This document shows positions 1 through 64,000 of a stretch of 64,000 nucleotides of DNA, in pieces. The translations under genes and the position numbers were made by a program. The notes below the pieces were generated by a model. That model did not search any database. It had not been told where the DNA came from and was given only the letters and a program-made list of their open reading frames with translations. The first letter of the stretch is position 1, and each line of letters begins with the position of its first letter. The DNA is from Hyunsoonleella ulvae (GTDB lineage Bacteria > Bacteroidota > Bacteroidia > Flavobacteriales > Flavobacteriaceae), in the NCBI RefSeq assembly GCF_016827605.1, contig NZ_JAEPJQ010000007.1:62001-126000 (forward strand), read 5' to 3'.

Positions 1-407
1 TTGGATCTGTAATCAAGAAGTACCATGAGACCAGAGAGTTTGATGAAAAAGAAATTTACCCTTATCGTATAGAGGGCTTAGGGAAAAATTTAATACCGGC
101 AGCTACAGATTTTGATACTATTGATGAGTTTGTTAAAGTAACAGATGAAGATAGTGCGCACACTGCAAGGGAAATTGCCAGAACAGAGGGTATGTTTGTA
201 GGGTATACTTCAGGAGCGGCAATCCAAGCCATCAAACAACTAGGTGAGGAGAAAAGGTTTAAAAAGGAAGATTTGGTTGTAGTAATATTTCCAGATCATG
301 GTTCTAGATACATGAGTAAAGTGTATTGTGATAAGTGGATGAACGATCAAGGATTTTTTGATAGTATTCACGAAGAAGCCTCACAAAAAATTCAGTACAT
401 AAAATAG
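1..407 (+). CDS. PLP-dependent cystathionine beta-synthase/cysteine synthase family enzyme (C-terminal part)
   Basis: The reading frame is open from the window edge (first full codon at base 3) and ends at a TAG at 405-407, so about 134 C-terminal residues are visible. The segment VGYTSGAA matches the phosphate-loop motif of fold-type-II PLP enzymes (OASS/CBS), and [13 protein letters not shown] resembles the end of the CBS catalytic core. No regulatory CBS domains follow, so this is a short enzyme. The family makes or breaks C-beta bonds of serine or cysteine derivatives. The next gene is an AONS/SPT-family acyltransferase. If the pair is functional, this enzyme could supply an amino acid such as cysteate for sulfonolipid synthesis; that is inference. 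It has its own terminator, so the two are probably separate transcripts. Confidence 0.85.
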
Positions 408-427
408 TAAGTAAATAAATACTTTTT

Positions 428-472
428 TGAAAATGGTTTTTTGTTTATCGCAAAAAACCATTTCTTTTTTTA
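428..472 (+). terminator. Rho-independent terminator after the PLP lyase
   Basis: Arms AAATGGTTTTTTG (431-443) and CAAAAAACCATTT (451-463) form a 13-bp perfect stem with a 7-base loop. A T-rich tract follows to about 472. It lies 24 bases after the upstream stop codon. Confidence 0.8.
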
Positions 473-498
473 TTTTGTCGATAATTGGAGAGTAAAAA

Positions 499-530
499 TT
501 GTGGTTAAACCAGATAAATATTTAATTTTG
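499..530 (+). promoter_or_regulatory. Bacteroidetes-type promoter of the SPT-like gene
   Basis: TTG at 499-501 and TAATTTTG at 523-530 are separated by 21 bases, which fits the -33/-7 consensus of the phylum. Transcription should start near 537, leaving a leader of about 100 bases before the ATG at 636. The leader holds an inverted GAAC/GTTC pair near 590 enclosed by ACATAA/TTATGT, a possible weak hairpin. Confidence 0.6.
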
Positions 531-635
531 CAGTAACTAACTAAGAACTGAAAAACTTCATACCTCAAACATAAAGGAACTCTATAAAAGTTCAAAAGCA
601 TTATGTTTAATTTAGAGATATATTTTTAATAGTAG

Positions 636-1895
636 ATGAAAGATTTATTTGATAAGATTTACAAGGATAAGGGACCTTTAGGGAAATGGGCTTCCCATGC
701 TGAAGGTTATTTTGTGTTTCCGAAACTTGAAGGGGAAATTTCAAACAGAATGAAGTTTCAAGGTAAAGAAGTAATTACCTGGAGTATAAACGATTATTTA
801 GGTTTAGCAAACCATCCAGAGGTAAGAAAAGTGGATGCGGAAGCAGCCGCAGAGTATGGCTCTGCTTACCCTATGGGAGCTAGGATGATGTCTGGTCATA
901 CAAATCTTCATGAACAACTTCAAAATGAATTAGCTGCGTTTGTTAAAAAGGAAGCAGCTTATTTGCTTAATTTTGGATATCAAGGAATGGTATCTACAAT
1001 TGATGCACTGGTAGCTAAGGATGATATTATTGTATATGATGTTGATGCACATGCATGTATTATAGATGGTGTGCGTTTGCACATGGGTAAACGTTTTACC
1101 TATAAACATAATGATGTAGACAGCTTAGAGAAAAACTTAGAGCGTGCAACAAAAATGGCAGAACAAACCGGAGGAGGTATCCTGGTTATTTCTGAGGGTG
1201 TGTTCGGTATGCGTGGAGAGCAAGGAAGATTAAAGGAGATTGTAGATTTAAAGAAGAAGTTTAATTTTAGGCTTTTTGTTGATGATGCTCATGGTTTTGG
1301 TACTCTTGGAGCAACAGGAGCAGGAGCTGGTGAGGAGCAAGGTGTTCAAGATGATATAGATGTGTATTTTGCCACATTTGCTAAATCTATGGCTAGTACA
1401 GGAGCCTTTATTGCTGGAGATCAGGAAATTATAGATTATTTAAAGTACAATTTACGATCTCAAATGTTTGCAAAATCGTTGCAAATGCAATTGGTGAAAG
1501 GAGCTTTAAAACGACTGGATATGTTAAGAACAATGCCAGAGTTAAAACAAAACTTATGGAAGGTTGTCAATGCACTTCAATCTGGTTTAAAAGATAGAGG
1601 TTTCGATATTGGAACTACGCAAAGTTGTGTAACTCCAGTGTATTTAAAAGGTAGTATTCCAGAAGCTATGGCTTTAGTTAAGGATTTACGTGAAAATTAT
1701 GGAATATTCTGTTCTATAGTAGTTTATCCTGTGATACCTAAAGGATTGATTTTATTAAGAATGATCCCTACGGCAACACATACTTTGGAAGATGTTAGGG
1801 AAACCCTAGATGCTTTTGATGCTATTAGAGACAGGTTGCAAAATGGGACTTATAAGCGTTTGTCGGCAGCAGTGATGTCGGCTATGGGAGAGTAA
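636..1895 (+). CDS. Alpha-oxoamine synthase family acyltransferase (serine palmitoyltransferase- or cysteate acyltransferase-like)
   Basis: This 419-residue protein is a fold-type-I PLP enzyme that condenses an amino acid with an acyl thioester and releases CO2. Visible family marks are DVDAHA (135-140, His over the PLP ring), VDDAHGFG (215-222, Asp for the pyridine nitrogen) and FAKSMAST (248-255, Lys250 as the Schiff-base lysine). In Bacteroidota such enzymes act as serine palmitoyltransferase for sphingolipids or as cysteate fatty acyltransferase for capnine. Some are mislabelled as glycine C-acetyltransferase or 8-amino-7-oxononanoate synthase. The neighbouring PLP lyase slightly favours a lipid-head-group role. 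Substrate choice cannot be read from sequence alone. Confidence 0.85.
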   Translation: MKDLFDKIYKDKGPLGKWASHAEGYFVFPKLEGEISNRMKFQGKEVITWSINDYLGLANHPEVRKVDAEAAAEYGSAYPMGARMMSGHTNLHEQLQNELAAFVKKEAAYLLNFGYQGMVSTIDALVAKDDIIVYDVDAHACIIDGVRLHMGKRFTYKHNDVDSLEKNLERATKMAEQTGGGILVISEGVFGMRGEQGRLKEIVDLKKKFNFRLFVDDAHGFGTLGATGAGAGEEQGVQDDIDVYFATFAKSMASTGAFIAGDQEIIDYLKYNLRSQMFAKSLQMQLVKGALKRLDMLRTMPELKQNLWKVVNALQSGLKDRGFDIGTTQSCVTPVYLKGSIPEAMALVKDLRENYGIFCSIVVYPVIPKGLILLRMIPTATHTLEDVRETLDAFDAIRDRLQNGTYKRLSAAVMSAMGE

Positions 1896-1915
1896 TTACT
1901 ATCAGTATTCAATAT

Positions 1916-1949
1916 AAAAAAAGGTTCGAAATTGTTTCGAACCTTTTTT
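1916..1949. terminator. Bidirectional terminator between convergent genes
   Basis: GGTTCGAA (1923-1930) pairs with TTCGAACC (1936-1943), flanked by an A run on the left and a T run on the right. It can therefore terminate both the plus-strand SPT-like gene and the minus-strand GNAT gene. Confidence 0.85.
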
Positions 1950-1950
1950 G

Positions 1951-3069
1951 TTATAAATCTTTTCTGTAAGTTTTCCGTTTTCTATACACTTTGGGATCAA
2001 AATGCTTCCATATGTTTTGAATGGCAGTATTTTCCTCCAGTTCAGGAGTTCTGTAGCAAGTTTCAATACCTTTTTCAGTAAAGGTGTGGTAATATTCATT
2101 AAAAATAACCGCATGGATTCCTTTATTTTGATAATCTGGATGAATACCTATCAAATAAAAAATAACATCTTTACTTTGTTTTTTAGCCTTTAAAATATGA
2201 GTAAAACCAAATGGGAATAGTTTGCCATTGGCTTTTTTTAATGCCTCTGCATAGGCAGGCATCACTATAGCAAAACCTATTAGTTTGTCATCTTTATCTA
2301 CAACAAACTTTATGTATTCTGGATTTATAAAACTGATAAATTTCTTCTTAAAATATGCTTTTTGAATATCTGTTATGGCTACAAAACTTGATAATTCAGC
2401 ATAGCTGTCGTTAAAGAGGTCAAACATTTTATCAGCGTAAGGCATTACCTCCTCAGTCTTAGTAAATTTAAGTGCTTTTAGTTGGTACCTTCTCTTAATA
2501 AGTTCTTGCGCTTTCATGAACGTATCAGGATTCACATTAGAAAAAGCAAACCTACTTTCAATATAACGCTTTTCAATTATGTATCCAGCAGCTTCATAAT
2601 GCTTGGTGTAATATGGATGGTTGTACCATGTTACCATGGGCACCATAGCGTTAAAACCTTCATCAACAACTCCAACTTTGTCTAGGTTGGAAAAACCTAC
2701 CGGACCTTCTGCGAATTCTAGGTTATGCGCTTTGCCGATGGCTTCAACTTTATCTAATAGGGCTTTGGAAACATTAAGGTCATCAACAAAATCAAACCAA
2801 CCAAAACGCATTTTCTTTTGATCCTGGCTTTTTACTTCCAGCCAATTTATAATGGCTGCTACACGGCCAACAATTTTATCGTCTTTAAAAGCTAAGAACA
2901 AATGGGCATCCGCATCATTAAAAACAGGATTTTCTCGCTTATCGAAAGTCTTTAGTTCCTGACTTATAATTGGGGGTGTCCAAAACTTAGAGTCCTTGTA
3001 TATCTTAAACGGAAATTTTATAAAGGCCTTTAAGTCTCTTTTAGAAGTTACTTCTTTTATTGTAATCAT
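1951..3069 (-). CDS. Large GNAT-superfamily N-acyltransferase-like protein
   Basis: The protein has 372 residues. The N-terminal half shows a GNAT-like strand pattern (KDDKIVGRVAAIIN), and the C-terminal half contains IGIHPDYQNKGIHAVIF, an acetyl-CoA-binding-like stretch (residues about 310-326). The family is conserved in Bacteroidota, where it is sometimes mislabelled GTP cyclohydrolase, and it has no firmly established substrate. It sits tail-to-tail with the SPT-like gene, and 25 bases separate it from the upstream outer-membrane protein gene, with which it is probably co-transcribed. An N-acylation role in lipid synthesis is possible from the location, but this is a weak inference. Confidence 0.7.
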   Translation of the reverse strand: MITIKEVTSKRDLKAFIKFPFKIYKDSKFWTPPIISQELKTFDKRENPVFNDADAHLFLAFKDDKIVGRVAAIINWLEVKSQDQKKMRFGWFDFVDDLNVSKALLDKVEAIGKAHNLEFAEGPVGFSNLDKVGVVDEGFNAMVPMVTWYNHPYYTKHYEAAGYIIEKRYIESRFAFSNVNPDTFMKAQELIKRRYQLKALKFTKTEEVMPYADKMFDLFNDSYAELSSFVAITDIQKAYFKKKFISFINPEYIKFVVDKDDKLIGFAIVMPAYAEALKKANGKLFPFGFTHILKAKKQSKDVIFYLIGIHPDYQNKGIHAVIFNEYYHTFTEKGIETCYRTPELEENTAIQNIWKHFDPKVYRKRKTYRKDL

Positions 3070-3094
3070 ATATTTATAGTAAACAGCTAAGTTG

Positions 3095-4117
3095 TTAAAA
3101 ATCTTCGTCTTTTCGTTGTCGTTTTTTAACTTTCTTTTCTTCTGTATTTACATCCTTTTTTTTGCGTTTTTTCTTTTTCTTGGAGCCTTTGCTTCTAAGT
3201 TTTCTTTCTAACTCGTCTTCGGCAGAGTTGCCATTATCAATTTCCTTGTCTTTATGAAAATCAAATCTGTATGAGGCACCAAATGTTAGGTTTAAGACTG
3301 ATGGGGTGTCTTTTGTGTTAAATGTAACTGCCGTGTCTAGTTGAAAGTTTTTGTCCCATAAATAAGCACCTCCAAAGCGTAATAGGTTATCAGCATAAAA
3401 ATCACTTTTAATCCCCTGTGTTTCCCCAAAGATTACCCATTTAGGGCTAAATGAGTGTGTCAAGGTTAGGATATAAGTGAAGTCTGATTGATCCGTGCCA
3501 ATTCTGTCCTTAATTAAATTCATTACAAACACCCAACCGCCGTTAAAATTATTTTGTGTGGCTACCATTACTTTAGGGCTAAAACCTTCAATACCTGGAG
3601 CTGTATACGGGTTAGCATTGGTGTCGTAATTAGCACCAACATAAACGGCTACGGCTGGAATTAAAGATTTCCAGTTAAAGCTATGGTTGGCTTTCCAACT
3701 GTAGAGGTTTGGTTTTTGCTCCTCAGCATTTTTATAGGGGTCAAAAACAAGATATTTGGCACCAACTGCTAAATATCTAAAGTTTGATCGTTTGTTTTCG
3801 GTAGTGAATGATGAAAAACTGGTAAATGTATCATTTTGATAATTGCCTTCTATGTTTATCTCTAATTCTTCAAAAAGCAAACCGTATCTTGCTGAAAAAT
3901 CAATACCAAAACCAGAGACTTCATATCTGGGCAATGGTGTGCGTTCTTCTTTTAGATAATACGGGCCTATCTCAAATTGTAATACGTTTGTGCCCACGGA
4001 AAAAGCGCTCCTGGACATACCAGGTCTGTTTGAGTTTATGACTTCAGTATATTGGGCAAAAAGCATATTGCCGACGATGAAAATCAAAACAAAAAATATG
4101 TGTTTTAAAAACTTCAT
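3095..4117 (-). CDS. Outer-membrane transporter-like beta-barrel protein with a poly-lysine tail
   Basis: The 340-residue product starts with a signal peptide (KFLKHIFFVLIFIV, likely cleaved after FAQ near residue 22). The body has alternating amphipathic strands such as FDFSARYGLLFEELEI-type repeats, consistent with the outer-membrane transporter/MetA-pathway-like barrels common in flavobacteria. The last about 40 residues are extremely basic, with runs of lysine between 308 and 335. That is odd for a barrel and may be a periplasmic or surface extension. It is probably the first gene of a two-gene minus-strand unit with the GNAT protein. Confidence 0.65.
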   Translation of the reverse strand: MKFLKHIFFVLIFIVGNMLFAQYTEVINSNRPGMSRSAFSVGTNVLQFEIGPYYLKEERTPLPRYEVSGFGIDFSARYGLLFEELEINIEGNYQNDTFTSFSSFTTENKRSNFRYLAVGAKYLVFDPYKNAEEQKPNLYSWKANHSFNWKSLIPAVAVYVGANYDTNANPYTAPGIEGFSPKVMVATQNNFNGGWVFVMNLIKDRIGTDQSDFTYILTLTHSFSPKWVIFGETQGIKSDFYADNLLRFGGAYLWDKNFQLDTAVTFNTKDTPSVLNLTFGASYRFDFHKDKEIDNGNSAEDELERKLRSKGSKKKKKRKKKDVNTEEKKVKKRQRKDEDF

Positions 4118-4177
4118 AGGTGTGATTTAGGGTGAGATTTTTTGCAAATGTTAGGTTGGGTTGGTTGTCATTAATTT

Positions 4178-4185
4178 CAAATATA
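4178..4185 (-). promoter_or_regulatory. Putative -7 box for the outer-membrane protein gene
   Basis: The minus strand reads TATATTTG, a full match to TAnnTTTG, about 60 bases before the ATG at 4117. No clear -33 TTG was seen at the usual distance. Confidence 0.35.
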
Positions 4186-4239
4186 GATATTTTATCTTTT
4201 TTTTATGTTTTTTCAGCATTTTTTAAGTCTCTATAATTG

Positions 4240-4247
4240 TATTTTTG
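4240..4247 (+). promoter_or_regulatory. -7 box for the DUF4834 gene
   Basis: TATTTTTG matches TAnnTTTG. It places the transcription start near 4254, just before the ATG at 4263. A TTG codon at 4245 that would extend the gene lies inside this box and is unlikely to be used. Confidence 0.45.
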
Positions 4248-4262
4248 TACAAATTAGTAATT

Positions 4263-4535
4263 ATGCCACAAGAAGCATCTGTTGTTGGATTGATTAAAAT
4301 TATTGGTATTATCTTACTCGTATATTATGGGGTAAAAGTGCTGTCTCGCTTATTAACGCCTTTTTTATTGAGATATGTCTCAAGAAAGGCTGAAGAAAAA
4401 TTTGGAGGTCAGTTTAAAAGCCAAGGTTATGAAACACCTAAAAAAGAAGGAGAAGTCACTATAGATAAGATGCCAAAGCGTAAAGCATCAAATAAAAATG
4501 TAGGAGATTATGTAGATTACGAAGAAATTGACTAA
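4263..4535 (+). CDS. DUF4834 family small membrane protein
   Basis: The 90-residue product has one hydrophobic helix near the N-terminus (VGLIKIIGIILLVYYGVKVL, about 7-26). A second amphipathic segment, LLTPFLLRYV, is followed by a polar tail ending VDYEEID. This layout matches the flavobacterial DUF4834 family, whose function is unknown. The ATG at 4263 was chosen because the upstream TTG lies within the promoter box. It is 31 bases upstream of the YfhO gene and likely in the same operon. Confidence 0.8.
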   Translation: MPQEASVVGLIKIIGIILLVYYGVKVLSRLLTPFLLRYVSRKAEEKFGGQFKSQGYETPKKEGEVTIDKMPKRKASNKNVGDYVDYEEID

Positions 4536-4566
4536 TTTTCAACCTTTAGCATTTTAACTTTTTTCC

Positions 4567-6999
4567 ATGCAATTTTTATTAAAGAAATCACTTTCGCATT
4601 TCATTGTTTTGTTAGGTTTTGTGGTAGTTGCATTACTGTATTTTAATCCTGTTTTACAAGGGAAGCAGATATATCAAAGCGACATTGTGCAATACATTGG
4701 TATGTCCAAACAACAAAAAGACTTTAAAGCCAAAACGGGAGAAGAAACCTACTGGACAAATAGTGCTTTTGGAGGCATGCCTACATATCAGTTAGGGGCA
4801 AGATATCCGCATAATTACATCAAGAAGTTAGATTCGGTATTACGTTTTTTACCAAGACCAGCAGATTATCTGTTTCTATATCTGTTAAGTTTCTATATTC
4901 TTCTTTTGGTGTTAAAAGTCGACTTTAAACTAGCGGCGCTAGGTGCATTGGCGTTTGGGTTCTCAACATACCTAATCATAATTCTTGGAGTGGGGCACAA
5001 TAGTAAAGCGCATGCAATAGCCTACATGCCATTAGTGTTAAGTGGTATCTTATTAGTCTTTCAAAAACGATACATACTTGGCTTTCTTGTAACAGCTGTC
5101 GGAATGGGGTTGGAGTTAGTAGCCAATCATTTTCAAATGACCTATTATCTATTGTTGCTTGTTATGGTCCTTGGAATAGCCTATTTAGTTGACGCCTACA
5201 GAAAACAAATGTTGCCACATTTTTTTAAATCGATAGGTGTTTTGGTTGGGGCAGTTGTTTTGGCTATTGGTTTAAATGCGACTAATGTGATGGCAACACA
5301 GGAGTATGTAAAGTACAGCACAAGGGGAAAAAGTGAGTTAACGATAAATCCTGATGATTCTCCAAAAGAGGTAACTTCTGGCTTGGACAAAGATTATATT
5401 ACGCAGTTTAGTTATGGTATTACCGAGACGTTTAATCTCTTAATACCAAATTTCATGGGAGGTGGTACTTATGACAATGTTGGAAAAGATTCTGAAACAT
5501 ATGAGTTTTTTAGAAAACTAGGAGCAACACCTAGTCAAGCTCTAGAACAAGCCGAAAACGCACCAACTTATTGGGGAGATCAGCCCATTGTTGAAGCTCC
5601 TGCATATGTGGGAGCAGTCATCTTATTTTTGTTTGTATTTGCCTTGTTTTTGGTAAAAGGGCGTTTAAAATGGTGGTTGTTGGGAGGTGTATTGTTATCA
5701 TTATTGCTCTCTTACGGTAAGAATTTAAATTTCTTAACTAACTTTTTTATCGACTATGTGCCGCTGTATAATAAGTTTAGAGCGGTAAGTTCCATTCAAG
5801 TGATATTAGAATTGTGTATTCCTGTTTTAGGGATTTTTGGCTTGGCTAGATTGTTTAATGATTTTAGTAAAGAAGAAGAAAAATTAAAAGCGTTGAAGTA
5901 TACCACGGGAATTGTTGGGGGGCTCGTTCTTTTGTTTATATTGTTTGGAGCCTCAATGTTTGATTTTGTAGGTATAAGAGATGGGCAATACATCCAAAAT
6001 TATGGTCAGGGATTTAGCCGTGCCATAAAGGAAGACCGTAAATCTATTTTCACGGCAGATGCCCTAAGAACTTTAGTTTTGGTGTTGCTTTCAGGTGGAT
6101 TGATTTTTGCCTACTTAAAACATAAAATTAAAGAACAATGGGTTGTTGTTGGTTTTGCAGTTTTAATCCTGTTTGATTTGGTAGGAGTAAATAGGCGTTA
6201 TGTGAACGGAGATGATTTTGTGTCATCTATTAAAATGAATAAACCTTTTGCTTCAAATGAAATTGACAAGCAAATTCAGCAGGATAAAACACACTTTAGG
6301 GTTTTCGATTTGGTATCTGGACCCTCTAAGCCCTCGTATTTCCATAATTCCTTGAATGGTTATAACGCAGCAGAATTAAAGCGTTACAGGGAGGTTTTTG
6401 ATTGGTATATAGCCAAAAACAACATTAATGTGATGAATATGCTTAACACAAAGTATATTATTGCTCAAGACGAAAAAGGTAACGTTTTTCCTTATTTGAA
6501 TGATGAAGCCAATGGGAATGCTTGGTTTGTGGAAGAGGTCGTTAAAGTGGCCTCTGCAAATGAAGAGATAAAGCTTCTAGGTAGTTTAGAGAATAAGAAA
6601 AAAGCGATTTACACTTTGCCTAAGAATGTTTTAAAGGCTGGGCGGTATCCTAAATATGAAGTTGATTCTACGGCAACTATTAACTTGGTAGAAGTGCAAC
6701 CAAATTACTTGAAATATAATGCAAGTAATAAAAATGAGGGTTTTGCTGTATTTTCAGAAATTTATTATCCGCACGGGTGGAACGCTACAATTGATGGTAA
6801 ACCTGCTGATGTTCAGAGGGTAAATTATATTCTTCGTGGTATGAAAGTACCAGCTGGCACAAATGTAATAGAGTTTAAGTTTGATCCTGATGTTGTAAGA
6901 ACAGGAAGTTCTATTTCTTTGGCAAGCTCTGCACTATTAACGATTTTGTTGTTAACGGGTATATTTTACGAGTTTAAGACACGAAAAAAGAGTGCGTAA
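4567..6999 (+). CDS. YfhO family integral membrane protein
   Basis: This 810-residue protein has many transmembrane helices over the first about 540 residues, including a GT-C-like first loop with YQSDIVQYIGMSK and YWTNSAFGGMP. A soluble C-terminal beta domain follows (about 560-780), and a last helix sits near the end. This is the YfhO layout. In Firmicutes YfhO-type proteins glycosylate lipoteichoic acid; the role in Bacteroidota is less clear, but a lipid-linked sugar transferase is likely. Its stop overlaps the next gene, a glycosyltransferase, by 8 bases, so the two are translationally coupled. Confidence 0.85.
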   Translation: MQFLLKKSLSHFIVLLGFVVVALLYFNPVLQGKQIYQSDIVQYIGMSKQQKDFKAKTGEETYWTNSAFGGMPTYQLGARYPHNYIKKLDSVLRFLPRPADYLFLYLLSFYILLLVLKVDFKLAALGALAFGFSTYLIIILGVGHNSKAHAIAYMPLVLSGILLVFQKRYILGFLVTAVGMGLELVANHFQMTYYLLLLVMVLGIAYLVDAYRKQMLPHFFKSIGVLVGAVVLAIGLNATNVMATQEYVKYSTRGKSELTINPDDSPKEVTSGLDKDYITQFSYGITETFNLLIPNFMGGGTYDNVGKDSETYEFFRKLGATPSQALEQAENAPTYWGDQPIVEAPAYVGAVILFLFVFALFLVKGRLKWWLLGGVLLSLLLSYGKNLNFLTNFFIDYVPLYNKFRAVSSIQVILELCIPVLGIFGLARLFNDFSKEEEKLKALKYTTGIVGGLVLLFILFGASMFDFVGIRDGQYIQNYGQGFSRAIKEDRKSIFTADALRTLVLVLLSGGLIFAYLKHKIKEQWVVVGFAVLILFDLVGVNRRYVNGDDFVSSIKMNKPFASNEIDKQIQQDKTHFRVFDLVSGPSKPSYFHNSLNGYNAAELKRYREVFDWYIAKNNINVMNMLNTKYIIAQDEKGNVFPYLNDEANGNAWFVEEVVKVASANEEIKLLGSLENKKKAIYTLPKNVLKAGRYPKYEVDSTATINLVEVQPNYLKYNASNKNEGFAVFSEIYYPHGWNATIDGKPADVQRVNYILRGMKVPAGTNVIEFKFDPDVVRTGSSISLASSALLTILLLTGIFYEFKTRKKSA

Positions 7000-8269
7000 A
7001 AAAGTACTCATAATAGCATATTATTGGCCTCCAGCAGGAGGTCCAGGTGTACAGCGCTGGCTTAAGTTTGTAAAGTATTTACCGGATTTTAATATCGAAC
7101 CCATTGTCTTTGTCCCAAAAAATGCTAGTTATCCAATTATAGACGAAAGTCTTAAAGCTGAAGTTTCAGAAACTACAGAAGTGATTAAACTCCCAATTTC
7201 TGAGCCTTACAAACTAGCTAAAAGCTTTTCAAAAGGTAGAGCCGATACTATTAGTAAAGGTATCATTAGTGAAGCTAGAAAGCAGTCTCTGGTTGAAAAA
7301 TTGATGCTTTTTGTGCGAGGTAATTTTTTTATTCCAGATGCTAGGGTAGGTTGGGTAAAACCTGCTACTTCTTTTTTGCTGGATTTTATACCAAAGCACA
7401 ATATAGAAACTGTTATCACTACTGGACCACCACATAGTATGCACTTAATAGGTTTGCAGTTAAAACAAAAACTTGGCATAAAATGGTTGACTGATTTCAG
7501 GGATCCTTGGACTACTATTGGGTATCATAAACAGTTAAAGCTGACTAAATCTTCCCAGAGAAAACATAAATCTTTAGAAGCTCAAGTATTAACCAATACT
7601 GATCAAATTATAGTAACATCATCAGCTACGAAACAAGAATTTCAACAGATAACAGAGCGTCCTATTGAAGTGATAACTAATGGTTATGATGATGAAACAT
7701 CTGGATCTGTAGAAATAGATACCAAGTTTACCTTGTCTCATATAGGGTCTTTATTATCAAAGCGGAACCCAGAAATTTTATGGAAATCTATTTCTGAGTT
7801 AGCTGCTGAATATGATGATTTTAAAAAAGATTTCCAGTTAAATCTTGTGGGTTTTGTTAGTGAAACAGTTATCCAAAGTATTGAAAAACATAATTTAACT
7901 AATTATACAAATAAGGTAGGTTATATTTCCCATTTAGAATCTATTAAATATCAAAAAAAGTCTCAGATATTGCTTTTAATAGAAATAGATTCTGAAGATA
8001 CAAGGAGTATTGTTCCGGGAAAGCTTTTTGAGTATATGATTTCCAATAGACCTATTATTGCAATTGGCCCCAAGGGATCTGATATAGAACATATTATTAG
8101 TAAAACCAATACAGGGGTTTTCTTTAATTACCAAGATTTAAAATCACTTAAAAAAACTATATTAGAGTATTATAAGCTATATAAAAGCGGTAATTTAAAA
8201 ACGAATCCAATCGGGCTGCAACAGTATCATAGAAGGGCGCTCACACAAACTTTATCAAAGTTAGTATAA
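6992..8269 (+). CDS. GT4-type glycosyltransferase
   Basis: The start is a GTG at 6992 inside the end of the YfhO gene. The 425-residue product opens with IAYYWPPAGGPGVQRWLKF, the donor/acceptor loop start typical of flavobacterial GT-B enzymes. The C-terminal half has the SIVPGKLFEYMISNRPIIAI segment, the GT4 nucleotide-sugar-binding region with its Glu (about residues 335-355). It lies between YfhO and a flippase, so it probably adds a sugar to a lipid-linked glycan at the cytoplasmic face. Confidence 0.85.
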   Translation: MRKKVLIIAYYWPPAGGPGVQRWLKFVKYLPDFNIEPIVFVPKNASYPIIDESLKAEVSETTEVIKLPISEPYKLAKSFSKGRADTISKGIISEARKQSLVEKLMLFVRGNFFIPDARVGWVKPATSFLLDFIPKHNIETVITTGPPHSMHLIGLQLKQKLGIKWLTDFRDPWTTIGYHKQLKLTKSSQRKHKSLEAQVLTNTDQIIVTSSATKQEFQQITERPIEVITNGYDDETSGSVEIDTKFTLSHIGSLLSKRNPEILWKSISELAAEYDDFKKDFQLNLVGFVSETVIQSIEKHNLTNYTNKVGYISHLESIKYQKKSQILLLIEIDSEDTRSIVPGKLFEYMISNRPIIAIGPKGSDIEHIISKTNTGVFFNYQDLKSLKKTILEYYKLYKSGNLKTNPIGLQQYHRRALTQTLSKLV

Positions 8270-9726
8270 TGGGTATTGTAGTATCACAATCGTTTAAAAA
8301 CATTGTTTCTACCTATTTAGGTTTTGCTATTGGTGGAATTAATACATTGTTTTTATATACAAACTTTATGAGCGACACCTATTATGGTTTAGTAGGTTTT
8401 GTATTGTCTGCCGCTTATGTTATGATGCCATTGGCAGCATTTGGCGTTTATAATACACTAGTGAAGTTTTACTCGCAATTTAAAACAAGAACATCATTAC
8501 ATAGTTTTTTAACGCTAATGCTATTCCTGCCGTTGTTGGTTATTGTGCCTATAGCCTTGGTGGGGTATTTAGGCTATGATGTCATTACAGGGTTTTTGTC
8601 AACTGAAAACCCTAAGTTAAAAGATTACCTGTGGCATATAGTAATAGTGGCTATTGCCTTGGCCTACTTTGAGGTGTTTTATGCTTGGGTTAAAGTACAC
8701 CTACAAACAGTTTATGGCAATTTTATGAAAGAGGTTTTCCATAGGGTAGGTGCCATGGTGTTGTTATTAGCTTTGTACTTTGAATTTATAAAGGTAAACC
8801 AGTTTATATCTGGGCTGGTAGTAGTTTATGTTTTGCGAATGTTAGCAATGATGGTATATGCTTTTAGTGTTCAGTTACCGGTTTTAACATTTAAAAAAGT
8901 GAATAACTTAAAACAGATATTACAATACTCATTGCTAATAATTGTTGCAGGTTTAATTGCTACTCAACTCCTTGATATTGACAAAGTAATGTTGGGTAAG
9001 TATATTCATGTAAAAAACATAGCTTATTATAATGTCGCTGTTTTTATAGCTACTGTAATTGCTGTTCCCCAAAGGGCCATGCATCAAATTTTATTGCCAA
9101 TGACCGCAAAGTATTTAAACGATAAAGATATAGAGAGTTTGGCAGATTTATATAAACGTAGTTCGTTAAACTTATTTGTTGTTGGTGGGCTTATCTTTTT
9201 ACTTATCGTTTTAAATATTAACCAGCTTTACTATTTAATTGCAGATGAATATCGTGTTGGTTTATATGTAGCTATTTTGATAAGCCTTTCTAAATTGTAT
9301 GACACTTTGTTGGGAAGTAATAATGCCATATTGTTTAACAGTGATTATTATAGAATAGTACTTGTGTTGGGGGTAGTAATTGTTGTGTTAATGGTTGTGT
9401 TAAATGTTATCCTAATTCCTATTTACGGGCTAAACGGTGCCGCTTTAGCAACTTTTATAGCGGTGTGCCTCTATAACACATCAAAGGTTTATTTTGTTTA
9501 CAGGGCATTTAAAATTTTACCGTTTACATCAAAAACCATTACCTCGGCTTTGGTTTTATTAGCAATAGTCCTAATGTTTTATTTTTGGGATTTCTGGTTT
9601 CATCCTGTTTTAAATATTACTTTAAAGTCCATTATCATTACTTCCATTTTTGCTTTAGTAGTTTATAAATTAAAACTTTCAGAAGATATCTCAATATTGA
9701 TAGATAAAGTATTAAAGAAGAAGTAA
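8269..9726 (+). CDS. Polysaccharide flippase (Wzx/MATE-like)
   Basis: The 485-residue protein has about 12-14 hydrophobic helices and almost no long soluble segment. The N-terminus SFKNIVSTYLGFAIGGINTL matches the oligosaccharide flippase family (PST/RfbX type). It should move undecaprenyl-linked glycans across the inner membrane. Its ATG shares one base with the stop of the glycosyltransferase, which supports a YfhO - GT - flippase operon. It is the only flippase-like gene in the window and lies about 22 kb from the main polysaccharide locus. Confidence 0.85.
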   Translation: MGIVVSQSFKNIVSTYLGFAIGGINTLFLYTNFMSDTYYGLVGFVLSAAYVMMPLAAFGVYNTLVKFYSQFKTRTSLHSFLTLMLFLPLLVIVPIALVGYLGYDVITGFLSTENPKLKDYLWHIVIVAIALAYFEVFYAWVKVHLQTVYGNFMKEVFHRVGAMVLLLALYFEFIKVNQFISGLVVVYVLRMLAMMVYAFSVQLPVLTFKKVNNLKQILQYSLLIIVAGLIATQLLDIDKVMLGKYIHVKNIAYYNVAVFIATVIAVPQRAMHQILLPMTAKYLNDKDIESLADLYKRSSLNLFVVGGLIFLLIVLNINQLYYLIADEYRVGLYVAILISLSKLYDTLLGSNNAILFNSDYYRIVLVLGVVIVVLMVVLNVILIPIYGLNGAALATFIAVCLYNTSKVYFVYRAFKILPFTSKTITSALVLLAIVLMFYFWDFWFHPVLNITLKSIIITSIFALVVYKLKLSEDISILIDKVLKKK

Positions 9727-9803
9727 AGGTAAAAGAAAACCCCACGATGTTGCTTTGAGGCATACATATCGCAGGGCTTCCCAACTAACCAACCAAAATT
9801 TAT

Positions 9804-11039
9804 TTATCTTCTTCTACGTGTAGAATTAGATGATGTATTATTGTTTCTAGAGGTACTTCGTCCTTGTGTAGCTCTAGAATTTACTTGTCCTGTGTTTCTA
9901 GCAACTCGTGAAGCAGGTTTTGTGCTTCTAGAGGATCTGGTAACAGTTTGTCCAGAGCTTCTATTTGTGCTTTTTCTATCATATATACGAGTACTATTAG
10001 CTTTTGGTTTTTTTACAACAGTAGTGGTTCTGTATCTCGTTACTTGCTGAGACGAATTCCTTTTTGGAGCTTGCCTTACAGTAGTTGTCGAGCGCTTTTT
10101 AATAACGTTTTGGTTACCATTACCGCGAGTTCTATATTGAGAATTTCTATTGTTTGTAGAGTTATCTCGTCTCATAGTACTATTGCCTCTATTTTGAATT
10201 CTAGAATTCGTTCGATTCATATCATTGTTTCTAACACTTCTATCATTGTTGTTAGCAATTCTTCTAGAGTTATTCTTTCTAATAGTATTATCCCTAGAGA
10301 TACTTCTTCTTGTGTTAGCAATGTTATTTACTTTTGTTCTATTCCTAGCGCTTCTGTTTACAGTAGCATACGTTCTGTTTCTTATTATGGTGTTACCTCT
10401 TCTACTTGCGATAGCGGTTATAGGTCTATAATTGTTTCTAAACGGTCTGTTGTAAACGTATCTCACAGGGTTATAAAAACGTCTATAAGGTCTATTGTAT
10501 ACAACACAGTAGTCTATTGCTGGAATGCTGTAAAAACTGTGCCATGGTCTAAACACATAACTACGGTTAAATCTGTTTATAAAACCAGTGTAATGTGAAA
10601 ATCTATTGAATCTGTTGTAGTGTATATACAAACCACCAATACGATTTATACGTCCAAAATTATTGTAAAATATATTTACATTACCAGCTTGAACAACACG
10701 GCCATAAAAATCATAAAATATGGGTGTGTTTTCAATTTGAATAATAGCACCAAACTCATCATATTGTACATAAGCATTATAATTAAAACCAGAATTAAAC
10801 GTGATGTTTGCATTTCTATTCCCAATAGAGATAGCTAAATCTGGCTGATATCTTAAAATGTTAAAATCAAACTGTCCATCAGGGAATACAGAAAACTCAA
10901 TACCATTCTCAACAAATATGAAAGAGTTGCCATAACCTCTGTAAAATGTTGATACAGTATTGTTGTCTAAATTGGTTGTAGCGGTTGCAGAAAACCCTCC
11001 TAGGATTATAGCTGCAAAAAATAAGATAAACTTTTTCAT
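9804..11039 (-). CDS. Exported protein with an Asn/Arg/Ser-rich basic tail
   Basis: The 411-residue product has a signal peptide (KKFILFFAAIILGGFSATA, cleaved near residue 21). Residues about 30-160 form a beta-rich domain with repeated short strands (QFDFNILRYQ, NITFNSGFNYNAYV). From about 165 it becomes aromatic/arginine-rich, and from about 205 to the end it is a low-complexity run of N, R, S and T ending RSTSRNNNTSSNSTRRRR. I do not recognise a characterised family. The tail is strongly basic and could bind polyanions such as LPS, DNA or acidic polysaccharide; that is inference. The gene is monocistronic and divergent from the DUF3667 gene. Confidence 0.7.
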   Translation of the reverse strand: MKKFILFFAAIILGGFSATATTNLDNNTVSTFYRGYGNSFIFVENGIEFSVFPDGQFDFNILRYQPDLAISIGNRNANITFNSGFNYNAYVQYDEFGAIIQIENTPIFYDFYGRVVQAGNVNIFYNNFGRINRIGGLYIHYNRFNRFSHYTGFINRFNRSYVFRPWHSFYSIPAIDYCVVYNRPYRRFYNPVRYVYNRPFRNNYRPITAIASRRGNTIIRNRTYATVNRSARNRTKVNNIANTRRSISRDNTIRKNNSRRIANNNDRSVRNNDMNRTNSRIQNRGNSTMRRDNSTNNRNSQYRTRGNGNQNVIKKRSTTTVRQAPKRNSSQQVTRYRTTTVVKKPKANSTRIYDRKSTNRSSGQTVTRSSRSTKPASRVARNTGQVNSRATQGRSTSRNNNTSSNSTRRRR

Positions 11040-11120
11040 AATTGTTAAATTTTATGGGTTCGATAAGATATTTACAAACAGCGTGCCAAAAACTTAAATA
11101 TTTGGTTATCAGTATAGGTG

Positions 11121-11153
11121 TTTGCTTTTACTCCTATTTTTTTCTTAATTTTA
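11121..11153 (+). promoter_or_regulatory. Putative promoter of the DUF3667 gene
   Basis: TTTG at 11121-11124 and TAATTTTA at 11146-11153 (one mismatch to TAnnTTTG) are 21 bases apart. Transcription would start about 8 bases before the ATG. Confidence 0.4.
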
Positions 11154-11168
11154 TAAAGCAAAAAAATT

Positions 11169-12269
11169 ATGGCAAAGTCTTTAGAAACCTGTAAAAACTG
11201 TAATCAAAAATTCAGCAGCGCATTTAATTTTTGTCCGTATTGTGGGCAACAAGCTAAAGACGATTTAACAGTAAAGGTATTGTTCTACAATACCATAAGT
11301 AATTATTTTTCTTTTGATGCTCGTTTTTTTAAAAGCTTCTTTCCTTTATTGTTAAAACCAGGATTTATAGCCAGAGAGTTTGTAAGAGGAAAGCGTTTAA
11401 GGTACTTACACCCAGCGCAAATGTATTTGTTTATAGCCGTTGTGTTTTTCTTTTTGTTTTCTTTTATACAACGTAGCCAGGTTAAGGGGTTAGATGAAAG
11501 ACTGGCAAAAACACTTAAGCAAGGTAATACCGTTGAAAGTGTTATAGATCAAAGTACAATTGACTCCATTAATCAAGAACTTAAAGAACAAAAACATATT
11601 AAAGATTCGGTAGTAGCTAGCGCCATTAAACGCACATTGCAAAATAATAAGTTTGTTCCAGACATATCGAATGTACAGATCGACTCAATAGTTAAAGCTG
11701 AAAGAATGGATGCAGATGATATAATGTCTTTCGATTTTAACACCAAAAGAGTAGATTCCCTTATACAGCTTAAAGTTGCAGATAGTATAGTTTATAAGGC
11801 GATGGGTATGGGTAATGATCCAGGGTATTGGGAAAAGCGTATGTATGCACAAGCGTTAAAATTCTATAAATCTAGAAAAGGTGGAAGCATACTCCAGGCG
11901 TTTTATGATGCTATTCCTTTCGCTATGTTTTTCTTATTGCCAATTTTTGCACTGATATTAAGGGTTTTGCATTCTAAAAGAGGTACGTATGCGCATCATC
12001 TTGTATTCAGCTTTTATTATTTCTCTTTCCTTTTTACCGTATTTAGTGTTGTTCTAGCGGTAAATTTTTTAATAGATATCCCTAATTGGGTTGATTTTTT
12101 AATTATAATGTCAACATTTATCTACCTGATAATAGCCTTAAAGAGATTTTATGTGCAAGGGTGGTTTAAAAGTATATTAAAGGCAGGTCTTGGTTCTTTT
12201 GTTTTCCTGTCTGTTGTGACGCCTTTAACCTTTTTTATATTAAGTGTTTTTGCTTTTTTATTTTACTAA
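11169..12269 (+). CDS. DUF3667 zinc-ribbon membrane protein
   Basis: The 366-residue product begins with a zinc ribbon: Cys8, Cys11, Cys22 and Cys25 (CKNC and CPYCG). A conserved stretch FVRGKRLRYLHPAQMYLF (about 75-92) leads into the first membrane helix, a hallmark of the DUF3667 family. A polar alpha-helical domain (about 105-240) separates this from three or four C-terminal helices. The function is unknown; the fold suggests a membrane protein with a cytoplasmic metal-binding head. Confidence 0.85.
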   Translation: MAKSLETCKNCNQKFSSAFNFCPYCGQQAKDDLTVKVLFYNTISNYFSFDARFFKSFFPLLLKPGFIAREFVRGKRLRYLHPAQMYLFIAVVFFFLFSFIQRSQVKGLDERLAKTLKQGNTVESVIDQSTIDSINQELKEQKHIKDSVVASAIKRTLQNNKFVPDISNVQIDSIVKAERMDADDIMSFDFNTKRVDSLIQLKVADSIVYKAMGMGNDPGYWEKRMYAQALKFYKSRKGGSILQAFYDAIPFAMFFLLPIFALILRVLHSKRGTYAHHLVFSFYYFSFLFTVFSVVLAVNFLIDIPNWVDFLIIMSTFIYLIIALKRFYVQGWFKSILKAGLGSFVFLSVVTPLTFFILSVFAFLFY

Positions 12270-12293
12270 AAAAAATCAAAAAAACTTAACTAA

Positions 12294-12324
12294 TTGGTTT
12301 TTAGGTAATTATTTATTAAGTTTA
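12294..12324 (+). promoter_or_regulatory. Putative promoter of the beta-barrel lipoprotein gene
   Basis: TTG at 12294-12296 and TAAGTTTA at 12317-12324 (last base off consensus) have a 20-base spacer. The predicted start is about 20 bases before the ATG. Confidence 0.35.
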
Positions 12325-12349
12325 GCATAGCTAATCAACAATTTTAATC

Positions 12350-12925
12350 ATGAAAAAATCAATTTCCCTCGTGGCAATTTTATTAATTGCTATTAGTCTT
12401 ACTTCTTGTAGAATACATTTCGATGCAGGTTATTCTAGTGCTGCAGATAGGTTTAGTATTGAAAGTGGTAATTCAGTTCCCTCCTCATCTGAGCTTGAAC
12501 AAAAATCCAACACAGAAAGTAAAGCTTCAACATTATTAAGCAACACAACAACTACTACTAAGTCTGGTTTTTACATTGGTGTAGCTGCCGCTGACATTGA
12601 ATTGTCTGATACTTTTAAGTTTCAGCCAGAAGCCAGATTTATTATTGTGGAGGATTTAAATCAAATTAATGTACCATTATTAATAAAATATAATGTAGCA
12701 GAAAAAGTCAATGCTTACGCAGGACCTAGTTTGGGTTATTTGCTAGATGCACCAAATGGTTTGAAATCAGTAAATTTTGGCGCAAATATAGGGGCGTCTT
12801 ATGATTTAACCGATAAGTTTTTCCTAAATGTAAGGTACGATTTGGGTTTATCTGATTTGTCAGAAAGCTCATTTAGTAAGGTTAAATTAAGTAATTTACT
12901 AATTGGGGTAGGCTACAAATTATAA
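12350..12925 (+). CDS. Porin-like outer-membrane beta-barrel protein with lipoprotein-type signal
   Basis: The 191-residue product has a signal peptide ending ISLTSC (Cys20), which looks like a lipobox. A Ser/Thr-rich linker follows (about 35-70). The rest is a small eight-strand-like barrel (SGFYIGVAAADIEL ... VKLSNLLIGVGYKL), ending in a leucine as outer-membrane strands often do. This is the OmpW/outer-membrane beta-barrel domain type. A lipid anchor on a barrel is unusual, so the Cys could instead be coincidental. It is monocistronic with its own terminator. Confidence 0.7.
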   Translation: MKKSISLVAILLIAISLTSCRIHFDAGYSSAADRFSIESGNSVPSSSELEQKSNTESKASTLLSNTTTTTKSGFYIGVAAADIELSDTFKFQPEARFIIVEDLNQINVPLLIKYNVAEKVNAYAGPSLGYLLDAPNGLKSVNFGANIGASYDLTDKFFLNVRYDLGLSDLSESSFSKVKLSNLLIGVGYKL

Positions 12926-12945
12926 CCCAAAATACGTTAAGGAAT

Positions 12946-12987
12946 AAAAAAGGGAAGTAGTGGCACTAGATACTTCCCTTTTTTATT
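12946..12987 (+). terminator. Strong terminator after the beta-barrel gene
   Basis: AAAAAGGGAAGTA (12947-12959) pairs with TACTTCCCTTTTT (12971-12983) around an 11-base loop and is followed by more T. It isolates the large downstream NTPase gene from read-through. Confidence 0.85.
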
Positions 12988-13217
12988 ATTCAATATATCT
13001 ATTTGTTAATCTTTTTTTCCAAACATATAGTACAATACTTTTATACTTTTTGAAATTATTTAATTATCAGATAATCTGTGCTTTTGCTAATTATAGGAAT
13101 ATAGTAAATCGATTTATAATTAAATTACATGTTAGCTTCTAAAAATGTAATTTATAGATTTTTTTTATGATGAAAACACACTTTTCTTACTTTGATGACT
13201 GATAATTATTTTTTTAA

Positions 13218-16200
13218 ATGGAAAAAAATACTGAAACTCTTCGAGATGCCCTAAACAAAAATTCATTTAAAATAAAACCAATTCTTTTAGAGTTAAAGAA
13301 TTACAATTTTTTTCATTCTGTTCAGAATGAGGATAGAGATGACATCAATAACAGGTTTTTGGGGAGAAAAGCTATTATTGATCGTTTAAGGAGTTTTATC
13401 CATGAGACAAATAAAAATACGGGCACATATTTAGTTAGTGGGTTTAGAGGGATGGGGAAAACGTCTGTGGTAAACAAAGCTATTACTTCACTTAATCCAA
13501 AATCAAAGTTTTCTAGATTTTTTCTGCTTATTATCTCTTTATTGCCTCTTATAATATTTTTAGAGCCAGTTTTAGCTATTTACAAATATTTTTCGTCCAG
13601 TCTCATTAGTACTAAGTGGCTTGCTGATTTATGGGAAAACAATAGTATTGAAGACTTTTTTGTGTTGTTGTATAATGAATTTCCATCAACATATATATTG
13701 ATGGTTAGTTTTTTACTCTTTTTGAGTATAATTTACTATTTCGGACACAGATCTCCAAGACGATTTCATCACAAAATGTGGGTAAAAAAAATTGGGGCAA
13801 AATTTTTAAGAGGATTTGAAGCTCTTTTTAATCCCAGGTTTTACCGACATAAGTATGTATTTCATAGGATAGCTAGATTGTGTGTCATTTATATAATTGT
13901 TGTCTTATTTTTTGTTTTGTACTACTCTTTTTATTTAGACAGGCATTGCACTGGTATAAGCTATTTCGAATTTTTTTGGTTTTTAGTGCATATTGTGATT
14001 ATCTGGTACTTTTTGATTGATCTTTATGTTGAATCGATAAAGTATGCTAAGGGTAAAAAGTATAAAAGTGTTATAAGAAAGTATTGGTGTGTTATTGTAA
14101 CGAAAATAATTTCAGCTACCTTATTGATAGCTGCTCTCTATGGTATTTTATACCTCCATTATCATGATACTGTTGTATACAGTATTTGGTTTAAGCTTGT
14201 TATAGTCTTCCTATATTTTGTTATCAAAGGCGTGTTGAAAATGTTAAATTCTGAGGCTAAAAGTAAAAACTACAATGTTTCACTTAATAGAGTTATTAAC
14301 TTATTAGATTTTCAACATTACATTACAGTTAAGATTAATTTAGGTAAAGATAACCTTACTGAAAAAGATGTTTTAAAATATATAACTAATGAGCTTTACA
14401 GGGAATACCGAAAATGGTATTATAATTTTAAAAGTTTTAAACGATTATTGAATGTTTTTGTTTTATTTCTAATTTTTTATTTATCAAGTACAATAATATA
14501 CCGTACTTTTTTGAGTAATGAGTTTACTAATTTTAGCATTGATGAATATAAAATCACTTACTTTTTTCCTAGTCAGGCACTATTGAAGAACGAAAATAAA
14601 TTATGGAATTCAGACATCAAATTTTTATTTGAAAACGAAACCAGAAATTCCACAATAAAAGGATATAACAAGGATATTGATTCTTTTATTGGAGGTAATG
14701 GTAATATTGGTTATGAGAGATTAAGAGTAAGTAAAAGTATATTATCAGAGACAATAGAAATAACAAACAGAAATGATTCATTACGAAAACAAGAAATAGA
14801 GCATCAATCAGTATTAAATAAAACACTGGTGTATTTTGGTATGTTCTGTAATCAATTAGATTACATGACTTTTAAATTGTGGTATAAAATTAGATATACT
14901 CTATTGGGTGAGAGAGCTAGTAGACCAATACTAAATAAAACAGTAGAAGATAATAAATTACTGAGTTTGTCGAAATTGTATCCAAAAATTCCTGTGCTTT
15001 CTGTTTTCTTTTTTATGTTAGCATTATTTGTTTTCTATAGGCTGATACCTAGCCGTTTTCGTATAATTAAAAATCATTACTATTCATTAAAAGAGTTAAA
15101 GAGGCTTAAAACTGAAATTGATGCATCTATAGTTGTTGAACAAGGAGGTAGTGCGAATGGAGTAAAAAACAGCTTTCTTAACTATCTTAAAAGATCGAGT
15201 TATGCGCCATTAGAATCAAAAGATATTACTCAGAGACTCATACATATTTTAGATGATACTTCAAACATTTTATCCATTTTCACAAAAGTAAGGTTTATTG
15301 TGGTTTTTGATGAATTAGATAAAATTAACAGTAATCATAATACAGCAATAACAAATTTAGAGGATGAATTTGATGTAGAGAATAACGAGGTTAGATATCA
15401 GGCACGACGAAAAGAACGTATAGGTAGAATACTATCTAGTATGAAACATTTTTTGAATTCTGCCCATGCTAAGTTCATTTTTATTGCTGGGCGGGAAATG
15501 TATGATGCAGCTTTGGCGGGTATATCAGATAGAGAATCTAGTTTGGATAGTATATTTAATGATAATAAAATCTATGTAAACAGTTTTTATACGGAAGGAG
15601 AGGATAATAATTTAGCGGATATTTCAAGTATTACTGAACAGTATTTATGTCAATTTTTAATACCTGATTATTATTTAGCAACAGGATCAAAACACACACC
15701 ATCTATCAAGATGTATAATACCTACCTGCAAGCTAAATCTAAAGCATTGGGATTGGAGAAGGAGGAAATAGTAAAAATTATAACAACTTTAAAAGATTTT
15801 GTTGTTTATTTAACCTATAGAAGTAATGGTGCTCCAAGAAAACTATCCAGCTTAATAGAGCAATATGTATTACCGGTATCACCATCTGAATTATCTGATT
15901 CAGAGGCTGACAGAAACATTATTGTTGGATCTAATGATGAAAATTTATTTTTAAAAATAGGGTTTTACGATCAGTATAAATTTAACCTAATCTCATATTT
16001 AACTTCTCCAATATTTCTTGGTTTAGGAAATTATATTCATGAATATAGTGATAAGCTTTTGGTGTCTATTAGTTATATGTTGGACCATATATTTAAGCAT
16101 CATAAGTTTGGGTTGTCTTACAGGAATTTATCGTTAACTCCCGAAATTGTAGATATCAATAAAGAGCCACAGTTTAGGGAATTTCTTGATAAGCTTATTG

Positions 16201-18992
16201 GTTATCTTACTAAAAGTCATTTAAGACCAATTGTTAGTGGGATTTATGACTTTAAGTTTCACGGCAAAATAGAAGCAGAAATCAAATTTTTATCTAAAAT
16301 CAATGAATTGGAAGCTGCTGCATTCAATTTTACTTTAGATGAATCCATTGAATTAAAACGTCATTTTAATAGAAGGTTGGAGTTTCTTAAACAAAAGGAA
16401 GCTGATACTATTATTCATAATAAGGAAGGTTATATAGAAGATTATATAAATAATGTTTCATTACTCCATATTATGATTGGAGATCTTCATTTTAATGATG
16501 AAGAATTTCATGAGGCAATAGTCCATTATATGGATGCAATCCAAATATTACGTCAAAAGCCTATAAAGGATATGACACTTTATGAGTTTATTGTTTTTAC
16601 AAGAAATCAATTAAAACTTGGGTTGGCATTTGAAAAAAATAAAATGTTTGACAGTGCCTTAATGACATTTTCAGAATTAACAGATTTAGTGATAAGAAAA
16701 CGTAATATTCCAGTTCGTAAACTAGGTTTGGCGAGGTTTATAATTAAAAAGAAAGATGTAAACGAATTTTTTTATGAAAAGTGGTACAATGAGGCGACAC
16801 CAATCAGTGAAGATCAGAAAAAAAGAATGTCAAAATACAAGTCCGAACAAATTAGAAGTTTAGAAGAATTTGAAAAAAATGATGATAAACGAGAACTGGT
16901 TGTTATAGGTCGATTAAAACCAGAAATAGTAAAGACTTTAGATAACAACAATATTGACGGAGTAGAAAATTGGAAAATATTATATCCTTTAAAGGATATG
17001 GATGAGATATATGGTATTAAAGAATCTGATATATCAAAAAACTTAGAGCATATTGATATTAATTATAAACCATTAAAAAACTTTTATGCGCAATCCACAG
17101 GAGAGAATATTCGACTTTTATATCAACCCATCGTAGCAAAATTGCATTTAATAGAAAAGGCGAGTCCAGATAAGTTAAAAGATATAGATATTATTAGGGC
17201 AATTAAAGAGTTTAACTTTTTGAAGTTTACCTTAAAAACAACAGAAAAACGACTTATCGTTGCGGAATTTTACAATAAAATTGGAGATCTTTTGTATTTC
17301 AAAAATGGAACTTTAAATAAATGTTTAAAAAAGAAATTGTTTGATAATATAGATGAAATAGATCCTAAGTTTGTTAAAGAGGATATCAAGGACGAATCTA
17401 AATTGCTTTTAGTTACTCCCATAGATGCTACTTTGTTTTATATTAAATCATTAGCAATTTTATTGAAGCCTAATCATGATGTTAGTAATGAAAGAAAATC
17501 TAGAGACGATTTACCAATCATTAATTTTATTGATTATTATGGTATTAAGGATATAAAAGATGATACATGTTTATGTTTTGAAAGCTTTTTTAAGAATGAC
17601 GTTAAAAGGAATTTTGATAAGGTCTTTGAAAAAGTAAAAGAGATGGTATCTACAAGCTCTTTTAAGGAAAGATATGCCATTGACTATTTATTCTCTATAG
17701 CAAATGGTATAGTAGATTTAGTTGAATGTTTAACCAGTTTTATTAATAAGTACAATAACAATACATATATCTATAAGTACAATTTAAACCCTAGTTTCAT
17801 TTTTAAAGTGTTAAGGTTGCCACTTAGTGAAATACTTAATATGTATCATTATGCTAGTATGATTTATATTGAAATTCAAGAGTATAGATTGGCAAGGTCT
17901 CAAAAACTAAAAATTTTTTACATCTTAAATCAGTGCAGTATTGATAGTTTGAATAGCCTTGATCTTGAAAACTTAGATTTTGCAGATACAAAAAAGGAAA
18001 GGTTTTTGGTTCCAAAATTAGAAGCATTACTGGAAGAAACGATTATGCTATCCTATTCGGCGAATAATGAAACTTATTTTATTGAACATAAAAAAGTTAA
18101 GGAAATATTAGAGTGCAGTAATTATAATGATATATGTAAGAATAGTGCAATTTTATTGGAAACTATAGAATCTGTAGTGATTTATTGGCATTTTATTTTT
18201 AAAATAATAAAGAATGAAAATAAAATAGAGCACAAAAATATAATGGAGGATAGTGGAACCTTAAAAAAAGCTCTGGTAGATTTCGTAACAAAAAACATTG
18301 TAACAACGTCTACGATTACAGGAAAAAACAACAGGTTACTTTTGCTGTCGTTACTTGTTGAGTATAATAAATGGGTTTTTGAGAATGTTAGTGCTTGTAG
18401 TAATTTTAAAACGCGAGAAGAAGTGGAATTACGTTACGAAATTAAAGAATATTATAAAAGCTTAAATTTGGAAGGACTTCTAAAGAAAGAATTTTTAATA
18501 TTGAATTCTATTGGAGCATGCAATGAGATCATAAAAACACATGATATATTTAGTGTGAATTATGTTACTACAAGTAATATAGATATAGCAAGAGCGCATT
18601 ATCAAATGGCTTTTTGGTGTAAAAAATTTGAGGATTTACAGAAGGGCAAAAATTTAAAGGGAGATTACGATTTAAATGAGGAAGAGTTGAATTCACTGTT
18701 ACAGGAAGAAATATTAAACTCAAATAACCTTAATTATATTGATCCTAATTATCATTACAGGTTGTCTCTTGATTACAATTGTAAAGTAAAAGATTTTCAT
18801 ACAAGAGGTAGTGCTTTATATTTATTTATTCAACCAATATCATATTTAGATGATTTTTACAATGATAATTTAGTGCATTTTTCAATTTCAATCGAAAGAA
18901 ATATGCTGCAGAAAAACTATGTGAATAAAAAAATTCAAAACATAAAAGATAAAAATATGCCTTTTAATTTTAATAGCTTTTACAATAATTAA
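13218..18992 (+). CDS. Giant membrane P-loop NTPase, KAP-like architecture with helical repeat C-terminus
   Basis: The product has 1924 residues. A Walker A motif, GFRGMGKTS, lies at 75-83, and the matching Walker B, RFIVVFDELDKI, only at 692-703. The roughly 600 residues between them carry about eight hydrophobic helices (near 98-120, 157-176, 219-240, 248-270, 289-313, 320-342, 408-428, 591-612). A 160-residue polar loop precedes the last one. Membrane helices inserted inside the ATPase core are the mark of KAP NTPases. A sensor-like KFIFIAGREMYDAA and a GAPRKL motif follow Walker B. From about 1080 to the end the protein is mostly helical, with TPR-like segments (FHEAIVHYMDAIQIL). There is no partner gene. 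Function is unknown; a membrane sensor or defence role is possible. Confidence 0.75.
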   Translation: MEKNTETLRDALNKNSFKIKPILLELKNYNFFHSVQNEDRDDINNRFLGRKAIIDRLRSFIHETNKNTGTYLVSGFRGMGKTSVVNKAITSLNPKSKFSRFFLLIISLLPLIIFLEPVLAIYKYFSSSLISTKWLADLWENNSIEDFFVLLYNEFPSTYILMVSFLLFLSIIYYFGHRSPRRFHHKMWVKKIGAKFLRGFEALFNPRFYRHKYVFHRIARLCVIYIIVVLFFVLYYSFYLDRHCTGISYFEFFWFLVHIVIIWYFLIDLYVESIKYAKGKKYKSVIRKYWCVIVTKIISATLLIAALYGILYLHYHDTVVYSIWFKLVIVFLYFVIKGVLKMLNSEAKSKNYNVSLNRVINLLDFQHYITVKINLGKDNLTEKDVLKYITNELYREYRKWYYNFKSFKRLLNVFVLFLIFYLSSTIIYRTFLSNEFTNFSIDEYKITYFFPSQALLKNENKLWNSDIKFLFENETRNSTIKGYNKDIDSFIGGNGNIGYERLRVSKSILSETIEITNRNDSLRKQEIEHQSVLNKTLVYFGMFCNQLDYMTFKLWYKIRYTLLGERASRPILNKTVEDNKLLSLSKLYPKIPVLSVFFFMLALFVFYRLIPSRFRIIKNHYYSLKELKRLKTEIDASIVVEQGGSANGVKNSFLNYLKRSSYAPLESKDITQRLIHILDDTSNILSIFTKVRFIVVFDELDKINSNHNTAITNLEDEFDVENNEVRYQARRKERIGRILSSMKHFLNSAHAKFIFIAGREMYDAALAGISDRESSLDSIFNDNKIYVNSFYTEGEDNNLADISSITEQYLCQFLIPDYYLATGSKHTPSIKMYNTYLQAKSKALGLEKEEIVKIITTLKDFVVYLTYRSNGAPRKLSSLIEQYVLPVSPSELSDSEADRNIIVGSNDENLFLKIGFYDQYKFNLISYLTSPIFLGLGNYIHEYSDKLLVSISYMLDHIFKHHKFGLSYRNLSLTPEIVDINKEPQFREFLDKLIGYLTKSHLRPIVSGIYDFKFHGKIEAEIKFLSKINELEAAAFNFTLDESIELKRHFNRRLEFLKQKEADTIIHNKEGYIEDYINNVSLLHIMIGDLHFNDEEFHEAIVHYMDAIQILRQKPIKDMTLYEFIVFTRNQLKLGLAFEKNKMFDSALMTFSELTDLVIRKRNIPVRKLGLARFIIKKKDVNEFFYEKWYNEATPISEDQKKRMSKYKSEQIRSLEEFEKNDDKRELVVIGRLKPEIVKTLDNNNIDGVENWKILYPLKDMDEIYGIKESDISKNLEHIDINYKPLKNFYAQSTGENIRLLYQPIVAKLHLIEKASPDKLKDIDIIRAIKEFNFLKFTLKTTEKRLIVAEFYNKIGDLLYFKNGTLNKCLKKKLFDNIDEIDPKFVKEDIKDESKLLLVTPIDATLFYIKSLAILLKPNHDVSNERKSRDDLPIINFIDYYGIKDIKDDTCLCFESFFKNDVKRNFDKVFEKVKEMVSTSSFKERYAIDYLFSIANGIVDLVECLTSFINKYNNNTYIYKYNLNPSFIFKVLRLPLSEILNMYHYASMIYIEIQEYRLARSQKLKIFYILNQCSIDSLNSLDLENLDFADTKKERFLVPKLEALLEETIMLSYSANNETYFIEHKKVKEILECSNYNDICKNSAILLETIESVVIYWHFIFKIIKNENKIEHKNIMEDSGTLKKALVDFVTKNIVTTSTITGKNNRLLLLSLLVEYNKWVFENVSACSNFKTREEVELRYEIKEYYKSLNLEGLLKKEFLILNSIGACNEIIKTHDIFSVNYVTTSNIDIARAHYQMAFWCKKFEDLQKGKNLKGDYDLNEEELNSLLQEEILNSNNLNYIDPNYHYRLSLDYNCKVKDFHTRGSALYLFIQPISYLDDFYNDNLVHFSISIERNMLQKNYVNKKIQNIKDKNMPFNFNSFYNN

Positions 18993-21775
18993 ATTTTGTC
19001 TACTAAGTACTTGCCAGTTTCAGAGAGTTTTGATTTTATAATATCCTCAGGAGATCCAGAAGCAACTAGATTTCCACCTTCTTCGCCACCTTCAGGCCCT
19101 AAATCAATAATATGGTCAGCACATTTTATTAATTCCAAATTGTGCTCAACCACAATAATAGAATGGCCTTTTGCAATCAGGGCATTAAAGGATTTTAGGA
19201 GTTTTTGAATGTCATGAAAATGCAAACCTGTGGTAGGCTCGTCAAAAATAAATAAAGCTTTATCTTTAGTGTTGCCCTTTCCTAAAAACGATGCAAGTTT
19301 AATGCGTTGCGCTTCGCCACCAGAGAGGGTAGAAGAGCTTTGCCCTAGGGTAACATAGCCCAGACCAACATCTTGTAATGGCTGTAGTTTGTTTTTAATT
19401 TTATCCTGTTGGTTGGCACTAAAAAAACTTATGGCATCATCAATAGTGAGATTTAAAATGTCGTCGATGGATTTATCAGCGAATGTGACTTCTAATATTT
19501 CTTTTTTAAAACGTTTTCCGCCACAAGTCTCACATTCTAAATGTACATCAGCCATAAATTGCATTTCAATAGTAACTACTCCCTCGCCCTTGCAGGTTTC
19601 ACAGCGTCCACCATCAACATTAAAAGAAAAGTGTTTTGCTTGGTAGTTTCTTATTTTACTAAGTTTTTGTTTGGCAAACAATGCACGTATATCGTCGTAA
19701 GCCTTGATGTAAGTAACAGGGTTAGAGCGAGAGGACCTTCCAATAGGGTTTTGGTCCACGAACTCAATATGCTTAATATTGCTAAAATTACCTTCTAAAT
19801 TAGAAAATTGACCAGCTTTATCGCTAAAATCAGTCAGTTGTTTTTGTAGTGCAGGAAATAATATCTTTTTAACCAATGTGCTTTTTCCGCTACCTGAAAC
19901 ACCTGTCACTACTGTTAACATTTCCAGAGGGAATCGTACATCTATATTTTTTAAGTTATTTTCTCTAGCTCCTTTGATGTCAATATAATATTTTGAAGTT
20001 CTTCTTGTTTTAGGTACTTCAATTTTTATACTTTCATTTAAATATTGCGCAGTTAACGATTTAGATTTTAAAATGTCTTCGTAAGAACCGTTAGCAACAA
20101 CCTTACCGCCAAAAGTACCTGCTTCAGGTCCAATATCTATAATGCTATTTGCAGCCTTCATGATATCCTCATCATGCTCAACCACAATTACCGTATTGCC
20201 TAAATCTCGTAACGACTGCAGTACGGAGATTAACAGTTCGGTATCCTTTGGGTGTAAGCCAATACTGGGTTCGTCAAGAATATACATAGAGCCAACCAAA
20301 CTACTGCCCAGTGAAGTAGCGAGATTAATACGCTGACTTTCTCCACCAGAAAGCGTATTCGATTTTCGGTTTAAGGTTAAATAATCTAAACCTACATTAG
20401 CTAAAAAAGAAAGCCTATTATTAATTTCTTTTAACAAACGGTTAGCAATTTTTAGGTCGTAATCATTCAATTCCAGTTCCTTAAAAAATTGAACTAGCTT
20501 TTTTATTGGCATTTCAACCAAATCTGTAATAGTTACACCATTAATTTTCACATAATTAGCTTCAGGTCGTAAACGTTTGCCATTACAGGCTTTACATTTT
20601 GTTTTACCACGGTAACGTGACAACATTACTCTATTTTGGATTTTATAGGCTTTGGACTCTAATTCGGCAAAAAAGGAATTTAAGCCTTCAAAATATTCGT
20701 TCCCAGTCCACACAAGTTGTTTCTGTTCCTCAGACAGTTCAAAATAAGGCTTATGAATCGGGAAATTGAATTTATGCGAATTGTTTACCAACTGGTCTTT
20801 ATACCAACTCATGCTTTCCCCTCGCCAAGGAAAAATGGCGCTTTCGTAAACGGAGAGCCCTGTGTTAGGTATCACTAAATCTTCGTCTATACCAATAATA
20901 TCTCCATAACCCTCACATTTTGGGCATGCACCATACGGGTTATTAAAACTAAATAAATGTACGTTTGGTTCTAAAAACGATAAGCCATCAAGTTCAAATT
21001 TATTACTAAATGTTTGTTGTTTGCTATTATTTAGCGATTCAACACAACATGTACCCTTACCCTCAAAGAATGCAGTTTGTACTGCGTCAGCTAAACGATT
21101 TTTAAAATCTTCTTCATGTTTAACAACTATTCTGTCTATTACCAAAGCAATGTTTTTCTCGTTTTTGGGAAGTGAAGCAATCTCATCTATTCTTAAAACA
21201 TCGTTTTTAACTTTTACTCTAGCATACCCTTGCTGCTGTAAGGTCTTTAGTTTATCCTCTAAAGCGCGTCCCTCTTCGAGATGTATAGGGGCTAGTAGCA
21301 ATAGCTTTTCACGTTCAGGAAAAGACATAATGTGATTAAGAACATCAGTAACAGTATTTTTTTTAACCTCATTGCCCGAAATAGGAGAGTAGGTCTTTCC
21401 TATTCTAGCAAATAGGAGTTTTAAATAATCATAAATTTCTGTTGTAGTGCCAACAGTAGATCTCGGATTTGTAGAATTTACCTTCTGTTCTATTGCAATA
21501 GCGGGCGCAATCCCCTTAATATAGTCTACTTTAGGCTTGTTCAATCTTCCTAAAAACTGCCGCGCATAACTAGATAAACTTTCTACATAGCGTCTTTGCC
21601 CCTCGGCATACAAAGTGTCAAATGCTAAACTAGATTTTCCAGAACCAGATAGCCCCGTAATCACTACCAACTCATTTCTGGGAATTACAACATCAATGTT
21701 TTTAAGGTTATGCAATCTTGCACCTTTTATAATGATGTTTTCTTTGGGGTCTACTTCAGAAATTGCAGTATTCAT
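18989..21775 (-). CDS. uvrA: Excinuclease ABC subunit A
   Basis: This 928-residue protein is the damage-recognition ATPase of nucleotide excision repair. Both ABC modules are intact: Walker [10 protein letters not shown] (41-49) and GVSGSGKST (625-633), with LSGGES signatures (475-480 and near the C-terminus). Zinc-ligand cysteines appear at 284/287, 394/397, 725/728 and 748/751. The length is near the usual 940. It ends 4 bases inside the tail of the convergent NTPase gene, with no terminator seen between them. No other uvr gene is nearby. Confidence 0.97.
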
Positions 21776-21798
21776 AGGCTTTTAAAGGAATAATTTTG

Positions 21799-21806
21799 CA
21801 AAGATA
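21799..21806 (-). promoter_or_regulatory. -7 box for uvrA
   Basis: The minus strand reads TATCTTTG, a full TAnnTTTG match 24 bases before the uvrA ATG. No clear -33 TTG was seen. Confidence 0.4.
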
Positions 21807-21872
21807 CTATAAGTAAGTGAGCTTAAAAAATGAAGTATAACGAGGGTAAATATTAAAAAAAGATGTTAATTT

Positions 21873-21904
21873 TTGCTTTTTAGGAATGATTGTTGTTATA
21901 TTTG
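21873..21904 (+). promoter_or_regulatory. Promoter of the ECF sigma gene
   Basis: TTG at 21873-21875 (within TTTTG) and TATATTTG at 21897-21904 are separated by 21 bases. Both boxes match the Bacteroidetes consensus. The predicted start near 21911 leaves a leader of about 100 bases. Confidence 0.6.
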
Positions 21905-21947
21905 AATTGTTAATAACTTTTTTTAAAATACTTGTCTATAGCATAAT

Positions 21948-22008
21948 ATTACTTTTAAAAACGAATAACCCCAAAGCCCGAAGTCTAGCTTCGTGCATTA
22001 AAAGTAAT
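21948..22008 (+). promoter_or_regulatory. Structured 5' leader of the ECF sigma gene
   Basis: ATTACTTTTAA (21948-21958) and TTAAAAGTAAT (21998-22008) are perfect 11-base inverted repeats enclosing a small hairpin, CGAAG/CTTCG (21979-21983 and 21989-21993). The outer stem ends 4 bases before the ATG, so it would cover the ribosome landing site. It could act as an RNA switch or thermosensor-like element, which is inference. Confidence 0.5.
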
Positions 22009-22012
22009 TATT

Positions 22013-22597
22013 ATGCAAAGAGAACTTATAACCGATGCTGTTTTAGTAAGTAGCTACATTAAAGGACAAGAAAATGCGCTTGAAACCCTAATAACAAGGC
22101 ACAAACACAAAATTTACAGTTTTATTTACTCTAAAGTTTATGATAAGGATATCGCCGAAGATATTTTTCAGGATACCTTTATTAAAGTAATACGCACTTT
22201 AAAACGAGGTTCGTACAACGAAGAAGGCAAGTTTTTGCCCTGGGTAATGCGTATAGCGCACAATTTAGTAATAGACTATTTTAGAAAAAGTAATAGGATG
22301 CCTAAATTCGATAACACAGGGGAGTTTAGTATTTTTTCTGTACTGAGTGATAATGCGCTTAATGCAGAGAAAAGCATTATTAAAGAGCAGGTTGAGAGTG
22401 ATGTTAGACGATTGGTGGACGAACTGCCCCAAGATCAAAAGGAAGTGCTATTAATGCGTATTTATAATGATATGAGTTTTAAGGAAATATCAGAAAGAAC
22501 AGGAGTTAGCATTAATACAGCGCTAGGAAGAATGCGTTATGCACTTATTAATTTGCGCAAAATAATAGACAAGCACAATATTGTTTTAACTAATTAA
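22013..22597 (+). CDS. ECF-type RNA polymerase sigma factor
   Basis: The 194-residue product has a sigma-70 region 2 (about 25-95) with DIAEDIFQDTFIKVIR and FLPWVMRIAHNLVIDYFR. Region 4 (about 130-185) has LPQDQKEVLLMRIYNDMSFKEI and the helix-turn-helix SINTALGRMRYAL. It lacks an extra N-terminal region 1, as expected of ECF factors. No anti-sigma gene is next to it, and the downstream gene is a 48-residue protein. Regulation may instead act on the structured leader. It appears to be the widely conserved flavobacterial ECF factor found beside nth and bcp. Confidence 0.9.
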   Translation: MQRELITDAVLVSSYIKGQENALETLITRHKHKIYSFIYSKVYDKDIAEDIFQDTFIKVIRTLKRGSYNEEGKFLPWVMRIAHNLVIDYFRKSNRMPKFDNTGEFSIFSVLSDNALNAEKSIIKEQVESDVRRLVDELPQDQKEVLLMRIYNDMSFKEISERTGVSINTALGRMRYALINLRKIIDKHNIVLTN

Positions 22598-22610
22598 ATA
22601 TATTTTCAGT

Positions 22611-22717
22611 TAGGGCATTCCCCTCGATTAAACTTTAGGTTTAGTAAAACAACCAGGCGTGCTCGGGTCGGGCTTTCCGCGCTACACGGTAGCTAGCTAC
22701 AATCCCTAATGCGGGTA
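22611..22717. repeat. GC-rich intergenic repeat-like element
   Basis: This stretch contrasts with the AT-rich surroundings. It contains CGGGTCGGGCTTTCCGC, an inner hairpin GCTAC/GTAGC, a palindrome GTAGCTAGCTAC and the string CAATCCCTAATGCGGG. Its ends carry GCATT and AATGC, which are inverse complements. I recall similar GGGTCGGGCTTTCCGC and CAATCCCT strings scattered between genes in other Bacteroidota genomes, which suggests a small repeat family. Only one copy is visible here. Confidence 0.45.
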
Positions 22718-22863
22718 CAGGTAAATTAAAAACATAAAATTTAAGATTTTCTTTAAGGGTAGTTAAAAAAAGTATAGATATTTAGATATTGCTTTTTCAG
22801 GGTAACACAATATTAATTAATTTATGGCGTTATTGTTTTTGAATTAACCCTTAATACAATCAA

Positions 22864-23010
22864 ATGGCAAAAATTTACTCTGAGAATTCACTTAAAAAAA
22901 ACAAACATCTAGAGCCAAAGGAAGAAACGATAGCTTTTCTTTTAAATTACTCAAAGGCTCTAAAGGTTGAAAACGGAAAGCAAAAGAAGTATGAGTTGCT
23001 TCTCAACTAA
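22864..23010 (+). CDS. Conserved-looking 48-residue protein
   Basis: An ATG at 22864 opens a 48-codon frame ending in TAA at 23008-23010. The product is polar and lysine-rich at the start (MAKIYSENSLKKNKHLEPKEE) with a hydrophobic middle, TIAFLLNYSKALKV, and ends ELLLN. There is no signal peptide, cysteine or known motif. Its placement between an ECF sigma gene and a clean terminator supports a real gene, and I recall similar short proteins near nth in flavobacteria. The function is unknown. Confidence 0.65.
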   Translation: MAKIYSENSLKKNKHLEPKEETIAFLLNYSKALKVENGKQKKYELLLN

Positions 23011-23013
23011 AAC

Positions 23014-23048
23014 AAAAAATCCTGATTTGTTTAAAATCAGGATTTTTT
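23014..23048. terminator. Bidirectional terminator between the 48-residue gene and nth
   Basis: AAAAATCCTGATTT (ending 23027) pairs with AAATCAGGATTTTT (from 23034), with A and T runs on the two sides. The nth stop codon at 23037 lies within the right arm. Confidence 0.85.
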
Positions 23049-23696
23049 ATTTTTATAATATTCCTTAATAACAGATTTCCTACCAATAGTCTTGGTGATC
23101 ACATCCTTTTCTAAATCCCAACCACGAGCTGGAGAATATTCGCGACCGTACCAAATAATTTGTAAGTGTAAATCGTTCCATAACTCTTTTGGGAATAAGC
23201 GTTTAGCATCTTTTTCGGTCTGTACAACATTTTTACCAGAGCTTAAATTCCAACGGTACATTAAACGATGTATATGTGTGTCTACAGGAAAAGCAGGTAC
23301 GCCAAAGGCTTGAGACATTACCACGCTGGCTGTTTTATGACCCACAGCAGGCAAGGCTTCAAGCGCTTCAAAACTCTGTGGCACTTTACCGTTGTGTTCC
23401 TCAATTAAAATTTTAGATAAACCATGTATGCCTTTACTTTTCATGGGAGATAACCCCACTGGTTTTATGATATCCCTAATTTCTTCAACCGAAAGTTTAA
23501 TCATATCATAAGGGTTGTCTGCCACTTCAAAAAGCAGTGGCGTGATTTGATTTACGCGCACATCTGTACTTTGGGCAGACATTAAAACAGCAATTAAAAG
23601 TGTGTATGGGTCTTTATGGTCCAAAGGGATGGGAATGTGTGGGTAAATCTTGTTTAACGTTTTTATAACAAAGTCAACACTTTCTTGTTTAGTCAT
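23037..23696 (-). CDS. nth: Endonuclease III-like DNA glycosylase lacking the iron-sulfur cluster
   Basis: This 219-residue enzyme removes oxidised pyrimidines and nicks AP sites. The helix-hairpin-helix and active site are clear: LPAVGHKTASVV with the catalytic Lys121, and VDTHIHRL with Asp139. Canonical Nth ends with a four-cysteine [4Fe-4S] loop. Here the corresponding region (GREYSPARGWDLEKDVITKT) has no cysteine at all. The enzyme probably folds without the cluster, as appears common in flavobacteria. It is divergent from bcp. Confidence 0.93.
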   Translation of the reverse strand: MTKQESVDFVIKTLNKIYPHIPIPLDHKDPYTLLIAVLMSAQSTDVRVNQITPLLFEVADNPYDMIKLSVEEIRDIIKPVGLSPMKSKGIHGLSKILIEEHNGKVPQSFEALEALPAVGHKTASVVMSQAFGVPAFPVDTHIHRLMYRWNLSSGKNVVQTEKDAKRLFPKELWNDLHLQIIWYGREYSPARGWDLEKDVITKTIGRKSVIKEYYKNKKS

Positions 23697-23711
23697 TAGG
23701 TCGTATTTTTG
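23685..23711 (+). promoter_or_regulatory. Promoter of bcp
   Basis: TTG at 23685-23687 and TATTTTTG at 23704-23711 are 16 bases apart, slightly short for the consensus. The -33 box lies inside the first codons of divergent nth. The predicted start is about 34 bases before the bcp ATG. Confidence 0.45.
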
Positions 23712-23751
23712 TAAAACGAAGTTAATAAATTATTAAACAAAAAAGATTGGT

Positions 23752-24207
23752 ATGACAACATTAAAAGCAGGGGATAAAGCACCCGATTTTAAAGCACTCG
23801 ATGAACAAGGCAACACAATAAAACTAAGTGATTACAGTGGGAAGAAGCTAGTGGTTTTCTTCTATCCTAAGGCAAGTACACCAGGTTGTACAGCTGAGGC
23901 ATGCGATTTAAATGATAATTTTGAGCGTTTTCAAGCCCAAGGTTATGAGATTTTAGGTGTAAGTGCAGATAGTGCCAAAAGGCAATCTAATTTTAAAAAC
24001 AAATATGGTTTTAAGTATCCCTTACTTGCAGATGAAGATAAATCCGTAATTGAGGCTTTTGGTGTATGGGGGCCTAAAAAATTTATGGGTAAGGAATATG
24101 ATGGTATCCATCGCACTACCTTTATTATTGATGAAAATGGTATTATAGAGGAGGTAATAACCAAAGTAAAAACCAAAGCACATGCTGCGCAAATATTAGA
24201 TGCATAA
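23752..24207 (+). CDS. bcp: Thioredoxin-dependent peroxiredoxin (Bcp/PrxQ type)
   Basis: The 151-residue cytoplasmic peroxidase reduces hydroperoxides with electrons from thioredoxin. The motif PKASTPGCTAEACDLND holds the peroxidatic Cys46 and the resolving Cys51 five residues later, which defines the atypical two-Cys PrxQ group. The length is normal. It is paired head-to-head with nth, so oxidative-damage defence and repair genes share a short intergenic region. Confidence 0.95.
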   Translation: MTTLKAGDKAPDFKALDEQGNTIKLSDYSGKKLVVFFYPKASTPGCTAEACDLNDNFERFQAQGYEILGVSADSAKRQSNFKNKYGFKYPLLADEDKSVIEAFGVWGPKKFMGKEYDGIHRTTFIIDENGIIEEVITKVKTKAHAAQILDA

Positions 24208-24236
24208 AAAAAAGAGCCATTTGGCTCTTTTTTTTA
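24207..24236. terminator. Bidirectional terminator after bcp
   Basis: AAAAGAGCCA and TGGCTCTTTT form a stem with a very short loop (centre 24220-24221), flanked by A and T runs. It also overlaps the end of the minus-strand gene at 24234. Confidence 0.85.
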
Positions 24237-25727
24237 TGGTTTCTTTTTAGTAGCAGCTCTACGTTTTAGGGTTAGTGGTTTTAAAGGTCTTCTAGTGTAG
24301 CCAAATAACCTGTAATCCTTAATTAAGTCTGCGGTACCTTCAGGAAGCATATTTTCCCATCCAGTTTCTCCTTTTTCAATCATTTTTAAGGCTTCTCTGG
24401 AGAAAATATTCATAATGCTTTCGTCATAGTCTTCAATATCAATAACTTTTCCATTGTATTTAAAGAATTTGTACAATTCTTTCATACGTGGGTATACTTT
24501 TAAATTCTCACTATTAATGAGTTCCCCAGTTTTAGGATCAAACATGGGGTATAGGTATACTTTTAAGTCTTTAAAGAATAATTTACCAAATGCTTCAAGG
24601 ATACCTCCACTTATATGCCTGTAGTATTTCTCATCAAAAATATCTATCAAGTTACTCACACCCATAGCTAATCCCATTCTAGCCTTGGTATAATTAGAGA
24701 AGTACTCTACAACTTTGTAATATTCCTGGAAATTAGAAATCATTACAGATTGTCCAAGGGCACACAACAAATCAGCTCTATCGATAAAATCCTGTTCATC
24801 TATTTTTCCTTCAGCACGTAAGTTTGATAAGGTAATTTCAAAAACAACTACCGTTTTATCTTTATCAACCTTTTTTTCTTGTATAAACATGTCATAAGAC
24901 TTTTTATACATGGCCATATTTACTTTGGTAACAGGCCTAAAACTTCCTCTGAGCGCAAGAATATTTTTTTTGTAGAAAATTCGAGCTGGTAAAACATTAT
25001 TACCGTCAGGTCCGAAAACAACAGCATCTGTCATACCATTTTTAACAAGCTGTAAACTCATTAATCGGTTATCGACATGTTTAAAAACAGGTCCTGAAAA
25101 ATTTATTGTATCAATTTCTAACTGGTCTTTGTCCAGATGGTCGTATAGGTACCTTAGGAGTTTTTTCGGCTCGTTGTATTTGTAAAACGCACCATATATT
25201 AGGTTTGTTCCAAGTACTCCTAGGGTTTCTTGTTGTAAACGGGCATCAGTTTCCTTAAATCTAATATGAAGAATGATCTCGTTGTAGTCTGCACCAGCTT
25301 CTACTTGGTATTTAATGCCAACCCAACCATGACCTTTAAACTGTTTTGCAAAATCTATAGTGGCTACAGTATTGGCATAAGTAAAAAATATTTTATCTGG
25401 GTTTCTGTCTCTTGTGATACGCTCTTCCATTAGAGCCATCTCATGGGTAAGCATTTTCCGTAGTCTAGACTCAGTAACATAGCGCCTATCATCTTCTATT
25501 CCGTAGATGGCGTCACTAAAATCCTTATCATAGGCAGACATGGCTTTTGCAATTGTACCAGAGGCACCACCAGCTCTAAAAAAATGCCTTGCAGTTTCCT
25601 GTCCAGCACCAATTTCGGCAAATGTTCCGTAAATGTTTTCGTTAAGGTTTATTCTAAGAGCTTTAGATTTTAATGAAGGAATATCATCAAATTCTCTGTC
25701 GCCTTGTATGCTAATTTCCATAAGCAA
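24234..25727 (-). CDS. Conserved flavobacterial protein of unknown function
   Basis: The 497-residue product has no signal peptide and no membrane helix. It starts SIQGDREFDDIPSLKSKALR and contains GTFAEIGAGQETARHFF (about 35-51) and a C-terminal stretch, EKGETGWENMLPEGTADLIK. The tail is basic (KPLTLKRRAATKKKP). Proteins of this kind carry unreliable names in databases, such as TonB-dependent receptor or nicotinate-nucleotide adenylyltransferase; neither fits, as there is no barrel and no adenylyltransferase motif. It seems to be a soluble cytoplasmic enzyme or scaffold of unknown role. ATG codons at 25727 and 25721 are both possible starts. Confidence 0.8.
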   Translation of the reverse strand: MLMEISIQGDREFDDIPSLKSKALRINLNENIYGTFAEIGAGQETARHFFRAGGASGTIAKAMSAYDKDFSDAIYGIEDDRRYVTESRLRKMLTHEMALMEERITRDRNPDKIFFTYANTVATIDFAKQFKGHGWVGIKYQVEAGADYNEIILHIRFKETDARLQQETLGVLGTNLIYGAFYKYNEPKKLLRYLYDHLDKDQLEIDTINFSGPVFKHVDNRLMSLQLVKNGMTDAVVFGPDGNNVLPARIFYKKNILALRGSFRPVTKVNMAMYKKSYDMFIQEKKVDKDKTVVVFEITLSNLRAEGKIDEQDFIDRADLLCALGQSVMISNFQEYYKVVEYFSNYTKARMGLAMGVSNLIDIFDEKYYRHISGGILEAFGKLFFKDLKVYLYPMFDPKTGELINSENLKVYPRMKELYKFFKYNGKVIDIEDYDESIMNIFSREALKMIEKGETGWENMLPEGTADLIKDYRLFGYTRRPLKPLTLKRRAATKKKP

Positions 25728-25789
25728 TATAGGTTAATACAATTTTAGGTAAAGATACCAAATAACCATAGTTTACAAAAAAATAACCT

Positions 25790-25797
25790 TATTTTTG
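25790..25797 (+). promoter_or_regulatory. -7 box for the MBL-fold gene
   Basis: TATTTTTG matches TAnnTTTG. A start near 25803 leaves about 12 bases before the TTG codon at 25816, and excludes the TTG at 25795 that lies inside the box. Confidence 0.45.
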
Positions 25798-25815
25798 TTT
25801 GGTAAAATCATTGTT

Positions 25816-26577
25816 TTGAAAGTCACTTTTTTAGGTACTGGCACATCGCAAGGTATTCCTGTAATAGGTAGTAAACATCCTGTTTGTTTAAGTGGAGATG
25901 CTAGGGATAAACGGCTAAGAACATCGGTATTAGTAGAATGGGAGAATGGTAGTTATGTAATTGACTGCGGCCCAGATTTTAGGCAACAAATGTTACGTTG
26001 CGGATGCGAAAAAATTGATGGTATTTTATTTACTCACGAACATTCTGATCATGTTTTAGGATTAGATGATATTAGGCCTTTCTATTTCAAACAGGGCGAT
26101 ATCTCTATTTATGCACAAAAACGAGTGCTAAAGTCACTCAAGAAACGATTTGACTATATATTTAAAACCGAAAATAAATACCCTGGGGCGCCTTCGGTAT
26201 CCATCCATAGACTAAAGAATAAAAGTTTTAAACTAAAAGATTTAGAGGTAATACCTGTAAAAGGTTTTCATTACAAACTAAGTGTTTATGGTTTTAGATT
26301 TAAAGACTTTTGTTACACTACTGATTTAAAATCAATGAAGCCTAAGGAGATGGAAAAAATAAAAGGAGTAAAAGTACTTGTTGTTAACGCTTTAAGAATA
26401 GAACAGCATTATTCTCATTTTAATCTAGAAGAAGCTTTAATCTTTATTGCCGCAATCAACCCTGAACGTGCTTATTTAACGCATATTAGCCATAAGTTAG
26501 GATTTCATGCTGAAGTAGAAAAACAGTTGCCTAAAAATGTGTTTTTAGCTTATGATAATTTAGAAATTACAATATAA
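25816..26577 (+). CDS. Metallo-beta-lactamase-fold hydrolase (PhnP-like)
   Basis: From the TTG at 25816 the product has 253 residues and begins LKVTFLGTGTSQGIPVIGS, the usual first strand of this group. The metal-binding motif HEHSDH (about 74-79) and the later LTHISHKLGFHAE segment match the RNase Z/PhnP branch of the MBL fold. It also has CGPDFRQQMLRCGC (about 52-64), which may bind a structural zinc. The likely activity is a phosphodiesterase on a small cyclic or phosphoribosyl substrate. It is 3 bases from the next gene and co-transcribed with it. Confidence 0.85.
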   Translation: MKVTFLGTGTSQGIPVIGSKHPVCLSGDARDKRLRTSVLVEWENGSYVIDCGPDFRQQMLRCGCEKIDGILFTHEHSDHVLGLDDIRPFYFKQGDISIYAQKRVLKSLKKRFDYIFKTENKYPGAPSVSIHRLKNKSFKLKDLEVIPVKGFHYKLSVYGFRFKDFCYTTDLKSMKPKEMEKIKGVKVLVVNALRIEQHYSHFNLEEALIFIAAINPERAYLTHISHKLGFHAEVEKQLPKNVFLAYDNLEITI

Positions 26578-26580
26578 AAG

Positions 26581-27081
26581 ATGAAGCAAAAAATTTTTAT
26601 GTACCTGTTTGTGTTTGCTGTTTTGCTTGTTATTTTTCAATATGCAAATGCTAAACGTGTTTTTGAAGACCAAAATCGGAAATTAGAGAATTATAAATTA
26701 AAAACAGAAAGGTTGACGGATTCCTTGTCTGTGCTTCAAAATGAAATGCTTAATCTAACACATTTTAATCTAGAGCGAAATGAGGATGCGCTTAGCTATT
26801 TTGAAAAAGATGGTTACGATATAAGTACACTAATTCCGCTTATTAAGGATGAGATTTACAGTACCAATGAGGTTAAGGGGCAACATCCTATAGTGCCTTA
26901 TGCGTCTTCAGAAGGTAGAAAGATGCTCATAAATACTGTAAAGTTTTTGAATCACAAGTGGTTTATAGCTGATTTTTCAGATGGGGAATACTGGGGAGAA
27001 GTTTTAGTTAATTATTATGTGAATGATGATAAAACTATCGATTTTGAATTGACAGAATCCTTTTTGTATCCTTTCGATTAG
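26581..27081 (+). CDS. Membrane-anchored coiled-coil protein, unknown function
   Basis: The 166-residue product has one N-terminal hydrophobic helix (FMYLFVFAVLLVIFQYA, about 5-21) and then a coiled coil (about 25-65, RKLENYKLKTERLTDSLSVL). A C-terminal globular part is rich in Trp and acidic residues (KWFIADFSDGEYWGEVLVNY). It is probably anchored in the inner membrane facing the periplasm. I do not recognise a named family. It is in an operon with the MBL-fold hydrolase and meets the next gene tail-to-tail with no gap. Confidence 0.75.
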   Translation: MKQKIFMYLFVFAVLLVIFQYANAKRVFEDQNRKLENYKLKTERLTDSLSVLQNEMLNLTHFNLERNEDALSYFEKDGYDISTLIPLIKDEIYSTNEVKGQHPIVPYASSEGRKMLINTVKFLNHKWFIADFSDGEYWGEVLVNYYVNDDKTIDFELTESFLYPFD

Positions 27082-27453
27082 CTATTCTATCCTGTAAGCA
27101 ATACCTTTAGCTTTTTTAATCTCTCCTACATAAGAATATTCAAACGTATACGAAGAATCAGTTGTTTCAAGGATTTTTAGATGAACATCCTTTTGTTCTG
27201 CCATGTTTTTGGGGTGTATTGTCCTAAAAATCACTTCGCAATCATTTATCCACCTTATTTCTGATGAATCTGTATGGGTGTTGTATGTTTCGATTTGTAG
27301 TTTTTCAGTTCTGGTAAAATAAGATTTATAAACAACATCATTAATGGTAGATTCGCTATAAAACTCCCCTGTTTTAAAATCTTTACAACTACGTTCAACT
27401 TTATAACAGGAAACCGTTAAAACCAAAGATAAGCAAAGCAAGATTTTTTTCAT
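27082..27453 (-). CDS. Small lipoprotein of unknown function
   Basis: The 123-residue product has a lipoprotein signal (KKILLCLSLVLTVSC, lipobox Cys16). The mature part contains Cys23 and Cys71 and several beta-strand-like segments (SYTFEYSYVGEIKKAKGIAYR). Proteins of this size and pattern in flavobacteria are sometimes misnamed DNA topoisomerase IV, which cannot be right for an exported 12-kDa protein. It is probably a monocistronic periplasmic lipoprotein. Confidence 0.75.
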   Translation of the reverse strand: MKKILLCLSLVLTVSCYKVERSCKDFKTGEFYSESTINDVVYKSYFTRTEKLQIETYNTHTDSSEIRWINDCEVIFRTIHPKNMAEQKDVHLKILETTDSSYTFEYSYVGEIKKAKGIAYRIE

Positions 27454-27469
27454 TTAGAACAATTTATTG

Positions 27470-27477
27470 CAAAGCTA
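27470..27477 (-). promoter_or_regulatory. -7 box for the small lipoprotein gene
   Basis: The minus strand reads TAGCTTTG, a TAnnTTTG match 17 bases before the ATG at 27453. Confidence 0.35.
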
Positions 27478-27489
27478 CAAACTAGAAGT

Positions 27490-27864
27490 TTATTTTTCGA
27501 AGTTTTCAAAACTACCATCAGAATAAAAAATAACAATACGTTCAATTTTCTTTTCATGAGATGTTTTAAGCGTTGTAATTTGTTTTGGGGTGTTTTGTTG
27601 GGTTGGGGTAGGTATGGGGTGTTTTTCTATCTCATGTGTTTTTGGGAACGTGCCTTTGCCATTTAACAGCCAATATAATTCTACCTCAGGAAATGATGAA
27701 AGTACTTTTAAAACAAACTCTAAACTTGGCTTATTTCTACCAGATAATATGTGCGAAATACTGGAGCGTTGCACACCTATTTTTTCAGCAAAAGAAGAAG
27801 CAGATTCGCTGTAATATTCCATGACTTTTTGAAGTCTTTTGGTAAATTCTTCGCTGTTTATCAT
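27490..27864 (-). CDS. XRE-family helix-turn-helix regulator
   Basis: The 124-residue product has an N-terminal HTH_3 domain (about 7-62): SFAEKIGVQRSSISHILSGRNKPSLEFVLKVL, a textbook Cro/C1-type recognition region. A flexible proline/threonine linker (about 78-100) precedes a short C-terminal beta-hairpin, IERIVIFYSDGSFENFEK. Such proteins are dimeric repressors in flavobacteria with unknown effectors. The perfect palindrome over its own promoter suggests autoregulation. Confidence 0.88.
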   Translation of the reverse strand: MINSEEFTKRLQKVMEYYSESASSFAEKIGVQRSSISHILSGRNKPSLEFVLKVLSSFPEVELYWLLNGKGTFPKTHEIEKHPIPTPTQQNTPKQITTLKTSHEKKIERIVIFYSDGSFENFEK

Positions 27865-27890
27865 TGTAAATTGATATCAAGATAGATTTG

Positions 27891-27908
27891 TTGTTACAAA
27901 TGTAACAA
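27891..27908. promoter_or_regulatory. Palindromic operator over the XRE promoter
   Basis: TTGTTACA and TGTAACAA are perfect 8-base arms separated by AA. The minus-strand -7 box TACATTTG (27897-27904) lies wholly inside. A dimeric repressor bound here would block the XRE gene, and it could also affect the divergent peptidase gene about 240 bases away. Confidence 0.6.
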
Positions 27909-28113
27909 AAAGCTTTTAATTGTACTTAAAACAAGTTGTGTAGTTTAGTTTTAAATTAACTTTATTGTTTAATTAAAATATTATAATATTCTAATTTATT
28001 GATATTTATTATATAAAAAATTAAAATAGTTAAATTTTAGCTTACACAGTTGGAAGAAGTATTTCATTTTGTTTACCAAATTAAACAAACGTGTCAAAAA
28101 CATGTGTTTACAA

Positions 28114-28140
28114 TTGTAAAAATCGAAATGTTTACTTTTG
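28114..28140 (+). promoter_or_regulatory. Promoter of the M14 peptidase gene
   Basis: TTG at 28114-28116 and TACTTTTG at 28133-28140 are 16 bases apart. The predicted start near 28147 leaves about 11 bases before the ATG at 28158 and rules out longer in-frame starts at 28050 and 28128. Confidence 0.5.
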
Positions 28141-28157
28141 TACACCAAATAAAAGTT

Positions 28158-29312
28158 ATGGAAATTTCAGACTTACAATTACTATTTAAAAATCATAAGG
28201 AATTATCGCTTTTTCATAGGTATATAACCAATGAAAAAATAGTGCCGCTATTATCTAGATTTAAGACAAAAGCAAAGGTGGAAATCGTGGGAAAATCGGT
28301 TTTAGAAAATGACATTTATTCAATTAAAATTGGTAATGGTAATAAGCGAATTTTAATGTGGTCTCAAATGCATGGAAATGAATCTACCACAACTAAAGCT
28401 ATTTTTGATTTTTTGAATTTATGTATTTCTGAAAGTGATATTGCTAATAAAATTTTAGATAGTTGTACACTTTGTATTATACCTATTCTAAATCCCGATG
28501 GTGCCGAGGTATACACGCGTGTAAATGCCAATGCTGTGGATTTAAATCGTGATGCGCAGAGCAGGGCACAACCGGAAAGTGTAATTTTAAGGAAGGTTTT
28601 TGAGAGTTTTAAGCCTCATTTTTGTTACAACTTGCATGGGCAGCGTACCATTTTTAGTGCAGGAAATACTAATAAATCAGCTACGATATCCTTTTTAGCC
28701 CCAGCACAAGATAAAGAGTGTACTATTACTCCAACAAGAAAGATTGCTATGGAAGTTATTGCAGAAATGAATAGCTGTTTACAAAAAATTATTCCAGAAC
28801 AGGTTGGAGTATACGATGATGCCTTTAACATTAATTGTGTTGGAGATACGTTTCAAACTGAAAATGTTCCTACTATTTTATTTGAAGCAGGTCATTTTCA
28901 TGATGATTATGCGAGAGACATAACTCGAGAACTCATTTTTATATCCTACTTAACGTCTCTGTATTATATTTCTACCAATAATGTTGAAGGTAAAAACTAT
29001 GCGGCGTACTTAGATATTCCTGAAAACAAAAAGTTGTTTTTTGATGTTATCATAAGAAAAGCTCGCCTTCAAAAACACGACAAAGAGACTGTTGATTTAG
29101 CTTTCCAGTTTGAGGAGCGTTTGCGGGAGGGTAAAATAGAATTTATACCAATATTGAAAAAAATAGATGGGCTATCTGATAATTATGCGCATAACCAGAT
29201 TGATGCTGAAGGCTCAGTAATATCTAATTTAGAAGGGAAAGTATTAGAAATAGACAGCGAAAACGTTTTCGTAAAATTGAATAATAAAGAAATCGCATTA
29301 TTTTCAAAATAA
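28158..29312 (+). CDS. M14-family zinc carboxypeptidase
   Basis: From the ATG at 28158 the product has 384 residues. Zinc ligands fit His72 and Glu75 (MHGNES) and His160 (NLHGQR). DLNRDAQ (128-134) holds the substrate-binding Arg, and Glu243 in LFEAGHFHDD is the likely catalytic base. There is no signal peptide, so it acts in the cytoplasm, perhaps on peptidoglycan-derived peptides or amino-acid conjugates. The last 90 residues form an extra domain. It is followed 70 bases later by an Lrp-type regulator with its own promoter. Confidence 0.85.
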   Translation: MEISDLQLLFKNHKELSLFHRYITNEKIVPLLSRFKTKAKVEIVGKSVLENDIYSIKIGNGNKRILMWSQMHGNESTTTKAIFDFLNLCISESDIANKILDSCTLCIIPILNPDGAEVYTRVNANAVDLNRDAQSRAQPESVILRKVFESFKPHFCYNLHGQRTIFSAGNTNKSATISFLAPAQDKECTITPTRKIAMEVIAEMNSCLQKIIPEQVGVYDDAFNINCVGDTFQTENVPTILFEAGHFHDDYARDITRELIFISYLTSLYYISTNNVEGKNYAAYLDIPENKKLFFDVIIRKARLQKHDKETVDLAFQFEERLREGKIEFIPILKKIDGLSDNYAHNQIDAEGSVISNLEGKVLEIDSENVFVKLNNKEIALFSK

Positions 29313-29350
29313 AGCACATTAAATATGAGTATTCTTTATAAAAAATGTAT

Positions 29351-29358
29351 TATTTTTG
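29351..29358 (+). promoter_or_regulatory. -7 box for the Lrp/AsnC gene
   Basis: TATTTTTG matches TAnnTTTG, 24 bases before the ATG at 29383. The -33 region lacks a clear TTG. Confidence 0.4.
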
Positions 29359-29382
29359 GGTTTTATTTAAGAATAGTTCATT

Positions 29383-29862
29383 ATGGGGAAAATTAAACTA
29401 GACGAAATTGATCATCAAATTCTTGATATGTTGATAGACAATACAAGAATACCATTTACTGATATTGCAAAAAAGCTTTTAATTTCAGCGGGAACTGTAC
29501 ATGTGCGCGTAAAGAAAATGGAAGAATCAGGTATTATCAGGGGTTCATCTCTAACACTAGATTACAAAAAACTGGGTTATTCTTTTATTGCCTATGTTGG
29601 TGTGTACCTAAACAATACCTCCCAAACTCAATTTGTCTTGGAACGTATAAATGAAATACCATTTGTTACTGTGGCACATATCACTACAGGTAAGTTTAAT
29701 ATTTTTTGTAAAGTAAGAGCAAGGAATACAGAGCATGCCAAAGAGGTAATATTTAAGCTTGATGAAATTGAGGGGGTATATCGTACAGAAACCATGATAT
29801 CTCTTGAAGAAAGTATTAACGATAAGAAAAGACTAATGCACTCTATATTTAATGAGATGTAG
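29383..29862 (+). CDS. Lrp/AsnC-family transcriptional regulator
   Basis: The 159-residue protein has an N-terminal winged helix (about 5-60, LDEIDHQILDMLIDNTRIPFTDIAKKL). A RAM/ligand-binding ferredoxin-like domain follows (about 70-150), with VTVAHITTGKFNIFCKVRA as the core. Lrp-family proteins form octamers and respond to amino acids. It is next to a carboxypeptidase, so amino-acid sensing would make sense here. Confidence 0.92.
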   Translation: MGKIKLDEIDHQILDMLIDNTRIPFTDIAKKLLISAGTVHVRVKKMEESGIIRGSSLTLDYKKLGYSFIAYVGVYLNNTSQTQFVLERINEIPFVTVAHITTGKFNIFCKVRARNTEHAKEVIFKLDEIEGVYRTETMISLEESINDKKRLMHSIFNEM

Positions 29863-29883
29863 CATGTAGTTCATAATATGCAT

Positions 29884-29914
29884 CAAAAAAAGCTCCATTG
29901 TGGAGCTTTTTTTA
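29884..29914. terminator. Bidirectional terminator between the Lrp gene and the cupin gene
   Basis: AAAAGCTCCA and TGGAGCTTTT form a perfect stem with a very short loop, with flanking A and T runs serving both strands. Confidence 0.85.
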
Positions 29915-29918
29915 TTTT

Positions 29919-30764
29919 TTAAGATTTTTTTTCACAACAAAAACAATTGTTTGCTTTGTAAAAGCCTCTTTTATGAAGTGATTGAATTATACGCTCTTTG
30001 AGTTTCAATGTAAAAACTTCTTTTTTTGTATATCCAAAATTACTTATACTAATAGATGTGTCTAATGACTGTACATAGTGCCACCAATTTTGAGGGACGA
30101 ACAAAACATCGCCTGGTTCTAAAATGGCAATTTTAAATGGGTTATCTTCGAATTCTGGATATTTATTAGCGTCAAAATTATTTATATCAACCTCACTGGC
30201 CACAGCACCGTAAATATGTTTTTTACTTGGGTACATGGTTTGGTTATGTTTAGGTGAGCAGATTATAAACATTTTTCTCCCTTTTATTTGAGCATAAACA
30301 TTGTTTGCGGTATCAGCATGAAAACCAGAAATGGTTCCCTTAGGTCCAATCCAAGCACTTATATCATTAACTTTTGTGTGCTTTTCAAAAAAAGAGAAAT
30401 CGATATCTTCTTTTAAATGAGGGAAATAATTAAAAATATCTAAGGTAGTAAGGTAATCAGTTATTTTTTTGTTGTTAGATTCTGCATCTTTAAGTTTCTG
30501 TATGTAATCTTTCAAAGATGCTTGGTAATATCTGTTATCATCTTGTATAAAGTTTTCAGAAAGTAAATAAATATCTTTGTCTTCTTGTAAGTCAAGAAAA
30601 AAATCTAGATTCCATTTTTTTGTAGCTCCCCAATCTTTGGCATGGCCTTTTATTAAAACTGGAGTTTTTGATGAAAAATAATCACTTTTAAAGGTATTGG
30701 CATCTATCGTAAAAATTTCTTTTACAGAACTTGCATTCTGTCTAATTCGGGGTGTTATATTCAT
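29919..30764 (-). CDS. JmjC-like cupin hydroxylase
   Basis: From the ATG at 30764 the product has 281 residues. The iron-binding triad is visible as GFHADTANN (His149, Asp151) and WWHYV (His229), the cupin_8/JmjC pattern of Fe(II)/2-oxoglutarate hydroxylases. DVLFVPQNWWHYVQS is the typical last strand pair. The C-terminus ends NNCFCCEKKS, a cysteine cluster of unknown use. The family hydroxylates proteins or small molecules; the target here is unknown. The upstream TTG at 30785 lies in the -7 box and was not used as the start. Confidence 0.85.
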   Translation of the reverse strand: MNITPRIRQNASSVKEIFTIDANTFKSDYFSSKTPVLIKGHAKDWGATKKWNLDFFLDLQEDKDIYLLSENFIQDDNRYYQASLKDYIQKLKDAESNNKKITDYLTTLDIFNYFPHLKEDIDFSFFEKHTKVNDISAWIGPKGTISGFHADTANNVYAQIKGRKMFIICSPKHNQTMYPSKKHIYGAVASEVDINNFDANKYPEFEDNPFKIAILEPGDVLFVPQNWWHYVQSLDTSISISNFGYTKKEVFTLKLKERIIQSLHKRGFYKANNCFCCEKKS

Positions 30765-30782
30765 TTTTAACAGATTTATACT

Positions 30783-30790
30783 CAAAATTA
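30783..30790 (-). promoter_or_regulatory. -7 box for the cupin gene
   Basis: The minus strand reads TAATTTTG, a full consensus match. The predicted start is about 12 bases before the ATG at 30764. Confidence 0.45.
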
Positions 30791-30982
30791 GCTTATTTAT
30801 TTGTATCCCTTTCTTTTTTTGGATTAATGGTAGAATATTACGATTAGGAAATTATACAAATAGTAAAATTGTAATGGTTAAACGTGTATTTAAAATGAGT
30901 TAATTGTAGTTTACAGAAAAGTTTTGCAATTTATGCGTATATAAAACATATTTGAGGATTAAATTTTTGAACTCAGTTAAAT

Positions 30983-32434
30983 ATGGTTTTTAACTCTTTA
31001 GAATTTTTTATTTTTCTATTTGTAGTATTTATACTTTATTGGTCAGTGTTTAAGGGGTCAAGAAAGGCTCAAAACATCTTTTTAATATTTGCTAGTTACT
31101 CATTTTATGGCTGGTGGGATTGGAGATTCTTGTCTCTAATTTTTCTAAGTACGATGGTCGATTATATTGTAGGCCTTAATATTTTTAATAGTAAAACAGA
31201 AAAACGAAAAAAAGAATGGCTTTGGTGTAGTGTCATTTTTAATGTTGGACTTTTAGGTTTCTTTAAATACTTTAATTTTTTTGTTGATTCTTGGGTAGAT
31301 ATGTTTTGTCTGTTTGGATATGAAATGAAAAGTACTTGGACATTAAAAGTATTACTTCCTGTTGGGATTTCTTTCTATACGTTTCAAACCATGTCCTATT
31401 CCTTTGATATCTACTACAATAGATTAAAACCTACAAAAGACTTTTTAGGGTTTGCAGCCTTTGTTAGTTTCTTTCCGCAGTTGGTAGCTGGACCAATAGA
31501 AAGAGCTTCAAATTTATTATCACAGATTTTAAATAATAGAGAATTTAGCTACGAGCGATGTGTACAAGGGTTGAAGTTAGTTTTATGGGGATTATTTAAA
31601 AAAGTTGTAATAGCAGATTCATTAGCTCCAATAGTTGATGATATATTTGCTAATTATACAACTTACCCGGCATCTACATTAATTTTGGGAGTTACGTTAT
31701 TTAGTTTTCAAGTTTATGGTGACTTTAGTGGGTATTCTGATATAGCTATAGGAACGGCTAAGTTGTTTGGTATAGAACTAATGTCTAATTTCAGGTTTCC
31801 TCATTTTTCTAGAAATGTAGCAGAATATTGGCAACGTTGGCACGTATCTTTATCTACTTGGTTCAGGCATTATGTATACATACCACTTGGGGGCTCTAGA
31901 GTGAGTAAATTAAAATCAGTTAGGAATATATGTATCATATTTTTGGTAAGTGGATTTTGGCATGGAGCAAACTGGACTTTTATTTTCTGGGGAGCATTTC
32001 ATGCTTTAGCTTTTATACCAGTATTTTTAATGGGTAGAAATACGAAATACAAAAATTCTGTTATTGCACAAAACACAGTATTTCCCTCGCTAGTCGAAGT
32101 TTTTCAAGTGTTGCTTACATTTAGTGTAGTTACATTTTCCAGGATATTTTTTAGATCAGAATCGATATCAGATGCGTTTAGATTTATTGGGCGTATAGCA
32201 GAGAATTTTTATTATTTAGAATATATGCATCCTATGGGATATAGAATGGTTGACTATTACATACTTTTACTAGTTTTTGTTGTTTATGAGTATGTTATTA
32301 GAAAAGACGAACGCTTGCCATTTAACTTTAAATCAAGATATATTCGATTTATAATCTACACACTTATAGTTTTTGCAATGCTGCTTTTTTATGATAGTGG
32401 TTTTGATAGGTCATTTATTTATTTCCAATTTTAG
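30983..32434 (+). CDS. MBOAT O-acyltransferase (AlgI/DltB-like), first copy
   Basis: This 483-residue integral membrane protein has about 11 helices. It carries the family marks SFYTFQTMSYSFDIY (about 131-145), PQLVAGPIERAS, the WQRWHVSLSTWFR loop and the invariant histidine in FWHGANW (His327). MBOAT enzymes pass acyl groups, or D-alanine in DltB, across the membrane to a polysaccharide. The next gene, 5 bases away, encodes an SGNH-type partner, as in alginate-acetylation and Dlt systems. This is the only plus-strand pair at the left edge of the polysaccharide locus. Confidence 0.93.
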   Translation: MVFNSLEFFIFLFVVFILYWSVFKGSRKAQNIFLIFASYSFYGWWDWRFLSLIFLSTMVDYIVGLNIFNSKTEKRKKEWLWCSVIFNVGLLGFFKYFNFFVDSWVDMFCLFGYEMKSTWTLKVLLPVGISFYTFQTMSYSFDIYYNRLKPTKDFLGFAAFVSFFPQLVAGPIERASNLLSQILNNREFSYERCVQGLKLVLWGLFKKVVIADSLAPIVDDIFANYTTYPASTLILGVTLFSFQVYGDFSGYSDIAIGTAKLFGIELMSNFRFPHFSRNVAEYWQRWHVSLSTWFRHYVYIPLGGSRVSKLKSVRNICIIFLVSGFWHGANWTFIFWGAFHALAFIPVFLMGRNTKYKNSVIAQNTVFPSLVEVFQVLLTFSVVTFSRIFFRSESISDAFRFIGRIAENFYYLEYMHPMGYRMVDYYILLLVFVVYEYVIRKDERLPFNFKSRYIRFIIYTLIVFAMLLFYDSGFDRSFIYFQF

Positions 32435-32439
32435 ACGAC

Positions 32440-33405
32440 ATGAAAAAATTATTCTTAAAATGTTTTATGTATGCCATTCTAGTAATAATAGCTTTAGAGT
32501 TATATATTAGAGTTTTTCATTTAACAAAAGATTATCCATCTCGATATATTGATGAATATGGCGTTGAGAAATGGATGCCTAATCAGTCAGGTTTTTCAGT
32601 TACGGGTAATCGAAGACAAAATTTTTCGGAATATCACATAAACAATTCAGGCTTTAATTCTTATAGGGAATATCAACCATCAAACGATAAAGTTGAAATT
32701 GGGTTAGTAGGGGACTCATTCATTGAGGGATTTCATCAAAATTATTATAACTCTATTGGGAAAAAAATAGAAAAGCGATTAAATAGTGTTGAGGTATATG
32801 AGTTTGGGTATGCTGGATATGATTTTGCCGACCAATTACATTTAGTACATTCTTACAAAGAAGAATTTGATCTTATAGATTTTGTAGCTTTTGGCTTGAA
32901 GTTTGAAAACGATCTGTATCGTGCTGAATATAAAATTGTTGATGATAGAATGAAATTGGAATCCACCCTCTATAAAAACTTAAGAAAAATAAAAGTATTG
33001 GCTTACGTTCAGAATATTGGGGCGTTAGACCCTTTGAGAAATTTGCCTGTTAGATTGCTAACCTTTTTTAAGGAAGAGTCAAAAAAAACTGATAAAAAAT
33101 TAACAGAAGAGGAGAGGTTCATAGTGGAGAGTGACACCCAACTAAAAAAATTGAATAACTTTAAAAGTTTGGTTAGTTTATATGGTTATGACAAAGAGCG
33201 ATATGTACTTTTATTAGATAAAAAGAAAACCCCAGATAAGTTTATAGGGTATTTGGAAGCCAATGGCTTTGCATATATAGATTTTTCAGAGGATATGGAT
33301 AATTCAAAACTTCCAACAACTTTAATCTATGATAAACACTGGAACGATAGAGGTAGGGCTATTATAGCTAAACTAATAACAAGATACCTAAAAAGTAAAG
33401 TTTAA
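32440..33405 (+). CDS. SGNH-hydrolase-like membrane-anchored partner of the MBOAT
   Basis: The 321-residue product has an N-terminal membrane anchor (about 6-25) and a periplasmic SGNH fold. Block I is GLVGDSFIEG with Ser93. The C-terminal motif is DKHWNDRG, with Asp298 and His300, like the D-x-H-W of AlgJ/AlgX. It likely transfers or removes the acyl group delivered by the MBOAT. It ends 4 bases inside the tail of the convergent FemAB-like gene. Confidence 0.8.
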   Translation: MKKLFLKCFMYAILVIIALELYIRVFHLTKDYPSRYIDEYGVEKWMPNQSGFSVTGNRRQNFSEYHINNSGFNSYREYQPSNDKVEIGLVGDSFIEGFHQNYYNSIGKKIEKRLNSVEVYEFGYAGYDFADQLHLVHSYKEEFDLIDFVAFGLKFENDLYRAEYKIVDDRMKLESTLYKNLRKIKVLAYVQNIGALDPLRNLPVRLLTFFKEESKKTDKKLTEEERFIVESDTQLKKLNNFKSLVSLYGYDKERYVLLLDKKKTPDKFIGYLEANGFAYIDFSEDMDNSKLPTTLIYDKHWNDRGRAIIAKLITRYLKSKV

Positions 33406-35534
33406 TTACCTTTTAACCTATACAAGGGAAAGAAAGAGGAACCAATATCCTCAACTTTATTTTTTGCAACTAATTCATCGTAAACATTGTTGTTGACAAT
33501 GTATTTCCATACTTTAAAAATTTTGTAATCTTTTGAAAAAGAGGATTTAAATCTAAATAATTCATCATCCTCATTTCCTAATCCACCGCCTAAGTTAAAA
33601 TAGGTATAATTTTCGTTGCTGCCATTAATTCTCATTTCGTCAATGAGTAATCTTATTGGAGAAATATTAAGGAAATCTGTTTTTGTTCCTGAAATATGGT
33701 ATTGGATAATGTTATTTACTTTAACCATCATTGCGGCTGATATAATCTCTGAGGTTTCTTTGTCTTTAGCAAATAATACATCAGTTTTAAATTCTTCACT
33801 CTGAATGAATTTATAAAAATATTCCTTGGGAAAATAGTAACTTTTTTTTGCATTTACCCTATCCATATTTTCATAATAGAGTTCAATAAAAGTATCAATA
33901 TCTTCTTTTGAATCGCTTTTTACTATATCTATTACTTTTCTCCCTTTATTTAAATACCTTTTCGTTGTTTTCGAAAAGATCATCCGTTGTTCATCTATTG
34001 GGATGGTTAAGTCGATATTGACTACATTGCCCAATTCTACAATATCTCCTAAACCATTTAGTATTTGTGATTGCCTATCAATAAATGGATTTAATCTGGA
34101 AAAAACTGAAACTATTTTTTGTCTATTGAAAAAATCATTAAGAGATTTTATAAAACTTTCATTATCAAAATTATTACTAATGTTCTTTTGAATAGGACCA
34201 GAGTACCCATATACTGAAGTTGCATCAAAGAAATCACTGTTTTCAATTTGTCTAATGACTAGAGGTAATAATATACAAGAATCATTTTCTGTATATTTTA
34301 TTAGAATCGCTTTTTCGTCTTTTTTTATTGATAAATTATGGTAATCATAAGTATGATAAAAATCAAAATTAGAGACACTTTGTAATGCTTTTTGCCATTC
34401 ACTTCTTTCAGTGATTAATACAATATCAGTTTTCGAGGGGGCAGTTATAGTCACGTTATTAGATTTTTTATAAATAGGAAAAAAATTATTTGAATCGCTT
34501 AGCAATGTATTAACATCTGTGTAATTTACATCTATTTCTCGTATTAATAAATTGTAAACTTTTTCGTTAATTATTTTTCTTCCTGTAAAAAAATACACAT
34601 CTTCATCTTTTGAGAAAAAAGATTTTTTATACTGATAAAGACCATCGTTATTTTTTCTTCCACCACCAAGTATATAATATTTCATATTATTTTTTAACCC
34701 CCATTTGATCACTTCTATTTTTAAAAAGTCATTAGGTCTAGCATTAAAATATTCAGCTTGAGTACCTCCAAGATAGGAGTACATAATATCTCCATTTATG
34801 ATAATTAGTTCTGCTGAAATGGGAGTTTCATCTTTGTAAACTATGGATATTAGAATATTATCAGCATTGTTATCAATTAGGTTTTCAAAATAGGAGCGAG
34901 GGTAAAAATAGTTTTTTGTAGCAGCATTACGCTCCATAGTTTTTATGTAAATATTATAGAATTGATCTATAACTTGAGGGGTAATACCACTATCATAAAT
35001 TATACAACGTAAATTACGTTTTTCTGCTTTTCTATAATTATTTCTAACCTTTTGCTTGAAATTTAACCAAAGTTCTTCAAAAGCGATTAATTTACCTTTT
35101 ACATTGCTCAAAGTAGGAATTAAATGGCCTGAGTAGTTTACGTGATTACCTTCTAAATTAAACCTTATAAATTCAGTGACTACGTTGTTGCTTTTATACC
35201 ATTCATCAACTTTAATCCAAAAAAAATCTAAATCCTCTGGGGTCGTTTTATTTGTTAGGGGGCCGCTGTAGCCATAGGGAGATGATGCATCATAATAGCT
35301 TTTGTCTTTTAGGGAATCTATTTTATTTAAAAAAATCGGCATCACAACTTTAACATCTTGGTTCTTCTTTAAAACAAAGTAATTAAGTTTGTGATTTTCT
35401 TGATAGTTGCAATATTCTAAAGAATAAAATGTACAATAATTCTCAAACTTATTAAGAATATCATAGTATTTCTTGATATCATCCTCGGAGTTAATGGTTG
35501 TAAATTCTAAACTATATATTGGCAGGCTTGGCAT
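33402..35534 (-). CDS. Tandem-duplicated FemAB/GNAT-like acyltransferase
   Basis: The 710-residue product is two homologous halves (about 1-345 and 370-710). Each has a YD/FDAxSxYGYSGP signature (YYDASSPYGYSGP and FFDATSVYGYSGP), an aromatic-rich YFYPRSYF/YYFPKEYF motif and a Y-x-LGGG/F-x-LGGG motif before a final KSF/KSS segment. This is the FemAB/Acetyltransf_6 fold, which moves amino acids or acyl groups onto amines. A fused pair could act as an internal dimer. It is the last gene of the operon with the sugar transferases, so a polysaccharide target is likely. Confidence 0.75.
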   Translation of the reverse strand: MPSLPIYSLEFTTINSEDDIKKYYDILNKFENYCTFYSLEYCNYQENHKLNYFVLKKNQDVKVVMPIFLNKIDSLKDKSYYDASSPYGYSGPLTNKTTPEDLDFFWIKVDEWYKSNNVVTEFIRFNLEGNHVNYSGHLIPTLSNVKGKLIAFEELWLNFKQKVRNNYRKAEKRNLRCIIYDSGITPQVIDQFYNIYIKTMERNAATKNYFYPRSYFENLIDNNADNILISIVYKDETPISAELIIINGDIMYSYLGGTQAEYFNARPNDFLKIEVIKWGLKNNMKYYILGGGRKNNDGLYQYKKSFFSKDEDVYFFTGRKIINEKVYNLLIREIDVNYTDVNTLLSDSNNFFPIYKKSNNVTITAPSKTDIVLITERSEWQKALQSVSNFDFYHTYDYHNLSIKKDEKAILIKYTENDSCILLPLVIRQIENSDFFDATSVYGYSGPIQKNISNNFDNESFIKSLNDFFNRQKIVSVFSRLNPFIDRQSQILNGLGDIVELGNVVNIDLTIPIDEQRMIFSKTTKRYLNKGRKVIDIVKSDSKEDIDTFIELYYENMDRVNAKKSYYFPKEYFYKFIQSEEFKTDVLFAKDKETSEIISAAMMVKVNNIIQYHISGTKTDFLNISPIRLLIDEMRINGSNENYTYFNLGGGLGNEDDELFRFKSSFSKDYKIFKVWKYIVNNNVYDELVAKNKVEDIGSSFFPLYRLKGN

Positions 35535-35545
35535 TATTTTTTGTT

Positions 35546-36157
35546 TTATGTTGGTTTGGATCCAGTAAATTCAGGCATATTGGTACCTTCATTATTATTT
35601 ATCCCAGATGGAACGATGATTTTTTTGATAGTGAGGAGAATAATTTTTAGGTCCAATAAAAACGATTGATTTTTAACATACCAAACATCTAGTTCAAATT
35701 TTTTTTCCCATGTTAACGTATTTCTTCCCATTACTTGCGCCCAACCTGTTATACCAGGAGCTACATTATGCCTTTGTTTCTGAAAATGGTTGTACAAAGG
35801 TAAATAATGTACCAATAATGGTCTGGGACCAACTATACTCATGTCACCTTTTATCACATTAATCAATTGTGGTATTTCGTCTACAGAATATTTTCTAATG
35901 AAAGCTCCTATTCTAGTCACTCTATTTAAACTATGAATATTTTTCTCATCCCCAGGTTTCAAATCTTTCATGGTTTTAAACTTTATAATCTTAAAAACAC
36001 GCTCATTTTTACCTGGACGTAGTTGAAAGAAAAACGGCTTTCCGTTATTAGTAAATAATAAGCATAAAGTGATGACTATAAACACAGGGGATAACAGCAA
36101 GAAAACAGTAGCTGCAAAAAGAAAATCAAATAAACGTTTAATATTTTTATATTTCAT
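35546..36157 (-). CDS. Initiating sugar-phosphate transferase (PglC/WcaJ type), first copy
   Basis: This 203-residue monotopic membrane enzyme has an N-terminal reentrant helix (about 7-30), PFFFQLRPGKNERVFKIIKFKTM, and the catalytic Asp-Glu pair in SVDEIPQLINV. GDMSIVGPRPLL and PGITGWAQVMGRN are further family marks. It attaches the first sugar phosphate to undecaprenyl phosphate. A second homologue lies 0.7 kb upstream, so the operon may start two glycans or use two different first sugars. Confidence 0.93.
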   Translation of the reverse strand: MKYKNIKRLFDFLFAATVFLLLSPVFIVITLCLLFTNNGKPFFFQLRPGKNERVFKIIKFKTMKDLKPGDEKNIHSLNRVTRIGAFIRKYSVDEIPQLINVIKGDMSIVGPRPLLVHYLPLYNHFQKQRHNVAPGITGWAQVMGRNTLTWEKKFELDVWYVKNQSFLLDLKIILLTIKKIIVPSGINNNEGTNMPEFTGSKPT

Positions 36158-36234
36158 ATTTGTAAAAGTAAAATAGGCTTTTATACTTGCCTATATTTTA
36201 CGTTTAAAAGTTATTATTTTTTGATAAGAAACAT

Positions 36235-36843
36235 TCATGTTTGTTTTTCTTTAACCTGTAATTCTTCAATTTTAGAAATGGTTTCTAAAACTATTTTTTT
36301 TCCGTTTTTAGCAAATCTGGGATAAAGTGTTTCAAAAGTATCGTCTTCTGATACTTTTATAGCGCGTTGACATAATATAATACCCTCATCGATTTTATCA
36401 TCAATGATATGGGTTGTTATTCCTGTAATTTTTACGCCATAATCTAATGCGTCTTGAATAGCTGTTTTAGTTGCTAGGAAGCTTGGAAACAAAGAAGGGT
36501 GAATATTTATTATGTGATTAGGGAAAGCTTTTAACATTGGTTGTTTAATTATATATTTAAAATTTAGCATAAAAATATAATCAATATCCCTACTCTTTAA
36601 CACTTTAGTTAATCGTTCTTGATAATAAAATAAACTTGGATAATCATTTTTAAAGACTTGTAATGTTTCGATATTATGTTTTTCTGCATATTCTTTAGCT
36701 CCACAAGGTTCTTCTTCATAGATAACCAAATCAATGCTAGAGTTATTTAATTTTCCTTTCACAAAGGCTTTAAGGGTGTCCTTAGCGTTTCTTCCCCAAC
36801 CAGTTACTAAAATGGCCCACTTAATTTTTTGATCTGATTGCAT
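36235..36843 (-). CDS. Formyltransferase-fold enzyme (PurN/sugar N-formyltransferase-like)
   Basis: The 202-residue product has the formyltransferase catalytic pattern: NIHPSLFPSF with Asn113 and His115, and GITTHIIDDKIDEG with Asp148. A glycine-rich start, LVTGWGRNAKDTLK, would bind the folate cofactor loop. It lacks the C-terminal domain of methionyl-tRNA formyltransferase. Its place between two sugar transferases suggests it formylates an amino sugar of the polysaccharide. It overlaps the upstream gene by 23 bases, which indicates coupled translation. Confidence 0.85.
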   Translation of the reverse strand: MQSDQKIKWAILVTGWGRNAKDTLKAFVKGKLNNSSIDLVIYEEEPCGAKEYAEKHNIETLQVFKNDYPSLFYYQERLTKVLKSRDIDYIFMLNFKYIIKQPMLKAFPNHIINIHPSLFPSFLATKTAIQDALDYGVKITGITTHIIDDKIDEGIILCQRAIKVSEDDTFETLYPRFAKNGKKIVLETISKIEELQVKEKQT

Positions 36844-37435
36844 CTAAATCTTGGATAACGGAATTTGGATTTACTACCACGTCTTTAGAGGTAATGACTT
36901 TTTTTATTGTTTTGGTAAAAATTTTAAAGTCTAAATTAAAACTTAAGTTCTCAACATATTCGATATCTTTTTGCAACCTATCATTCCAATTCAATAAATT
37001 TCTACCAGAAACTTGAGCTAATCCAGTAATACCTGGTCTTATATAATGTCTTTTTCTTTCAGTATCTGAGTAATAAGGTAAATATCTTATTAATAAAGGC
37101 CTAGGGCCTATGAAACTCATATCGCCTTTTACGATATTGATAAGTTGTGGTAATTCATCTAATGATGTTTTTCTAATCATTTTGCCTATTGATGTTAAGC
37201 GTTTTTCATCAGGTAATAACTTTCCGTTTTTATCCTTTTTATCATTCATGGTTTTAAACTTTATTATACTGAATATTTTTTCGTTCTTTCCAGGGCGTTT
37301 TTGAACGAAAAACGGATTACCCTTGTTAGTAAATGCAAGGATCATGATTAGTAATATAAATATAGGTAAGGTTAATATTAGACCAAGCATAGCTGTGATG
37401 ACATCTAAAAAACGTTTTAAACAAAATTGATACAT
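36821..37435 (-). CDS. Initiating sugar-phosphate transferase (PglC/WcaJ type), second copy
   Basis: The 204-residue product is clearly related to the copy at 35546-36157: an N-terminal reentrant helix, PFFVQKRPGKNEKIFSIIKFKTM, SLDELPQLINIVKGDMSFIGPRPLL and PGITGLAQVSGRN. The catalytic Asp-Glu pair is kept (LDE). Sequence differences are spread over the whole length, so it is an older paralogue rather than a recent copy. It precedes the formyltransferase and follows the carrier-protein gene by 46 bases. Confidence 0.93.
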   Translation of the reverse strand: MYQFCLKRFLDVITAMLGLILTLPIFILLIMILAFTNKGNPFFVQKRPGKNEKIFSIIKFKTMNDKKDKNGKLLPDEKRLTSIGKMIRKTSLDELPQLINIVKGDMSFIGPRPLLIRYLPYYSDTERKRHYIRPGITGLAQVSGRNLLNWNDRLQKDIEYVENLSFNLDFKIFTKTIKKVITSKDVVVNPNSVIQDLDAIRSKN

Positions 37436-37481
37436 ACCAATATAAATGTTTTATACTGTTAGATAAGTTATTTAAGACTAA

Positions 37482-37730
37482 CTACGTTAAATTCAGTTCT
37501 CTCTCAATTGTTTTTAATAAATCTCCTATATTATTCATATTCATCAGGTCCATAAGTTTAAACTTAATATTAAAACTTTTCTCAATATCTGTAATAATCA
37601 TCATATGAGTAATGGATTCCCAACCATTTACATCATTGGCTGTTGTTGTTTCATTTAGAGTGAAATTGTCGTGTTCAAGAATCTTAACAAAAGATTCTTT
37701 TACCTTTTCTAAAATAGCTTCTTTTTTCAT
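37482..37730 (-). CDS. Acyl/peptidyl carrier protein (DltC-like)
   Basis: The 82-residue four-helix protein has the phosphopantetheine site in GWESITHM (Ser39). The usual DSL is replaced by ESI, as in some stand-alone carriers. It lies one base from the adenylating-enzyme gene, the same order as DltA and DltC. It should hold an activated amino acid or acyl group as a thioester for the nearby acyltransferases. Confidence 0.9.
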   Translation of the reverse strand: MKKEAILEKVKESFVKILEHDNFTLNETTTANDVNGWESITHMMIITDIEKSFNIKFKLMDLMNMNNIGDLLKTIERELNLT

Positions 37731-37731
37731 T

Positions 37732-39231
37732 TTATTTTGAAATTAATAGTCTTAATTGTTTTCTATCAAGTTTTCCATTAGTGTTATGTGGCAACTTATC
37801 TACAAAATGAAATTGACTAGGAATCATATAGTTTGGAAGCTTATCTTGAAGAAACTCAATAATAACATTAGTATCGATATTTTTACCTTCCATAACTAAA
37901 GCAAGTTCATTATTACCGTTATTATTATTTACATCAATAACACTTATATTTCTATCTTTTATGAATGCTTTTATTTGATGCTCAATTTCTCCTAATTCTA
38001 CCCTAAATCCTCTAATCTTTACTTGAAAATCTTTGCGTTCAACATACATTAAATCCCCATTGTTATCTATATAGCAAATGTCCCCTGTTTTGTAAAACCT
38101 TTTTATTTGTCCTAAATTATCTTTTGCATTGAAGAAAGCTTTAGCATTTAATTCATTATTTTTCCAATAACCAGTGGTAACTTGATTACCTGCCAAACAT
38201 AGCTCACCGTGATTCCCTTTTGGTTGTTCGTTATTTTCTTCATCTACGATTAAAAAATCAAATCCATCTAAAGGCTTTCCAACGGATAGTACACCAGCAT
38301 GAGTTTTGTATTCGTTTGGATTAAAAGTATAGTAAGTACTACATACAGTGCATTCTGTTGGCCCATAATGATTGTATATAGTACTATTTGGAATACATTT
38401 AGTCCACTCCCTCAAAATATTATCATAGAGTTTTCCTCCGCCAAAAACACAATACCTAACACTTTTGGCATCAATTTCATTAAAATAGGGTCTTAGGTAA
38501 TAAATGATGGATGGTACCATTTTCAGGACTGTTAAATCGTATTGCTTAAGCAATTTAAATATTTGAAAATATTTTATACTTTTTGGAGGAACCGTGTATA
38601 CACAAGCACCAGCAAGAATTGCAGGCATAAAAGCGGTAAGGGATGCGTCAAATGTTAAGTCGTACATTTGCAAGCACTTATCAGAGCTATTTATTTTATA
38701 CTCTTTGTCATTATAAAGAGCAGTTAATAAAGCGTTTAAATTATAAAAACGTATGGGTATGCCCTTTGGTGTTCCAGTACTTCCACTAGTAAAAAGTATG
38801 TAAGCAATATTATTTTGATAATAATTAAAAGCCTTGATTTTCCCTAATGTTTCTGATGGTTCGTGACTTTTAATATTAATAATTTTATAATTATTTATGT
38901 AATCGGAATTTTTAGAGCTATCGAATACTGTTACGCAATCTATTTTTTTTAATATTTCATTATTACGTTTTACAGGAGCATCTGGATTAATGGGGATATA
39001 GGCTTTGCCTTCGAACCAGAGGGCAAAAATTGTAGCATAGGTTTCTAAATCATCATTAGCTATTAGACCAATTAGTTTGTTTTCTTCATTTATTTTGTTG
39101 TTTATTATGTATCTAATGTGTAAGACACAATCCATCAGCTCTTTGTATGTGTAAAACTTTGAGTCAATACACAAAGCTTGTTTATCTGAATGTTTGGTAA
39201 AGCTGTCTACGAGTCTATCAAGAAAATTCAT
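37732..39231 (-). CDS. Amino-acid-adenylating enzyme (DltA/NRPS A-domain-like)
   Basis: This 499-residue stand-alone ANL enzyme has core motifs A3 FTSGSTGTPKG (147-157), A4 YDLTFDASLTAFMP with Asp195, A5 NHYGPTE (287-293), A7 YKTGD and A10 NTNGKLDRKQL (Lys487). The Asp in the A4 FDAS motif binds the alpha-amino group in amino-acid-activating enzymes, so an amino acid rather than a fatty acid is the likely substrate. It should load the adjacent carrier protein. It is 9 bases from the upstream acyltransferase gene. Confidence 0.88.
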   Translation of the reverse strand: MNFLDRLVDSFTKHSDKQALCIDSKFYTYKELMDCVLHIRYIINNKINEENKLIGLIANDDLETYATIFALWFEGKAYIPINPDAPVKRNNEILKKIDCVTVFDSSKNSDYINNYKIINIKSHEPSETLGKIKAFNYYQNNIAYILFTSGSTGTPKGIPIRFYNLNALLTALYNDKEYKINSSDKCLQMYDLTFDASLTAFMPAILAGACVYTVPPKSIKYFQIFKLLKQYDLTVLKMVPSIIYYLRPYFNEIDAKSVRYCVFGGGKLYDNILREWTKCIPNSTIYNHYGPTECTVCSTYYTFNPNEYKTHAGVLSVGKPLDGFDFLIVDEENNEQPKGNHGELCLAGNQVTTGYWKNNELNAKAFFNAKDNLGQIKRFYKTGDICYIDNNGDLMYVERKDFQVKIRGFRVELGEIEHQIKAFIKDRNISVIDVNNNNGNNELALVMEGKNIDTNVIIEFLQDKLPNYMIPSQFHFVDKLPHNTNGKLDRKQLRLLISK

Positions 39232-39240
39232 ATAAATAAT

Positions 39241-40329
39241 TTATGCAAAGTGACCATCTTGTTGATAAACAAATTCATTTTTCAAGTCGAAGCCTAGGCT
39301 ATTGTTGTATACAGAGACTATATTACGTTTGTTTACGTACACACTTGTAAAAGAGTTTTTAATGTATTTACCTAAATTTTCATCTTCAGTTAAAAGAAAA
39401 GTACATTTAGATTTTATAAAGTGCTCCATTAAAGTATCAGCGCAAAATTTGTAATTTTTTTCAGAACACAAAAAGTATCTTGTTACAAATTCGTTTCCTC
39501 TTATTAAGAATGAAATAAAACCAATCAATTGATGATCTAAATATACCATTAAACTATTGTTGTGTATTTTGTTTGAAATACTGCTTATAAGGCATGTATA
39601 GTTATTTTTATGGTTCAAAGGTGCATTGGTATATTGATTATTGTTTATTTGCCAATTAATATAATTTTTGGTTTTGAAAACTAAATCGTTTTTAACAAAA
39701 GGGGCAATAAATTCCCAGTTTTTTTCGTTTATGTAGCTTATGTATTCATAGGAAACACCATTTAAATTAAATTTTAAACGATTTAATTTTGTTATTGAGT
39801 AATGAGAAATCCATTTGATGCCTTTTAAAACGGGAGAAATAAATTTAAGCATCTTGAGTTTAGAAGTGAGAAGGCCATCATCCAGATTGAACATAAAAAT
39901 ATATCTCGTTCTTTCTGAGAATTCTGTATAAGGCTGCTTTTTGTAATACTCTAAAGTATCAGCACCCAAGTATTTAATAATTACTTTTTCTTTAGCAGCA
40001 TCTGTTGAAGCTTTCTTTGTATAGGCAGATAATACGGAATCCTTGTATTTATCACATACCCACCATCTACTACTCCAAAACACCTTTTCGATACCATTTT
40101 TGGTTTTAATTAGATCGGGTATTAGATAAACAAATGAAACTATTTCTTCTTTTTCAAGCCCCATAACTCCACAAATATCATTAGCTTCAAAGCGTTCATT
40201 TTGTAACAACCATTTTGCTTTGCTTTTACTAAACGGAACCATTTTATTAGAAAAACCCCAATATAAATTCTGTTCCAAAGCAATTTCTAGTTTCTCTTTT
40301 GTAATTAATTCTAAACGAAGATCTGTCAT
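39241..40329 (-). CDS. GNAT-like acyltransferase
   Basis: The 362-residue product has no signal peptide. It shows GNAT-like elements (NDICGVMGLEKEEIVSFVYLI and NSLMVYLDHQLIGFISFLIRG) and aromatic-rich middle segments. It is more distant from the tandem FemAB-like array downstream but shares its general size. Its position just upstream of the adenylating enzyme and carrier protein suggests it uses the loaded carrier as donor, perhaps to acylate an amino sugar. The exact family is not recognised. Confidence 0.65.
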   Translation of the reverse strand: MTDLRLELITKEKLEIALEQNLYWGFSNKMVPFSKSKAKWLLQNERFEANDICGVMGLEKEEIVSFVYLIPDLIKTKNGIEKVFWSSRWWVCDKYKDSVLSAYTKKASTDAAKEKVIIKYLGADTLEYYKKQPYTEFSERTRYIFMFNLDDGLLTSKLKMLKFISPVLKGIKWISHYSITKLNRLKFNLNGVSYEYISYINEKNWEFIAPFVKNDLVFKTKNYINWQINNNQYTNAPLNHKNNYTCLISSISNKIHNNSLMVYLDHQLIGFISFLIRGNEFVTRYFLCSEKNYKFCADTLMEHFIKSKCTFLLTEDENLGKYIKNSFTSVYVNKRNIVSVYNNSLGFDLKNEFVYQQDGHFA

Positions 40330-40358
40330 TGGTTGGATAGGTTAAACGGAGAAAAATA

Positions 40359-41510
40359 CTATTTTAAATTATCGTATTCGTTTAAAAGGGCATCCCAAAT
40401 TACTTGGCGTTGGTATCTTTTAACAATAAGATCTCTACAAGTTTTACTAGAAAACTGTATTTCCCCTTTAAAAATTGAAACCATCTTGTTGTATAGGGTA
40501 TTTGTGTCTTTAACGGGGATAATTGTCCCATTTTTACCTTCTATTACAATTTCATTACAACCATTAATGTTTGAAACAATACAAGGAAGACCCATAGCTC
40601 CTGCTTGCATCACTACATTAGGAAAACCTTCCCTGTAGCTAACAAAGGTTAAAACGTTGGACAACACAAAATAAGGACATACGTCTTCTACCCATCCTGA
40701 ACTAACAATATTTTTATTGGTTTTTATAATTTCAGTTGTTTTTACTTTTAAAGGGTCTAATTCATTTTCATAACCGCCTACCAGTAGTAGTTTTATTCCA
40801 GAGTGATTTTTACACATTTTATCAAATGCTTCTATGAGCTCATTAACACCTTTATCAGAGACTAGTCTACCAACAAAAAGAAATACAAAATCTGATTTTT
40901 TAATACCAAGCTCTTCTCTCAATTTATCTTTTTTATCTTCATCTGTAAACCTGATTGGATCGAACCTTTGTATATCAATTCCATTAGAACTACCATTTCC
41001 AATAACCGTCAATTTACTTTTATTTGTAAAATTGTGTTCTAGAATTATATTTTTTAGCCCAAAAGAATTTGGATATATTTTCGTAGCCCAGCTATAAGTT
41101 GCTCTTTCTACAAAATTTAATAATAATCGTTTCAGACCTTTTGCTTCAACAAGAGGTAATCCAGCGATAGTATGTAATCTATGTTCAACACCAGCAAGTT
41201 TAGCAGCTAACATAGACAAAGTCCCTGCTTTTGGTGTATGAGAGTGTACAATAAAGGGTTTTTCTTTCTTAAACAATCTATAAAGCTTATAAACTGCTAT
41301 GATATCCTTTAATGGAGTTATTTTCCTGGTCATTTCAATCGCGAATGCGGGGACGCCTTCTATAGCAGGGAGTCTATCTAGTTCATTGTTTTTTCCTTGA
41401 GAAGAAACACCAAGAATTTCATAATGTTGAGACATAAACTTTAGTTGTCCATGCAAAAGACCTAAAAGAGATAGTGGAACCGTAGTAATCCTTATTATTT
41501 TCTTTTTCAT
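40359..41510 (-). CDS. GT4-family glycosyltransferase (first in the operon)
   Basis: The 383-residue GT-B enzyme has an N-terminal acceptor domain with VHSHTPKAGTLSMLAAKLAG and a C-terminal donor domain. The latter has FLFVGRLVSDKGVNELIEAF and VSYREGFPNVVMQAGAMGLP, the E-x7-E type motif. It resembles capsule GT4 enzymes that transfer GalNAc or similar sugars early in repeat-unit assembly. It is probably the first gene of the operon running down to 33402. Confidence 0.9.
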   Translation of the reverse strand: MKKKIIRITTVPLSLLGLLHGQLKFMSQHYEILGVSSQGKNNELDRLPAIEGVPAFAIEMTRKITPLKDIIAVYKLYRLFKKEKPFIVHSHTPKAGTLSMLAAKLAGVEHRLHTIAGLPLVEAKGLKRLLLNFVERATYSWATKIYPNSFGLKNIILEHNFTNKSKLTVIGNGSSNGIDIQRFDPIRFTDEDKKDKLREELGIKKSDFVFLFVGRLVSDKGVNELIEAFDKMCKNHSGIKLLLVGGYENELDPLKVKTTEIIKTNKNIVSSGWVEDVCPYFVLSNVLTFVSYREGFPNVVMQAGAMGLPCIVSNINGCNEIVIEGKNGTIIPVKDTNTLYNKMVSIFKGEIQFSSKTCRDLIVKRYQRQVIWDALLNEYDNLK

Positions 41511-41543
41511 AAACTTTAGTAATAGCCTCTATAGTTTAGTAGG

Positions 41544-41551
41544 CAAATATA
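41544..41551 (-). promoter_or_regulatory. -7 box before the GT4 operon
   Basis: The minus strand reads TATATTTG, a full TAnnTTTG match 34 bases before the ATG at 41510, in a 133-base gap. It supports a separate transcript from the upstream FemAB-like array. Confidence 0.4.
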
Positions 41552-41643
41552 AGCAAGTATTAAAAATGGTAGCGAATTAATCCATCTAATACATGGTTTT
41601 ACGTTATGAAGTCTAATTCGAAGCATTAAGAAATATTTTTTAA

Positions 41644-42801
41644 TTATAATTTTAATATTCTTACAGTTTGATGATAATTTTTACCAATAATTAAAAACTC
41701 TCTTCCATTTACTTCATAAACTTTTACATCTTCCATTTTAGAAATGGTTAAATACAAAAAATCAAGAATATTTTTTTTCAGAAATTTATAATCATCACTT
41801 AAAATATTTATGATATTAGAAGAGGCTAACTTTTTTTTGTTTATGGTTCTCACATCAGAAATAGGTCCAGTGTCTAACTTATGATTTGTATAATTTTTAC
41901 GTTCCCTTCTTATTAAAAATAACATCCTAGGTATAAATTCATTTATCTTTTTAGATTTTAAGAACTCTTTTATTAGGTACTTAATATAAACACAATGCAT
42001 AAAGAACGTTTGTTTTTCCGAATAAACTAAATAATGATAATATTGATAAATATTATTACTCCATCTTCTCTTGTAGTCTGTTCCTCCAACCCCCATTTCA
42101 AATAATTTGTATCCATTTTCAATACACCATTCTATTTGTTTATAAATTTCTACATGGCCTAATCCAAACTTCGTGTAATCAATATCAAAAGACGACACAT
42201 AACTAAATAATATTTTATCGTAATGATAATTCAAGGAAATTTCAATTGGCTCATCATTGTTGAAAATCACAAATAATGATGCATCTTTTGAAAGTATTTT
42301 AGCAAATGTGCTTTTTTTTAAATAATTCCATTCGGATAAATTTTTATGAGTTTCATTCAATTGATTAAACCGATTAGTAATCATTCTATGAAGATTATCC
42401 ATTAAGAATAGATACTCGACATGATTTATATCTCCATGATAAAATTTATAATCTATGTTAAGGCATTCCTCCAGACGGTTTACATATCTTTTAATGATAC
42501 TTCGTTTTTTACTTTTAAACTGTTTTAGGATATAGTCATCTGCAGATTTAAATTCATTTAATAAAATTGAGTACCCCCAATTATATTGAGGTATTTTTTT
42601 AATTAGAAACTTTTCGTCTCTTAGGGAAAGATTAAAATATTCTGGTACCAAAGGTAAGGAATAATAATTTTTATATTCCTCTTCAACATCTTTATTAAAA
42701 AGACTCTGGCCGCAGTAGTGTACTTTAATAAAAAGTTTTTGGTAACTATTTTTACTTAATTGTATTGGAAAAACCTCTATATTTCTTTTGTTGTCTGACA
42801 T
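41644..42801 (-). CDS. Tandem FemAB/GNAT-like paralogue, copy 6 of 6
   Basis: The 385-residue protein shows the array's shared pattern: LNEFKSADDYI, then KRSIIKRYVNRLE, FYHGDINHVEY, SLFVIFNNDEPIEISLNYH, DIDYTKFGLGH and FEMGVGGTDYKRRW. It carries the extra C-terminal module seen in four of six copies (YKFLKKNILDFLYLTISKM onward). It has no signal peptide or membrane helix, so it is cytoplasmic. The family link is FemAB/Acetyltransf_6; an acyl or aminoacyl transferase on a sugar is likely. It is the last gene of the array, 4 bases from copy 5. Confidence 0.7.
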   Translation of the reverse strand: MSDNKRNIEVFPIQLSKNSYQKLFIKVHYCGQSLFNKDVEEEYKNYYSLPLVPEYFNLSLRDEKFLIKKIPQYNWGYSILLNEFKSADDYILKQFKSKKRSIIKRYVNRLEECLNIDYKFYHGDINHVEYLFLMDNLHRMITNRFNQLNETHKNLSEWNYLKKSTFAKILSKDASLFVIFNNDEPIEISLNYHYDKILFSYVSSFDIDYTKFGLGHVEIYKQIEWCIENGYKLFEMGVGGTDYKRRWSNNIYQYYHYLVYSEKQTFFMHCVYIKYLIKEFLKSKKINEFIPRMLFLIRRERKNYTNHKLDTGPISDVRTINKKKLASSNIINILSDDYKFLKKNILDFLYLTISKMEDVKVYEVNGREFLIIGKNYHQTVRILKL

Positions 42802-42805
42802 GGAC

Positions 42806-43993
42806 TTAAGTTTCTCGTTCTATTTTAGCATTAAACTTACCAGACTTTAAAAAGTAAGTATACGATGATTTACTATAGCTGTAAATGATAGTATTTATTA
42901 CTTTTTGCCTTTTATCAAAAATAAATTTATTGACTGTTCTGGTTAAATTAGAATCTAGATTAAAGTAATCTATTTCTGTTAAATATTCAGGTTTTGGAAT
43001 CTTATCTAGCAATTGGTATTTATATGTGTTTTTTTTCTTTAATCTATTTGATTTATTCGAAATGCGAAATTTTAATTTTGAATATATTCCATATAACTTG
43101 TGAAAGTTTATTTTTTTAAGAAGGATGATTAAATAATACTTTAAATATGCCTTGCTATAACCGATATAAACTTTAAGTTTAGAAATAGGCCCTTTAGAGT
43201 GACAAAAAAAATGCTCTTCATATTCATATTTAGTATCTATATATTTTCTTTTGTGGTTAAAATCTCCTCTGCCCATGTCAAAAACACGAATATTATTTTC
43301 AAAGCTCCAGTTTAGATGATTAAGCATGTTAACATGACCAATATTAAACATATCATAAGCAGTATCATAAACACTATTCCAATGAAACACGGTGTGCTGA
43401 TAAATAAAGTTTAAAGTTATACAAATAGGTTTATTTTGATGATATATAGCAAAGATGGCGGCTTCCTTATTGTGGATTAGGGCAAACATTATTTTATGGT
43501 AAACCTCTAAATAGGGTAACTCAAAGTTTATTTCTTTTTTTTGATTAAATCGTTTTACTATCAATTCTTTTAGAATCATGAATAATGTATCATATTCTAA
43601 CCGAGTAATCTCACCAAAAAAGACTTTATAATTGGGGTTGATGCATAAGTCTAAACGTTTTTTATATCTTTTTAGTTGTGATTTTCTACCTCTCCCAAGT
43701 TTTTTACTTAGATAAAAGTCTAAACTATGATACTTCTGCAGATTTATTAAAAAACCATTGTATAAAGGAGCTTTTAGGACTCTTGTATTGTTTGGGTTCT
43801 TTTCAGTATCTAATTTTAAGTAATTAGGGATATCATAAATTGAAAACGTTGAATGGGCTTTAAAAGCAACTTTTTTTTTAGGAATTGTTATTAAACCGTG
43901 GTTTGCTAAAGTATTGGTTACCCTCTTTATGCATCTAATATTGGGGTTTTCTTTAAAAAAAAAATCTAGAAACAAACTCAGTCTTTTGGACAT
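42806..43993 (-). CDS. Tandem FemAB/GNAT-like paralogue, copy 5 of 6
   Basis: The 395-residue protein has the N-terminal YDIPNYLK motif (about 73-80), LGRGRKSQLKRYKKRLD and FFGEITRLEYDTLF. It continues with IFAIYHQNKPICITLNF, YDTAYDMFNIGH and FDMGRGDFNHKRK. The C-terminal module is present but diverged (YFNLDSNLTRTVNKFIF). The W after the last basic cluster, conserved in other copies, is replaced by Y-I, so activity could differ. One base separates it from copy 4. Confidence 0.7.
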   Translation of the reverse strand: MSKRLSLFLDFFFKENPNIRCIKRVTNTLANHGLITIPKKKVAFKAHSTFSIYDIPNYLKLDTEKNPNNTRVLKAPLYNGFLINLQKYHSLDFYLSKKLGRGRKSQLKRYKKRLDLCINPNYKVFFGEITRLEYDTLFMILKELIVKRFNQKKEINFELPYLEVYHKIMFALIHNKEAAIFAIYHQNKPICITLNFIYQHTVFHWNSVYDTAYDMFNIGHVNMLNHLNWSFENNIRVFDMGRGDFNHKRKYIDTKYEYEEHFFCHSKGPISKLKVYIGYSKAYLKYYLIILLKKINFHKLYGIYSKLKFRISNKSNRLKKKNTYKYQLLDKIPKPEYLTEIDYFNLDSNLTRTVNKFIFDKRQKVINTIIYSYSKSSYTYFLKSGKFNAKIERET

Positions 43994-43994
43994 A

Positions 43995-45161
43995 CTAACT
44001 TTTTTGATTAAAAATTAAAAATAGCCTTACTTTATCTCCTATGATTTGATAATGATTCGTATTATCTAAACTATGATGTAGAGTAATGTTACTTAAGTTC
44101 TCATTAGTCTCAAATAAAAAATCATGGACATGCTTTTTTAAGAATGCGTAATCTTTCTCCTTATAAAGTATTACCTCAAAATTATCAAATCCTTTATTAC
44201 TTTTCTTTTTTTCAGAAAGTTGCGGGATGTCCTGTTCTTTATGTTTTAAGGCAAATTTTACTTTTTTTATTTTCTTTATGGAGGTGTAGATATTAGTTCG
44301 CTTTATAACTCTGAAAGTAGAAAATTTACATCTGTTTTTTATATTAATAATTACCATAGCTGGGTAAAGCCACCATTTGCTTTTGGGAATTAATAACTGT
44401 GTATGATTATAATATAGTGTTGTACTCCATTTTTTCTTGTAATAGTCATAGCCTTTCAGTAAATCATACACTTCAAATTTATTGTTGATACACCATTCAA
44501 TATTTTTTATCATATCGATGCTTCCAAGATTAAACTTGGAATAATCGATGTTATAGCCACTAATAATGTAAAAGGCCATATTGTCTAAAAACATATTTAT
44601 TCTAATGCTTATGGGATCATTTCCATTAAAAATAACTAGCATATTAGCCTTTTTTTTACAAATTAAATCAAAGCATAAGCTATGGAACTCTTCTAGATAT
44701 TGAATTTCATAATTATACTCTTGTTTTTGTGAAAATCTTCGAGATAATAATTCTTTTAATACAATAAAATACGTATCGTATTCTTGTTGAGTGATACTGC
44801 CGTAATATGTTTTTACCCTTATGTTAAAACATTTATTGAGTTTTTTTAAGCGCCTCTTTAAATTATTTCTAGACTTTGCACTAAATTGCTGGGCTAAATA
44901 ATCATCACAGTTATCAAAGTTTTTTAGATTAATTAAATGTCCAGAAATGGTTTTGTAGTGTATAGAAAGAAATGAAGGCTTCTTTTCTGTTTTAAGGTAA
45001 TCTGGAATGTCTCTTATCAAGGTAGCATCTGTACTATATTCTTTTACAACATTTGGGATTTTAATAATTTTGGACTTAAAGGAAATTGTTTTATAACAAG
45101 ATAAATATTTGTCTTCCGTAATTAATGCTTTTAGAAATGTTATTTTGTTAAAAACCTTCAA
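43995..45161 (-). CDS. Tandem FemAB/GNAT-like paralogue, copy 4 of 6
   Basis: The 388-residue protein has IRDIPDYLK (49-57), LKNFDNCDDYLAQQF (79-93), YYGSITQQEYDTYF, MLVIFNGNDPISIRI (174-188), IDYSKFNLG (205-213) and YDLLKGYDYYKKKW (232-245). The C-terminal module YAFLKKHVHDFLFETNENL is clear. It overlaps copy 3 by 4 bases, typical of coupled translation. It is the clearest example of the shared layout and a good reference for the array. Confidence 0.72.
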   Translation of the reverse strand: MKVFNKITFLKALITEDKYLSCYKTISFKSKIIKIPNVVKEYSTDATLIRDIPDYLKTEKKPSFLSIHYKTISGHLINLKNFDNCDDYLAQQFSAKSRNNLKRRLKKLNKCFNIRVKTYYGSITQQEYDTYFIVLKELLSRRFSQKQEYNYEIQYLEEFHSLCFDLICKKKANMLVIFNGNDPISIRINMFLDNMAFYIISGYNIDYSKFNLGSIDMIKNIEWCINNKFEVYDLLKGYDYYKKKWSTTLYYNHTQLLIPKSKWWLYPAMVIINIKNRCKFSTFRVIKRTNIYTSIKKIKKVKFALKHKEQDIPQLSEKKKSNKGFDNFEVILYKEKDYAFLKKHVHDFLFETNENLSNITLHHSLDNTNHYQIIGDKVRLFLIFNQKS

Positions 45162-46327
45162 CTTAATGTAATTTTGGTTATTGTATTACTGCTCTTAATA
45201 AAATATGCGTTCTTATCTGAAAGATGTTGATGTACTTCTATACAATCCAATTCTTCTTGGACTTTATATAAAGCATCATAAACGGGACGTTTTAAAAAGT
45301 TATAACGTTCATTGGTAAAATCAATCTGTCTGGTTTGGGTAATTATTGTCGGATTGTTTAGTTGTTCTAATAAATAGTGAAGCTTATTACTTGTTACAGT
45401 GTTCCTATATTTATATTTGAGTATTAAGTGGTACAAATAATCGAATTTTAATTTTTTTAGAATTCCAATTATCTTATAAAACGAGCTTATTTTGAGAAAC
45501 AAAGAAATCCCTCTAAGTTTTGCCCAAAAATTATTTTTTTGATAAATTATATGTTTCTGAAAGATATAGTTATCATCTATTAACCGTGATTTATACTCAT
45601 ATTTTCCCTTTAATAAATCAAAAACTTTAATGTTGTTATCATAACACCATTCCAATTGCTTAATAAAATCAGTAAAGCCTAAGTAATATTTAGAATAATC
45701 AATATCGTAAGCTCTTACATAGCCATAAATAACTTCATCTCTTATCAAGTTAAGACAAATGCTAATAGGTTTATTTTTATCGTATATAACAAAAAGTACC
45801 GCCTCCTTGTTTCTAATCAGGGGAAGGGCGATTTTAGTATACACTTCCCAACGTGTTAAATCATAGTTTTTTATTTTCTTTTCAACAAAACGTTTTTCAA
45901 TAAGTTTATGAAATTCTGAAAACAAGGTATTGAATTCATTTTCTGAAATATTGCCATAATAGGCCTTATATGAAATGCTAAATACCTTCTCTAACCTTCT
46001 CCTGTAAGTTTTAAATTTTGAACGCCTACTACTGCTGAAATTGGTATTTAGATAATCTGTTGTGTCTTTATAGTTTTTTAGTATTATCATGGAGCCTTCA
46101 AAACTATTTACCGTTTTAACTGCCCATTTACTTTCATTATAATTAGGAATGAGGTAACTAGGGAAGTCATACAAACAGAATACTGGAGTAGTGTAAGGAT
46201 TTGTAGCCTTTTTTAAAGCACTGTTTTTTTCTGTTATCTTATTGAAAAGACTATGAAACACAGGTAATTCGTTTCTATTCTCCAAAAAAACACTTAACAT
46301 GTCCAATCTTTTTATCTTCTTGTGCAT
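45158..46327 (-). CDS. Tandem FemAB/GNAT-like paralogue, copy 3 of 6
   Basis: The 389-residue protein has LYDFPSYLI, LKNYKDTTDYLNTNF, RSKFKTYRRRLEK, YYGNISENEFNTLF and VLFVIYDKNKPISICLNL. It continues with YDIDYSKYYLG and FDLLKGKYEYKSRL. The C-terminal module (YNFLKRPVYDALYKVQEEL) is present. It overlaps copy 2 by 16 bases. An alternative internal ATG nine codons in would remove part of that overlap; neither start can be proven. Confidence 0.7.
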   Translation of the reverse strand: MHKKIKRLDMLSVFLENRNELPVFHSLFNKITEKNSALKKATNPYTTPVFCLYDFPSYLIPNYNESKWAVKTVNSFEGSMIILKNYKDTTDYLNTNFSSSRRSKFKTYRRRLEKVFSISYKAYYGNISENEFNTLFSEFHKLIEKRFVEKKIKNYDLTRWEVYTKIALPLIRNKEAVLFVIYDKNKPISICLNLIRDEVIYGYVRAYDIDYSKYYLGFTDFIKQLEWCYDNNIKVFDLLKGKYEYKSRLIDDNYIFQKHIIYQKNNFWAKLRGISLFLKISSFYKIIGILKKLKFDYLYHLILKYKYRNTVTSNKLHYLLEQLNNPTIITQTRQIDFTNERYNFLKRPVYDALYKVQEELDCIEVHQHLSDKNAYFIKSSNTITKITLS

Positions 46328-47262
46328 ATAAGTTGTAACTTATAAAGTATTTTATCAAAATTGAGTATACCTCCAATTATTTTTTTATCTCTTAAAAATT
46401 GAATTATTTTTAGTTCTGAGGCCAATAGTTTTGAAAATAAAATTGAAAATAAAGATGATTTTTTATAATAAATGCGATAGTTAAAGGAATATTTATGATT
46501 ACACCATTTAGATTTATATGGAGATACTCCTATGCCCATGTCAAAAACAGTTATTTCACTTTTTAAACACCATTTTATATTGTTTAAAGTGCAAATATCT
46601 CCCATATTATACTTAGAATATGCTGTGTCATATACTTGTATATGGCTGAGCACAGAATTTTTTTTGTGGTAGTTTAATGTTATTGCTATGGGTTTTGTAT
46701 TGTTGAAAATAACATGTAATGATGCTTTTTTACTTAAAATTTTATCATAAACCTCATTTTTTATTCCTATCCAATTTTTTAGATATCTATTTAGAATTTT
46801 CTTTTGCTCAAAACGTTTTTTTAGCATTGTAAAGAATTCGTTAAAAATAATTTCAAATTCCTTTTCAGACATTTCTCCAAAAAACACTTTCTGCTTTATA
46901 TCATTATCATTTAATAGTTTTCTTTCTTTAGAAAACAAGTTTTTGAGATTTCTTTTACTCAATTGGTTGTGTAAAAACTCATCTAAAGATTGGTACCTTT
47001 TTAGAAAGATCAAAGCTCCTTGATGCTGTTTTACATCTACATACTTTAAATGAGAGTTATTGCTTTCTGAGTTGATTTTAATATACCCAGGCACATCTTT
47101 TACGATAAAGGTACTTTTGTTTAAAGTAATTTGAGTTTTTTTTGTTAATTCACTTGAGTTTAGTTCGTTTACAACGCTTTTTAAATTAGGGATATATGTT
47201 TTGTCATCAACAAACAAATCAAAAATAAAAGAACTTTGAAAAAATAAACTATTAAAAAACAA
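46312..47262 (-). CDS. Tandem FemAB/GNAT-like paralogue, copy 2 of 6 (short form)
   Basis: The 316-residue protein has VKDVPGYIK, LKRYQSLDEFLHNQL, VFFGEMSEKEFEIIF, SLHVIFNNTKPIAITLNYH, YDTAYSKYNMG and FDMGIGVSPYKSKW. It stops soon after the last motif and lacks the about 70-residue C-terminal module. No module-like sequence is seen downstream in other frames. It is the shortest copy. Spacing to copy 1 is 17 bases. Confidence 0.68.
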   Translation of the reverse strand: MFFNSLFFQSSFIFDLFVDDKTYIPNLKSVVNELNSSELTKKTQITLNKSTFIVKDVPGYIKINSESNNSHLKYVDVKQHQGALIFLKRYQSLDEFLHNQLSKRNLKNLFSKERKLLNDNDIKQKVFFGEMSEKEFEIIFNEFFTMLKKRFEQKKILNRYLKNWIGIKNEVYDKILSKKASLHVIFNNTKPIAITLNYHKKNSVLSHIQVYDTAYSKYNMGDICTLNNIKWCLKSEITVFDMGIGVSPYKSKWCNHKYSFNYRIYYKKSSLFSILFSKLLASELKIIQFLRDKKIIGGILNFDKILYKLQLICTRR

Positions 47263-47279
47263 ACTGAATAAATTTAACT

Positions 47280-48287
47280 TTAAATCCTCTTTCTGTTTCT
47301 GAAAAACAAAATTTTATGGACATAATTCATTAAATCGTTCCTCCTTAGGAATAATTTAAATCTATAGTAATTAGTATAGATTTTTGACAGAATTCTAGCA
47401 ATTATAGATTTACTGTCAAAATAAAGATGATATTCATACCAATATGTGTGATTTGCCCACCTTTTCTTATACTCATAGTAACCTTTAGAAAAATCTAAAG
47501 TATCAATTTTATTATCAAAGCACCATTCAAGTTGTTGCATAGTACTTACCGTTCCAAGTCTATATTTTGCATAATCTGTATCAAAAACCCTTATAACGTC
47601 AAACATTACATTTTTAGCAAAGTTTGTTAATGTTATAGCTATTGGCTTATCTTCATCAAAAATAACAAATAATGCCGCAGATTTATTTCTAATCATTGGA
47701 AGTGTTACTTTCTTGTAAAAGGCCCATTCTTGGGGCGTTAAAATATTATTGTTAATTTTTTTTCTCAAAAAGCGTTTTTTTAAAAGTGTTTTGAAATATG
47801 AAAACACATATTCATATTCTTCATTGGTTATTTGGCCATGATATATTTTGAGCTTGGAACTAATTGAGTTATCAATTTTTCTTTTGTAAGATTTAAACTT
47901 TCTTCTACTTTTTGCACTTATAACATCAAGCATGTAATCGTTTAAATTTGTGTATTCTTTTAAATGACAGCGATAACCTGGATATTGAACAATTTGAATC
48001 GATTTTAAACCAATTTTGTTGTTTAGTGTTGTGGGTTTATAATGAGTGGGTACATCATACAGAATAAAAAGTTTATTCTTGAAATCATATTTAGTAAAGT
48101 TCTTGGTGAGTTCATAAGTAATTGCTTTGGTATGAGTTTTGCCTAGGTTATAGTACACTGGCAAATACTCATTTTTTATTAGCGGTAAATTATTAAATAT
48201 GTTATTTCGCCTCACGGCTTTTTCATAAGAAAAATGCTCTAGCCAAATACTTGTAAAAGCTTCAGATAAAAAAGGATTATTTTTCAT
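47280..48287 (-). CDS. Tandem FemAB/GNAT-like paralogue, copy 1 of 6 (short form)
   Basis: The 335-residue protein has LYDVPTHYK, LKEYTNLNDYMLDVI, RRKFKSYKRKID, IYHGQITNEEYEYVF and ALFVIFDEDKPIAITLTN. It continues with FDTDYAKYRLG and LDFSKGYYEYKKRW. It lacks the C-terminal module. The N-terminus is about 30 residues longer than in copy 2. It overlaps the upstream SGNH gene by 11 bases, tying the array to the MBOAT/SGNH pair. Confidence 0.7.
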   Translation of the reverse strand: MKNNPFLSEAFTSIWLEHFSYEKAVRRNNIFNNLPLIKNEYLPVYYNLGKTHTKAITYELTKNFTKYDFKNKLFILYDVPTHYKPTTLNNKIGLKSIQIVQYPGYRCHLKEYTNLNDYMLDVISAKSRRKFKSYKRKIDNSISSKLKIYHGQITNEEYEYVFSYFKTLLKKRFLRKKINNNILTPQEWAFYKKVTLPMIRNKSAALFVIFDEDKPIAITLTNFAKNVMFDVIRVFDTDYAKYRLGTVSTMQQLEWCFDNKIDTLDFSKGYYEYKKRWANHTYWYEYHLYFDSKSIIARILSKIYTNYYRFKLFLRRNDLMNYVHKILFFRNRKRI

Positions 48288-49245
48288 TTAGTCTGGCTTT
48301 TGATTTTTTCAATACTAATTTGAGGTCCTGACATAATACTTTTGTGAACTTGATAGCACTATTAGATTCAAAATGTGATCCATCATAAGTTCTATAGGTG
48401 TTATTTGTCTCTGAATAATTTAAGAATTTCAAATTATAGGCTTTGCTTATACTATCAATATACGAATTAAAGTTTGGCCAATAATTATTTTCAAAATCTA
48501 AAAAATATTTATCGCAAGGCATTCTTACTAAAACAAGAATCCCTTTTTCTTTAAGAAATTCGATAGTCTCAATAAAATAATCTTTTCTATATGAAGAAAT
48601 AATCTCATTTTTAGCTTTATCCTCGTAGAACTTGTAGTTTAATGATTTCCAGTGGTCTATATCTTTGTCAGTTATTATACTTTTCTTAGTGTTCAGTCTT
48701 ATTTCATTCCAGCCATTTTCATGAGAAATCCTATTTGGCCATTGCTCGTTAACATGTAATGCATTGTATAATGAAGCAGGGTAAGTTTTAATGATGTAGT
48801 TGTAATTAGGGTTGGATGTGAAGTTATTTATCTTTCCAATGGTCAATGTTTTGTCAAATTCTGTTATCTGCTCATTTTTAATAAATCGTTTTGGAGATGT
48901 AAAATTACCAGGACTTACAGACATTATAAAAATCCCATTATCCATGTCAGAAATCTTAGCCTTAATTGCGTTTAGATAAACACTACCAAAATGAGCTTCA
49001 TTTAACGCAAAGTTTACAAATGCAGAGTTACTTTCTTTAAAATTAAACAGCTCACTATCAGTTATATAAGTGGATATTCCCTCATTAGCTCTAGATAGAC
49101 CTAGAATTAAATTGTTGGATTTTTGTGTAAACTTGTAATAATGTGGGTCGACATAGGTCTTACTTAGTCTATCTACCATGAAAATATAAGCAAGAATAAA
49201 TACACAAGCAAAAAGCACTATTTTTAAAATAAAGGATCTAAGCAT
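48277..49245 (-). CDS. SGNH/DltD-like membrane-anchored protein
   Basis: The 322-residue product has one N-terminal membrane helix (LKIVLFACVFILAYIFMV, about 7-24) and a periplasmic domain. ILGLSRANEG (Ser51) stands at the block I position and YDGSHFES (Asp288, His291) at block V, giving a possible Ser-Asp-His triad with GLS in place of GDS. This matches the partner proteins that follow MBOAT genes in Bacteroidota and the DltD idea. It likely acts with the second MBOAT 3 bases upstream. Confidence 0.75.
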   Translation of the reverse strand: MLRSFILKIVLFACVFILAYIFMVDRLSKTYVDPHYYKFTQKSNNLILGLSRANEGISTYITDSELFNFKESNSAFVNFALNEAHFGSVYLNAIKAKISDMDNGIFIMSVSPGNFTSPKRFIKNEQITEFDKTLTIGKINNFTSNPNYNYIIKTYPASLYNALHVNEQWPNRISHENGWNEIRLNTKKSIITDKDIDHWKSLNYKFYEDKAKNEIISSYRKDYFIETIEFLKEKGILVLVRMPCDKYFLDFENNYWPNFNSYIDSISKAYNLKFLNYSETNNTYRTYDGSHFESNSAIKFTKVLCQDLKLVLKKSKARLNEK

Positions 49246-49248
49246 GGT

Positions 49249-50694
49249 TTAAAACTGAAAATAAATAAATGAGTTTTGTCTATTTATGGCAAATAGTACC
49301 ATAATAATTATATAAGTTAAGCTAAGTGCGTACTTAGTGTAGGTATTTTTATTTATAAATAATTCATATATTTTATCATTTCCTTTTTTATAAAATACGT
49401 ATTGTGTAAAAAGGATTAAAACAATGGATAAAAATATTTCAAAATAGTTGTTTATAATATTAAAATGCAAACTTCCAAAATTAAACATGTGCTTTAAATA
49501 AGATAAAGCATGTGAAACGTTTGGAGACCTAAAAAAAACTAATGTGAGTATTATTAAACTAATGCCGGTAAACCATCCCGTTAAGCCTCGTAACCTTTTG
49601 GAAAAACCTAAATAATCAAAAATTTTCGACCTTATTTTATTTGAAGAAATTTCGCAAACTAAAATCAATGCATTAAGTAAGCTCCATATCACAAATGTCC
49701 AGTTTGCTCCGTGCCAAAGGCCATTTACAAAAAAAACGATGCTAACAGCTAGTAGCCTTGAAATCTTTTTCCTCTTAACCAATGGTATATAAATAAAATC
49801 ACGTAACCATGTCGTAAAGGATATGTGCCAGCGTTTCCAAAATTCTGCAATCGAAGTCGCAAATATTGGACGATTAAAGTTTTGAATTAAATCAAATCCC
49901 ATTATTTTCGCTACCCCTATAGCTATTGAAGTATAAGCTGAAAAGTCATAATATATTTGAAAACAAAAAAATATGCTTCCCAACATTAAAGCTAAGTTAT
50001 GAGGAGAATCAGGTGTACTAAATGCAGCATCAACGTATACACCTAATCTGTCTGCCACAACAAGTTTTAAAAAAAAACCCCATGCAGCAACAATAATACC
50101 TTGCTGCATATTTTTTATTGATAAAGGTGTTTTTGATTTTATCTGTGGTAACAAACGTGACGCCCTTTCTATGGGGCCAGCTACTAATTGGGGAAAAAAA
50201 GCGACGTAAAGTGCAAATTTCCCCAAATGCTTTTCAGGTTTTATAACTCCTCTATATATTTCAATCGAGTAACTCATTGTTTGAAACGTGTAGAAACTAA
50301 TGCCTACAGGAAGTAAAATATTACTAAAGTTATAAGAGCTGGTTTCTTCAGCAGAGATAAGACTTACGCCAAAAAAATCGAATATACTCTGTAGGTTGGA
50401 TGTGAAGAAAAATAGATACTTAAAAGATATTAAAATACCAACATTGGTTATTATGCTAAGTATTAGGTAGTTTCTTTTGATACTTTTTTTTGATGCTTTA
50501 AAAATCTTTATGCCACAAAAATAATCAACAAGGGTAGATATTATTAATAGAACAAGTAATTCAGGCTCATGAGCCATATAAAAATAATAACTTGCTGAAA
50601 GCAACCAAGCCCACCGATACCTATGAGGAATACTATAATATCCTGTGATAACAATAGGTAGGAATATTAGGAATTCAAACGAATTGAATAACAT
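49249..50694 (-). CDS. MBOAT O-acyltransferase (AlgI/DltB-like), second copy
   Basis: This 481-residue integral membrane protein has the same marks as the copy at 30983: SFYTFQTMSYSIEIY, PQLVAGPIERASR, FWKRWHISFTTWLRD (His290) and LWHGANWTF with the invariant His328. It is the first gene of an eight-gene minus-strand operon (MBOAT, SGNH, then six FemAB-like genes). It probably acylates the same surface polysaccharide at a different position or with a different donor than the first copy. Confidence 0.93.
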   Translation of the reverse strand: MLFNSFEFLIFLPIVITGYYSIPHRYRWAWLLSASYYFYMAHEPELLVLLIISTLVDYFCGIKIFKASKKSIKRNYLILSIITNVGILISFKYLFFFTSNLQSIFDFFGVSLISAEETSSYNFSNILLPVGISFYTFQTMSYSIEIYRGVIKPEKHLGKFALYVAFFPQLVAGPIERASRLLPQIKSKTPLSIKNMQQGIIVAAWGFFLKLVVADRLGVYVDAAFSTPDSPHNLALMLGSIFFCFQIYYDFSAYTSIAIGVAKIMGFDLIQNFNRPIFATSIAEFWKRWHISFTTWLRDFIYIPLVKRKKISRLLAVSIVFFVNGLWHGANWTFVIWSLLNALILVCEISSNKIRSKIFDYLGFSKRLRGLTGWFTGISLIILTLVFFRSPNVSHALSYLKHMFNFGSLHFNIINNYFEIFLSIVLILFTQYVFYKKGNDKIYELFINKNTYTKYALSLTYIIIMVLFAINRQNSFIYFQF

Positions 50695-51138
50695 AATTAT
50701 ACTGTTTTGTTAAGTCTAAGCTAAATTTGGTTTTGTGAAATTAGTATTTTGTTAGCTTGTTTTTTTAAAAAATAGGTAAATGGCAAATAAAAAAGTTAAA
50801 TGAATTCGTTTAATTATTAGTTTATATTTTGTTATGATGAATCTATTTGTTTGTTTTCTAATTAGTTAAGTGGGAATAGTTATTAAAACTTATTAACATA
50901 TCTGCTATTTATTTCCACTGTAACCTTATTTTTGCGCTGCTATTTAAGAATTCGTAATCCAAAAGGGAATTTAATTCGTATATATTTTAATTAATAAGTT
51001 TGTTGTAAACCAACACTTACATTTAGTTTTTTTATCGATAAAATATGTATTTAATCGAAAAGACTCAATTTCAATATGTATTTTATCGAAAAAAAATAAC
51101 CTTTTAACGTTTTTTAAAAAAATATAAATATTATTGCA
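50695..51138. promoter_or_regulatory. Divergent 444-base control region between the MBOAT operon and the beta-helix gene
   Basis: No gene is seen. It must hold promoters for both flanking units. A plus-strand -7-like TATTTTTG lies at 50927-50934 without a clear -33 partner. No TAnnTTTG was found for the minus strand. The right third carries repeated TCGA-centred boxes. Confidence 0.4.
51032..51092 (+). repeat. Repeated TCGA-box operator-like site
   Basis: TTATCGATAA (51032-51041) is a perfect palindrome. ATATGTATTTAATCGAAAA (51043-51061) and ATATGTATTTTATCGAAAA (51074-51092) are 19-base direct repeats with one mismatch, 31 bases apart, about three helix turns. They sit 75-135 bases before the beta-helix start and look like binding sites for a regulator. 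Confidence 0.5.
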
Positions 51139-51168
51139 ATGAATAAAATTCCCAAATCTCAAAGAATT

Positions 51169-53238
51169 ATGAAAAAGACATCCAATTTAATAATTTACTT
51201 TTTTCTAGCAACTATTACTTGTGTATCTTGTAATACAGAGGAATTATATGTTGAACCAGAACAGGTTGAAGAAGAAGTTGTTGACAAAACTGAAGAAGAG
51301 CCTGTAGAAGAAGAAGAGCCCGTTCAGGTAGATACAAGTTTACCATGTGATTTTGATTTAAGTAATATACAACCTAACTCAACAGTTGTTATTAATTGTA
51401 TCCTAGATTTAGGGGGACAAACTATAAACCTACCAGAAAATATAACTTTTGTTTATGAAGGTGGGGATATAGTTAATGGTCAGTTAAATTTTGCCGATGG
51501 AGGTAATTTTGATACCGTGTTTATGAATTCCTCTCTAACAATAGGAGGAATTGCTCCTGCTATGAAGGATCCGGTTTTCGTATTTAAACCTGAACGATGG
51601 AAGATAGTTGAGGGTAGAGTCTCCGATGAACAAGCCAAGACCAATACTGATTTAATGGAAGAATATTTCCTAACGGTTAAAAACCTTGGAATCAGTACTT
51701 TTAAAATTGACAAGTTGGATGCTTATTTTAAAGTTGATGGTTTTCTTAATCAAGCAGTTCCGGAATTGCATGCTATAAATATTCCTTCTGATTTCAATTT
51801 AGAAATGACTTCAAACACACATTTAAGAATGCAGCCTCATGGTCACTTCAGAGCAGTGTTACTTGGTATATACGATGAAAAGAATATAAGTGTTACTGGA
51901 GGCGTTTTACATGGAGACAGAGAAGAGCATAATTATGGTTCTGGATTTGTAGACTCAGATGGTGCTACGGGTAATACACATGAATGGGTAACTGTGATGG
52001 CCATAAAAGGGGGGCAAAATATAACGATAGATAATGTGACAATGATGGATCCTGCGGGAGATTGTTTAAGTATTGCGAGTATATATCATTATTTTGACCC
52101 AAGACACATCAGATCAAAAAATATAAGTATAAATAATACAAAATTTATTAGAGCTCGTAGAACTAACTTTGTAATTACCAGTGCAGAACAGGTAACAATA
52201 GAAAATAGTGAGTTTATTGATGGAGGAATTGATATGCCTAATTCGAATGGGGCTGCCCCATCTTCAAACTTAAATTTTGAACCAGTACGAGGGAAAGATC
52301 CTGCTACTGGAGAGATTATTGAATATGAAAGAGTAAGTCACATTTACATAAGAAACAATAAACAGATTGTTAATGATAAAGCTGCTAACCCTAAAGCAGG
52401 AGACTTTCAAATATCACATGGAAACGGTCCCATTATTATAGAGGGTAATGAAATGGTTAACACAGGTATTTCTTTCACTACTGTAGACGGATTAATAATC
52501 AGAAATAACGAAATCATTAACGGAGAGATAGCTGCAGGTGGTTCTGGAAATATCAATAGAACTGACACTGTATTTGGAAACGAGATATATGGAAACACCG
52601 TTGTGACTGATAAAACAGCTATTAGTATTGCAGGAAACGGTACAACAGTGAGAAACAATACTTTTGAAGGTAAAATCGGGGCTTCTTTCGGAGCTGGGGC
52701 TACAAATACTTCAGAAGGATCATCTAATACAATATTTAGAGATAATGTGATTAAAGCTGAAAATAGAGGTATTACAAGTATGAACACCTTATCTAACGTT
52801 TTAATCGAGAACAATGAAATTATGATGTTAGCAGGTAGTACTTTTGGTCTTGTACTCACAAACAGTTGGGATAGTGTGACAGAGGAAGCGAATTTTATTG
52901 TTAGAGGAAATACTATTACTGGAACTAAATCTGGGACAGAAAGAGGGGCACCTTCCAGTGTTATAGGTGCAAACTCAATAACCCTTGAAAATAATAATAT
53001 GGGAGAGATTCAGATTAATGGAGGTAGAGACATTAATGTTATTGATAATAAAATAGAGGGAAGTATTGGTAGTAATGGTGTTTTATTTTATGCAGATGCA
53101 CCAAATACATTATTTGACAGTAATGAAATTACTATATACCCAACCAAAACCCCTTTAAATATCGACTGTGTTGCTATGGCTAATGGTATAAGTCTTTCTT
53201 CTACTACCTTTGAAAACCAACAGTGTATTGAAAAATAA
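51169..53238 (+). CDS. Right-handed beta-helix surface lipoprotein
   Basis: From the ATG at 51169 the product has 689 residues with a lipoprotein signal ending TCVSC. A strongly acidic linker follows (EELYVEPEQVEEEVVD and on, about 20-45), which may be a surface-export signal as in Bacteroidetes lipoproteins. The rest has repeated short coils such as NITIDNVTMMD, SINNTKFIRA, TIENSEFIDGG and IIRNNEIINGE, the mark of a parallel beta-helix. Such proteins bind or cleave polysaccharides. It lies inside the polysaccharide locus on the opposite strand, so it may process or tether the product. No lyase catalytic site was recognised. Confidence 0.78.
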   Translation: MKKTSNLIIYFFLATITCVSCNTEELYVEPEQVEEEVVDKTEEEPVEEEEPVQVDTSLPCDFDLSNIQPNSTVVINCILDLGGQTINLPENITFVYEGGDIVNGQLNFADGGNFDTVFMNSSLTIGGIAPAMKDPVFVFKPERWKIVEGRVSDEQAKTNTDLMEEYFLTVKNLGISTFKIDKLDAYFKVDGFLNQAVPELHAINIPSDFNLEMTSNTHLRMQPHGHFRAVLLGIYDEKNISVTGGVLHGDREEHNYGSGFVDSDGATGNTHEWVTVMAIKGGQNITIDNVTMMDPAGDCLSIASIYHYFDPRHIRSKNISINNTKFIRARRTNFVITSAEQVTIENSEFIDGGIDMPNSNGAAPSSNLNFEPVRGKDPATGEIIEYERVSHIYIRNNKQIVNDKAANPKAGDFQISHGNGPIIIEGNEMVNTGISFTTVDGLIIRNNEIINGEIAAGGSGNINRTDTVFGNEIYGNTVVTDKTAISIAGNGTTVRNNTFEGKIGASFGAGATNTSEGSSNTIFRDNVIKAENRGITSMNTLSNVLIENNEIMMLAGSTFGLVLTNSWDSVTEEANFIVRGNTITGTKSGTERGAPSSVIGANSITLENNNMGEIQINGGRDINVIDNKIEGSIGSNGVLFYADAPNTLFDSNEITIYPTKTPLNIDCVAMANGISLSSTTFENQQCIEK

Positions 53239-53244
53239 TTTTTA

Positions 53245-55140
53245 TTATTTGGTATAGATTTGGAAATACCATTTTTGAAAACAATAAAACGACCATACTT
53301 TAAACGTATGGTCGTTTCCATTTATGTGTTCTTTTACTAAATTATTGATGTTGGCATAATCGAAAATATGTTGTTTTTCTATTAAGCCTTTATCACAATA
53401 ACTCAACAATTCAGTCTTTAAAGTATTTCTTAACCAATCCCCAACAGGAACTCCAAAACCAGATTTTGGGTTGTTTAAAAAATTATCTGGAAATGCATCT
53501 TCAAAAGCCACCTTTAGGATATGTTTTTTGTCTGTTTTATTCATTAGGAATTCTTCAGGTAAAGAATTGGAAAACTGCCAAAGCTTCTTATTTAAAAAAG
53601 GAGCCCTACACTCTAAAGATGTTAACATACTTGTTCTATCTACTTTAACTAGCATATCTCCTTCTAGGCTGATATGTTTATCTATTAATCGATATTCTGT
53701 TAAATTATTAGGTGCAGAGATGCCTGTATGGTCGGCATAATATGAGAAAAGATTATCAGCTAAACGATCTTTTAATAAAAATTGAGGAAGTGCTCCCGAC
53801 GAAAAACCTAAAGAAATAATATCCCAGTAGTAATTATTGGTGTAGTCTATTGAATTCAAAAGCCTGTTTATGCGAAATCTCTTCCCTCTGTTATCATGTT
53901 TCGTTTTTAAAGCGTAAGGACCTACTTTCTTTAATAACTTATGAACTGTTTTAGGTACTATTCGAGTATAATAATCATTAATCTTGCCCATATAGTATTT
54001 ATTATAACCTCCAAAAACTTCATCACCTCCATCCCCAGTAAGGGCAACCTTTACGTGTTGGGATGTTTTATTTGCTACTAAATATGAAGGTAGGGAAGAA
54101 GAATCGGCAAAAGGTTCATCAAAGTTTAGAAGAATTTCATCAATATTATCTTCGAGATCAGTTTCTCCTAGTATAAATTCGTGATGATTACTATTTACAA
54201 TGTTAGCAACGATTCTAGCTTTGTCTGATTCGTCATAACTTTTTTTCTCAAATCCAATTGAAAATGTATTAATTTTGGAATCACTATTTTTTGCCAGGCA
54301 CCAGGTAACTACAGAAGAATCAACTCCTCCGGACAAAAATGTCCCAATCGGTACATCGGAAACCGAACGGCTATCAACACTTTCCTCTACTAACTCCCTT
54401 ACCTTTAAAGAAGCCTCTTCTTTAGGCATCTCGCTTTTTTCTATACGTTCTTCTTTATCAATAATATCGATTTGATAGCTATCATTTTTTAAATCGAAGG
54501 TAATTATGTGGTTTGGTTTTAGCTTAAATACACCATCATATATTGTAAAGGGAGCGGGGATGTAGGTAAGTCTAAAATATAAATTCAGTCCAATATTATC
54601 TATCTTAGGTTTTTCTCCGATAGCATTAATTAAGGATTTAAGTTCTGATGCCCAAATAAACTTATCGTTGTGTTTGGTATAATACAATGGTTTCTCTCCA
54701 AAGAAATCACGAGCTATAAATACCTTGTCTAACTTTTTATCATAGATGCTAAAGGCAAACATCCCATCTAATCTACCAAATGCATTGGTGCCATGGAATT
54801 CATAAAGTTTTAATATGATTTCTGTATCACTTGTGGTATTGAAAACGACACCTTCAGCCTCCAGTTCTTTTTTTAGTTTTTTGTAATTATATATTTCGCC
54901 ATTGAATACGATTACAATGTCTTTATCTTCACTGTACATTGGCTGATCTCCAGTACTTAAGTCTATAATAGACAATCTTCTCATACCCAGCCCCACGGAA
55001 TATTTATCTGTTGCGAACGTAAAATCTCCATGAGAATCTGGACCTCTATGAATGATCAGATCATTCATTGAGGTAATTAAAGATTTTAATTCTAAATTTT
55101 CTAGCTTTTTCGATGATACGAAACCATTTATTCCACACAT
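53245..55140 (-). CDS. asnB: AsnB-type glutamine-dependent amidotransferase
   Basis: The 631-residue product has the N-terminal glutaminase domain with Cys2 (MCGINGF), HRGPDSHG and the FNGEIYNY loop. An ATP-pyrophosphatase domain follows with SGGVDSS (270-276) and LTGDGGDEVFGGY. Stand-alone AsnB makes asparagine, but in polysaccharide loci homologues often amidate uronic acids, and the operon context favours that. It is the last gene of the third minus-strand operon, 5 bases from the upstream glycosyltransferase. Confidence 0.9.
   Translation of the reverse strand: MCGINGFVSSKKLENLELKSLITSMNDLIIHRGPDSHGDFTFATDKYSVGLGMRRLSIIDLSTGDQPMYSEDKDIVIVFNGEIYNYKKLKKELEAEGVVFNTTSDTEIILKLYEFHGTNAFGRLDGMFAFSIYDKKLDKVFIARDFFGEKPLYYTKHNDKFIWASELKSLINAIGEKPKIDNIGLNLYFRLTYIPAPFTIYDGVFKLKPNHIITFDLKNDSYQIDIIDKEERIEKSEMPKEEASLKVRELVEESVDSRSVSDVPIGTFLSGGVDSSVVTWCLAKNSDSKINTFSIGFEKKSYDESDKARIVANIVNSNHHEFILGETDLEDNIDEILLNFDEPFADSSSLPSYLVANKTSQHVKVALTGDGGDEVFGGYNKYYMGKINDYYTRIVPKTVHKLLKKVGPYALKTKHDNRGKRFRINRLLNSIDYTNNYYWDIISLGFSSGALPQFLLKDRLADNLFSYYADHTGISAPNNLTEYRLIDKHISLEGDMLVKVDRTSMLTSLECRAPFLNKKLWQFSNSLPEEFLMNKTDKKHILKVAFEDAFPDNFLNNPKSGFGVPVGDWLRNTLKTELLSYCDKGLIEKQHIFDYANINNLVKEHINGNDHTFKVWSFYCFQKWYFQIYTK
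53287..53317. terminator. Strong hairpin at the 3' end of asnB, possible terminator for the convergent beta-helix gene
   Basis: AAACGACCATAC (53287-53298) and GTATGGTCGTTT (53306-53317) form a perfect 12-bp stem with a 7-base loop. It lies inside the asnB reading frame, 49 bases beyond the beta-helix stop. The T tract is weak, so it may instead stabilise mRNA ends. Confidence 0.45.
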
Positions 55141-55145
55141 AAGAA

Positions 55146-56291
55146 CTATTCTAAATTATCTAAATAAAATTTTTGTAAAACTAAAGCATTACTTTTAATA
55201 TCGTAATTAGCCTCTATTATCTTCTTTTTCATATTTTCTCTTTTATAATCTATTAAATTCAATAATAGATTTGCCCATTCAACAGCTGAATCGTCTAAAG
55301 ATCTGAAATGAACTAGGCCGGTTACATTTATTTTAGAGGTTACCGTATTGGAAGTCAAAATTCTTAAACCAGATGCCTGAGCTTCAATTAAAGACACAGG
55401 TAAACCTTCATATAAAGAGGGGAACAATATAATGTCCATTCCGTTTAAGAGTTCATGAACATCATTTCTAACACCTAAAAAGTGTACGTTTTTCTCCAAT
55501 TTATATTTTTTTACTTTTTCTATAACCTGATTTTTCAGATGACCTTCTCCAATCAAGACCAGATCGATTTCGCTATTTTTATTGTGAATTTCATTAAAAA
55601 TATCGATTAGAAAAAAGTGATTTTTCTGATCGTCAAATCTACCAACATGCCCAATAATTCTTTTATTTTCAAGATTTAGGTCTTTTTTAATTTCTTGAGC
55701 TTTATCTGAATTAAAGACGAAATTCGAGCTGTCTATGGCGTTGTTAATAACATTTACCTTATCCATCTCGTGTTCTCCAAATAACCATTTACCAGCACTG
55801 GTGCCACAAGCAAAATAGTTTGTAGCTACCTTTAGCACTTTCTTCTTTAACAAATTTTGGATGCAATCTTTAATAGTAAATACCAGACGTTTATTTGGAG
55901 CGAAAAAAGAACCGATTGTGATGGGTTCAATGGCTATATGACTGTGAGCAACACGAGTTTTAGTACCAGCCTGCTTTGCTGCTTTAAGAACATAATAGCT
56001 TAACCCGTTTAGATGGGAGTGTACAACAGAGTAATGATGTGTCTTAAAGAACTCTTTTAACTTAGCCCTATATTTAAAGGCATTATTGGGGCTTATTGGT
56101 GGCATTCTATAAATTTTACCTCCCAAACTTTCGATCTCGTCATCAAATGCACCTCTTTCTTCACGATGCAATAAAAAATCGAACTGAACTTTTGAACGAT
56201 CCATATTTCGATAATAGTTCATTATCATAGTTTCAGCACCACCTCGATTCATTATTGTTAGTACCTGTAGCACACGAAAGGGTAGATTCAT
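55146..56291 (-). CDS. GT4-family glycosyltransferase (EpsF-like)
   Basis: The 381-residue GT-B enzyme starts VLQVLTIMNRGGAETMIMNYYR, the EpsF/GT4 acceptor loop. It has VHSHLNGLSYYVLKAAKQAG, then a donor domain with IGHVGRFDDQKNHFFLIDIF and FPSLYEGLPVSLIEAQASGL. It transfers one sugar of the repeat unit from a nucleotide donor. It lies one base from the GT2 gene upstream. Confidence 0.92.
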   Translation of the reverse strand: MNLPFRVLQVLTIMNRGGAETMIMNYYRNMDRSKVQFDFLLHREERGAFDDEIESLGGKIYRMPPISPNNAFKYRAKLKEFFKTHHYSVVHSHLNGLSYYVLKAAKQAGTKTRVAHSHIAIEPITIGSFFAPNKRLVFTIKDCIQNLLKKKVLKVATNYFACGTSAGKWLFGEHEMDKVNVINNAIDSSNFVFNSDKAQEIKKDLNLENKRIIGHVGRFDDQKNHFFLIDIFNEIHNKNSEIDLVLIGEGHLKNQVIEKVKKYKLEKNVHFLGVRNDVHELLNGMDIILFPSLYEGLPVSLIEAQASGLRILTSNTVTSKINVTGLVHFRSLDDSAVEWANLLLNLIDYKRENMKKKIIEANYDIKSNALVLQKFYLDNLE

Positions 56292-56292
56292 A

Positions 56293-57189
56293 TTACTTCT
56301 TTTTACGCGTTCTTATTAAAATATATAAGTATAAAAGTACTCCAGGAATAGTAGCTAAAAGAACTGTTAGCTTTCTTGGTGCTTTTTTCAAATAACTAAA
56401 GTTTCCAAACATTAAATTATTCGCCACATAATGTATTGCTTTTTTAAATCGATATGAAAACGTTCTTCCATATTGTATTTCAGAAATTCTAGAAAAAGCA
56501 AAACCTTTTGGGTGTCTTTTATATTGATGAAATATATTTAAGCTAGAACCGTCCAGCATATACTCTACGATACAAAGAGGTTTGTTTAGAGTCAATAGTT
56601 CGTAGTCCTGATCTATGAGCAAATATTTGTATCCCAGTGGTACAAACCTTTCTCCTTCAAAAAGCGGATAGTTGGGGTAGGAGTTTACTATTTCCGTTCG
56701 GTATACAAGTTTCTTATCACCATAAATTTTATGTTTCTCGTACAGGTCATATAATGTTGTTTTTGTAATATCTGGTGGAATCTCGTTTCCAATAATATTA
56801 TTATTCTTGTCTGCATCTAACCCTACAATTCCTGCGACACTCTCTTTTTCTGATTTTGAAAGTTTATTCCAAAAACCCAGTATATCTTTAACAGCATTGT
56901 CTGGCATAAAATCATCACTATCAATACAAACATTAAGTTCTGTATCAATTAAACTGTAGGCAGTATTATGAGCACCATGCATCCCTTGATTTTCCTGATA
57001 GTGATAGATGATTTCTATTATTTGTTCATCAATCCAGGATTTAATAAGTTCTTTGGTGTTATCATTAGAACCATCATCTATGATAAGCCATTTAAAATCT
57101 TTATTAGTTTGTCTTAATAGGCTTTCGTAACACTGATGTAAGCAATAAGCCCTATTATATGTTGGGGTAAATATAGTTATCTGTTTCAT
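56293..57189 (-). CDS. GT2-family glycosyltransferase
   Basis: The 298-residue GT-A enzyme has TIFTPTYNRAYCLHQCYESL at the start, DDGSNDNTKE (nucleotide binding) and the metal-binding CIDSDDFMPD. A weak hydrophobic segment near the C-terminus (LTVLLATIPGVLLYLYILI) may anchor it to the membrane. It adds a sugar to the lipid-linked repeat unit. The gene meets the polymerase gene directly with no gap. Confidence 0.92.
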   Translation of the reverse strand: MKQITIFTPTYNRAYCLHQCYESLLRQTNKDFKWLIIDDGSNDNTKELIKSWIDEQIIEIIYHYQENQGMHGAHNTAYSLIDTELNVCIDSDDFMPDNAVKDILGFWNKLSKSEKESVAGIVGLDADKNNNIIGNEIPPDITKTTLYDLYEKHKIYGDKKLVYRTEIVNSYPNYPLFEGERFVPLGYKYLLIDQDYELLTLNKPLCIVEYMLDGSSLNIFHQYKRHPKGFAFSRISEIQYGRTFSYRFKKAIHYVANNLMFGNFSYLKKAPRKLTVLLATIPGVLLYLYILIRTRKKK

Positions 57190-58293
57190 CTATCTTAAAA
57201 ATGCGTAATAAATGTATGACATAAAATATGTGAATGAGAAATATGCTAAAACTGTTTTACTTATCATTAAATGCTGATTCTTAAAAAACTGTTGTTTTAG
57301 AAAAGGGTAAATTATTACTAACCCCATAATAAACCAAGACAGATATGCAAAACGGTTGGAGAAATTTGCTCTTATTACCAATACCCAAAATGAATTGGCT
57401 AATATGTATGTGGAAAAAATTCTATTATAGAAAACATCAGAAAACCCTCTTTTGATAATAAAATAAAAACCAACAGCAACGGCACCACTACTATAAATTA
57501 AGAAATCCCATCTAAAACCAGAATTAGCGAAAGCCTCATCTTTCTCACCTACTAGGTACCCTCCAAATCTATCGTCTGCAAAACCCAAACTAGCAAACAA
57601 GTTTTCCCAAAAACCTCCTAAAACTAAAGATAAAGGTATGCAAGCAACCCAAAAATAGAAAAACAATTTTGGATTATTGTAATAAAATGTTACTGCGTAA
57701 ATCAATACAGGAAGTAAAAGAGTCTTATGGGTATAAATAGATAGTAACATAAGTACTATGTGTAGTACTTTATTGTTGCGATAAGCTAATGCCCATAAAA
57801 AAAATGATGTGGCCATCCCGTTTCTAATTCCGTTAGTACCATAAGTCCAAAATGAAAATGAAATGGTAAACATGAAAAAGGCATAGAACCAATATTTATC
57901 AAAAAGCTTTTTTGATAACTTAAACAAGGGAAACACATAAAGAAAGCAGCATGTAGTAAAAAAAGCATGAATCCCCATAACATTGGAACAGATTTTCATA
58001 AAATAATGAAAAAGAACATCCTTTGTTTCCTTAACTTCTCCTCCATTAATATAATATCTAAAGTGCTTTGCATAAGTACTCATATCACCGAAAAAGCGAC
58101 CACTAATTGGGCGTAGTCCTACATAAAATATCAAGAAGAATAATATTAGGTAACCGAAGAATTGAATAGACCCTATATTCCTCGAATCATTTAAATTTAC
58201 AGCTAACCCATTTACCATTACCAATAAAGTAGCAATAAGCATGAGGTTTATGTAAAAGTCATAATATAAGTCTAAAGGAATAAAATCTATCAT
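57190..58293 (-). CDS. EpsG-family membrane protein, probable polysaccharide polymerase
   Basis: The 367-residue protein has about 10 hydrophobic helices. Conserved EpsG-type elements are YVGLRPISGRFFGDMSTYAKHF (about 60-81) and a later STYILANSFWVLVIRANFSNRFAYLSW (about 300-326). It fits the Wzy-like role of joining repeat units outside the inner membrane. It is the only polymerase-like gene in the window. Confidence 0.85.
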   Translation of the reverse strand: MIDFIPLDLYYDFYINLMLIATLLVMVNGLAVNLNDSRNIGSIQFFGYLILFFLIFYVGLRPISGRFFGDMSTYAKHFRYYINGGEVKETKDVLFHYFMKICSNVMGIHAFFTTCCFLYVFPLFKLSKKLFDKYWFYAFFMFTISFSFWTYGTNGIRNGMATSFFLWALAYRNNKVLHIVLMLLSIYTHKTLLLPVLIYAVTFYYNNPKLFFYFWVACIPLSLVLGGFWENLFASLGFADDRFGGYLVGEKDEAFANSGFRWDFLIYSSGAVAVGFYFIIKRGFSDVFYNRIFSTYILANSFWVLVIRANFSNRFAYLSWFIMGLVIIYPFLKQQFFKNQHLMISKTVLAYFSFTYFMSYIYYAFLR

Positions 58294-58320
58294 AGCAAAA
58301 AAATTAAAACTTTTTAGACA

Positions 58321-59439
58321 TTATTCTTTATTAACTTCATTGAACATTTCTATCCATTTAGCCATAACTACTTCAATATTATAATTTTTAATATTTTTTT
58401 TAGCAGCCTTTCCCATATCCAATCTTTTCCCTTTATTTTCAATTAGTTCTACAACAGAATTTGCGAAAGTATCAATATTTTGTTCCGGAATTAAAATTCC
58501 TGATTCTTTTGTAATAATATTACGTGGACCATGAGGACAATCAAAAGAAATAATTGGTAATCCACATGCCTGGGCTTCTAATAGTACCAGAGGGAAACAT
58601 TCATTAAGAGAAGTCATAACAAAAAATGAAGATGACAATAGTGCAGCTTCAACATTGTTTGTATTTCCTTTTAGAATGACAATATGATTCAAATTAAGTT
58701 CATTAATTTTTTCTTTTAGATATTTTAAATAGCTCTCATCTCCATTACCGTAAACATACAGTTTCCAATCATTATGGATTTTTGCCACTTCACTCCAAAT
58801 ATCCATCAATATGTCAAACCCCTTAACTGGGGCAATTCTTCCAACTGTAACTGCGATTTTATTCTTTAATGCAGCACTTTTTTTAGAACTAAAAGTAGAA
58901 GGGTTAGGAATTACTACCGTATTTAAACTTTTATAATAGTTTAATTCATCTTTATTTAAAATAACTATTCTTTCATATTTTGATTCTACATAATCTGAAA
59001 ATCTATAGAAATACTTTTTAAATAAGCTTTTAGTATGCTCTCTTGAATAACTCTCAATAGACTTTGAAAAGTGAAATTCTTTTATCTTAGGAATAGATTT
59101 ATTTATAAAAGGAACAAAATAAGTGTCAGTACTATGACTGCAAATAGTTACAACATTCGGTTTTATTTGTGAAAGTAATCTGGAAAGTTTTATTATGTGC
59201 TTAGGAAGTTTTATCAAATTTTTTGGATGAAAATAGGATAGTCCTTCTTGGTATTGAGCCCCAACATCCACAAATACAATTTTATTATGAAAGTTATAAC
59301 AACGATTCTTATTTCGCTGTTGAGTAGTGATAATTGTAACCTCATAATTCAGAGAGGCTAAATAATTAGCCTTAACGGATAGAATACGTTCGATTCCACC
59401 GTGTTTATATACCTGATCTATGATAAAAACGACTTTCAT
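58321..59439 (-). CDS. GT4-family glycosyltransferase
   Basis: The 372-residue GT-B enzyme has FIIDQVYKHGGIERILSVKA at the start, AVTVGRIAPVKGFDILMDIW and TSLNECFPLVLLEAQACGLP. It resembles the enzyme at 60423-61541 over its full length (IERILSVKANYLA against LERVLALKSNYLI), so the two are likely paralogues. It adds a sugar to the repeat unit. Confidence 0.92.
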   Translation of the reverse strand: MKVVFIIDQVYKHGGIERILSVKANYLASLNYEVTIITTQQRNKNRCYNFHNKIVFVDVGAQYQEGLSYFHPKNLIKLPKHIIKLSRLLSQIKPNVVTICSHSTDTYFVPFINKSIPKIKEFHFSKSIESYSREHTKSLFKKYFYRFSDYVESKYERIVILNKDELNYYKSLNTVVIPNPSTFSSKKSAALKNKIAVTVGRIAPVKGFDILMDIWSEVAKIHNDWKLYVYGNGDESYLKYLKEKINELNLNHIVILKGNTNNVEAALLSSSFFVMTSLNECFPLVLLEAQACGLPIISFDCPHGPRNIITKESGILIPEQNIDTFANSVVELIENKGKRLDMGKAAKKNIKNYNIEVVMAKWIEMFNEVNKE

Positions 59440-59449
59440 GTTTAAACTC

Positions 59450-60433
59450 TTACCTTGTTATTAGTCTTTTAATTTTGCAAGCTATTAAAAAGGTTTCTTT
59501 GTTATTTGCTATTAAAATGAACATTCTTTGCAAGAAACTTTTGTTTTTAGACAGTTTTATAGGATAATTGTTGTTTGTTTTAAGCTTGTCTATAATACCA
59601 TTTATAAATTTGGTGTTGTATCTAAATCTGAACAAGCTAAATAAAAGCCCATATACAAAATTATCTAACCACAAAGTGAAAATCGCTTTACTTCCCGGAA
59701 AACTTGATTCGTTCTTATCCAAAAAACTTGTTAAATTCTTCAAGACAATCACAGAATCGTTTGCTAACCTTTCTAAATGTTCGTTAGTTCTAATATTGCT
59801 AATTGAGGTGGGAACAATTACATAATTATAGCCTGCTTCTTTTAGAGTTACTATTTTTTTTGAATAGAATATAGTTCTCAGGCTAAAATCAAAATCTGTT
59901 GCTGTTTTTAGTGAGGGATCAAAAGTAATTTTATTCGAAGCAATTAGCTTTCTTGAAATAACTTTAGACCATACATTATTATTAAATATCGAAGCCTCTA
60001 TTAACTCATTTCTGGTGTAAGTTTTGTCTTTCAATCTAAATCTCGACACAACACTTCCATCCGGATTAACAGTTTTATAACTAAGCACAACCATTTCTGG
60101 CTTGACCTGTTTCACAACATTATAAATACTAGAAAAAATTCCTGTATCTATGTAATCATCTGCATCAATGAACCAAATATATTTTCCTGTAGCTAATTGT
60201 AATCCTGTATTTCTTGTTGCTCCTTCTCCTGAATTTTCCTGTTCATGTAAACTAATACTTTGGTTTTTCTTAGCAAGCTCTTTTAGTAAGTCAGTACTTC
60301 CATCTTTCGAGCCATCATTTATAATAATCAGTTCAACATCTTGAAATGTTTTAGTTTGTTCAACAATAGAGTTAACGCATCTCTCTATATATTTTTCCGC
60401 ATTATAAACGGGTATTATTATACTAATAAGCAT
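59450..60433 (-). CDS. GT2-family glycosyltransferase
   Basis: The 327-residue GT-A enzyme has IIIPVYNAEKYIERCVNSIV, INDGSKDGSTDLL and the DADDYID metal site (about 95-101). The C-terminal 100 residues are basic and partly hydrophobic, as in capsule GT2 enzymes. It overlaps the upstream GT4 gene by 11 bases. It probably sets a branch or backbone linkage of the repeat unit; the sugar cannot be predicted. Confidence 0.92.
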   Translation of the reverse strand: MLISIIIPVYNAEKYIERCVNSIVEQTKTFQDVELIIINDGSKDGSTDLLKELAKKNQSISLHEQENSGEGATRNTGLQLATGKYIWFIDADDYIDTGIFSSIYNVVKQVKPEMVVLSYKTVNPDGSVVSRFRLKDKTYTRNELIEASIFNNNVWSKVISRKLIASNKITFDPSLKTATDFDFSLRTIFYSKKIVTLKEAGYNYVIVPTSISNIRTNEHLERLANDSVIVLKNLTSFLDKNESSFPGSKAIFTLWLDNFVYGLLFSLFRFRYNTKFINGIIDKLKTNNNYPIKLSKNKSFLQRMFILIANNKETFLIACKIKRLITR

Positions 60434-61541
60434 GATTACCTTTTATTAAAGATTTAAATAAATTATCCCATTCTTTCATTATATTTTCCGCTAAGAACTT
60501 TTTAGATCCTTCCCGTGACTTTTTTCCCATTTCAAATCTTAGATTCAAATTCTCAATTAAGAGAATAATTTTTTCAGCAAAACTTTCTATGTCTCCATTT
60601 TCTATAAGAAATCCGTCTTTACCACTATGTATAAGATCTTTAGGTCCGGATGGACAGTCGTAAGAGATACACGGCAAACCACACGATTGTGCCTCAATAA
60701 TGGTCATCCCAAAACCTTCAGAGCGGGAAGGCATAACGTATATAGAAGATTCTAGATATTTCTCTTTAATATTTTTAACAGCCTTATAAAAGGTTACACT
60801 AGAATTTAATTCTAATTGCTTTGCCATGTTTATATATGTCATGTTTTGCCCATTGTTTCCAAAAACATTTAGTCTCCAATTAGAATGTTTAGAAATAACG
60901 ATTTTCCACGATTTTAATAATCTGTCAAACCCCTTATTATGATTATGATGACCAACAGCTATAACATTTCTGGATTGTAAATTAGAGGTTGTCTCAGGGA
61001 AAAAGGATAAAACATTAGGAATAACAATACTGTTATTTATTTTCCATTCGTTTTTATTGCCATTGGTTAATAAGACTACTTTATCAAATTTCTTTGCTCC
61101 ATAATCAAGTAAAAGATTAAGAAGCTTAAGTTTAACCTTTTTGAGTATATTACCTGTCTTGGATTCAACATGTATCCTCTTTGACGCATGTCTTTCGTAA
61201 ATTAAGGGGCATTTTATTTTGAGAAAAACAGGGGCTAGTATTCCTTTAATACCATCATCACAAAATGAGATTAAATCAGGCTTTATTTCCTTTATTTTGT
61301 TTTTTAAATTCGATAAATATGAAGAAAAATAAAATATAGGATTAGTATTAATTTTTATCTTATGGAATAATATCCCCTCATTAAAATCATAAAACGGACT
61401 TTCATTTTTAGCTTGGCTCAAAGTGAGTATATGAACCTCATAATTTAAATTGTTAATCAAGTAATTAGACTTTAGAGCAAGTACTCGTTCTAATCCACCT
61501 GGGCCAGAAATATTATTGGTAATAAATAATAATTTAGTCAT
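60423..61541 (-). CDS. GT4-family glycosyltransferase
   Basis: The 372-residue GT-B enzyme has TNNISGPGGLERVLALKSNY, NVIAVGHHNHNKGFDRLLKSW and MPSRSEGFGMTIIEAQSCGLP. It is a paralogue of the gene at 58321. It overlaps both neighbours (11 and 8 bases), in keeping with a tight operon. Confidence 0.92.
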   Translation of the reverse strand: MTKLLFITNNISGPGGLERVLALKSNYLINNLNYEVHILTLSQAKNESPFYDFNEGILFHKIKINTNPIFYFSSYLSNLKNKIKEIKPDLISFCDDGIKGILAPVFLKIKCPLIYERHASKRIHVESKTGNILKKVKLKLLNLLLDYGAKKFDKVVLLTNGNKNEWKINNSIVIPNVLSFFPETTSNLQSRNVIAVGHHNHNKGFDRLLKSWKIVISKHSNWRLNVFGNNGQNMTYINMAKQLELNSSVTFYKAVKNIKEKYLESSIYVMPSRSEGFGMTIIEAQSCGLPCISYDCPSGPKDLIHSGKDGFLIENGDIESFAEKIILLIENLNLRFEMGKKSREGSKKFLAENIMKEWDNLFKSLIKGNHAY

Positions 61542-62643
61542 TACTTGATATTGATTTGCTTAAAAAGTTTTTAGATTTTTCTATTTGCTTTTCTAATTCA
61601 TCAGAGGCATAGGAATAGTTCAAATCTGCATCAAAGTCACTCTCTTTACTAATTAGTAAGTGTGGTACTTTTAGAAGGGCTAACAAGTCTCTCATTCTAG
61701 TATTGATTTTATCTGACCTGTTGAATATTACAAATTTCCTTTTAAATATTATAGAAAAAGCTACAGCGTGAAAGCTATTAGCAATAACAAATTCCGCATG
61801 TCTTATGAGTGACAAAAACTTAATTGGTCCTTCAAGGAAAAAATTCTTATCAGCATAATTGACTTTTTCATTAATGGTAATGATTTTATAGGAGTATTGG
61901 TTTTTCAACCTTAGTGCAAGCCTTTTTATTTCATCATTTTGGTCAAAATCATAAATGAGAATATATTTATAATTTAAATCGGATTTTTCTAGATTAAATG
62001 TATTTATCCAAAACTCTTTTGAGAGAAGAAATACGGGATCTAGCACCTGAATGGCATCATTAATATCTAAATTGTTTAGAATTCTGACACCTGATGACTC
62101 TCTAACCGAAACGAAATCTATCTTAGAAACTTTTTCTTTAACAAAAGGCTTTATGTCTTCTTCTAGCTCATCTATGGCAAAACTGGCGGCATACGAGATT
62201 TTTAGTTTATTAGCAGGAACAAAATCTAAATAAAAAGCTGGATCCTTTCCGTTTTGAAAAAAAGAATTCCATATTTGATCACTACCGCATATGTATACAT
62301 CCGCTTCTGGAACGTCATTTTTAAGTTCTTCATTGGAATGATATAGCTTAGATCCAGAATTAATGTGTTCTTTAGAAAATTTGTCGAAGGCTCTCTTTCT
62401 TTTTAAGTTATAAACTCTACTTGGAAATTTAAGAACCAAATATATTAATCTCAGAATTATGTTTTTATCAAAAAAACCATTACTAACTTTCCATAGCTTA
62501 AAATGATCACTTAGGTAGGGGGGCTTGTAGCGAATAGTCTTAGATTCGTGCCCCAATTCCTCAAGATATTTCAAAAGAGCATATTCCTGTAAACTCGCTC
62601 CATAGTTATATACTTCATGACATGTTATTGTCTTGATTTTCAT
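61534..62643 (-). CDS. Polysaccharide pyruvyl transferase family protein
   Basis: The 369-residue product starts TITCHEVYNYGASLQEYALL, the usual first motif of the PS_pyruv_trans family. YICGSDQIWNSFF (about 115-127) and IRHAEFVIANSFHAVAFSII (about 276-295) complete it. These enzymes add pyruvate ketals from phosphoenolpyruvate to sugars, giving negative charge. It marks a further decoration step in the same operon. Confidence 0.88.
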   Translation of the reverse strand: MKIKTITCHEVYNYGASLQEYALLKYLEELGHESKTIRYKPPYLSDHFKLWKVSNGFFDKNIILRLIYLVLKFPSRVYNLKRKRAFDKFSKEHINSGSKLYHSNEELKNDVPEADVYICGSDQIWNSFFQNGKDPAFYLDFVPANKLKISYAASFAIDELEEDIKPFVKEKVSKIDFVSVRESSGVRILNNLDINDAIQVLDPVFLLSKEFWINTFNLEKSDLNYKYILIYDFDQNDEIKRLALRLKNQYSYKIITINEKVNYADKNFFLEGPIKFLSLIRHAEFVIANSFHAVAFSIIFKRKFVIFNRSDKINTRMRDLLALLKVPHLLISKESDFDADLNYSYASDELEKQIEKSKNFLSKSISSND

Positions 62644-62647
62644 AATT

Positions 62648-63811
62648 TTATTTTATTAAACCATATACCTTTTCAAGTATAACTTGTTTGTCTTTGTTGT
62701 TGTTTTTAGCCAGATTTGCTTTAAAAAATTTTCTTAATGCAGTATCATTTATCAAAGTCTCAACAGCATCAGTAATACCTCGTGGTGTCATCTCGCAAAT
62801 TAATCCTGTATTATTATTATCAATTATCCCATAGGCACTAGGAAAGTTTGTTGTTACAATAGGTTTCTTTAATATTGAAGCTTCTATCAAAGATAGTCCA
62901 AGCCCTTCAAAAACAGATGTTTGCACATAGATGTCGCAATGTTTTATGTAAGGGTAGGGGTTTTCCTGGTAACCAAGGATTATAAAATTATTAGTTAAAT
63001 TAAATTGCTTAATAGCGTTCTCTATGGTTTCTTTTTCTTCCCCCTGACCAATTATCAACCACTTTATATTATGACCAGCATCTACTAGGTTTTTACAAGC
63101 CCGAATTGCTAGGTTATAACCTTTTGCTTTAACCAACCTACCTACGGTTAATATATAGATAGCCTTGTCGCTTTTCTGTAAATCTATTTTTTCCTCACTT
63201 CTTTTGATTATAAACTCATCATCTACTATATCCTTAATTACTGTAGTTTGAAGCTTTAAATCTATTCGATTTAATTCGTTAAGAAAAACATTCTCATTTT
63301 CTTCTGAAACGCAAACCACCTTATTAAAGTTTAGATAATAGAACTTATCTAATTCAATTTTGTATCCAGCACGCTTATAATCGGTATTAAGCCAAGAATA
63401 TTTAACTTTTGCATCGATTTTTTCAGAAACTAAATAAGTTGAAAATCCCTGATTATATGCTATAGCAACATCGTAAGTTTTATTAACCTTAGCGTAATTC
63501 TCTTTGTTGTATTTCCAGTATAGTTGTGCTGTATGCAAAGAACTATTTAGTCTGTGCACAAAATATCTGACTTTATTGATAAGTTTTCTTATAAGGCTTA
63601 CACCAACAGAAACTGGTATTTCTTTAAAGCTAACAGGTTTTGGTACAAATTTTTCAAACTCACCACCTCTTTTAACTAAGTATAGGTCTATAACATATCT
63701 CGTTAAATCAATATTCTGAAGCAGCGTTACCAAACTTTTTTCAGCACCTCCACAATGAAGAGATTCTATAACAAAAGCAATATGTTTTTTATTTCTTGCC
63801 ATATTTTTCAA
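62648..63811 (-). CDS. GT4-family glycosyltransferase
   Basis: The 387-residue GT-B enzyme has FVIESLHCGGAEKSLVTLLQ at the start, ILTVGRLVKAKGYNLAIRAC and VQTSVFEGLGLSLIEASILKKP. The CGGAEKSLV loop is typical of capsule GT4 enzymes. It overlaps the upstream acetyltransferase gene by 23 bases. Confidence 0.92.
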   Translation of the reverse strand: MKNMARNKKHIAFVIESLHCGGAEKSLVTLLQNIDLTRYVIDLYLVKRGGEFEKFVPKPVSFKEIPVSVGVSLIRKLINKVRYFVHRLNSSLHTAQLYWKYNKENYAKVNKTYDVAIAYNQGFSTYLVSEKIDAKVKYSWLNTDYKRAGYKIELDKFYYLNFNKVVCVSEENENVFLNELNRIDLKLQTTVIKDIVDDEFIIKRSEEKIDLQKSDKAIYILTVGRLVKAKGYNLAIRACKNLVDAGHNIKWLIIGQGEEKETIENAIKQFNLTNNFIILGYQENPYPYIKHCDIYVQTSVFEGLGLSLIEASILKKPIVTTNFPSAYGIIDNNNTGLICEMTPRGITDAVETLINDTALRKFFKANLAKNNNKDKQVILEKVYGLIK

Positions 63812-64000
63812 TAAATGAATCTATGTCTCCGTAAAAATCAGCTATTCTCTCTTTCACTAAGTCTTCTGACCAATCCCACCAGGCTATCTTATTAAGTTTT
63901 TCACGAATTTTTTCGTCATGCTTATATCCTATAACTTGTCCCGGACTACCAACTACGATTGCATAATCGGGAACGTCTTTAGTCACTACAGTATTAGATC
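63789..64000 (-). CDS. Left-handed beta-helix O-acetyltransferase (C-terminal part)
   Basis: The frame runs off the right window edge; about 70 C-terminal residues are visible. SNTVVTKDVPDYAIVVGSPG is the last hexapeptide-repeat coil of the CatB/Vat group, and the tail (WWDWSEDLVKERIADFYG) matches the C-terminal helix of those enzymes. It acetylates a sugar hydroxyl or amine with acetyl-CoA. The GTG at 63986 is internal, not the start. Confidence 0.88.
   Translation of the reverse strand, partial: SNTVVTKDVPDYAIVVGSPGQVIGYKHDEKIREKLNKIAWWDWSEDLVKERIADFYGDIDSFIEKYGKK

Follow-up and report, generated by a model that had tools for sequence, protein, structure and literature searches.

Six adjacent and strongly diverged copies of one enzyme family lie within a capsule-type polysaccharide locus of the marine flavobacterium Hyunsoonleella ulvae, which raises the questions of what such enzymes do there and why they are kept side by side. 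The window analysed here is a 64,000-nt stretch of contig NZ_JAEPJQ010000007.1 (assembly GCF_016827605.1), with the array at positions 41644-48287.

Organisation of the array

The open reading frame list gives six complete minus-strand frames in this interval, named p1 to p6, of which p6 is transcribed first:

47280..48287, minus strand: p6, first array copy, 335 aa; PF13480 3.4e-11, ATE_C 1.6e-5; AlphaFold pLDDT 92.6; Lys274 corresponds to FemX Lys305
46312..47262, minus strand: p5, second copy, 316 aa, lacking the C-terminal extension; PF13480 1.6e-9; Lys250
45158..46327, minus strand: p4, third copy, 389 aa; PF13480 3.7e-12; AlphaFold pLDDT 95.2; Lys246
43995..45161, minus strand: p3, fourth copy, 388 aa; PF13480 4.6e-11; Lys242
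42806..43993, minus strand: p2, fifth copy, 395 aa; PF13480 2.6e-10; Lys248
41644..42801, minus strand: p1, sixth and last copy, 385 aa; PF13480 1.4e-9, FemAB_like 2.5e-7; Lys244

The first-pass annotation had described six adjacent minus-strand paralogues that overlap or nearly touch, and this is confirmed: with mechanically chosen starts, the genes are separated by gaps of 4, 1 and 17 bases or overlap by 4 and 16, and p6 overlaps the SGNH-like gene upstream by 11 bases. A terminator scan of 41400-51200 found a single terminator-like site, on the plus strand, and a promoter scan found 69 sites compared with 64.2 in shuffled sequence (sd 9.0), showing no excess.

All six copies match PF13480 (Acetyltransf_6) with 38.5-47 bits, against a curated cut-off of 22 (E 3.7e-12 to 1.6e-9), and p1 shares 24-29% identity with p2-p6, so that the likeness within the array is far beyond chance. 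That the resemblance is accidental, or that copies in the window have decayed, is ruled out by the six intact frames, the PF13480 matches and the catalytic lysine described below. The motif strings initially proposed as common to the six proteins hold in part. LKx[FY] and [YF]xGx[IM]xxxE[YF] occur in every copy; D[IVF]Px[YH], VI[FY]...PIxI and Dx[DA]Yx[KM] are each incomplete, being found in five of six; and the last motif occurs as written in one copy, although a relaxed form, [FYL][DE][MLF]xxGxxx[YH]K, is found in all six. PF02388 (FemAB) is absent from the listed matches of all six copies at E 0.1.

Predicted fold

Structure prediction, which had been proposed as a check on the FemAB/GNAT assignment, bears it out for the two copies modelled: the AlphaFold models of p6 and p4 are both double-GNAT folds. 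For p4 the closest matches in the PDB are FemX chains, the first of them with a peptidyl-RNA-type ligand (6.3e-9), followed by 2hqy, Sbb17 with streptothrisamine and MprF-type proteins; for p6 they are 2hqy, MprF and FemX. Leaving aside 2hqy, a protein of unknown function, the top fold matches are aminoacyl-tRNA-dependent transferases (FemX, MprF, Sbb17). The first recognised CoA-dependent GNAT appears at rank 30 for p6 and rank 32 for p4, among the 50 matches listed for each. TM-scores of the two models to FemX chains are modest, at 0.38-0.57 (query-normalised). As judged from these two of the six copies, the array proteins are predicted to have the FemABX fold, with two GNAT domains arranged in a FemX-like manner.

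Active site residues and family characteristics

Alignment through PF13480 position 142 places FemX Lys305 on Lys244, Lys248, Lys242, Lys246, Lys250 and Lys274 of p1 to p6 respectively, and the same FemX residue aligns with Lys303 of P0001, a second FemX-like protein of the locus. The active sites, whose integrity the first-pass annotation had made a point of, are thus unbroken in this respect: the FemX-type catalytic lysine is present in all six window copies and in 269/269 family members, a set confined to proteins of at least 290 aa scoring over 150, with shorter or lower-scoring members left out. Elsewhere in the same set R144 is conserved in 266 members and G215 in all. The residue preceding the lysine, at the site of FemX Phe304, is aromatic in 246 of the 269 (Tyr in 226, Trp in 12, Phe in 8) and otherwise His (17), Asn (3) or Ile (3); p2 of the window is one of the copies with His at this site. 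FemX requires both K305 and F304, according to the available text of PMC4964394. The CoA pyrophosphate loop, [QR]xxGx[GA], is found in none of the 269 members.

The family is basic, with a median pI of 9.37 (n=269) compared with 8.61 for glycosyltransferases (n=75). The FemX-like neighbour family lacks this character (median pI 7.95, n=67), and a high pI is therefore no general mark of FemX-like enzymes. A profile-profile comparison of the array family with this second family gave no significant score (E 0.36), and a link between the two at the profile level was set aside. Searching PDB sequences with a 46-member profile returned no chain with E below 0.9 (best E 0.93).

Conservation of the array in other Flavobacteriaceae

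Relatives were collected through a p6-specific search. Of 198 pattern stretches, 89 proved to encode one, and the best 80 of the 89 were taken. These 80 loci, all from Flavobacteriaceae as read from their names, are consequently biased towards p6 carriers, the p6-type gene being present in 80/80 by construction, and copies may be undercounted on short contigs.

The same array recurs, as the first-pass annotation had suggested looking for, and it does so with position-by-position orthology. In 14 other full loci the reciprocal best match of each window copy lies at its own position (84/84) and in the same order (14/14), in a test that was not blind because these loci had been preselected as holding all six types, using profiles from the window, G030 and G017 copies; L061, with ambiguous p4 copies, falls outside this full-array set. 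Two cultured marine strains, Wocania arenilitoris HMF6543 (L045) and Cellulophaga fucicola DSM 24786 (L066), are among those with the complete array. In a quick tree of three genomes, made without bootstrap, each of p1 to p6 forms its own clade with support 100. Gene order is preserved in all 20 loci with at least three assignable types, out of the 80; this count takes copies that lie on the plus strand from position 9000 onwards, calls a type at a 1.35-fold score margin, and omits extra p1-like copies upstream of p6 in L066 (6279) and L071 (6273). Values of dN/dS are 0.07-0.30, indicating purifying selection, in 34 of 42 comparisons from seven chosen pairs, the other eight being uncomputable and many dS values exceeding 1.

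The C-terminal GNAT domains of orthologues from different genera share a mean identity of 65.7%, compared with 36.0% for paralogues within an array. This difference gives no support to concerted evolution by gene conversion. Specialisation limited to the N-terminal (acceptor) or the C-terminal (donor) domain was likewise rejected, the orthologue/paralogue identity ratios being 1.84 and 1.83. Position-specific fixed residues occupy 20 alignment columns. Of these, 13 lie within p4 189-242, itself one of the better conserved regions, and many are near the catalytic lysine in sequence. On these sequence comparisons the array is a set of old, separately maintained paralogous genes. That the same six recur in the same order suggests that each copy has its own step in polymer decoration, and the position-specific residues fit the earlier proposal of a different donor or site for each copy; the different donors or sites themselves, a single shared glycan and joint action are putative.

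The number of copies is not fixed at six but ranges from 1 to 8 per locus, with a bimodal distribution of 1-3 and 6-8. Genomes with six to eight copies occur in 8 of 120 sampled genera of Flavobacteriaceae, a count in which the seven matches of G026 include two pieces at contig ends. Several loci (L047, L050-L053, L071) have a doubled p4 (p4'), and others lack middle members, L116 being p6-p5-p2-p1 and L068 p6-p5-p1. Further six-gene arrays also begin with a p6-type gene and are otherwise made up of different sub-families, on the evidence of a second quick tree, again without bootstrap. Seven two-copy loci (L085, L092, L097, L109, L112, L117 and L118) have their p5-type gene on the opposite strand, and opposite-strand copies are also seen in L084 and L093. 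In L034 and L039 p1-like genes stand apart from p6, and two relatives contain copy fragments (240 aa in L087; 154 and 160 aa in L093).

The surrounding polysaccharide locus

All eight PF13480 matches in the genome fall inside the polysaccharide locus that holds the array. Its content includes glycosyltransferases, EpsG, AsnB, a formyl- and a pyruvyl-transferase and two Bac_transf (PglC-type) enzymes, and the genes just beyond the window encode Wzx-, Wza- and Wzc-like proteins together with a DegT aminotransferase and a Polysacc_synt_2 dehydratase, the last two of which could supply a 4-amino sugar. The features nearest to the present question are:

33402..35534, minus strand: P0001, 710 aa, two FemX-like domains (21-359 and 371-708); PF13480 3.3e-19, PF02388 1.5e-12, FemX 4ii9 4.3e-6
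37482..39231, minus strand: 82-aa carrier and amino-acid adenylation enzyme, DltC/DltA-like; PF00550 6.3e-5, PF00501 2e-58
39241..40329, minus strand: 362-aa protein, often beside an adenylation/carrier pair; no credible Pfam match
40359..41510, minus strand: GT4 glycosyltransferase after p1; PF00534 2.3e-29
48277..49245, minus strand: SGNH-A, SGNH-like, 322 aa, directly upstream of p6; GLSR and DGSH motifs by eye
49249..50694, minus strand: MBOAT-A, DltB-like membrane O-acyltransferase; PF03062 4.3e-29, TIGR04091 148.6 bits against a cut-off of 375
51139..53238, plus strand: right-handed beta-helix protein, divergent from MBOAT-A; PF13229 2.1e-8

The array had been described as coupled to an MBOAT/SGNH pair upstream. 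The MBOAT assignment is secure from its Pfam match; SGNH-A has no Pfam match even at E 10, and its assignment comes from the two motifs. Relatives of both adjoin the array in 15/15 full arrays (window included), but the coupling is looser than that among the copies, which track each other at r 0.81-0.96, compared with 0.59-0.69 for MBOAT-A and 0.38-0.52 for SGNH-A. The pair is on this account better seen as a neighbour than as a proven part of the array.

Proposed function and alternatives

We give about even weight to a reading in which the array encodes specialised FemX-like aminoacyl (or acyl) transferases whose substrate is the lipid-linked repeat unit in a Wzx/Wzy-type polysaccharide pathway. 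The six genes would produce six specialised double-GNAT transferases, most likely working on the cytoplasmic side of the inner membrane. Fold neighbours and motifs point to aminoacyl-tRNA as the probable donor, other acyl groups being less likely. The acceptors would be amines of the undecaprenyl-linked repeat unit (a lipid-linked amino sugar) of an exo- or capsular polysaccharide before flipping, and the polysaccharide-locus setting makes an acceptor other than a peptidoglycan precursor likelier. Each position in the fixed order of the array would stand for an enzyme in its own right, with a donor or acceptor of its own. The copies may act in series, so that a peptide lengthens by one residue at each step, or in parallel, each decorating its own sugar. 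O-acylation of this polymer outside the membrane would then fall to MBOAT-A and SGNH-A. Were aminoacyl-tRNA the donor, Gram-negative bacteria would have a path from tRNA to an extracellular glycan that bypasses the ribosome. Counting against the FemX-like reading are the low TM-scores, the lack of sequence relatives in the PDB and of PF02388 matches, the non-significant profile comparison with the FemX-like neighbour family, a rival donor route through the adenylation enzyme and carrier, and the lack of a tRNA gene in the 64-kb window. A tRNA gene dedicated to the arrays was rejected, since none was found in the window and only 2/60 loci (60 of the 80) contain one, both of them one- or two-copy loci.

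The enzymes might instead be acyl-CoA-using N-acyltransferases, each acylating its own amino sugar within the repeat, which we regard as rather doubtful. PF13480 is labelled an acetyltransferase domain, HfsK, a FemX-like tandem GNAT, is discussed as a putative acyltransferase in the available text of PMC5362036, and CoA-dependent tandem GNATs do appear lower among the fold matches; the universal absence of the CoA loop and presence of the FemX lysine in the family, together with the aminoacyl-tRNA dependence of the highest-ranked matches of known function, argue the other way. It is improbable that the donor is the DltC-like carrier, loaded with an acyl or aminoacyl group by the locus's own DltA-like enzyme. 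The two genes run in the same direction as the array, and an adenylation domain is also present in G030 and G017, with a carrier relative detected in the latter, but within flanks cut off at 10 kb an adenylation domain occurs in 2/23 loci with at least six copies and in 9/57 others (p 0.5), so that no coupling to large arrays is seen. It also lies beside a single array copy, for example in L098 and L099, and a better partner for it is the 362-aa protein, a relative of which is present in 8 of the 11 adenylation-gene loci among the 80. Least probable by far is that the copies are leftover tandem duplicates of little or no function: the variable copy number and the short fragments in L087 and L093 are what such decay would leave, yet the window has six intact frames with the catalytic lysine, dN/dS does not exceed 0.30 in the 34 computed comparisons, and the one-to-one orthology is old.

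Within the FemX-like reading, a colinear series is unlikely. In it p6 would begin a short peptide on the glycan and p1 would complete it, with one residue per enzyme, in the way that the pentaglycine bridge is made by FemX, FemA and FemB. The preserved order, the p6 type at the head of arrays of different make-up and the bimodal copy number are in keeping with such a series, but inheritance of a tandem duplication also accounts for the order, p1-like genes occur apart from p6 or additionally upstream of it, and the missing middle members and opposite-strand p5 genes are unlike what would be expected if a strict series were encoded in a single operon. Its fullest form, offered as speculation, would be a tRNA-fed assembly line, with p6 starting, the middle copies extending and p1 ending a short defined peptide on each repeat, lineages altering that peptide by swapping, doubling or dropping transferase genes, and Cupin_8 oxygenases hydroxylating the product in some. 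Strains with one, two, six and seven copies amount to a natural experiment, as their glycans are directly comparable.

Comparison with known systems

The array enzymes resemble FemX, FemA, FemB and MurM, the FemABX enzymes of peptidoglycan, in their double-GNAT fold, in a catalytic lysine, which in most though not all members follows an aromatic residue, in the lack of a CoA loop and in the occurrence of several paralogues with a step each. They differ in having no PF02388 match, in their modest TM-scores, in lying in a Gram-negative polysaccharide locus and in being present as six to eight copies in fixed order. As in the Dlt system (DltA-D), an MBOAT, an SGNH-like protein, an adenylation enzyme and a carrier share one locus; unlike it, MBOAT-A falls below the DltB cut-off, and the adenylation enzyme is below that of DltA (260.4 against 559.85 bits), scoring 305 bits against a cut-off of 317.4 for TIGR01733. 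We know of no Dlt system with a FemX-like array.

Single FemX-like proteins are already known from polysaccharide pathways, HfsK among them. By its description in the available text of PMC5362036, HfsK of the Caulobacter crescentus holdfast is likewise an exopolysaccharide-linked FemX-like tandem GNAT, soluble yet membrane associated and with a C-terminal extension, but it is a single gene whose product binds c-di-GMP, in contrast to the ordered array of the window. PapO, from the pap cluster of Pseudomonas fluorescens, is a polysaccharide-cluster GNAT with low likeness to FemX, presented in the accessible part of PMC7716237 as a lone in-silico prediction without an array. FemX-like Orf11 of the BD-12 pathway transfers glycine from tRNA onto streptothrisamine, as given in the text available from PMC12945691; it and Sba18/Sbb17 (PDB 9wqw, 9wqx and 9wqy, by their titles) are single antibiotic-pathway enzymes with a small soluble acceptor. 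Among the titles listed from the literature searched on FemX-like or Acetyltransf_6 enzymes and polysaccharides, mostly outside subscription journals, none concerns an ordered tandem array of such genes.

Genes that accompany large arrays

In the gene maps of L043-L053 a relative of the GT4 glycosyltransferase follows p1, as in the window. Counting loci of related genera as independent, as in all our comparisons of flank content and their p-values (23 against 57 loci), the fetched flanks contain a Cupin_8 relative in 8/23 loci with at least six copies and in 1/57 others. Cupin_8 is a family that includes peptide and amino-acid hydroxylases. A relative of the beta-helix protein is present in 14/23 and 2/57 loci respectively.

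The array and its genes

The first-pass annotation had claimed six tandem paralogous genes, and this array is confirmed: six complete minus-strand genes lie intact in the window, their order is conserved in relatives, and all six encoded proteins match PF13480 above cut-off in profile searches. The numbering used here, p6 to p1, follows transcription.

41644-48287, minus strand: six-gene array p6 to p1, complete ORFs
48277-49245: SGNH-like gene upstream of the array (SGNH-A), named from motifs read by eye, with no Pfam match
49249-50694: MBOAT gene upstream of the array (MBOAT-A)
33402-35534, minus strand: P0001, 710 aa

The two upstream proteins, p6 and p5, are short (335 and 316 aa), and the downstream four, p4 to p1, comprise 385-395 aa with a C-terminal extension; p2 to p6 share 24-29% identity with p1. 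The motif strings said to be common to the copies fit most of them, but the final one is strictly present in only one of six and needs a relaxed form to cover all six. The whole 4.06-Mb genome holds eight PF13480 matches, six in the array and two further ones in P0001, which has two FemX-like domains.

Orthology and gene order

The same array was found in other genomes, as the annotation had proposed to check, with its order conserved. In a quick tree the copies of each position from the window, G030 and G017 form one clade (support 100). Against 14 other loci, preselected as holding all six types, the window copies gave reciprocal best matches at their own positions in 84 of 84 cases, in increasing order. 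The order p6-p5-p4-p3-p2-p1 is kept in all 20 loci where three or more types could be assigned, counting only plus-strand copies at position 9000 or beyond whose types were clear by a 1.35-fold score margin. Five loci (L047, L050-L053) carry seven genes, the additional one being of p4 type and sitting between p4 and p3.

When identity matrices are compared, those of the six positions correlate at 0.81-0.96 among themselves, against 0.59-0.69 with MBOAT-A and 0.38-0.52 with SGNH-A. The six thus appear to have been passed on as one unit, to which the O-acylation pair is less tightly bound.

Arrays of other composition also occur. In the six-gene arrays of L070, L076 and L089 a p6-type gene leads, and the other five belong to the p1-like branch. 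From the second position to the sixth, the genes of L076 and L089 pair in the tree (support 96-100); their position-1 genes both fall inside the p6 clade, yet are not sisters. The Arenibacter loci L069, L088 and L122 each carry seven copies of mixed types, the last two separated by a Cupin_8 relative. One more p1-like copy lies upstream of p6 in L066 and L071; that of L066, the only one of the two in the tree, clusters with the genes that close the L070/L076/L089 arrays. Arrays thus seem to draw on a common set of sub-families and to begin with the p6 type. That this type is present in every locus follows from the p6-based search; its leading place is not a search effect, because 10 kb of either flank was retrieved wherever the contig was long enough.

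Distribution and copy number

The array family is present in 30 of 120 genomes sampled from the window's family at one per genus, its own genome included: 12 with one match, seven with two, one with three, two with four and eight with six to eight, where the seven matches of G026 include two contig-end pieces. In the phylum survey 4 of 198 genomes match, three from the window's family (its own included) and one from another family, the last a partial match of 107 positions. The p6-based search of named genomes, taking the best 80 of 89 relatives, all Flavobacteriaceae by title, gave the following.

Copies per locus among the 80 loci
1 copy: 18 loci
2 copies: 26 loci
3 copies: 8 loci
4 copies: 3 loci
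5 copies: 2 loci
6 copies: 11 loci
7 copies: 11 loci
8 copies: 1 locus

Copy number is bimodal in both samples. Fragmentary copies are present in two loci, L087 (one of 240 aa) and L093 (two, of 154 and 160 aa).

Fold

Structure prediction and comparison with FemX, another of the checks proposed, favoured the FemAB/GNAT-like assignment. The models of p6 (pLDDT 92.6, pTM 0.89) and p4 (pLDDT 95.2, pTM 0.92) are predicted to be double-GNAT folds, as read from their elements and matches. Among the best 50 Foldseek matches of each, FemX chains lead for p4, followed by 2hqy (of unknown function), Sbb17 and MprF-type proteins, and 2hqy, MprF and FemX rank top for p6, with modest TM-scores to FemX chains (0.38-0.57). 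ATE1 is matched by both, leucyl/phenylalanyl transferase by p4, and the earliest recognised CoA-dependent GNATs appear at rank 30 for p6 and rank 32 for p4.

PF02388 is absent from all six proteins in the profile search, the family found no match in a PDB profile search, and profile comparison failed to link it with the FemX-like neighbour family of P0001 and its relatives. We conclude that the array family is FemX-like in fold and catalytic lysine, yet lies outside the FemAB Pfam family.

Active site and selection

The annotation had named broken active sites and lack of conservation in relatives as evidence against its reading; instead, gene order is kept, and each of the six window copies has the lysine that aligns with FemX Lys305, as do all 269 members with a length of 290 aa or more. 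The register of this lysine was set by a FemX-P0001 alignment and then by PF13480 positions common to P0001 and the array. Arg144 is found in 266 of these members, Gly215 in 269 and Gly239 in 268, and a motif search found the CoA loop in none of the 269.

The array members appear specialised. Twenty columns are fixed within positions and different between them, and 13 of these fall in p4 residues 189-242, which lead up to the catalytic Lys246. Where dN/dS was computable, in 34 of 42 comparisons, it is 0.07-0.30; the pairs of lowest dS, L048/L049 and L066/L071, give 0.09-0.17 except for p4 of L066/L071 (0.30), a comparison that may involve non-orthologous copies.

The polysaccharide locus and a proposed role

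Around the array are genes for glycosyltransferases, EpsG, AsnB, a formyltransferase, a pyruvyltransferase and two Bac_transf (PglC-type) initial transferases; the flank just beyond the window adds Wzx-, Wza- and Wzc-like genes as well as genes for a UDP-sugar dehydrogenase, a DegT aminotransferase and a Polysacc_synt_2 dehydratase. We take this to be an exo- or capsular polysaccharide locus of the Wzx/Wzy type. By known pathways, the aminotransferase and the dehydratase can together yield a 4-amino sugar, whose amine an aminoacyl transferase could use.

The array members would be aminoacyl transferases acting on a lipid-linked amino-sugar glycan, a chemistry that we infer. The array family has a median pI of 9.37, the glycosyltransferases one of 8.61 and the FemX-like neighbour family one of 7.95, and a basic, hydrophobic helix follows the core of the array proteins; both features agree with tRNA or membrane binding and prove neither. 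As stated in a study of FemX, this enzyme binds the acceptor through its N-terminal GNAT domain and tRNA through its C-terminal domain, with Lys305 and Phe304 essential (PMC4964394). HfsK, according to a report on it, provides a precedent for a FemX-like protein linked to exopolysaccharide and membrane (PMC5362036). The array is a variant within a known kind, the FemX-like transferases of surface glycans; no description of an ordered array of such genes was found in the literature searched, mostly outside subscription journals.

Other genes of the region

13218-18992, plus strand: 1924-aa protein to the left of the polysaccharide locus, with only a weak AAA_16 match that stays below cut-off
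29919-30785, minus strand: Cupin_8 (JmjC-like) relative
30983-33405, plus strand: second MBOAT/SGNH-like pair
35546-36157 and 36821-37435, minus strand: two PglC-type initial sugar transferases
37482-40329, minus strand: DltC-like carrier, DltA-like adenylation enzyme and 362-aa protein of no assigned family

The presence of two PglC-type transferases in one locus suggests a second glycan chain or a second repeat unit. The carrier, adenylation enzyme and 362-aa protein, possibly an N-acylation cassette, occur together in 8 of 80 loci, mostly without a large array. Cupin_8 relatives accompany large arrays, inside or next to them, in 8 of 23 loci with at least six copies, versus 1 of 57 others; hydroxylation of amino acids in the product is a possible role. 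The MBOAT of the second pair has relatives of 81-82% identity in G004, G007, G017 and G030, in several of them near an Lrp/AsnC gene; G007 belongs to the window's own genus. The P0001 relative in G017 (L027:3618-7328, minus strand) has 1236 aa and at least two FemX-like domains, and further relatives in other genomes have 876-889 aa, so the neighbour family varies in size too.
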